Of a stretch of 30,664 nt of DNA, positions 1-30,664 are shown one piece after another; positions within the stretch are counted from its first letter, which is position 1, and each line of letters starts with the position of its first letter. The stretch is taken from positions 1 to 30,664 of IMG/VR virus record IMGVR_UViG_3300010885_018483; one strand, 5' to 3'. The stretch comes from a virus. Made by a program: the position numbers and the translations under genes. Below the pieces are notes generated by a model. It was not told the origin of the DNA. It did no database searches and was given only the letters and a program-made list of their open reading frames with translations.

Positions 1-17
1 AACTGGCCTGCTGCCAT
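1..17 (-). CDS. Start of next structural gene, truncated by window edge
   Basis: Only the first five codons and part of a sixth are inside the window, reading M-A-A-G-Q then F or L. The start is supported by a good Shine-Dalgarno sequence, AAAGGA, five bases upstream (plus-strand 23-28). It lies 12 nt after the stop of the 295-aa gene. The beginning resembles that neighbour's own start (M-A-G-Q-Y), so I infer a tandem paralogue of the same structural family. With so few codons this is only a suggestion; the existence of a gene start here is better supported than its identity. Confidence 0.55.
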
Positions 18-22
18 GGGAT

Positions 23-28
23 TCCTTT
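23..28 (-). promoter_or_regulatory. Ribosome binding site of the truncated gene
   Basis: On the minus strand the sequence reads AAAGGA, five bases before the ATG at 17-15. It sits in the 12-nt gap after the upstream stop codon and is the main reason to call a gene start at the window edge. Confidence 0.6.
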
Positions 29-29
29 A

Positions 30-917
30 TTATGCTAAACCAGTTGTAGTAGCTGGTGGTTTTAGTACTGATACATTATCACCTGTGGCATAATATACTT
101 GAACGGTAGATGTCAAGAGCCCGTCTGGATTTTCGTCAATTGGACCGCCTGAAGAATCTTCCATGCGTATAGTGAAAATAATTTGTTCTAGTCCTATATC
201 GCCTTTTCTGGCTAATATAAAAAATCTATTATCTGCATATGCGCCTGCGGGTGCAAGTTTTTGAAATATTAATTTATCGTCAGTGCTTAATTCATAGTAT
301 CCAATAGTTGCGGCAGGATTACCGGTTCCGCTACACGCTGTTGAGTCATGTTTAAAACTAATAACTCCCATGCCGTTAAACATAGCAGTCCATGTTGCAT
401 TTTTAGTGTTTGATGTGCCTAATGATCTAGACAAACCAAATTCTATTTGACTACCGGTATTAAAAAAGTACCTAGCAGAATCAGCATTTGAAAAAGTAAC
501 TGTTACTGTTTGTGTTAAGCTACCGTTCCATGCAGTAGCACGTTGCTGTACTGCAACTAAATTTTCCCGGGTTGCTTGACTCGGTGGAGGAGTTATTAAT
601 CTATTTGTTTGATCTTGTATATCATTTGCCATTGAGGTAAATGCTGTTCTATCTGCATCTGTAACATTTACAGTGGCGCTGGCAACCGTTAAAAATGAAG
701 ACATATCATTACCAGTTTGATGCTGTCTTGCTTTTAATAGATCAGTTCTAAGATTATTCCATTGTGTATATGTAACATTAGTCCTACTAGAAACTTGGCT
801 GCTGATAACAGTTTGTCCGTAACCTGTGTTACCAGTACCTGATCCTAGCACCAATGCTACTTTAGATTGTATGACGTTGTAGTCTGTTGCTAGAATTGCA
901 GAATATTGCCCAGCCAT
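30..917 (-). CDS. Virion structural protein, 295 aa, unassigned
   Basis: Function not known precisely; the setting, downstream of three tail-fibre genes, points to a fibre-associated or other virion structural protein. The first ~130 residues look helical and polar, with a T-Q-W-N-N-L-R-T-D-L segment at 51-60 followed by K-A-R-Q-H-Q-T-G at 62-69. The rest looks beta-rich and contains A-R-Y-F-F-N-T-G-S-Q-I-E-F at 148-160, a motif I associate with structural proteins of aquatic T4-like phages from memory. No signal peptide or membrane segment is visible. The ATG is preceded by AAAGGAT at suitable spacing, in a 33-nt gap that also holds a late-promoter-like motif. The next gene begins with a similar N-terminus, so the family may be duplicated in tandem. 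Confidence 0.8.
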   Translation of the reverse strand: MAGQYSAILATDYNVIQSKVALVLGSGTGNTGYGQTVISSQVSSRTNVTYTQWNNLRTDLLKARQHQTGNDMSSFLTVASATVNVTDADRTAFTSMANDIQDQTNRLITPPPSQATRENLVAVQQRATAWNGSLTQTVTVTFSNADSARYFFNTGSQIEFGLSRSLGTSNTKNATWTAMFNGMGVISFKHDSTACSGTGNPAATIGYYELSTDDKLIFQKLAPAGAYADNRFFILARKGDIGLEQIIFTIRMEDSSGGPIDENPDGLLTSTVQVYYATGDNVSVLKPPATTTGLA

Positions 918-941
918 TTTTTATCCTTTATATACCTGAAT

Positions 942-949
942 TATTTATT
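942..949 (-). promoter_or_regulatory. T4-type late-promoter-like motif AATAAATA
   Basis: The minus strand reads AATAAATA, one mismatch from the T4 late promoter core TATAAATA. It lies in the 33-nt gap, 24 nt before the start codon of the 295-aa gene. T4-type late promoters consist essentially of this -10 element, recognised by the gp55 sigma-like factor. The call rests on match and position only. Confidence 0.4.
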
Positions 950-950
950 T

Positions 951-2453
951 TTATAGTATAATACACTCAACAAGTTTGATACCCTCATCATCACTTGTTT
1001 CTAATGCTATACCAAATACGCCGGGGGCATGTGGGATACCAACTTGTGCAGTACCATCCTTTCCTGCTATTAATTGATCACCTTTTTTAATGGCGCCGGA
1101 TACTTTAACGGGAATACGTCCTTTTAGTGCAACAATAGTGCCACCTTCAAGCTCAAAATTCATTAGGTATGCTGGTTTGTCGCTAACCGCACCTAATGCT
1201 CTATCACCCTCTTGGCAGGCTGTTACTTCAAATGCGCCGCCTACTGACATAACTGTACCCACTTCATATTCTGCATCAGCAAGGTATTTTTCAGCCAAGT
1301 CAGCATAGTTCGCACTAGTTGCTGTACCAACAAAGTATGTTCCTTTAACTGCACCTGCTAAGATGTTAACACCATTGATTGTTTCATCTGCGTTTGTTCG
1401 GACTACAATAGTTCCAGAACTTGATACAGAACTTGCAGTTCTAAAATCTCCGCCAACTGCTAGAGCGTTTGCTCTTGATGCTGTTCCGTCAATTGATACT
1501 GCATATAAAGTTTTAAATCTTTGGGTAGCATTACCTAAATTAGTAGTATTATCTGTGCCTGGTAATACATCAACTCCTACTAAACTTAGTGGAGTTTTTG
1601 TTAAACCTGTAACTGTTGTTTGAAAATTAATAGTTGTATTTTGACTTTGTACTGTAGGGATACCGCCAGAGTTAAAAACTCTTAATTTTGGAACTTCGCC
1701 TACAGTAAAACCTGTATCAGCAAAATTTACACTTTGGCTAAATTGAGCATCAGATTTTAATACAAATTCGCTAAATGCATGACCACTTAGTCTATCAGCA
1801 TCAGTTGCAGTACCGTGAAATCTATAGTCTGTTGATTGTCCTGGGTGAGCATCAACGTTGGAATATGCTAAGGTAATGCCCTGATATATTTTTGTAAACC
1901 CGTCAAATGGTGTTTGCAATGTCCATGATGTATCTGCATTTGTTCCTTGATCTGGATTGATAATAAAGATCGTTTTACCATTAACAACTGCAGAAATAAC
2001 AGCATGAGATGCGCCAGTAGTATCACGTAAGCTAACAGATTGCATCTGTGTGGTCTGTGAACCAGAAACACCCTGCGGTCCAACTAGTATAAAGTTTGCG
2101 CCGTCCCACGCATTTAGCTGTTTACTGGTTGTGTCAAACCAAAAATCACCAACACTTAGACCTGTTGGAGGTGTTGCTCCGATTTCGGCGCCGCCTGTAG
2201 TTCGCCATTTAGATCCGTCATTGAATTTTAATTTGTAGTTGCTAGAATCAAACCACAACTGCCCTTGTATCGGTCTTGGGGGTGGATTATTGTTTGCGAA
2301 ATTTTCAAGTAGGTACAAGAAATTTTCGTTTTGAACTTCTCCGTATCCAGCATAATTTTTACCAATTATTTTAAGATCAGTAGTATTATCAATGGTTCCG
2401 TCGGCTACAGTAGAAATTAATGTTCCGTTATATTTGTTTATGGCGTATGGCAT
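951..2453 (-). CDS. Tail fibre protein, 500 aa, shared N-terminal module
   Basis: Probable tail-fibre or baseplate-fibre subunit. Residues 1-~120 match the N-termini of the two preceding genes: an I-x-G-K-N-Y-A-G-Y-G-E element, an N-E-N-F...L-E-N-F-A-N element, P-I-Q-G-Q-L-W-F-D, then a second G-D-F-W-F-D-T half-repeat. This N-terminus probably joins the fibre to the baseplate. The middle is beta-rich and carries N-L-G-N-A-T-Q-R-F-K-T-L-Y-A, a motif common in phage fibre shafts. The last 118 residues begin Y383-A-D-L-A-E-K-Y and include G-T-V and L-K-G-R-I-P-V-K-V; this ending recurs in marine phage fibres and loosely recalls peptidase_G2-type self-cleaving chaperone ends, which I cannot confirm. 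AAGGA lies ten bases before the ATG. Confidence 0.82.
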   Translation of the reverse strand: MPYAINKYNGTLISTVADGTIDNTTDLKIIGKNYAGYGEVQNENFLYLLENFANNNPPPRPIQGQLWFDSSNYKLKFNDGSKWRTTGGAEIGATPPTGLSVGDFWFDTTSKQLNAWDGANFILVGPQGVSGSQTTQMQSVSLRDTTGASHAVISAVVNGKTIFIINPDQGTNADTSWTLQTPFDGFTKIYQGITLAYSNVDAHPGQSTDYRFHGTATDADRLSGHAFSEFVLKSDAQFSQSVNFADTGFTVGEVPKLRVFNSGGIPTVQSQNTTINFQTTVTGLTKTPLSLVGVDVLPGTDNTTNLGNATQRFKTLYAVSIDGTASRANALAVGGDFRTASSVSSSGTIVVRTNADETINGVNILAGAVKGTYFVGTATSANYADLAEKYLADAEYEVGTVMSVGGAFEVTACQEGDRALGAVSDKPAYLMNFELEGGTIVALKGRIPVKVSGAIKKGDQLIAGKDGTAQVGIPHAPGVFGIALETSDDEGIKLVECIIL

Positions 2454-2476
2454 TTTCGCTCGTTCCTTATTGTTTG

Positions 2477-2484
2477 TATTTATG
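2477..2484 (-). promoter_or_regulatory. T4-type late-promoter-like motif CATAAATA
   Basis: The minus strand reads CATAAATA, one mismatch from TATAAATA, in the 43-nt gap between the 680-aa and 500-aa fibre genes. It is about 23 nt upstream of the 500-aa gene's ATG. It could give this fibre gene its own late transcript. Confidence 0.45.
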
Positions 2485-2496
2485 CTATTTTGGCTG

Positions 2497-4539
2497 TTAC
2501 AAATTCGCTGACCATGCCCACGAGCCGTTAACCAGCGTAAACTGCTTTGCTATCTGTGTATCTAAGCACCATACCCTTACTACTGCATTGTTTTGATGCT
2601 CTGCTACTGGACACATTTTTGTCACGATAGTTGAAGCAATTGTAGCATCGGATAATGCACCTTGATTAATTGAGAAACTTTGAGGGTAGGTTTGTACATT
2701 ATATTTCAGTGTTTGTAAATTAACTGCATCTAAGTTTCCTGACGGATCTTGTATATTTGTTATTCTCTTTGAACTAACATCAACTGTGCCGTTATTTTTA
2801 GGAGCAAGATATATTGTTCCATCGCTAACCGATGCATTTACATATGATAACGTACTATTAGCGATGTTTAAGTATCCTGCTTGTAGGGTAGTCAAACTGC
2901 CAACGCTAGTTAGGCCCGGAGCACTCGATACAGTGACACCTAAAGAATTCTGGCTCAGAACTGAAAATCCATTAATTTGATATGATTTTCCTGAAAGAAG
3001 ATTAATATGTTCTGAACTTTTCCAGGCAGCGGTCGATGCATCCCAGCTAAAAGATTTATTAGTTGCACCGTGAACTAAAATTCCGCCGCCGTCTGCTGTG
3101 CTGTCAGTAGCTCCGCCAGCACTGAAATTAACTGTTCCGGCAGTGTTTACAGTATCTGCTATAATTGTAATTTGAGTAGCACTGTCAATACTAACAATTT
3201 TAGCATTTGTTCCAAAGTTGCCGCCGCCATTAAGTTTTGATAAAGTTTGGCCAGCAATTAATCCAGTAATCTTTGATAAACTTGTTATTGTAGTTGTTGT
3301 CAAACTACTAGATATCGTTCCGGAGATATTTAATACTGCACTAACTGTACCTAATTCAATTTGTTTATCTTCAATAACTAGATTAGTTGAATTAATATTC
3401 GATGTTAATCCTTCGACTGTAAGATTTCCGGTTATCCTAACGTCTCCGGATACATCTAATGTACTAGTTGGAGTAGTTGTTAGTATACCTATACGTTGAT
3501 GTTGGGCATCAATGTATATAGAATTCCCTGATCCGCCGGCATCTCCTAGGGTTCTGATTGAAAAATCTTGATTTAAAGTATTTGATACTATTGAAAATAA
3601 GTTGTTATCAACATATATCTGAGAATTTTGCTGAGGTCCTAGCACTAACGGTGTGTTATTTTGTATAATAACACTGCCAATCGCAGTAGTTGTTACGTCT
3701 GTAGACGATAAAAAACTGCTCGGAGTTTTAACTGTACCGTCGGCTGCAACTAAGCTGTCTGCTTGAGTTGTAGGAACATGGAATTTTACATCTTTGGTTG
3801 TACTTGAGTTGAATCCAGGATTAATAAAAATTTCTTTCCAGAATAAACCATCTGTTGGAAGTACCCCTGGCGCAACGTAGCCAGTATTAGGACCAGTAGT
3901 TAATACAGAATACACTTCATATGCTAACGGTTTTCCATTGACTACAAAAATTACTCTAGATCCTAAAGCATATCTAGTTGAACTACTCCATAAAGATCCG
4001 GACCATCCCACAATAGGAGCAACTGGAGTGAATTTAGTTTTAGAAAAAATACCAAGTAACGATTGAGCTACATACATTAATACTATGGTATGATTTAAAG
4101 AATTTATATCAACAACATCGATAACTTGGAATCCACTAACGCCCTGCTGTGCATTGTATATCGGGCCTGCTAATAGTGTAGCTGATCCATCGTTAAAATA
4201 TAATTGTTGTCTAGTACTATCAATCCACAAATCTCCCTGTGTCAATGTAGGGATAGTCGCGGTAACAACAGTACCGCTAGAAACTTTCCAACCAGCGCCG
4301 TCATAAACTTTTAATCTCCCCTCACTAGTATCATACCACAACTGGCCTTGTATTGGGCTGTTAGGGCTAGAAGTGTTGGCAAAATTTTCTAATATATGTA
4401 CAAAGTTCTCGTTAAACACTTCGCCATATGAGCTGGTATTTTTCCCTATTAATGTTAAATCAGTTGATAATTGATCTATAGAACCGTCGACTATTTCTGT
4501 TAAGACATCACCGTTTGTTTTGTTTATAATATAGCTCAT
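2497..4539 (-). CDS. Tail fibre protein, 680 aa, shared N-terminal module
   Basis: Second of three tandem fibre genes. The N-terminal ~120 residues align with the 500-aa protein (L-I-G-K-N at about 30, N-E-N-F-V-H-I-L-E-N-F-A-N, P-I-Q-G-Q-L-W-Y-D, then G-D-L-W-I-D-S). Residues 184-237 form a W-x6-Y-x2-G-x2-V-type module like those in the giant protein. Residues ~357-400 hold the S-G-D-V-x-I-T-G-N-L shaft motif followed by N-L-V-I-E-D-K-Q-I-E-L-G. A beta module at ~410-475 (I-A-G-Q...I-D-S-A-T-Q-I-T-I) resembles two modules in the giant protein. The C-terminus is short, ends W-A-W-S-A-N-L and lacks the collar domain. Its ATG overlaps the stop of the 728-aa gene by one base (TAATG), suggesting translational coupling; no strong ribosome site precedes it. 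Confidence 0.82.
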   Translation of the reverse strand: MSYIINKTNGDVLTEIVDGSIDQLSTDLTLIGKNTSSYGEVFNENFVHILENFANTSSPNSPIQGQLWYDTSEGRLKVYDGAGWKVSSGTVVTATIPTLTQGDLWIDSTRQQLYFNDGSATLLAGPIYNAQQGVSGFQVIDVVDINSLNHTIVLMYVAQSLLGIFSKTKFTPVAPIVGWSGSLWSSSTRYALGSRVIFVVNGKPLAYEVYSVLTTGPNTGYVAPGVLPTDGLFWKEIFINPGFNSSTTKDVKFHVPTTQADSLVAADGTVKTPSSFLSSTDVTTTAIGSVIIQNNTPLVLGPQQNSQIYVDNNLFSIVSNTLNQDFSIRTLGDAGGSGNSIYIDAQHQRIGILTTTPTSTLDVSGDVRITGNLTVEGLTSNINSTNLVIEDKQIELGTVSAVLNISGTISSSLTTTTITSLSKITGLIAGQTLSKLNGGGNFGTNAKIVSIDSATQITIIADTVNTAGTVNFSAGGATDSTADGGGILVHGATNKSFSWDASTAAWKSSEHINLLSGKSYQINGFSVLSQNSLGVTVSSAPGLTSVGSLTTLQAGYLNIANSTLSYVNASVSDGTIYLAPKNNGTVDVSSKRITNIQDPSGNLDAVNLQTLKYNVQTYPQSFSINQGALSDATIASTIVTKMCPVAEHQNNAVVRVWCLDTQIAKQFTLVNGSWAWSANL
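3829..3990 (-). other. CBM5/12-like module in the 680-aa fibre
   Basis: Residues 184-237 of the 680-aa protein read as L-W-S-S-S-T-R-Y-A-L-G-S-R-V-I-F, with later Y-E-V-Y and F-W-K-E-I. The W-x6-Y-x2-G-x2-V pattern ending in an aromatic W-K-x-I strand is that of small chitin/carbohydrate-binding (family 5/12) folds and of the modules in the giant protein. Binding activity is inference. Confidence 0.4.
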
Positions 4540-6725
4540 TATAGTTTACCAGTAAAAATTATATAATTAATTGTTAAGTATGGATTCATTGTAATAAATG
4601 ATTGTCCTAATGGATTAGCTTTGACTCCGCCGCTGTCAGGCAATCCTTGTGCAGTGGCCCCCGAAGTTGCTACTGCATCAGGTATAGCATTAATATCTGA
4701 ACTAGCACCAGGAGTTCCGACTGCAAAATATTGTTGGAGTCCGCTGTTTAAATTATGTTTATGATCGGGTAAATTTTTAAGTTCTAATGTTGTCGATTCC
4801 GATCCGCCGCCGGCACCTATAACATCTGCAACATCAGGAGTTACCCGATTAGCTGATCCGCCGCCGGCATCTACTAAAATTGCCGCGTTATCAACACTAG
4901 GTACCTGATTTCCATTATCCATACTATCTTTACCTAATGGAAATCTTCCTCTTAGATCAGGTAAACCAAATGTTCCTTGTCCTATTAGTTGACTTGCTGG
5001 CTTATAATTAAATCCAATAACACCAAAAAGTTCAAGATAGTCATTACGGATAATTTCACTACCGTCACATAGCAAGTATCCGACTGGCGGTGTTTGTCCT
5101 GCATATGGTAAGATAGATCCAATCGGTACTGTTGCAATATTAGAAACAAATGTCTGCTTAGTCATTTTTCTTACGCCGCCGCTAGTACCTAATCGATAAA
5201 TTAGCATGGAATCTGTTGCTAGTGAATCAAATACCTCTGTTTTATTAGCAATAAAATCTGGAGTTATAGTTGCTGTGAAAATAACAGGGTCGTCTCCCTG
5301 TCCATCAAAACTTACAATATTACTGGTTACATCACTTTTCGCTAGTAACGGATCTAAACTATCTCCAATTCTAAATGTCGTTGGACTAGCTAATCTCGAA
5401 GATGATCCGCTAACACTACCATTGATTGTTGTACTAGTTGTGAATGTACCGGTAAAATTTCCGCTAAATGTATCTGCGTATACATTTCTAAATTTGCGTG
5501 TTGGGGTTCCGATGTCATACAACGGAGTTGGCACTACAGGTAAAGATAATGTCGATGCTTCAGTTAAATCGCTCGTGTAGGCCGGAACGATTACAGTTCC
5601 AGCTCTAGGATCATTATTAACATCTAAGTAATTTATAAATGTTTGTCCGTATGTTGTAATATCATCACCAAATCGTGATGTTGTAGTAATATCTAGTGAT
5701 CCAGCTGTTGTTGATCCGGCTGTTGTTATATTACCGCTAACTTTTACATTTCCAGAAACATCTAGTGCTTCAACCGGAGCAGTATTATTAATACCAATCC
5801 TACTGTCAGCTGTTACTGTTAAGACAGATAATTGTGATCCAGATTTATTAACTCGTAATTCAATAGGAACACCGTCGCGTAGTGAATACAAAAATGCGGC
5901 ACCGGATTCAGTACCAATGTTAAAACTTAAATCACTACCAAGGCTTAAACCATCGTTGTTTCTAATATTGATTCGAAAGTTAGTATTGCTTTGTGTATCA
6001 CCTCTTAAAAAGTTTGTTGCTTGAACAATGCTTCCATTATAATTTAATGCATCTGCTTGGCTAGCAGTTCCCCAAAATTTAGGAAGGCTAGTTACATTTG
6101 ACTCGCTTTGTGAAATAGTTGTTAAATTAATACCTCGACCAATGGTTGGAAAGCCGGGTATTGTTGATTTAGGTGTAAACGATATATAGCTTTGAATGCT
6201 CACTCGCTGATCATTAGAATATGTTACAACTACCGGTCGAGCAACGTTATTAGTATCAGTAATAGTTTCAATAGTAGGACCAGTTTTTTGTCCTTGGCTG
6301 AACTGAGGCCCTACTAATAACCAATTTGATCCAGAATAAACATATAGCTGTTGATTGCTAGTATCAACCCAAAGATCGCCCGATATAGGTGCATCTGGTC
6401 GTGTGCCTTTCTTAGTAATTGCGCCTGCTGGAACCCAAGTAGTTCCGTCATAGACATTTAATAGATTTACACCAGGTGTATTGTTATACCACAACTGGCC
6501 TTGAATCGGGGGACCCATTGGACTATTAGGATCTGATCCAGGAGAGAAAGACGAAGCAAAATTTTCTAATAGGTGTAAAAAGTTTTTGGCAATAACAGGT
6601 GCATAACCTGCATAATTTTTGCCTACAAATGATAAACTAGTGTCAGTATTAAGGGCCTGGTCAGGAACATCAATAGTCGGTTTAGCAGGATTTCTAGTTT
6701 CAGTAAACGTAACTTTATATGGCAT
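4539..6725 (-). CDS. Short-tail-fibre-like protein with phage collar domain, 728 aa
   Basis: First of three tandem fibre genes and the best candidate for the T4 gp12-type receptor-binding short tail fibre. Its N-terminus is a diverged copy of the module shared with the other two (V-G-K-N-Y-A-G-Y, N-F-L-H-L-L-E-N-F-A, P-I-Q-G-Q-L-W-Y-N, G-D-L-W-V-D-T). The middle has the shaft motif D-V-S-G-N-V-K-V-S-G-N-I and an I-G-T-P-T-R-K-F-R-N-V-Y-A strand. From V533 comes a phage tail collar domain (Pfam Phage_Collar type): P-I-G-S-I-L-P-Y-A-G, L-L-C-D-G-S, and F-G-L-P-D-L-R-G-R-F near 586-595. H655-x-H657 sits where T4 gp12 uses an H-x-H pair from each chain to bind zinc; equivalence is inferred. TAGGAG precedes the ATG by about eight bases. 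Confidence 0.88.
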   Translation of the reverse strand: MPYKVTFTETRNPAKPTIDVPDQALNTDTSLSFVGKNYAGYAPVIAKNFLHLLENFASSFSPGSDPNSPMGPPIQGQLWYNNTPGVNLLNVYDGTTWVPAGAITKKGTRPDAPISGDLWVDTSNQQLYVYSGSNWLLVGPQFSQGQKTGPTIETITDTNNVARPVVVTYSNDQRVSIQSYISFTPKSTIPGFPTIGRGINLTTISQSESNVTSLPKFWGTASQADALNYNGSIVQATNFLRGDTQSNTNFRINIRNNDGLSLGSDLSFNIGTESGAAFLYSLRDGVPIELRVNKSGSQLSVLTVTADSRIGINNTAPVEALDVSGNVKVSGNITTAGSTTAGSLDITTTSRFGDDITTYGQTFINYLDVNNDPRAGTVIVPAYTSDLTEASTLSLPVVPTPLYDIGTPTRKFRNVYADTFSGNFTGTFTTSTTINGSVSGSSSRLASPTTFRIGDSLDPLLAKSDVTSNIVSFDGQGDDPVIFTATITPDFIANKTEVFDSLATDSMLIYRLGTSGGVRKMTKQTFVSNIATVPIGSILPYAGQTPPVGYLLCDGSEIIRNDYLELFGVIGFNYKPASQLIGQGTFGLPDLRGRFPLGKDSMDNGNQVPSVDNAAILVDAGGGSANRVTPDVADVIGAGGGSESTTLELKNLPDHKHNLNSGLQQYFAVGTPGASSDINAIPDAVATSGATAQGLPDSGGVKANPLGQSFITMNPYLTINYIIFTGKL

Positions 6726-6728
6726 TTG

Positions 6729-7337
6729 TTATACTCCTACCAAACCAGTTAAACTCTGGATTCGAACTGTATAGTCTATCTGTATCAATCGATTTAAACT
6801 TTTTTGTACAGGGTGAAATATAACATGAGTTAGCAATAAACTTTGCCCTGTTGAGCTATAACTTTTTAAACCTAGTTCGTCAAATACATAATTACTGTTA
6901 GAATTAGTTGTATTATCAAATGCTAATTGTCCAGGGCCGTCACCGTAGTCTAATAAACAAGTAACAAAGATATCAGTATAATTAGTACCAGTTACGTGAC
7001 GAGTTTCTATATAATTACGTGTTGGATCTGTGTTATTACTAGATCTGTCATCAACAACCTTGGAGAATGTTTGACTATATAATCCGGAATTTGATCCGGA
7101 ACTATTAGGAGTCAAATATGTAATAATTCCTGTCGGGTCAACTGCTGTTCCACCGTTGCCAAAAGCCATTTGAGATATGAATCCCTGTCCGCTGTTTGCT
7201 AGGCTCTGTGCCAATGCTATACTAATATTTTCATAGTGTATAGCATTACGTTTATTAACATAAACTTCGGCAGAATTTGGGTCAAATATTTTAATATGAC
7301 CTTCTATGTGTACGCCGGTTGTGTCTTTACTCTGCAT
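6729..7337 (-). CDS. Virion structural protein, 202 aa, between giant gene and fibres
   Basis: Not assigned to a T4 gene number. The N-terminus V-H-I-E-G-H-I-K-I-F-D is followed by V-N-K-R-N-A-I-H-Y-E-N at 27-37, a helical A-L-A-Q-S-L-A-N, and M-A-F-G-N-G-G-T at 57-64. I have seen this arrangement, from memory, in structural proteins of aquatic T4-like phages. The remainder appears beta-rich. Its place, after the giant wedge-type protein and three bases before the collar-domain fibre, suggests a baseplate adaptor that attaches fibres, comparable in position to T4 gp8-gp11. It begins 47 nt after the giant gene's stop, behind a late-promoter-like motif and a GAGAG ribosome site, so it probably heads a transcript with the fibres. 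Confidence 0.75.
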   Translation of the reverse strand: MQSKDTTGVHIEGHIKIFDPNSAEVYVNKRNAIHYENISIALAQSLANSGQGFISQMAFGNGGTAVDPTGIITYLTPNSSGSNSGLYSQTFSKVVDDRSSNNTDPTRNYIETRHVTGTNYTDIFVTCLLDYGDGPGQLAFDNTTNSNSNYVFDELGLKSYSSTGQSLLLTHVIFHPVQKSLNRLIQIDYTVRIQSLTGLVGV

Positions 7338-7356
7338 ATGAATCTCTCTTTTTTTA

Positions 7357-7364
7357 TATTTATC
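7357..7364 (-). promoter_or_regulatory. T4-type late-promoter-like motif GATAAATA
   Basis: The minus strand reads GATAAATA, one mismatch from TATAAATA, in the 47-nt gap after the giant gene and about 19 nt before the ATG of the 202-aa gene. The same nine bases GATAAATAT occur upstream of the gp6-like gene (25133-25141) at nearly the same distance from its ATG. Confidence 0.5.
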
Positions 7365-7384
7365 AAGTATTATTATCTGCTAGT

Positions 7385-10300
7385 TTATTCGGATTTTGCT
7401 ATAGCTTTATAACTAACGCCCGGCACAGATTTCAAAAATTTAGCAATCTTACTGTTGTCATCCTGGATATTAACTAATCTATCCCAATCTGACCCTAAAC
7501 GCTTAACAACTGTAACAGTTGTGCCAAACGGAACTGGCGATGTTAGACGAACTTGCTTACTAACACCGTCTACTGCGAATTCAGCATCAAAGTGCTCATC
7601 GGCCGCAGGACTATCAGGCCCGTTTAAAACATTGTACAAGCTGTAAGGTTTTTTCTTTAGTCTTGTTCCGCCAGCAAATACCTCTATATCATTTGATTGG
7701 CTATATCCCGGAGGAATCGTTGTATCATATAGCTTCCAATATTTAGAGTTTGCTGTGCTATAATCAACCGTTGATAATCTATTTTTTACAGCAGGAACAG
7801 CATATATTGTATAATAGTATCTATTGTTATAGACCACTACATTTCTAACGTCATAGGAACTTGTTGCTTCAAAATTTCCAACAAAAGTGTATCCGTTTTC
7901 AGCGAACCACTGATAAATTGACATATTGTCAAGTGTCGGTGTAAAAGTCAACTCGACTGTATTGGTACCATCTGAGATTATTCGATCAGTTTTTGTAGTC
8001 TCAGTATAAGGTATAGTTTCACTGGACCCGATATCTTGTACATAAGAATTAATCGGATGTACTTTTGGTGTACCTGTTCCTAATGTACCGCGACGTATTT
8101 GTCCAAATACATTTCCAACTTTGGTAAAATACTCAATTCGTTCTCCGTGAATTTCAATAATCCCAGGTTTGTTTACAGCAGGGTTTGGTACATCAAAGTT
8201 ACTTGCGTTAACAACTGTGATTGTTGTATCTGTATTTTTTAATTCGACAGTCAATTGCGTTTGTTTGCTAGCACTCAATCGTTTAAAATGAGTTCTATTT
8301 AACATGTCTTTAAATTGCATGTAGGCAATTCCAGATGTTAATACATTATTACTAAAAGTTATCAGTGTAATTTCATCAGTTAGTGCCGGGGGTGTTGCTA
8401 AAGTAATACTTTGTCTATCAGTATTAACTTTAAAATCAACGCTAGGAGTTAGCAGTGATCCATTTTTTAATACCCAAACATAGTTATCATCGACAACTGT
8501 TCGATCTAGTTTTAATAGACCGCCAGCAAGTGATGTATATGTATAGTAATCTACAGTATCTGGGGTTAGTAGTAAATTAGAAGTTACGTTAACTGCTGTT
8601 CTTTGAATATCTAATATATCATGTTTGTAAAAAGTAGTAACTTCAATCATCTCTGATGAATAATTCTGAGAGAATTTAATTTGTGCAGGTGCATTTCCAA
8701 CTGATGGAATGTAAACATAACCTTGATTTTTTCTAATACTAACAATTAATTGTTTTCCAGAATACTTATTGTAGGTTGTCTTGTTTATTTTAATAGTAAT
8801 TCCGCTAAGGTCGACAATATAATCATTACTAGGCGTCAATAATATACCATCTGCTAGCACAACGATATCGCTTGACGCAACACTAAAAGGTACAAATTTT
8901 GCAGGATCAATTATGTAGTTTAATCTATTGCTTCCGATTTTAAAATAGCTATTATTTGGTCCGGATAATATTGTTTGATCCACACGGACAATCATACTAG
9001 ACTCGATCGGAAGAGTGTCGCCGGATATATTTTGAAGATCATATGTATCAGTACCAGTCGAAGTTATAATTTCAGATTTGGTAATTGAAAATGTTTGACT
9101 GCTACCTGTGACGATGATATAATTTATAATACTATCAGCAGGCGGTGGTGTAATAAATCGTATACCAATTTGATTTATATTTTCATAACTGATATCTGTT
9201 TTAAATAACTCAACTACCGCAGGACTACCATTTACATATACTAAAGATGTTGTCAAGTTAGTCCATGTTGCTTTAGTTATAAATTCGTTTGTTGTACCAT
9301 CACCTATAAAATAATCTAGATCTAATATACCGGTTCCACTAAATCCAACACTGAAAATTGAAACTAGTTCGCCGGCTGGTGGGGCTGTTACAAATCGCAC
9401 CTCGTTGGTTTCATATAATACCATATAGTCATCAATTTCAGTTTTGATTGACGACACTGATTGTAAAATATTATTAGATCTCTCACCTTTAGTAAATTTA
9501 ACTATTACTGCTTGGTGACTATTTGGAGTTTGAGATATTTTAAAAGTTCTCTGAATGCCGTCAGCTAGATAACTATCAACTTTGATTGCGGCACTACCAC
9601 TACTTGGTCTATCAAAGACCTTGATAGCCATAGTGTCAACAATTTGCCCGGGAACAACTTCCTCTGGTGCGCCACTCGATGTTGGTGTTACGAATCCGTC
9701 ACCGTCAACTATAATATCATCTGCAGATAGTCCGGTAGCCGAACTATATACTAGATTGCCGCCTTCTAGAGCAGTGTCATAATCTGTTTCTTGTGGTTTG
9801 ATCGCTCCGTCACTAGTACTCTTACGAATAATAATTTGATCACCTTCGCTAACCGTGATTCCCAATGAACTAATGTCAACGATACTTGTTGTGCCGTCAG
9901 CAATAATACTGCCATCATCAACACGTATTGCTCCAAAGTTACCGAGTCTTGTAGTTAATGAAGTTATGTTAATGTAACTTCCTGCAGGCACCGGAGAAGA
10001 TAAAGTTACAACACCGGTAATATTGATTACATAATCTGTTGGAATTACTAGTGTTCTAGTAAATGTAGCTGAAGCATTGGTAACATTATCAAACAATATT
10101 TGATCTAGCTGTACTCGTGTACTTGTTAATACTCTAAGTATTTTTGTATCGTAACTAATAGTGTTAGGTACAAGTGAACCATCCACATTAGAAATAATAG
10201 TAAGAAGATCGCCAGCTTGTAACAATGCAGTATCTTCAACTGTTAATATATCGATGCCGGATATATTTTTTGTAAAATATAGCACTCCAGATGGTTGATT

Positions 10301-13300
10301 GTTTGGAGCATCGCTTAAAATTACTGTTGAGTATGTTGACGGGGCTACCGGTGGCGTATAACTCATGACCGTTTGTCCGGATGCGAATCCTGTTCCAATA
10401 ACACTCATGCCTTGAACGATTACTCCGGTTACATTAGATATCTTTAAAGTAGTTCCATCGCTACCTGATTGCTGATAGGTAGCATGAGCATCAGTTATCG
10501 TTACCTCTGTGGAAATAGTTACCACTGGATTAATATCTTGGAGATTAAAATTAAAATTTACCTGTTGATCATCACCAGGGTAAGATTCAATAATACGTTT
10601 TGATTGATAGATGTTTAGTTCAGTACCAGCTGCCGGAGTGTATGGTAAGGTGTAAACATATTTTCCGGCTGGCACTATTTCAATGTAGTCATCAAATGTA
10701 GTATCAAAGGTATCCCATTTATCACTATAGTACGGAAGACTATCCCAACCCTTTGCTAGCTCAAAGCCTAGTCCGCTAACTATTACTCCTCCATAATCCA
10801 CACCTTCCATTAATTGCGATAGATCTTTACCTAGTTCACCTGCCGAAGGATTATAATAATATTGAATCCTGTCAGCGGCATTTAATAAATCCCAGTCTTT
10901 AATATAAGTTACAGTGATAACTGCATCTTTTTCTGGTGCTGTATCAAAAGTTAATGTACCGTAATGTCTAGTATATGTACTTGCGGCAGCTTTTGAAACT
11001 GTCAACGAGTATTCATCTCTAAGCACATCAGTACTGACACTTAATGTTTTAAGTTTAATAGACACCGTGGCTTTTCCAACACGGATATCAGGAGCCCAAG
11101 TTAAACTAAATTGTTTTTGTGATCCTGTTGCTATAAAAGTTTCAGTTTCTTGTAGTTGAGTAATAACATATTGACTTGTAGTTCGGTCAAATTTAATCTT
11201 AATGAGATTTGATCGAATTACACTATCGCCTATAATTGCAACCGCTCTTGCTGGGGCTCCTGTGGTATTTCCATCTATAATAACTGTCGGAGCTTCTAAG
11301 TATCCCGAACCTTTTGAAAGCAATGATATTCTTGTTAGCTTTCCATTGGAAATAAAAGCTCTAGCAACTGCGCCAGATCCAGAATTGCTGACAATTCGAA
11401 CAGCTGGTGGAGTTAAATATCCGCTGCCATTGTCTATCACAGCAATTTGTTTTACTTTAAATCCTGTATTATCTAACCAAAATTTCCAAGGGTATGTGTT
11501 AATAATCGAGTTATCAACTTGTATGTGTCCGTTAATAACTTGGCCGCTTACAGGTACAGGAGATCCGTTCTCTAGTACAGGCAATAGATCAAAATCAGTT
11601 ACCGATGTTTGGCTGTTTTCAGTATTACTATAAGAACTGATATATTCTCTGATTTTTGTTCTGTAAGGTTTTACCTCATCGATGTAACTTTCAAAATCTG
11701 CTAGATTGTCATTTTTATAAGTAACAGGTTGATCTAGATTCCCTATATTATGCTGTGCTTTGACAAAACTAGTTTTAAAAATCCAATCGATATATGTTTG
11801 CTCACTATATGCATATCGAACGCTATTAAAAAATAAGTTTAAATATTCTTGTTTTAAATTGTCAATCAATATGTCATTTTTTAACGTATTAAGTATCGTT
11901 CTTAGTTCTATTGAAGCGACGTTATCAAATGTTCCGCCATCATATAATTCCGAGTCATATCCATATATTGAGTTTGTATATTCATATAATGTTGAACTTA
12001 ATTGAATAGTCCCACGTTGTTTTCCAACTACTCTATAACTGGTTGTCCAATCAACGGTGATATTGTTAGAATATTTCTCTAGCAATACCCAACTTGAATC
12101 AACAGTGGTCCTAACTTTAACTGTTTGTCCTACTTTAGTATTAATAAGTCCCAACTCTGCAAATGTATCAACTGCATAGTCAGTTGCTGTAAATTGATTG
12201 TATCCGGTTGCATACCAATCTTCATAGCTCCAGAATTTTCTAGTGTCATATGATTGTCCGTTAACACGAGACCATAGTTCTGTAGTTGGTTCGTAGGAAT
12301 ATATACTCCACGATCCGCTTACTTGGCTATCAGTTTTTACAAGCACTGAATAGTTCCTAACAGTTAAGAAAGTATTATTATCATAGCCTTCACCTGCTGA
12401 TATAATTGTAACTCCATTAATTTGTCCGTTGGCATTTATTGAAGCTCGTAAAACTGCTCCTGTTCCCGAACCGCTAACTGTAATATACGGAGGAACTAGG
12501 TATCCACTTCCCTTTTCAACAATATTAACAGATGTAATTTTTCCGTCTGTAGGTGATGATATAGTTAGTACAGGTTTTCTAAAACTTCCAATATTAGCAA
12601 ATCTAAGTTCAGCATCAGTATCCACTGTAGTATCATACAAGCCAGTAATTGTACTTGGCAACATATCATAACTGTCTAATTTTGTTAAATTTCGTTGACT
12701 GCTAATTTGATTTTTAATTAGCACTTGATTTGTTTTTTCAATAAATTGTTTTAATGCTTCAAATCGATTAACAAACATACTCTGGCGTGGACGATTTTCA
12801 ATACCATATCGCAGTTTAGCAGGTAGGGCAGTATCAGGAACAACTCGTCCTTGAACATCCTTGCCGCAAAGACTATCGATCCATTTTTCTTCTATTCTAG
12901 TTGGTATTTCAGAATTAATATCATTTGATATTAGTTTCCACTGGCTATGTATATTTCCCTGACTCGATGTGTTATCTAAAAGCCAATATTCGATAGATAA
13001 AATAACATTGTTGTCTTCCAATAATGATTGACAGTTGACAACACTAAAGCTATTTGAGCTAGTTAATGCCAAATATTTGTAGCCTTCGCCTCGAGGATTA
13101 GCAATTATATTAGCTACATCAATAGCCGACATGCTTCTGTTTAAGGAACTTGGAATTGTTTTTTTATTTTTTACCCAATAATAGTAAATGTTTTTAAATG
13201 TTTTAGCAATGGCATCGTACTTCTTAACAACGCTGTACACATTATCATATAAAGCAGTTCCGCTTATGCCAAGTGATAGACCAGTTTCCGTATCGGCTGT

Positions 13301-16300
13301 AGTATTCCACTCTGTAGGCTTTAATTTAGATTCAACCCATTCGTATATGTCAATGCTTGCTCCGGGAAATAAAGTATTCCACGTACTATTTCTGTAGACA
13401 ACGTCTGTTGAATCGTGGCTTTCGATAAATTTTGCAGTACGTAAATCCCACCATAGCATGCCGACTTGAGATTTAGCCCATGCCATGCCATCATCAACTG
13501 TCACTGACGAATTCCCAATTGAATAGGTTGCAGGATCATAAAAAGTTTTATATTTTATTTCTTGTTCAGCAATCCCTGGAATTTGACCCTGGCTCGGATC
13601 AATCGCATCCAAGTACGAAACAATATTATTTGTTAATTTATTGTATAAGAACGCTTTTTTAATTCTTTTTAAATTAACTGATTTACCTTGAGAATATAGT
13701 TTTTTCCAACTAAAATGACCGGATGGTTTATTGCAGTCATATATTTTTCCGGACATTATTCCATTATCAAGCTGATAAGGCGATCCTACAACAACTCTAT
13801 TTGCACCAACAGCAAATCCTGAACTATATTCGGAATGTGAGTCTGCTTGATTAGTTTTTAAAGTTTCACTGAATACCCAGTTATCTGCATATCTGTCATA
13901 GATATCAATTCTACCTGTATTTGGTTTGCTAAACAAAAAGCTAGTTAGGTTATCGTCAAAAGTTGTAGTATTGTTATCAATAACGATTGTATCTCTCACT
14001 GATGAATTAGGACTGTAAACGACTAGTGTTTCGTAACCGTTCATAAAACTTAACTTCGTTCCAAAGTATTCGGCAATAGAAGGATCGTTATTAACTATTT
14101 CTTTTCGAGTCTCTAGATTAGCAAAATAATTTTCCTCGTCCCATGTACGAATTTCAACAAGTCCCTGATCAATTTTTTCACCGTCATATAATACAGAACT
14201 AATAGCAAGATAGGCAGCATCGGCACTTAACGCTACCGCAGTGCCAAACCCGGTGTATTCGTTTACAGTATTGAGAGTCTGTGTCAATGCATATAAGTTA
14301 CCGGATTTTCTATAGGTATAAACAACTCCAAGAGTCCCCGGAGCAGATACTGCTAATGTTGTACCATCTTGACTAATAGACATAGAATATCCAAACTTTG
14401 CACCGTCTGTTAACGTATTATGATCAAGATATCTCTGGAAGGAATTTTGTCCGGCATATTGCCAATTTGTTTCTGTAAATTCTAACACCCCAGCTGGTGT
14501 ACTATCTGGTGCGGCGCTGACATATAACGTTGTACTGTCTACTATTTGAGTAACATATTGTCCGCTAGTAAATCCAGTACCAACAATTTTCATATTTGCA
14601 TCAATGCCGGCAGTATTGGATACTTTTATTACAGTACCTGCACTACCAGTAGGATTGTATGCTGTACTGGCCATAACATTAGTTTGATAATTTAACTGAT
14701 ATACTCTACCAATAATATTGCCGCCTGTAGCATAGCCGGCTGCGGTTACAAACATTACATCATTGCCAAGAACAATATTTGAACCAAACAATTCGTCAGC
14801 TATCGGAATAGGACTTATTATTGAATCTACAAAACTATAAACATTACTTGCATCTTTCTTGTATAAAGAAATTGCGCCTTGATTCACTAAACTTGAATTA
14901 TAATCTGCGCTATCTGTATTAACAGCCGTGTACAAATCGCCAACTTGCGGATTAGTTGAAACATAACTGGCCAGTGGAGTTCCTGTAGCCAACCAAGTGC
15001 CGTCTGGAGACATAGCAATAACATCGCCTAAGTAGACTGCGTTATGTTCGCCTAGACCGTCAACGGTTAATTGAGGAGGTTCGATTGAAGACCTCTGTAT
15101 CCACGGTGCTACTAGTCCAGCTCTATCATATACTACAATAGTTCCATTGTTAACTGCTGTTGCCATTACGGTTCCAGCACTGTTAACAACAATTTGTTTT
15201 CCTCTGCCCTGTCCATAAACAGGCTCGGTGCTGATTAGTTCTTTATTAGTATAGACAGGATTATACTGCCAAGTTTCCCAGTTATAATCAGTTCCCGGGC
15301 CGCCGGTCCATAATAGTTCTCCGGCATTTATTTTTTTAGGACGTACACTGTCTGCATCGTTGATTGAGTTTACTTTTTGTGATTTAAACACAAATAATAA
15401 AACTTTTTGTTGCTCACTAAACGAGCCGGTGGGGGTTGTGCTCAATGATGCACTTAGCGTCATTTTATTCCCAACTACTGTTTTGATTTTATAAAATCCG
15501 TTAAATGCAGTAGTTTGATTAATTCCAACCCATTCTCCAGCTTTAAAATGAATATTTGTTTTGGCAGTTAGAGTTATTTCCTTATCATTGGCAACATAAG
15601 TTAAATTCGTAACTGCTAGATCAGAATTAGTATATCTATAAACATTCCAGCTGTTATTTTCAAAACCGCACCAGACATAATCTCCGTTTATAAAAGTTGT
15701 TACATCTTGAGATGCAATATTATCGATATGTAATAATGCCACTTTAACTTGATCAAGTCTAACATGCCCCGGAGTTCTCAAATAATATTTTTGATTTTCT
15801 ACTGTAGGCCATATGTCATTTTTATACCCAATAGGTTTTAAATAAACATCGTTGGGTGTTTGTCTAATAATAAAATCGTTTACTGCCGAGTCTACATAAT
15901 TAACTAGTTCAAAACCCTGAGGATTGTTTCTAAATAGTCCCTCCGGTAAAATAAATTCAACATTTTCAAACGCAGAGCTGGCGCCATATTGCCCCATTCG
16001 AACTGCCCACTCTTCGTAAAAATTTACGCTATCTTTTCCGTCGGCACTTAACACATCAAATAATTTATTAAGAACATTCTTTGTTCCTTTTTCAATTATC
16101 ATACCTTGATAAAATTTAAACTCACTGACATCATCTTGAATAATATTTTCAAGATATTGTCTTTTTTGGTATCCGACTAAGTGTTGGGCCATCTTTTGTT
16201 GACTAATATCAAAATTGTCACTATCAAGGCTATAAAAATCTGTAAACTGGCCTGCTTTATAATTCCAATTTGGCAATAACTGAGGCGTTGGCTTTTTATC

Positions 16301-19300
16301 TAATTTTACCCAGCTACTATTTTCAAATGTAGCAGTACCAGCTAACGATTTTTTTGAACTATAATAAAATTCTTTATACTTGACGATATCGCCAAGAAAG
16401 TAATCTTTCCATGCTTCCCAGTTTTGAATAGTTGCTTGATCAAAGATGAATCCCGGAGCATCAAACGAGCCAGTCCAATCACCGCTTACATATCCTGCTA
16501 TACGGATACGTTCTTGTCTATATCCACTTTCTACATTATAAATTGTGTCGTTGAACATGGTAGTATTATTTAAAATTACCACTTGCTCTTTTTGTACTAG
16601 ATAAAAACTAGCACTGTATATCCCATCATTACCGACTGGAATATAACTAACTGTATTATCATCTCTATAAGAATTTAAAAAATTTGGTAGGATCGGAGTC
16701 CCGTCTACTTTAAAAAATTCGTAACTATTAAAAGGATTTTTAATATCATCCACTACTGCTAATGGTAGCGCAAATGTTATTTTTGCGGCTGCTGGGCTTA
16801 GACTGATTACACTACTACCTAATGTACTCAATCCATCAAGTTTAACGAATGACTGGTTGTTAAAAATCAAACTGCCAGCTACATTAGTAGAGGCTCTATA
16901 GTAATCGCCGTTATATCGAATAATGTTTCCTGCCGCGACTGGAGTGTTAGGTTGCCAATCATGCCATTTGTCTTGGCCGGTACTCCAATTTTGAGTAGTC
17001 CAGAACATAAATTCTTTAGCACTTGTTTCCCAGTTTGCCACTTGCGACAGCGTTGTATTAAAGTCATCAAATATAAACCCTTGATCTTTTAACCATTCTC
17101 CATAACCTTGTAAGAAGTCTACAACTTCTTGTACTGTTCTAAATTTAGTACCGTAAGGTACAGTTATAACTTCGTCTCTATCCCACTCTGTTCTTAAATA
17201 AGCAGTTTGACCTCCTACTATAGGTAGCTCAGCTAGCAGTTCATAAAATTGAGAGCCGAATGTATCAGCTGTAGTGTGCAGTGCTTTTGATCTATAAAAT
17301 TTATTATTATACTCTACAATTTTTCCAGCGGCATATCGAGAATTAGGAGCCCAAGCACTAAATGCTTCAGAGATTCCACCAACATTGATTTCTAAACCAA
17401 TTCCCATTGTTGGATAATATTTAAAATAAGGTTGTGTTTTACTGTAACCTTTTACTTCATAGCCAACAACAGTACCTATTAAAGTTTTAGTAACAATTAC
17501 ACCGCTATATGTAATTTTTTTAATAGGACTAGAACTGTTCAATACAATATTATAATCTTCTTGCGGAACAAACACACTGCCTTGACTTAATGGTGTTTTG
17601 CTATCTAGCAACAGACTAAATTTTTCTTTGCTAGTAAATGCGCCAATACGATGTGTTAATCTTGCGCTAATATTTGTTAAATCATAAACATAAGAATCGT
17701 ATGACTTTAAGTTATCACTTAAGATATAATCAATTATATAATTAATAATCCCCGAAGTCTGTATATTACTACTGCTGGAATAGATGCTGGGAATCATGAT
17801 ATCTTTAGGAGAAACTCTTAAACTTGTTTCTTTATAAGTTAACTGTCCAGCAGGATTTCTTACTATCCGTGATCTATCTAAAAGCACTCCAAATGTTTGT
17901 GCTGGATGTAATAACATAAGTGTACGTAATACACTAAATGGATAATGACTACTTCTTCTCCAGGCTGATTCTACAGGGCTGATATCTCCAAAAACAAAAT
18001 CAGATTCTGTTGCTTGTGTTATAACTCCGGAGGCTAATCCAGAGAAGGCAGGACTTAAAATACGTCCTTGATCATCAACTGGTATGTAAGTATGCAAAAC
18101 AGGTCTAGCAAATTTTAAGTTTACTCTCACAGGAGTATTAGGTTCTCTGATAGTACCCGTTGCAAGATCTTCCCATAGAATTTTATTTTCACTAGTATAT
18201 GGTGCAGGACCGTAGACTTCTTGCCACCACTTAGGTTCAATTGTAAATCCTAGCATTTCCCAAGGACACAAATTAGGTCTGTCAGTGTCTAGCATCCAAC
18301 AGTATATTCCTTTCCAGTAGCCTGGCAAGCCTCGACCGTCTGGTGCAGAATTAAATCTATAATTAAAAGTAAACGGTTCAGTTCTATCGTAATTCAAAGG
18401 CTTAGTAAAATCTCGATCTACTAAACTTGTCCATTTATAAAAATCAGGAGCTAATACTTCATTAAATTCATCTAATGAATATTCAGTAGTTCTCGAATAC
18501 CCGGGAATAGTATCATAGATATCAAATACCGTTGGATCGTATTCAACTTTGATATTATTAAAAATTCGTTTTTCTAACTCTAGAATTAAATGGTCGCGGT
18601 AGTCGTCATATGCTAATACCTGACTACCGTCATGCCCCTGGATCATCAATCGGGGAGTGACAAGAGATGTATCTTCATAAATCATAGGTTCATATTTAGG
18701 CCAGATCCCTAACTTAGTAGGAGTCGCTGGTATGAAAGACCCATTAGTATTATCATATTCGTCAATTACTATAGTATCACCTGTTTCAATATGAGCAGTA
18801 ATGACTACAAATCCTTGGCTATTAAAAATATAATCTTTTTTGTATAACAGCTGATTACCGTTCAAATAAATTAATACCGATCGGGTGGATAGTTCATCCA
18901 TACTGAATATATTAACTAACGGATATGTTTTGATTCTATAATCAACAACCGTTAATTTGTTACTAGCTTTGGCAGAATAAGCTGCCATATCACTAAAATA
19001 ATACGGAGAAGTTTTCGGCTTATCTTGATTGATTTTTTGTAAAACAAGATTCACACCGGTCGCTGGATCTGTATCAATCCCGATAGCAGATGCTACTGCT
19101 ATGAAATTTTTCTTAAATTTATTGTAGTCTTCTTTTGAAGATTCAATTGCTTTAATTACATTATTACTTTCACTGGTAATATGATATAAACTTAAACTCA
19201 GGGGTCCGCTATGCTGTAAAAATTTTGTTCCGTACTGAGTGATATTACCTAAATCTCGAATGTTACTATAATCTGGATCTAGCATCGATGGCGGAATATT

Positions 19301-21634
19301 ATCGATAATGCTATTAACATGATCAATAGCTTCTCCTAATGTAAAGTCTATAAGGTTACCGTTCAACGGATTATTTTGTAAGTTAACTGGTATTTCATAG
19401 TAGCCGTTTTTATTAATGGGCTGTGATGAAAATGCCTTAATCGTCAATACATCGGTTAATTTAATATCAGCCGCTAACTTAACTTGCTTATATACCGGAG
19501 TATCAATTAACATCCAATAGCTAGAATCTAATCTAATACCGTTGATATACACTTTTACTATTAGGTCGGATAAATCTTTTATATTATCAAAAATATCAAT
19601 ATTAAAATTATTTGTTTTATTTGAATTTTTGTAAATTCTGATAGCAGGTTGGTACGTTGCAGCCTGGCATTTTTGCCAGCCGTTAAGATATATTAATCCG
19701 GCAGGAGTTGATTTTTTTAAATATCCAACATCTATTTTTTTGACTACTACGCTAGAATTATTTTTATATTCGAATTGATCAATTAGCAAATTAAAATTAA
19801 AAACAATATCTCCTATATTGTTAATATTTTTATAAGATAAAGGAAAACCTAAAGTGCTGTCTATACTATTAGTTCCAACTTTATAAGAAAATAAGGACGT
19901 TCCTGCAAAAGTCGATCCATCATAAACACTAGTATCACCGTAGCTGACACCATCATCATCTGCTATATCAAATAGTGGAGTTTGATTTAATTTTGTTTTT
20001 TGTTGGGCTAATTTCCAACTAGTTCCATTATACCAATAAGTACTTCCTTGATTTTTTAAACCTTGTTTAATAATACAACCTTGTCCTTCTACAGGAGATA
20101 ATTCAGGGGCAAGATGTATTTGTCGTTGTCCGTTTAAAGTTAAAAATTCAACTTTATAAATTTGATTTTTTACTAAAACATCAGTGTCTGCCGTAAATAA
20201 AATTCGTTGACCCTGTGCAATAGATATACCATCGATATTATACCCTAGGCGTCCTTCGATTGTGCTAAAGACATCTGTAGTATAGCTATCAATTAAATCA
20301 ATATCTTCAATTGCTACAGATCCAAAATTAAATAATCGTAAGTTTGCTTCAAATTCAATAATTGGTCTTATTGCCCTAGATGCTTGATTTAAATCAACTT
20401 CAGTTCCATTAAGTTTAGCTGTTGTCGTGATAACATCTTTATGAAACCATCGGTTGTAACGGCTCCAGGGGTTTCTATCTTTACTTGCTCTATTGATAAT
20501 AATATATTCGGGGGTGCCTGCAAAGCTAGTTGCATCACTGAACGGTAATGTATCAAACGGGCTGTTATCAAATAATATTGTTTCTGATGTTGTATAAGTG
20601 CTTAATAATTCTAAGATTGATGTAGATACTAGCTCAATCGCAGTGCCAACACCTTCAACATAATATTCGCCTTTGGCGTAAGAACTAGGCGTTACATTTC
20701 CGATAAATCGAACTTTCATTCCGTTAGTAAGACTAGTTCCATTAGGTAGTGTATAAGATTTTTTTCCTAATATGTCAGCATCAACATTTATAAAAGTATT
20801 ATCGTCAATAGATAATATTTCAAAGACTCCGCCGAGATCGGCATTAGAAGTGCTAGTATAAAATAATACATCAGGACAAGAATAAGGAACTGTAAATGTA
20901 ATTGTGCCTTTTTCTAAAGAAGTAACAATTTTCCCCGATTCATCTCTGTATACTAGTTCGCTGTTTAGATATGGATGAGATGGGCCACTAGATCTAGCTG
21001 TCTTAATCATAAACGGATTTGACGGGCTTGACACATTAAATCTATATGTTTGACCTCTGTATAATTTAATTACAGGATCTCTGACTAAACCAGGAGGCGT
21101 AAAAATATATTGATCATCGCCGCCAACGGATTCAATAGTAACAGTATATTCACTAGTAATTGCCAATTGCTGACCTAGAATTTTAACTGCGTCAGGGCCA
21201 TAAGGTAACCAATAGTAGTTTTGAAAATTAACAAATTTATCCCAGTCAATATGCGGATCCCAAGAATAAAATTCTTGTTTGTTTATTCTAGCATGATTAG
21301 TAGTGTTACCTCCAAAAACTCCTATCTGGTTAATATAGTCAGCATAGTCTTTAAAGAAAGTAGTATTGCCTAAATCATCATTTACAACCATACCGGGCTC
21401 TAGTTGATAATGTTGACGTGCGGCTGTGGGCGCAGTAATAAAAATGTCACTGCCGGTAGTTGCTTTTGCATTTTCCCTACCAATAAACCCATTAACTTTT
21501 TTAACAGTTCCCGGACGGATCAGTTGTTCAACTGTTGCTTGTAAAAACTTTTTATTAGCATCAGTTTGATAAAATTTAGGTAGAAAATCTGAAGCCTTTG
21601 CTTTGCCAGAGTTTGGATTTACACTATCAACCAT
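7385..21634 (-). CDS. Giant multidomain baseplate/fibre structural protein, 4749 aa
   Basis: A single open frame of 14.25 kb. It starts inside the end of the gp6-like gene (8-nt overlap, GGAG seven bases before the ATG) and occupies the position of T4 genes 7-11; T4 gp7 is about 1030 aa. Visible segments: N-terminal core (F-L-P-K-F-Y-Q-T at 17-24); cupredoxin-like domain 186-277; aromatic core ~1000-1250 with G-H-D-G-S near 999, W-W-Q-E-V-Y-G from 1136 and W1225-R-R-S-S; three CBM5/12-like modules at 1428-1782; beta-propeller-like 2143-2635; GSGY blocks 3042-3092 and 3403-3470; V-K-P-Y-R-T-K-I-R-E near 3319; G-K-D-L-S-Q-L-M near 3601; then fibre-like beta repeats to a fourth W/Y module at 4587-4637. 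I infer a wedge protein fused to a long fibre or scaffold. No protease, lysozyme or intein motif was found. Structural role is secure; exact equivalence is not. Confidence 0.8.
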   Translation of the reverse strand: MVDSVNPNSGKAKASDFLPKFYQTDANKKFLQATVEQLIRPGTVKKVNGFIGRENAKATTGSDIFITAPTAARQHYQLEPGMVVNDDLGNTTFFKDYADYINQIGVFGGNTTNHARINKQEFYSWDPHIDWDKFVNFQNYYWLPYGPDAVKILGQQLAITSEYTVTIESVGGDDQYIFTPPGLVRDPVIKLYRGQTYRFNVSSPSNPFMIKTARSSGPSHPYLNSELVYRDESGKIVTSLEKGTITFTVPYSCPDVLFYTSTSNADLGGVFEILSIDDNTFINVDADILGKKSYTLPNGTSLTNGMKVRFIGNVTPSSYAKGEYYVEGVGTAIELVSTSILELLSTYTTSETILFDNSPFDTLPFSDATSFAGTPEYIIINRASKDRNPWSRYNRWFHKDVITTTAKLNGTEVDLNQASRAIRPIIEFEANLRLFNFGSVAIEDIDLIDSYTTDVFSTIEGRLGYNIDGISIAQGQRILFTADTDVLVKNQIYKVEFLTLNGQRQIHLAPELSPVEGQGCIIKQGLKNQGSTYWYNGTSWKLAQQKTKLNQTPLFDIADDDGVSYGDTSVYDGSTFAGTSLFSYKVGTNSIDSTLGFPLSYKNINNIGDIVFNFNLLIDQFEYKNNSSVVVKKIDVGYLKKSTPAGLIYLNGWQKCQAATYQPAIRIYKNSNKTNNFNIDIFDNIKDLSDLIVKVYINGIRLDSSYWMLIDTPVYKQVKLAADIKLTDVLTIKAFSSQPINKNGYYEIPVNLQNNPLNGNLIDFTLGEAIDHVNSIIDNIPPSMLDPDYSNIRDLGNITQYGTKFLQHSGPLSLSLYHITSESNNVIKAIESSKEDYNKFKKNFIAVASAIGIDTDPATGVNLVLQKINQDKPKTSPYYFSDMAAYSAKASNKLTVVDYRIKTYPLVNIFSMDELSTRSVLIYLNGNQLLYKKDYIFNSQGFVVITAHIETGDTIVIDEYDNTNGSFIPATPTKLGIWPKYEPMIYEDTSLVTPRLMIQGHDGSQVLAYDDYRDHLILELEKRIFNNIKVEYDPTVFDIYDTIPGYSRTTEYSLDEFNEVLAPDFYKWTSLVDRDFTKPLNYDRTEPFTFNYRFNSAPDGRGLPGYWKGIYCWMLDTDRPNLCPWEMLGFTIEPKWWQEVYGPAPYTSENKILWEDLATGTIREPNTPVRVNLKFARPVLHTYIPVDDQGRILSPAFSGLASGVITQATESDFVFGDISPVESAWRRSSHYPFSVLRTLMLLHPAQTFGVLLDRSRIVRNPAGQLTYKETSLRVSPKDIMIPSIYSSSSNIQTSGIINYIIDYILSDNLKSYDSYVYDLTNISARLTHRIGAFTSKEKFSLLLDSKTPLSQGSVFVPQEDYNIVLNSSSPIKKITYSGVIVTKTLIGTVVGYEVKGYSKTQPYFKYYPTMGIGLEINVGGISEAFSAWAPNSRYAAGKIVEYNNKFYRSKALHTTADTFGSQFYELLAELPIVGGQTAYLRTEWDRDEVITVPYGTKFRTVQEVVDFLQGYGEWLKDQGFIFDDFNTTLSQVANWETSAKEFMFWTTQNWSTGQDKWHDWQPNTPVAAGNIIRYNGDYYRASTNVAGSLIFNNQSFVKLDGLSTLGSSVISLSPAAAKITFALPLAVVDDIKNPFNSYEFFKVDGTPILPNFLNSYRDDNTVSYIPVGNDGIYSASFYLVQKEQVVILNNTTMFNDTIYNVESGYRQERIRIAGYVSGDWTGSFDAPGFIFDQATIQNWEAWKDYFLGDIVKYKEFYYSSKKSLAGTATFENSSWVKLDKKPTPQLLPNWNYKAGQFTDFYSLDSDNFDISQQKMAQHLVGYQKRQYLENIIQDDVSEFKFYQGMIIEKGTKNVLNKLFDVLSADGKDSVNFYEEWAVRMGQYGASSAFENVEFILPEGLFRNNPQGFELVNYVDSAVNDFIIRQTPNDVYLKPIGYKNDIWPTVENQKYYLRTPGHVRLDQVKVALLHIDNIASQDVTTFINGDYVWCGFENNSWNVYRYTNSDLAVTNLTYVANDKEITLTAKTNIHFKAGEWVGINQTTAFNGFYKIKTVVGNKMTLSASLSTTPTGSFSEQQKVLLFVFKSQKVNSINDADSVRPKKINAGELLWTGGPGTDYNWETWQYNPVYTNKELISTEPVYGQGRGKQIVVNSAGTVMATAVNNGTIVVYDRAGLVAPWIQRSSIEPPQLTVDGLGEHNAVYLGDVIAMSPDGTWLATGTPLASYVSTNPQVGDLYTAVNTDSADYNSSLVNQGAISLYKKDASNVYSFVDSIISPIPIADELFGSNIVLGNDVMFVTAAGYATGGNIIGRVYQLNYQTNVMASTAYNPTGSAGTVIKVSNTAGIDANMKIVGTGFTSGQYVTQIVDSTTLYVSAAPDSTPAGVLEFTETNWQYAGQNSFQRYLDHNTLTDGAKFGYSMSISQDGTTLAVSAPGTLGVVYTYRKSGNLYALTQTLNTVNEYTGFGTAVALSADAAYLAISSVLYDGEKIDQGLVEIRTWDEENYFANLETRKEIVNNDPSIAEYFGTKLSFMNGYETLVVYSPNSSVRDTIVIDNNTTTFDDNLTSFLFSKPNTGRIDIYDRYADNWVFSETLKTNQADSHSEYSSGFAVGANRVVVGSPYQLDNGIMSGKIYDCNKPSGHFSWKKLYSQGKSVNLKRIKKAFLYNKLTNNIVSYLDAIDPSQGQIPGIAEQEIKYKTFYDPATYSIGNSSVTVDDGMAWAKSQVGMLWWDLRTAKFIESHDSTDVVYRNSTWNTLFPGASIDIYEWVESKLKPTEWNTTADTETGLSLGISGTALYDNVYSVVKKYDAIAKTFKNIYYYWVKNKKTIPSSLNRSMSAIDVANIIANPRGEGYKYLALTSSNSFSVVNCQSLLEDNNVILSIEYWLLDNTSSQGNIHSQWKLISNDINSEIPTRIEEKWIDSLCGKDVQGRVVPDTALPAKLRYGIENRPRQSMFVNRFEALKQFIEKTNQVLIKNQISSQRNLTKLDSYDMLPSTITGLYDTTVDTDAELRFANIGSFRKPVLTISSPTDGKITSVNIVEKGSGYLVPPYITVSGSGTGAVLRASINANGQINGVTIISAGEGYDNNTFLTVRNYSVLVKTDSQVSGSWSIYSYEPTTELWSRVNGQSYDTRKFWSYEDWYATGYNQFTATDYAVDTFAELGLINTKVGQTVKVRTTVDSSWVLLEKYSNNITVDWTTSYRVVGKQRGTIQLSSTLYEYTNSIYGYDSELYDGGTFDNVASIELRTILNTLKNDILIDNLKQEYLNLFFNSVRYAYSEQTYIDWIFKTSFVKAQHNIGNLDQPVTYKNDNLADFESYIDEVKPYRTKIREYISSYSNTENSQTSVTDFDLLPVLENGSPVPVSGQVINGHIQVDNSIINTYPWKFWLDNTGFKVKQIAVIDNGSGYLTPPAVRIVSNSGSGAVARAFISNGKLTRISLLSKGSGYLEAPTVIIDGNTTGAPARAVAIIGDSVIRSNLIKIKFDRTTSQYVITQLQETETFIATGSQKQFSLTWAPDIRVGKATVSIKLKTLSVSTDVLRDEYSLTVSKAAASTYTRHYGTLTFDTAPEKDAVITVTYIKDWDLLNAADRIQYYYNPSAGELGKDLSQLMEGVDYGGVIVSGLGFELAKGWDSLPYYSDKWDTFDTTFDDYIEIVPAGKYVYTLPYTPAAGTELNIYQSKRIIESYPGDDQQVNFNFNLQDINPVVTISTEVTITDAHATYQQSGSDGTTLKISNVTGVIVQGMSVIGTGFASGQTVMSYTPPVAPSTYSTVILSDAPNNQPSGVLYFTKNISGIDILTVEDTALLQAGDLLTIISNVDGSLVPNTISYDTKILRVLTSTRVQLDQILFDNVTNASATFTRTLVIPTDYVINITGVVTLSSPVPAGSYINITSLTTRLGNFGAIRVDDGSIIADGTTSIVDISSLGITVSEGDQIIIRKSTSDGAIKPQETDYDTALEGGNLVYSSATGLSADDIIVDGDGFVTPTSSGAPEEVVPGQIVDTMAIKVFDRPSSGSAAIKVDSYLADGIQRTFKISQTPNSHQAVIVKFTKGERSNNILQSVSSIKTEIDDYMVLYETNEVRFVTAPPAGELVSIFSVGFSGTGILDLDYFIGDGTTNEFITKATWTNLTTSLVYVNGSPAVVELFKTDISYENINQIGIRFITPPPADSIINYIIVTGSSQTFSITKSEIITSTGTDTYDLQNISGDTLPIESSMIVRVDQTILSGPNNSYFKIGSNRLNYIIDPAKFVPFSVASSDIVVLADGILLTPSNDYIVDLSGITIKINKTTYNKYSGKQLIVSIRKNQGYVYIPSVGNAPAQIKFSQNYSSEMIEVTTFYKHDILDIQRTAVNVTSNLLLTPDTVDYYTYTSLAGGLLKLDRTVVDDNYVWVLKNGSLLTPSVDFKVNTDRQSITLATPPALTDEITLITFSNNVLTSGIAYMQFKDMLNRTHFKRLSASKQTQLTVELKNTDTTITVVNASNFDVPNPAVNKPGIIEIHGERIEYFTKVGNVFGQIRRGTLGTGTPKVHPINSYVQDIGSSETIPYTETTKTDRIISDGTNTVELTFTPTLDNMSIYQWFAENGYTFVGNFEATSSYDVRNVVVYNNRYYYTIYAVPAVKNRLSTVDYSTANSKYWKLYDTTIPPGYSQSNDIEVFAGGTRLKKKPYSLYNVLNGPDSPAADEHFDAEFAVDGVSKQVRLTSPVPFGTTVTVVKRLGSDWDRLVNIQDDNSKIAKFLKSVPGVSYKAIAKSE
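7724..7876 (-). other. Fourth W/Y module of the giant protein
   Basis: Residues 4587-4637 read N-F-E-A-T-S-S-Y-D-V-R-N-V-V-V-Y-N-N-R-Y-, then Y-Y, and end Y-W-K-L-Y-D. It matches the pattern of the three modules near 1428-1782, except that the first aromatic is F and the usual G is R. It lies about 110 residues from the C-terminus, far from the others. Confidence 0.4.
10265..10465 (-). repeat. Copy B of the G-T-G-F-x-S-G-Q module
   Basis: Residues 3724-3790 of the giant protein align with residues 2330-2390: G-S-x-G-T, K-[VI]-S-N, then G-T-G-F-[TA]-S-G-Q, and a closing P-[AS]-G-V-L-x-F-T. Copy B has about six extra residues in the middle. This is an internal protein duplication rather than a close DNA repeat. 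Confidence 0.65.
11225..11428 (-). repeat. Second GSGY repeat block of the giant protein
   Basis: Residues 3403-3470 contain two units of the form G-S-G-Y-L-x-x-P-x-V-x-I followed by G-[SA]-x-A-R-A. The unit recurs across phage tail proteins and at residues 3042-3092 here. It probably folds as small repeated beta-hairpins; the role is unknown. Confidence 0.6.
12359..12511 (-). repeat. First GSGY repeat block of the giant protein
   Basis: Residues 3042-3092 start G-S-G-Y-L-V-P-P-Y-I-T-V, continue G-S-G-T-G-A-V-L-R-A, and have a second, weaker unit beginning G-E-G-Y-D-N. It matches the block at 3403-3470 with about 310 residues between. Confidence 0.6.
13730..15208 (-). other. Probable beta-propeller (FG-GAP-like) region of the giant protein
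   Basis: Residues 2143-2635 hold seven blade-like motifs: near 2143 (K-Q-I-V-V-N-S-A-G-T-V), 2203 (G-D-V-I-A-M-S-P-D-G), 2283 (F-G-S-N-I-V-L-G-N-D), 2414 (F-G-Y-S-M-S-I-S-Q-D-G), 2463 (F-G-T-A-V-A-L-S-A-D), 2524 (F-G-T-K-L-S-F-M-N-G) and 2607 (F-A-V-G-A-N-R-V-V-V). Most are followed by a hydrophobic strand and then an I/V-x-x-Y/R strand. Seven is a common propeller blade number. Spacing is 49-83 residues, except 131 between the third and fourth, where an extra module (2330-2390) is inserted. Propellers usually mediate binding. Confidence 0.5.
14465..14647 (-). repeat. Copy A of the G-T-G-F-x-S-G-Q module, inserted in the propeller
   Basis: Residues 2330-2390, G-S-A-G-T-V-I-K-V-S-N through G-T-G-F-T-S-G-Q to A-G-V-L-E-F-T, pair with copy B at 3724-3790. 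This copy interrupts the propeller between its third and fourth motifs. Confidence 0.65.
16288..16420 (-). other. CBM5/12-like module 3 of the giant protein
   Basis: Residues 1739-1782: W1739-E-A-W1742-K-D-Y-F-L-G-D-I-V-K-Y-K-E-F-Y-Y, with a closing S-S-W-V-K-L-D. It shares the G-[DN]-I-[VI]-x-Y core and the [FW]-V-K-L-D end with module 2. Confidence 0.5.
16829..16957 (-). other. CBM5/12-like module 2 of the giant protein
   Basis: Residues 1560-1602: W1560-Q-P-N-T-P-V-A-A-G-N-I-I-R-Y-N-G-D-Y-Y then R-A-S, with a closing S-F-V-K-L-D. It matches module 1 in W-x-P-N and A-A-G-[KN]-I. Confidence 0.5.
17222..17353 (-). other. CBM5/12-like module 1 of the giant protein
   Basis: Residues 1428-1471: W1428-A-P-N-S-R-Y-A-A-G-K-I-V-E-Y-N-N-K-F-Y then R-S-K-A. 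The W-x5-Y-x2-G-x2-V-x-Y-x4-Y-x2 layout is that of the small carbohydrate-binding family 5/12 (chitin-binding type 3) fold. Confidence 0.5.
20804..21079 (-). other. Degenerate cupredoxin-like domain of the giant protein
   Basis: Residues 186-277 follow a pattern I associate with cupredoxin-like domains in phage structural proteins: L-Y-R-G-Q-T-Y-R-F-N, then N-P-F-M-I-K-T where H-P-F is usual, then G-T-I-T-F-T-V-P, and F-Y-x9-G-G-V-F-E-I. The expected copper ligands appear replaced: N206 for the first His, S261 for Cys, N264 for the second His and L267 for Met. It would be a structural rather than metal-binding version. Confidence 0.45.
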
Positions 21635-24600
21635 TAGTTGCTCCGTATGGTGAACTTGTTACGTTTTGTTGGGTAGAATTAACTACACTAGAATTAGTGT
21701 TTGTAATTGCTTTAATCATGCTAGGTGTTATTGATGTAATAATTTCAATGTCATCTACTGTGGCTCCGTTGATAAACAACTGATCGCTAGCTGATTTGAT
21801 TTCAAATAAACTACCAAAGTTTAAGCCGCTTTGACGTGGCACTATTACAAAATTAGCAATGTAAGGTGTAGCTTGGTTCATAACATAGGTTGATAATTCA
21901 GTAAAGTAAAATGTATCTCCAAAGTCCCAATTATCTAAATTAAAAAATTGATTAATTGCTGTAATTACTTTTGCTTTAATATCGTTGTCAGAAATCACCT
22001 GGCTTGGATTTTTAATTACTTTAAAACTTGCCTGAAGATTATCTTCAGCAATCGTGCCAAACAAAATCTTATAATTTACTGGATGATAAACTACTTCGTC
22101 ACTTATTGACTTAATTAAACTCAGGCTAGGAGATATTATGTCATATAACTCGGCACTGCTAGGCGGTAACGGTTTAGTTATTGGAGCTCCACTAATCCAT
22201 TGTCTAAATAAAGTATCATACCCCTTGGTTAACATAAAAACATCTATTATATTGGTTGCGCCGGGGTCAATTCTCGAATCGTAGTCAGCACTATGAGTGT
22301 ACTGGAATTTAATTTTATCTCGGCCTACAAATACTTTATAGTCAAGGCTAGCAACTAGTGGTTGATTGGCGGCTGTTAATTTTTTAACTACTCCGCTTTT
22401 TACAAAATAAAAATATTGTGGAAATGTATATTGATTTCTATCACCAACTAACGATTCGTCAGCTAGTATTTTTACTACAGAATTATTATAATTTTCTACA
22501 TATCTATAATCATCTTGACCCTGACTGATCGTATATTTTTCTTGTAAAATATACCGTGTCCAGTTTGTAGCGATCGGATCAACTATATTTAAAAATAGTT
22601 CTGGATTATCAACCACACCATTATCGTCAGAATCAGCAAATGTAACTACTATCTTTTTGTTGTCAATATATCCATCTTGACCTGCATATTCCGAAACAAC
22701 TTCCCAAGGATAGTCTACAGTAAAGGGAAATCCTGCAACGCTGGCTGGATTAGAATTGATGTTTAAAACATTAATAATATCTTTGATTACTGAGTCGTTA
22801 CGGCTGTCATAGATTTTACGTGTGCTATCAAAAAAGAATCTAACCTGTGTATCACTTTCAAAAACATATCGCTGTTCTCTACTAGTTACTGTATAGTATT
22901 CGTTATTAGTAGTAAACAATAACAACCAGCTGGCATCTTGTTGTTTGCTGGTAACATCGCCCTGTTTTGCTATACTAAAGTTAGAAACCAAGTCTAAATT
23001 TGATTCAAATATAATTTTCCATACTTGTGTAGTAGCATCGTAACGAAGTCCAAACGGTTTATTTGAATCGATTAAATCAATCATAGTTGTTATTGTCGCT
23101 GAGTCAATAACCGTTCTCCACTTCGGAACAATCTGCGTGATAATAGGTTTACTTGCTGAAGTTGACGGTATCGGACGATTTAAACTTACTGGCCCGAACC
23201 CGGTAGATAATAACCCGGTACCTGCGGCAGTGCCGTCATCTGATACTGACACTACTTCTGCCCAGATAGTTTTTATATATCCGGCAGTAGTTGTTGCAGA
23301 AGTTTGAACAAGTGTGTTTTCTCTATTAGTGTCAAAGTAATAACCGGTCGGTGCTGTAAATTGTACCAACGCTCCTGCTTTTAAATATTTTAAATCTGTG
23401 CTAGTATATGATCCGACTTTGTATATCGTTCCGTCATTTACATCACCTATATAACCAGACGATGCATTAGCATCTGTTGTTACGTTATTCCATACAATGT
23501 TCAAACTGGCTGTGATAAAATTAATAAATTTAGAATAATAAAAATTTCGCAGATTTGCTCTTTTAAGAATATCAAAAATGTCGTTGTAGATAACAACTTC
23601 AATATCAGTTTTGCTTTGATAACTGAATCTATATTGACTTGTATATTCCTCTGTGTACAGTACTCCGTCATTGGCAAATAAATTTGTTGAGCTGTATTTG
23701 CCTGTGGGATCTGCTAGGTCAAAATAACGACTGATGCCGGAACTTGTTCTATTAACTGCTTTTACTTTTGCAACTTGAGTGCTTACTGATAAAGGACTAA
23801 TATTATAATCTTCACCTGTAATCATTCGATTTTGTGTATAATAAGTTTGCGGAGCATTGGCCTTAATACTATCATTTGATTCTGTAGTAACAGCATTATT
23901 AACTGTATAACTTAACGATAATGTAATTGTTAAAGTTTGTAATTGATTCTGTGCAGAATAATACGGTACGTCTATCGATACGTTTCTAATATCTCGCGGG
24001 TTGATTGCATACTGCAAGCCATTGCTTACTCTATAATAAGTTCTAAATGTACCTAAAGGTAACTCTCCAAATACACCGTCACTAAATTGCAAACTGAATC
24101 TGTCGCCGGCTCGTGTTATCACACTGTAAATATTTCTAATATTTTTTTGAATACTATTATAAATTATGTTATTGCCTTCAAAATTACTAACAGGTGTCCA
24201 TAAATCAGTTTCAGCATTATTGCCGTCTAATCGATATAGCCATATATCTGAATTGTTAACTCCTGGGCTATCAATGTCAACTGATTGGTTACTACTTGGC
24301 TGTGCTACTGTAAATAATCCGGTGTTGAGTGTACCTTGTACAAAGTTTAAAAAGAAGCCACTTGATGTGCTGCCTAATCCTTTACCATCATCTCTATATA
24401 TACAAGCAAGATGATTACCAATACGAGGAGCTTCCTCGTAGATATAATTTTGTTCACTGAAAGTAGTACTGGTAATTTCAAATGCCATTGTTCTACCGTC
24501 AACAGTTTTGTTGAATTCGTATACAGGCACATTTGTATTTGCTCCCTGGATTCGATATTGTTCTGTTGGTATTCCGTATATGCTGGCTTTGCTTGCAGGG

Positions 24601-25115
24601 TTTCCAAATTGTTGTGTTGCAGGAAACGATGCGTTCATTATTTTAATAAACTGATCGTACCAATTTGCATTTGCTGAATCGTTCCAGTTGATTGTTTGCC
24701 CTGCTAAGTTTCTTCCGTTGCTGTCAATTACATTTTCTGTAGTTGCTACCGAAGCAAACTTTAATAAACCTCTAGAAGCAATATTTCTTTTGGCATTGTA
24801 ACTAATTAAACGTGCTAGACGTAGAACACTTTCACGGCGTTCTGCTAGTTCTAAAAAGTTTTCACGAGCATTTAAGTCCACACGGAAAGCTATGCTTTGG
24901 CCCAGAAATGCAATAAGATCAATTAGGGCAAGGTATTCGCTAGATTCAATATAATCGTTAAAATCTTCAGGATAGTTAGTACGGATATAATCAATCATCG
25001 TGCGACGTAGATTCTCAAAGTCGTAACTTTGGAAGTCTGCGTTACGGAAACTTTGATATATCTTTTTCCAGTCTTGTGCGACTAATAGTCTATTTTGTCT
25101 AGTTGTTACACTCAT
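21627..25115 (-). CDS. 6: Baseplate wedge protein gp6-like (baseplate J superfamily), 1162 aa
   Basis: Forms the ring of inter-wedge contacts in the T4-type baseplate that triggers sheath contraction. The N-terminus has the typical gp6 helical region: W-K-K-I-Y-Q-S-F, D-Y-I-R-T-N-Y-P-E-D-F-N-D-Y, and R-V-D-L-N-A-R-E-N-F-L-E-L-A-E-R-R-E-S from about 78. Baseplate_J features follow: F-S-D-G-V-F-G-E-L-P-L-G near 343, and R-M-I-T-G-E-D-Y-N near 430. The C-terminal part (about 1008-1132) has F-x-V-I-K-N, N-W-D-F-G-D-T-F-Y and P-R-Q-S-G. It is nearly twice the length of T4 gp6 (660 aa); the extra sequence lies mainly between ~500 and 1000 and includes an EF-hand-like loop at D828-E839. It starts 47 nt after gp25, behind a late-promoter-like motif and TAGGAT. 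Confidence 0.92.
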   Translation of the reverse strand: MSVTTRQNRLLVAQDWKKIYQSFRNADFQSYDFENLRRTMIDYIRTNYPEDFNDYIESSEYLALIDLIAFLGQSIAFRVDLNARENFLELAERRESVLRLARLISYNAKRNIASRGLLKFASVATTENVIDSNGRNLAGQTINWNDSANANWYDQFIKIMNASFPATQQFGNPASKASIYGIPTEQYRIQGANTNVPVYEFNKTVDGRTMAFEITSTTFSEQNYIYEEAPRIGNHLACIYRDDGKGLGSTSSGFFLNFVQGTLNTGLFTVAQPSSNQSVDIDSPGVNNSDIWLYRLDGNNAETDLWTPVSNFEGNNIIYNSIQKNIRNIYSVITRAGDRFSLQFSDGVFGELPLGTFRTYYRVSNGLQYAINPRDIRNVSIDVPYYSAQNQLQTLTITLSLSYTVNNAVTTESNDSIKANAPQTYYTQNRMITGEDYNISPLSVSTQVAKVKAVNRTSSGISRYFDLADPTGKYSSTNLFANDGVLYTEEYTSQYRFSYQSKTDIEVVIYNDIFDILKRANLRNFYYSKFINFITASLNIVWNNVTTDANASSGYIGDVNDGTIYKVGSYTSTDLKYLKAGALVQFTAPTGYYFDTNRENTLVQTSATTTAGYIKTIWAEVVSVSDDGTAAGTGLLSTGFGPVSLNRPIPSTSASKPIITQIVPKWRTVIDSATITTMIDLIDSNKPFGLRYDATTQVWKIIFESNLDLVSNFSIAKQGDVTSKQQDASWLLLFTTNNEYYTVTSREQRYVFESDTQVRFFFDSTRKIYDSRNDSVIKDIINVLNINSNPASVAGFPFTVDYPWEVVSEYAGQDGYIDNKKIVVTFADSDDNGVVDNPELFLNIVDPIATNWTRYILQEKYTISQGQDDYRYVENYNNSVVKILADESLVGDRNQYTFPQYFYFVKSGVVKKLTAANQPLVASLDYKVFVGRDKIKFQYTHSADYDSRIDPGATNIIDVFMLTKGYDTLFRQWISGAPITKPLPPSSAELYDIISPSLSLIKSISDEVVYHPVNYKILFGTIAEDNLQASFKVIKNPSQVISDNDIKAKVITAINQFFNLDNWDFGDTFYFTELSTYVMNQATPYIANFVIVPRQSGLNFGSLFEIKSASDQLFINGATVDDIEIITSITPSMIKAITNTNSSVVNSTQQNVTSSPYGATNG
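22599..22634 (-). other. EF-hand-like calcium-binding loop in the gp6-like protein
   Basis: Residues 828-839 read D-S-D-D-N-G-V-V-D-N-P-E. This fits the twelve-residue EF-hand/dockerin loop: acidic or Asn at 1, 3, 5 and 9, Gly at 6, hydrophobic at 8 and Glu at 12. It is a single loop, in the extra region absent from the shorter T4 gp6. Calcium binding is inferred. Confidence 0.5.
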
Positions 25116-25133
25116 GATGTATCCTAATATTGA

Positions 25134-25141
25134 TATTTATC
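25134..25141 (-). promoter_or_regulatory. T4-type late-promoter-like motif GATAAATA
   Basis: The minus strand reads GATAAATA, one mismatch from TATAAATA, in the 47-nt gap between gp25 and gp6 and 18 nt before the gp6 ATG. TAGGAT lies between it and the start codon. It is the strongest candidate for the start of a gp6-giant transcript. Confidence 0.5.
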
Positions 25142-25162
25142 GATTAAAATTATGTACGTATA

Positions 25163-25606
25163 TTATGCCATTAACAAACCGTTTGCTTGATCAAACCTTA
25201 ATTGCAGTTGTTGCTGTATGTTGTAGGGGCGGTATGACAGTGTACATTGTATCTGGATTCCGCTTTCGTAAGGTGTTACAATCACTTGATCAGTGGTTAC
25301 TCGAGGATCATAATTTATAATATCACTCACGTTGCTTGTAATAAGAAATCTAGTTTCATCAGTTAGGGGTTCGTATAATAAATCCCAGATTACGCAACCA
25401 AATCCCGGATTCATTAATCGTTCTCCCTGGCGAGTATAAAAATGATTTATTATGTCTTGTTTGATCAATTCAAAATCATACAATGAAAAATTTTCAGTGT
25501 CAGTATTGACTGTACTAAAACCTTTATAGGTTTTAGGCAGGGTGGCGCCGTTCAACGGAGCGGCTGGTAAAGTAATTTTGTTGTATAGCGTGGCGTTTGA
25601 GCTCAT
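25163..25606 (-). CDS. 25: Baseplate wedge/sheath initiator gp25
   Basis: The gp25/gpW family protein of contractile tails (Pfam GPW_gp25) sits at the junction of baseplate and sheath, and its fold resembles the sheath attachment domain. Length, 147 aa, is close to T4 gp25 (132 aa). Family features include L-Y-D-F-E-L-I-K-Q-D-I at 42-52, R59-Q-G-E-R63 followed by P67-G-F-G70, and the D100-P-R-V segment where the conserved E-P-R motif is expected, here with Asp for Glu. It ends with the alternating strand C-T-L-S-Y-R-P-Y. It begins nine bases after the gp5-like stop, and that stop codon is part of its ribosome site (TAAGGA). It precedes gp6 as in T4. Confidence 0.95.
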   Translation of the reverse strand: MSSNATLYNKITLPAAPLNGATLPKTYKGFSTVNTDTENFSLYDFELIKQDIINHFYTRQGERLMNPGFGCVIWDLLYEPLTDETRFLITSNVSDIINYDPRVTTDQVIVTPYESGIQIQCTLSYRPYNIQQQLQLRFDQANGLLMA

Positions 25607-25615
25607 ATATGTTCC

Positions 25616-27409
25616 TTATTCAGCCGGAGGTGGTGGGTTAAATGTATCAAATGCTGTGGAATATTTTTTCCATTTAGCTGGCATATCGCCTAGTCCTTTT
25701 ACATCTTTACCGTACCGACCGTTGGCATCTCTATCTGTTAATCCTGGTTTAAAATTCGTCGGATCTAAATTTTCGTGGTATGGCCATGGTTCGTGGCTAG
25801 GAACTCTAGTCATAATAGTTTGTGCGGCTTTTTGCCCGGTTTCGTCCGGTACTGCAAATGTTTTTAATATTTCTGGTAACCCCGAACCAGGTGGTGGAGT
25901 TGTTGGAGTTGCAGGCGTTCCTGGGACTGCCGGAGTTGCCGGAGGGCCGTTAAAATCAATTCTTCCAGCACTTGCTTTCAAGTGAGAGCCTCCTAATAAA
26001 TTCATTTCTGCGGCACAGGTTGCATTTATCATTGCTGATGCAAGGATTTGTACACTGGCGCCCGATGTGATAAAACTGTTAGTTAAACTAGTAAAACTAT
26101 TATTGGCGCCGGTGATTGCATTGTTGCCTGTTGTGCTAAGATCAAAATTTTGAGAAACAGTGAGTTTGTAATTTGCTAGTGCTGTTATATCAATGTTACC
26201 GCCTACCTTTTGATTGTATGAGCCAATATGATTCACAGTGGTATCTTGTCTAATATCAATTTTTTGATTTCCTTCTACAACCAACAGCTGATCAAAACCA
26301 ACATGGGTATGCATTTCTTCATCTGCTTTTATGTTGATATTTCTACCAGCTTGCATATTAATATCTCTGTCAGCATAAAAATTCATATCTTGTTTTGTAT
26401 GCACACTAATGCTATCTTCTGCATAGATATCAATTTTACCGTCACTTGATAATTCGATCCAACTTGTTCCTCTAGCATTACCAATATAAATTAAGTCTTC
26501 ACTATTGTGTAATAGAATTTGATGTCCTGTTCGTGTTCTAATACGTACAAGTTCATTGTGCGGTATATTAGGTATCCCAGTTTCATTATTTGCTACACTT
26601 GCATACTCAGGGGGACCTTCACTTGCTGTGGTTTTACGTTGGAAGACATCGTCGCCGTCATCCATGACAAATGTGGTGCCGCCGAGTCGACTTATAAAGT
26701 TATTTCCTTTGCTTTCAGCCTTTCCAGTAAGTCCCATCGGGCCTTCTTTATCTGTTGGGCCGGGAGTACTAATACCAAATACTGCACTAGGAGTTTCTCT
26801 TCTAGCACTACTGCTAGTAATGCCTCTTGTGTCGTCAATTAATAATCCCTGAGTATCTAGTATTTTAGCAAACGGATGTACTGGCTTATTAATTTTTGTT
26901 GTATCAGTGATAACTTTAGGATCAGTTATTGCTGTATTAAACTCTGCTACCGGTAATCTATCGGGGTTATCAGCAAAGGTAGCATCTGGGTCCGGAGTGT
27001 TGAAGGCGGTTGCGGCAAGTCCGGGAACACTAAAATTCATATGTTCATCAGGAACACAGCCATACCAGTATCCTCTAGCCGGGTCGCCGTTAATAAAAAT
27101 TACTAGTACTGTAGTACCAACATCAGGCGGCACAAACCACATACCATAACTTTTTTGTGTATTATTATAGTTGTCGGGATCATTTTGAATAAATTCCTGA
27201 CTAGTGCTACCAAAAAATGGACTAATCATTTGTACTTGCATTACCTGTACAGCACTATCAGTGTTACCGGCACCCGGTCTTTCAATAGAAACTTCTAATG
27301 CTCCCATGGTAGCAGGGTCTGCATGACTTACAACTTTTGCCAATACCGGCCAAGAAGGTACTTCGGCTGTTTCAGTTCCGGTGTTGATATCTTCGTTTGA
27401 ATTTCCCAT
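25616..27409 (-). CDS. 5: Baseplate hub/central spike gp5-like, lysozyme domain absent
   Basis: Central spike subunit of the baseplate, related to T4 gp5 and VgrG. Residues 20-126 look like the OB-fold (W-P-V-L-A-K-V-V, G-A-L-E-V-S-I-E-R-P-G, then M-W-F-V-P-P-D-V-G-T-T-V-L-V at 90-103 and G-Y-W-Y-G-C-V-P-D). Residues ~283-480 are a repetitive beta-helix with alternating strands (D-I-Y-A-E-D-S-I, D-M-N-F-Y-A-D-R-D-I-N-M, N-I-N-I-K-A-D). T4 gp5 has a lysozyme between these parts; here the ~150 intervening residues show no such catalytic pattern. A proline/threonine-rich linker (~486-512) leads to a C-terminal tail with H539-E-P-W-P-Y-H545-E-N-L, which I recall from other aquatic T4-like gp5 proteins. 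It starts two bases after the hub gene. Confidence 0.87.
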   Translation of the reverse strand: MGNSNEDINTGTETAEVPSWPVLAKVVSHADPATMGALEVSIERPGAGNTDSAVQVMQVQMISPFFGSTSQEFIQNDPDNYNNTQKSYGMWFVPPDVGTTVLVIFINGDPARGYWYGCVPDEHMNFSVPGLAATAFNTPDPDATFADNPDRLPVAEFNTAITDPKVITDTTKINKPVHPFAKILDTQGLLIDDTRGITSSSARRETPSAVFGISTPGPTDKEGPMGLTGKAESKGNNFISRLGGTTFVMDDGDDVFQRKTTASEGPPEYASVANNETGIPNIPHNELVRIRTRTGHQILLHNSEDLIYIGNARGTSWIELSSDGKIDIYAEDSISVHTKQDMNFYADRDINMQAGRNINIKADEEMHTHVGFDQLLVVEGNQKIDIRQDTTVNHIGSYNQKVGGNIDITALANYKLTVSQNFDLSTTGNNAITGANNSFTSLTNSFITSGASVQILASAMINATCAAEMNLLGGSHLKASAGRIDFNGPPATPAVPGTPATPTTPPPGSGLPEILKTFAVPDETGQKAAQTIMTRVPSHEPWPYHENLDPTNFKPGLTDRDANGRYGKDVKGLGDMPAKWKKYSTAFDTFNPPPPAE

Positions 27410-27411
27410 AC

Positions 27412-29676
27412 TTATTCTTCAATTTCTCCGCGGTCTCTGGCAGCTCTAACTTGGTCGGGCGTCATCTCTGTTGTTGATCCGTCACTAGTATTAGTAACAA
27501 CTGTTTTAGCTGTTGGTGTTGATTTAGCACTGTAAGGTGATGTACTATCTTGTCCTTGACGGCGATTTGCTACAAGATTTTGTATAAATTTTCCGTTTTT
27601 AAAAGTGCTAGTAATAGTTGTTAATTTGTAAAGTCCGCTAAATTGCGAAACTAGCTTAGAATTAGTAATGTCAAACATGCCGGTTGATTGATTAAGATCG
27701 GTCGGAGTATTAAAATTAATCACTATATCTACTTCTCCGTTTTGATAATTTACATTACCATCTTTTGTTACATTGATTAGATTAGTTTGTGTTGCAGTAT
27801 AATTACCAGCACCACTATTAGCAATATAGTAAGGATCTCCGGCAATGTCCATATTAATATTCATCATGTCCATACCATTAATAAGTGCATCATGAAACTG
27901 TCTTGCCACACGACTTGCTTGTGTTTCTCCTTTTGCACCACCTTTATTGTCGGTTGAAAAAACCGATGCAACAAATTTAGATGCAGTTGCTACTGCATTA
28001 GCTACCGGAGTCTCTCCTGTAGGAGATTCAGGTGCAGTCTTAGGTTTATTTTTAGGAGGTTCCTCTACATCACCTGAAGTTGTAAAATTGTCTGCTTGAA
28101 ATACTTGATAAAAAGTATTAGAGACATCAATATCAAATTTTAGTACTTCACTATTTTTACCTGTGTAGATATAGTTATATTCTTTGGCTGCTTGTTTTTT
28201 AAGTTGTTCTATTCCAGGTGCGGCTGCATTTGGAGCTAGTAACCTACTAGCATGAACTTGATACGGAACTACTCGATAAACATGCAACTTAGGTAACGTA
28301 CCTGTTTTAGCTAGGTTAGCATTATTTGGTATGTGATAAGTTTGCACATCAATGCGCCACCAAGGTCTCATACCATTTTTATCTGGCGGTCTGTTTAAAG
28401 CGGCGACTGCAATAGCACTTCTTAATAGCACTTGGTTAATGGCATTAATCACATCTGATCCAGTCTTAAAAGTAAAATCATTAAGTTTAGTCTGTACTGA
28501 GGTTACATTGGCTTTACTGTGATATCCCTTAGCATCAACAGCTAGTGAATCTTCAATAAATGATCTCGACGCGGCAAAATCTAGTTCTGCTTTGCCTATA
28601 AGATTGCAAACGCCGTCTGGTTGTACTAGTGTTTTATTGATTGAACTTCTTGATATGTTTAATTTTCCAAACAGCACTGCATCAGTAAATGAGGCATTTA
28701 CATCCAATGCGGCAGTTGTAACTTTTTCTTTAGAAACAGTTGCTGAAGGAGCTAAATTAGTACCATTGGCACCACTAGAAGAAATATCTGTAGGAAATAA
28801 AATTACATATTCGTCCGGTATGTTTACTAACTTTTCATCTTTCTGTTGTTTTGTTTTAGCATTTAGTGCGGCTTGCAAACTATTACGGCCAGTCTGTAAT
28901 ATTTCTTGTACAGTCTTTCCTTTAATTGTATGATCTGCTTTTAGTAGTCTTACGCTGTCTGCTTGTGAAGCGGCGTTACATGGAACACCCGTGCATTGAT
29001 AGATACTTCCAGATCCTGAAACTTTAAGATTCATGTTGTTAAAATTAAACGGAATAAATTTCTTTGTCCCAGGAACTGTTTTTAATGAGCCTAATTGATC
29101 AGACCCTCTAAACTCAATCATAAGCAAATATGGTGCTTCATTAAAGTTTTTATAACCTTTATTCCGTGCGGCGATTTGTATGGCTTGCATAAATTGGCCC
29201 ATACTATACGGTTCAACTATTGTAAATTCTAAGTTAGTACTGTTTGTATTTCCTGTACCTTTTTCAAATCCATATTGCCCTTTTATCACTAGTTCTGAAC
29301 AATAATATTCTTGGATACCTGTAGTTTGCTTTATTCTATTGTTTGGAGTTATGCTGCCTCCTCTAAATATAAAGGGGGTAGGCAATATACCTGCCATGTA
29401 AGAACTATCCGGATAATTATATTCATCAGAGGTTAAGCAGGCCATACTGATAATATAATCGTATGATGCATACTGACTTAGTGAATTCGCCATAGGCAGT
29501 TTGAATGGAGAAGGTTCTAATCCTACATCTAATGATGTGAACAAACTGTCAAGGCCGGAGCCTAACGCATTGGCGGCGCTGGTTACACTGTCAACTATAC
29601 CGCTGAGGCCTGATGCTACTCCGCCAACTACAGCAATTGCTTTTGTTGCACTGGCAAGACCTTGTGTTGCTCCCAT
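27412..29676 (-). CDS. Baseplate hub-like structural protein, 754 aa
   Basis: Probably a baseplate hub component; its place directly before the gp5-like spike gene suggests the role of T4 gp27, which joins spike to tube, but length (754 against 391 aa) and sequence do not prove this. The first ~50 residues are rich in Ala, Gly and Ser (A-I-A-V-V-G-G-V-A-S-G-L-S-G-I-V) and could be a flexible or membrane-active segment. Residues 60-215 look like a tube-type domain, with Y-C-S-E-L-V-I-K-G-Q-Y-G at 125-136 and E-F-T-I-V-E-P-Y-S-M-G-Q-F at 150-162. The C-terminal part has S-G-L-Y-K-L-T-T-I-T-S-T-F and F-I-Q-N-L, a strand pair common in hub and tail proteins, then a polar tail. One base follows the gp53 stop; AGGA precedes the ATG. 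Confidence 0.7.
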   Translation of the reverse strand: MGATQGLASATKAIAVVGGVASGLSGIVDSVTSAANALGSGLDSLFTSLDVGLEPSPFKLPMANSLSQYASYDYIISMACLTSDEYNYPDSSYMAGILPTPFIFRGGSITPNNRIKQTTGIQEYYCSELVIKGQYGFEKGTGNTNSTNLEFTIVEPYSMGQFMQAIQIAARNKGYKNFNEAPYLLMIEFRGSDQLGSLKTVPGTKKFIPFNFNNMNLKVSGSGSIYQCTGVPCNAASQADSVRLLKADHTIKGKTVQEILQTGRNSLQAALNAKTKQQKDEKLVNIPDEYVILFPTDISSSGANGTNLAPSATVSKEKVTTAALDVNASFTDAVLFGKLNISRSSINKTLVQPDGVCNLIGKAELDFAASRSFIEDSLAVDAKGYHSKANVTSVQTKLNDFTFKTGSDVINAINQVLLRSAIAVAALNRPPDKNGMRPWWRIDVQTYHIPNNANLAKTGTLPKLHVYRVVPYQVHASRLLAPNAAAPGIEQLKKQAAKEYNYIYTGKNSEVLKFDIDVSNTFYQVFQADNFTTSGDVEEPPKNKPKTAPESPTGETPVANAVATASKFVASVFSTDNKGGAKGETQASRVARQFHDALINGMDMMNINMDIAGDPYYIANSGAGNYTATQTNLINVTKDGNVNYQNGEVDIVINFNTPTDLNQSTGMFDITNSKLVSQFSGLYKLTTITSTFKNGKFIQNLVANRRQGQDSTSPYSAKSTPTAKTVVTNTSDGSTTEMTPDQVRAARDRGEIEE

Positions 29677-29677
29677 A

Positions 29678-29980
29678 TTATATTCCTAACACTGTTGTCA
29701 AACTACTATTTTTTGGAAGGTAAATTTGTTTACCTATGACAAAATCAAAAACAGGATCTTCTAATACATCTAAATTTCTTTGTATAAAAACCCACCATAG
29801 AGTTGCATCACCGTACAAGTCATATGCTAACAAATCGGGTCTAAATTGATATTGTGGTCCAATAGTATACAATACATCATCAGCTTCGGCACTTACCGGG
29901 CGTATAGAAAGAACGTTAAGATAATTTTGAGTTATCTGTGTTGTGTACCAAGGACTGGTATTACTGTATGTAGTTGCCAT
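29678..29980 (-). CDS. 53: Baseplate wedge gp53-like, LysM-like fold
   Basis: Small wedge protein that in T4 joins wedges around the hub. At 100 aa it is about half the length of T4 gp53 (196 aa), as in other compact versions. The pattern Q-F-R-P-D-L-L-A-Y-D-L-Y-G at 45-57, L-W-W-V-F at 61-65, D-P-V-F-D-F at 75-80 and the closing G-K-Q-I-Y-L-P at 83-89 is that of gp53 and of LysM-type tail proteins. It lies between the tube-cap-like gene (two-base gap) and the hub gene (one-base gap), consistent with co-translation. The ATG has no close strong ribosome site; GGAT lies about 14 bases upstream. Confidence 0.75.
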   Translation of the reverse strand: MATTYSNTSPWYTTQITQNYLNVLSIRPVSAEADDVLYTIGPQYQFRPDLLAYDLYGDATLWWVFIQRNLDVLEDPVFDFVIGKQIYLPKNSSLTTVLGI

Positions 29981-29982
29981 GA

Positions 29983-30664
29983 TTAAATATATCCAAATGC
30001 ACTTTGAACGTAGCCGCCGGTAACAAATCTATCAAGACTAAACTTGCGGGAACTTGATCGGCTGTACATAGGCTGTAAGGTAACTGTAAATGTACTCTTT
30101 GTAGGAACATAGGCTTTGCCGGCATCAGTACTTCCTCCTGCGCCAAATGCTCCTAATATTCCTCCCACATTACCTAATCCGTCTGTAAGACTACCTAGAC
30201 TGCTTAGTCCCAATGTTTCTGCTAGTCCGCCAAGACTATCTGCTAGACTGCCGGCAACTGCCATTACACTTGCTTTAGGATCACAACTGATATAATCACA
30301 GTCTTTACTCAATGATGTTTGAAAGTTGGTTATCACTACAGGAACATTTTTAAAAACATAACTGCCGTAACCATTTAAAAACACCACCGGAGGAGGATTA
30401 CCAGCTTTCATATCAAAACCACTAAACATTTTTGTTATACTACGAAAATAATGCAGTGATGCAATCCAATACAACGCCTGCGTAGCATCCTCAACGTTCA
30501 TAGGGGCTGTTATAGTTATCTGTCCAGGAGCACTATTCTCGTAAGCCTGGAATTGATAATTACTATGCGTTGTAGGAATTGCACTGTATTTTGCGGCTGT
30601 TGAAAATGATACTTCCGGAGTATAAGGAAAGACCATACCGCCGGCTTCGACTAATGGTTTTAGT
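29983..30664 (-). CDS. Tail tube cap/initiator-like (gp48/gp54 type), 5' end outside window
   Basis: The frame is open to the window edge. An ATG at 30636 exists, but it has no ribosome site at proper spacing and the preceding nine codons (L-K-P-L-V-E-A-G-G) remain open, so the true start is probably beyond the window. After it come V-F-P-Y-T-P-E-V-S-F-S, Y-Q-F-Q-A-Y-E-N-S, A-L-Y-W-I-A-S-L-H-Y-F-R-S, and P-P-V-V-F-L-N-G-Y-G, matching my memory of gp48/gp54-type proteins that nucleate the tail tube on the baseplate. A Gly/Leu/Ser-rich insert (roughly 30115-30260) separates this from a closing F-T-V-T-L-Q-P-M-Y-S-R-S strand. Which of gp48 or gp54 is meant cannot be decided here. Confidence 0.65.
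   Translation of the reverse strand, partial: LKPLVEAGGMVFPYTPEVSFSTAAKYSAIPTTHSNYQFQAYENSAPGQITITAPMNVEDATQALYWIASLHYFRSITKMFSGFDMKAGNPPPVVFLNGYGSYVFKNVPVVITNFQTSLSKDCDYISCDPKASVMAVAGSLADSLGGLAETLGLSSLGSLTDGLGNVGGILGAFGAGGSTDAGKAYVPTKSTFTVTLQPMYSRSSSRKFSLDRFVTGGYVQSAFGYI

Follow-up and report, generated by a model that had tools for sequence, protein, structure and literature searches.

A probable gp7-type baseplate wedge protein of 4749 residues in a RaK2-like jumbo myovirus record

Results

A giant gene lies next to the gp6-like gene of a baseplate cluster

The window analysed here is an entire virus record of 30,664 bases, and the gene content described is that seen within those bases. 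On its minus strand, an ORF of the phrog_12050 family is followed by a gp53-like gene, a gene for a 754-aa protein (phrog_11190), the gp5-like, gp25-like and gp6-like genes, the giant gene, and genes for proteins of 202, 728, 680, 500 and 295 aa (Table 1). The first 8 bases of the giant ORF lie within the end of the gp6-like ORF, and the gene occupies the slot of T4 gene 7, which separates gp6 from the genes of the baseplate periphery. The same post-gp6 slot is used in dozens of relatives and in the phages RaK2, PA5oct, Atu_ph07 and Phosso. By gene order, an ORF of 198-204 aa is found in relatives at the point of the cluster where the window has its 202-aa gene.

Several features of the neighbouring genes were observed alongside. 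The three fibre-like proteins have in common a related N-terminal anchor, which suggests three paralogous attachments in series, and the C-terminal part of the 500-aa protein gave a weak Peptidase_G2-type autoproteolytic match (21.1 bits, cut-off 25). The gp5-like hub protein (25616-27409, minus strand) has OB-type and trimer-type matches in Pfam; the name of its PHROG includes tail lysozyme, and no lysozyme match to it was found in Pfam. The first ORF (29983-30664, minus strand) seems to have lost its N-terminal end at the edge of the contig: the frame remains open up to that edge, the match to the phrog_12050 profile begins at position 304, and the ORF found here in relatives measures about 300-339 aa.

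Table 1. Features of the giant gene and its neighbours in the window
Feature	Residues	Nucleotides	Strand	Description
gp25-like gene		25163..25606	minus	147 aa, PF04965 E 4.7e-11
gp6-like baseplate wedge gene		21627..25115	minus	1162 aa, directly upstream of giant gene, phrog_10646 E 1.1e-298
Giant gene, probable baseplate wedge		7385..21634	minus	4749 aa, ATG start, single frame, phrog_10938 family
Cupredoxin-like beta domain	149-340	20615..21190	minus	model pLDDT about 65-87; Foldseek
Conserved N-terminal arm	376-1425	17360..20509	minus	55-72% identity in clade
CBM5/12-like module 1	1427-1480	17195..17356	minus	Pfam PF02839 26.3 bits, self-similar to other copies
CBM5/12-like module 2	1546-1612	16799..16999	minus	self-comparison
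CBM5/12-like module 3	1735-1790	16265..16432	minus	self-comparison; weak Pfam score 8.4 bits
Proposed gp7-type core	1790-1905	15920..16267	minus	invariant KG(T/S) motif at residue 1849, kept across family
Beta-propeller, integrin-alpha-like	about 1950-2655	13670..15787	minus	variable insert; model pLDDT mostly 80-93
Conserved post-propeller region	2656-3370	11525..13669	minus	about 50-67% clade identity
GxGY module	3029-3100	12335..12550	minus	self-similar to 3390-3465
GxGY module	3390-3465	11240..11467	minus	self-similar to 3029-3100
C-terminal part	3676-4749	7388..10609	minus	variable at 3676-3900 and 4576-4650
202-aa gene after giant gene		6729..7337	minus	phrog_11259 E 8e-69
Fibre-like proteins, 728 / 680 / 500 aa		4539-6725, 2497-4539, 951-2453	minus	related N-terminal anchor, phrog_15511 and phrog_14394

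The frame is intact and under purifying selection

The giant protein is 81-90% identical in amino-acid sequence to those of four close relatives, and the codon differences from these relatives are far more often synonymous than non-synonymous in nearly every 500-codon block. In one of them (L025), 1522 synonymous and 853 non-synonymous differences were counted over 4549 codons, with third positions changed most. This excess of synonymous differences in nearly all blocks shows that the frame is a real gene under purifying selection. An intact giant frame was found again in dozens of independent contigs; the sole break seen was in contig L035 (10001-24891), where the gene consists of 2694 + 2169 codons separated by one frame change in the variable propeller region, which fits either an assembly error or a decayed gene. 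The 4749-codon frame is a genuine, intact and selected gene; the initial annotation had described it as one uninterrupted frame after the gp6-like gene. The comparison with relatives for split versions of the gene, which it had proposed, yielded the frame break of L035 and no tidy gene split.

The giant protein belongs to a known family and has an ordinary size for its clade

The giant protein matched the PHROG family phrog_10938 ("virion structural protein") with 1082.5 bits, in four stretches over its conserved regions, and by this match it is a member of a known family of RaK2-like jumbo phages. Relatives found by tblastn were jumbo phages of Pseudomonas, Klebsiella, Salmonella, Escherichia, Erwinia, Agrobacterium, Sinorhizobium and Salicola. 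RaK2 ORF070w (3326 aa), Atu_ph07 gp180 (4449 aa) and Phosso XYS97451.1 (4555 aa) adjoin gp6; PA5oct gp355 (3857 aa) follows gp6 and was seen in virions by ESI-MS/MS; and for SCTP-2 gp140 (3807 aa), the best gp6 match lies elsewhere in the genome. In phage CBB, the gp6-adjoining gene CBB_236 gave 21 virion peptides by mass spectrometry (PMC5259590).

In IMG/VR, at least 389 stretches encode relatives of the giant protein. The 44 complete single-frame relatives measure 4520-5693 aa (median 4942), 34 of them being longer than the window protein and 10 shorter. Because most complete relatives are longer, the size is ordinary for the clade, in which the window gene is one of the shorter ones; the novelty in size that had been claimed for it is not supported. 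Among the predicted viral structures of an existing library is a homologue with 66% identity across most of the first 1200 residues. This type of giant wedge gene is already known, and the window adds one member to phrog_10938.

Constant regions are interspersed with variable inserts

Conservation was mapped in a 45-sequence alignment that included distant relatives. Residues about 1-150, 376-1425, about 1801-1950 and about 2626-3370 are conserved even in the distant sequences, with variable modules between them. The N-terminal arm is largely kept in RaK2, PA5oct, Atu_ph07 and SCTP-2, with a gap near residues 900-975 in some distant relatives, and the post-propeller region is mostly retained in distant relatives. 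For the cupredoxin-like domain ahead of the arm, the best PDB matches in Foldseek were multicopper oxidases (laccase-type cupredoxins; E 1e-4, low TM-score). Most of its residues 151-225 are absent from RaK2, PA5oct and SCTP-2 in the alignment, and the usual copper-ligand pattern, looked for by eye, was not apparent. The N-terminal fold search also returned phage homologues that were already catalogued. A T4-like baseplate chain (9f4b_FA) obtained in the same search was discounted at E 0.004 and a TM-score of 0.10 or less.

The sugar-binding-like modules and the propeller that the initial annotation had noticed were both recovered. Three CBM5/12-like modules were found, the first barely above the cut-off of PF02839 (CBM_5_12; 26.2 bits), with its best stretch at residues 1427-1455, and the other two by self-comparison; module 3 is an insert of the window clade that corresponds to an alignment gap in RaK2, PA5oct and SCTP-2. 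The best solved match of the modelled propeller was the integrin alpha head (Foldseek E 4e-10), and this insert is mostly absent from RaK2 in the alignment. The GxGY modules matched modules of the giant protein of cyanophage ACG-2014g with hhalign probabilities of up to 98%. A phrog_460 label, "head closure Hc2" (residues 3388-3463), falls on the second GxGY module and was not taken to indicate a neck function. A further module at residues 3716-3789 is repeated at 2322-2388, as seen by self-comparison. The C-terminal third, previously called fibre-like, is variable and contains many beta-type modules, but nothing in it matched a known fibre. A sequence search of the giant protein against solved structures gave nothing meaningful.

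A family-wide KG(T/S) motif suggests a relationship to T4 gp7

The KG(T/S) motif of the proposed core lies within FYxG(M/F)IxxKG(T/S), which is kept in RaK2, PA5oct, Atu_ph07 and SCTP-2; in the Phosso version, FH replaces FY. The counterpart in T4 gp7 is DFYSTKGIEASYKFLFK, at about residues 733-749. The cyanophage giant matched the T4 gp7 core motif with an hhalign probability of 93-96%. In the KG register, the window family can be aligned with T4 gp7 as well as with the cyanophage giant. When the KG segment was compared with full T4 gp7, 29 of 200 shuffles reached its score, which is thus weak and not out of the ordinary; against the merged core of T4 gp7 and the cyanophage protein (T4 732-760), 2 of 400 did so, for a segment picked after the motif had been seen. 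Because choosing the segment for its motif inflates the apparent significance, we take this result as a lead rather than as proof. Over its whole length, the protein did not match T4 gp7 significantly in profile comparison. None of the gp7 Pfam domains (helical, V, VI) was found in the window protein, the KG region had no Pfam gp7 or tail-protein-I match, and domain V was absent from the relatives in which it was sought. The structure model of residues 1790-1905 is of low confidence. On sequence grounds, direct homology of the giant protein to T4 gp7 is suggestive.

The cyanophage protein itself, ACG-2014g gp084 (L086 4078-25137, 7019 aa), has a motif resembling that of T4 gp7 at about residues 690-716, though gp7 has been described as absent from cyanophages and pelagimyophages, with VrlC apparently substituting for it (PMC7029224). 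Judged from its motif, the cyanophage protein in the gp7 slot may be an enlarged and diverged gp7 rather than a substitute.

Absorption of gp8-gp11 into the giant chain is not supported

In 27 of the 45 relatives with sequence past the giant gene, the next ORF opens with a gp9/gp10-type N-terminal anchor of the pattern M..Q.IN.GT.VNDGTGD.LR.AG.KIN.NF.ELY, which scores as the gp9/gp10 N-terminal domain in both PHROGs and Pfam. Each anchor protein has an ORF of its own, with lengths from 117 to 1148 aa, some of the ORFs being cut by contig ends. Because such proteins follow the giant gene in most relatives, absorption of gp9/gp10 was rejected. The window, like 18 relatives, is without an anchor protein directly after the giant gene. 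In cyanophage ACG-2014g, gp9 and gp8 have genes of their own after that of the 7019-aa protein in the post-gp6 slot.

No gp8 or gp11 family member was detected in any of five complete genomes (PA5oct, Atu_ph07, RaK2, Phosso and SCTP-2) or in long contigs (153-400 kb) from closer relatives, in a search that detected both families in T4 as positive control. Since they are undetected in whole RaK2-like genomes, it is possible that gp8 and gp11 were lost or replaced in these phages. The point of the initial annotation that no separate gp8-gp11 genes are visible is upheld for gp8 and gp11 in complete genomes of relatives and fails for the anchor genes of gp9/gp10 type. The comparison of chain pieces with T4 profiles that it had proposed was made with 600-residue pieces against gp6 to gp12 and gave no match, and gp8, gp9/10 and gp11 domains had no Pfam match in the giant protein. 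Structure models covered residues 1-1200 and 1660-2860, and the fold matches listed for residues 1-1200 included none of gp8-gp11 type. The earlier suggestion that one chain absorbed several baseplate functions therefore finds no signal in the parts tested.

Discussion

Taken together, the product of the giant gene is probably the baseplate wedge protein of gp7 type in a RaK2-like jumbo myovirus, with long arms that carry accessory modules. This reading is based on the post-gp6 slot, the phrog_10938 match, the mass spectrometry of PA5oct and CBB virions, the family-wide KG motif and the separate gp9/gp10-anchor genes. T4 gp7 binds two copies of gp6 in each wedge. By analogy, the core around KG(T/S) at residue 1849 would bind two gp6 copies in the T4 fashion, with about one copy of the giant protein expected per wedge and six per virion. 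The arms on either side of the core would form the periphery of the baseplate, and the surface-exposed modules (CBM-like, propeller and GxGY) may dock fibres or contact glycans of the host surface.

A true fusion, in which gp7 and gp8, gp9, gp10 and/or gp11 are domains of one chain, would account for a chain far longer than T4 gp7 and for the failure to detect gp8 and gp11 in complete RaK2-like genomes and in the large contigs of closer relatives. We consider it very unlikely, given that most relatives encode the gp9/gp10 anchors directly after the giant gene, that the cyanophage with an even larger protein retains separate gp8 and gp9, and that no gp8-gp11 match came from the profile comparisons or stood among the fold matches listed for residues 1-1200. 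That the frame joins several genes by an assembly artefact is next to impossible: the window does come from a metagenomic collection of virus records, but dozens of independent contigs show a single frame of 4520-5693 aa at this position, which contradicts the frame-disrupting error that the initial annotation had named as a risk to its reading. Isolate genomes also have frames of 3326-4555 aa, and the prevalence of synonymous changes in nearly every block argues against an artefact as well.

Alternatively, a peripheral scaffold that does not descend from gp7 could have taken the post-gp6 position, much as the literature views VrlC. Direct similarity to T4 gp7 is weak or absent, and VrlC has been published as an apparent substitute of gp7; however, the cyanophage giant contains the T4 gp7 core motif and the window family falls in the same KG register, and we regard an unrelated scaffold as unlikely. 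An extension of the gp7-type reading is that the enlarged arms took over the peripheral role of gp8 and gp11 by unrelated folds, the CBM-like modules and the integrin-like propeller being host-facing inserts; this is a speculative proposal to which we give little credence.

The analysis provides a map of constant and plug-in parts in a giant wedge protein found on hundreds of metagenomic phage contigs, and it points to residues 1790-1905 as the core that probably binds gp6. It also illustrates that absent T4 neighbour genes need not imply fusion.

Among known systems, the members of phrog_10938 have the same conserved regions, the KG(T/S) motif and a very large single gene, and in RaK2, PA5oct, Atu_ph07 and Phosso this gene adjoins gp6 as it does in the window; presence in virions has been shown within the family for PA5oct and CBB only. 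Compared with the named relatives, the window protein is 190-1420 aa longer; it has three CBM5/12-like modules, and its propeller insert is larger. T4 gp7 (1032 aa) likewise follows gp6, starts within the last bases of gp6 and has a KG motif with a hydrophobic, helix-like stretch after it, but it is about 4.6 times shorter, and the window protein has no domain V match and no significant whole-length similarity to it. ACG-2014g gp084 resembles the window protein in being encoded by a very large single post-gp6 gene and in its GxGY modules and KGT motif. In contrast to the window gene, it is followed by the separate gp9 and gp8 genes, and the two proteins have no whole-length similarity, with weak C-terminal matches only (58-75% probability) beyond the GxGY modules. 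VrlC, to which gp084 may correspond, is what the literature calls the gp7 substitute of cyanophages and pelagimyophages.
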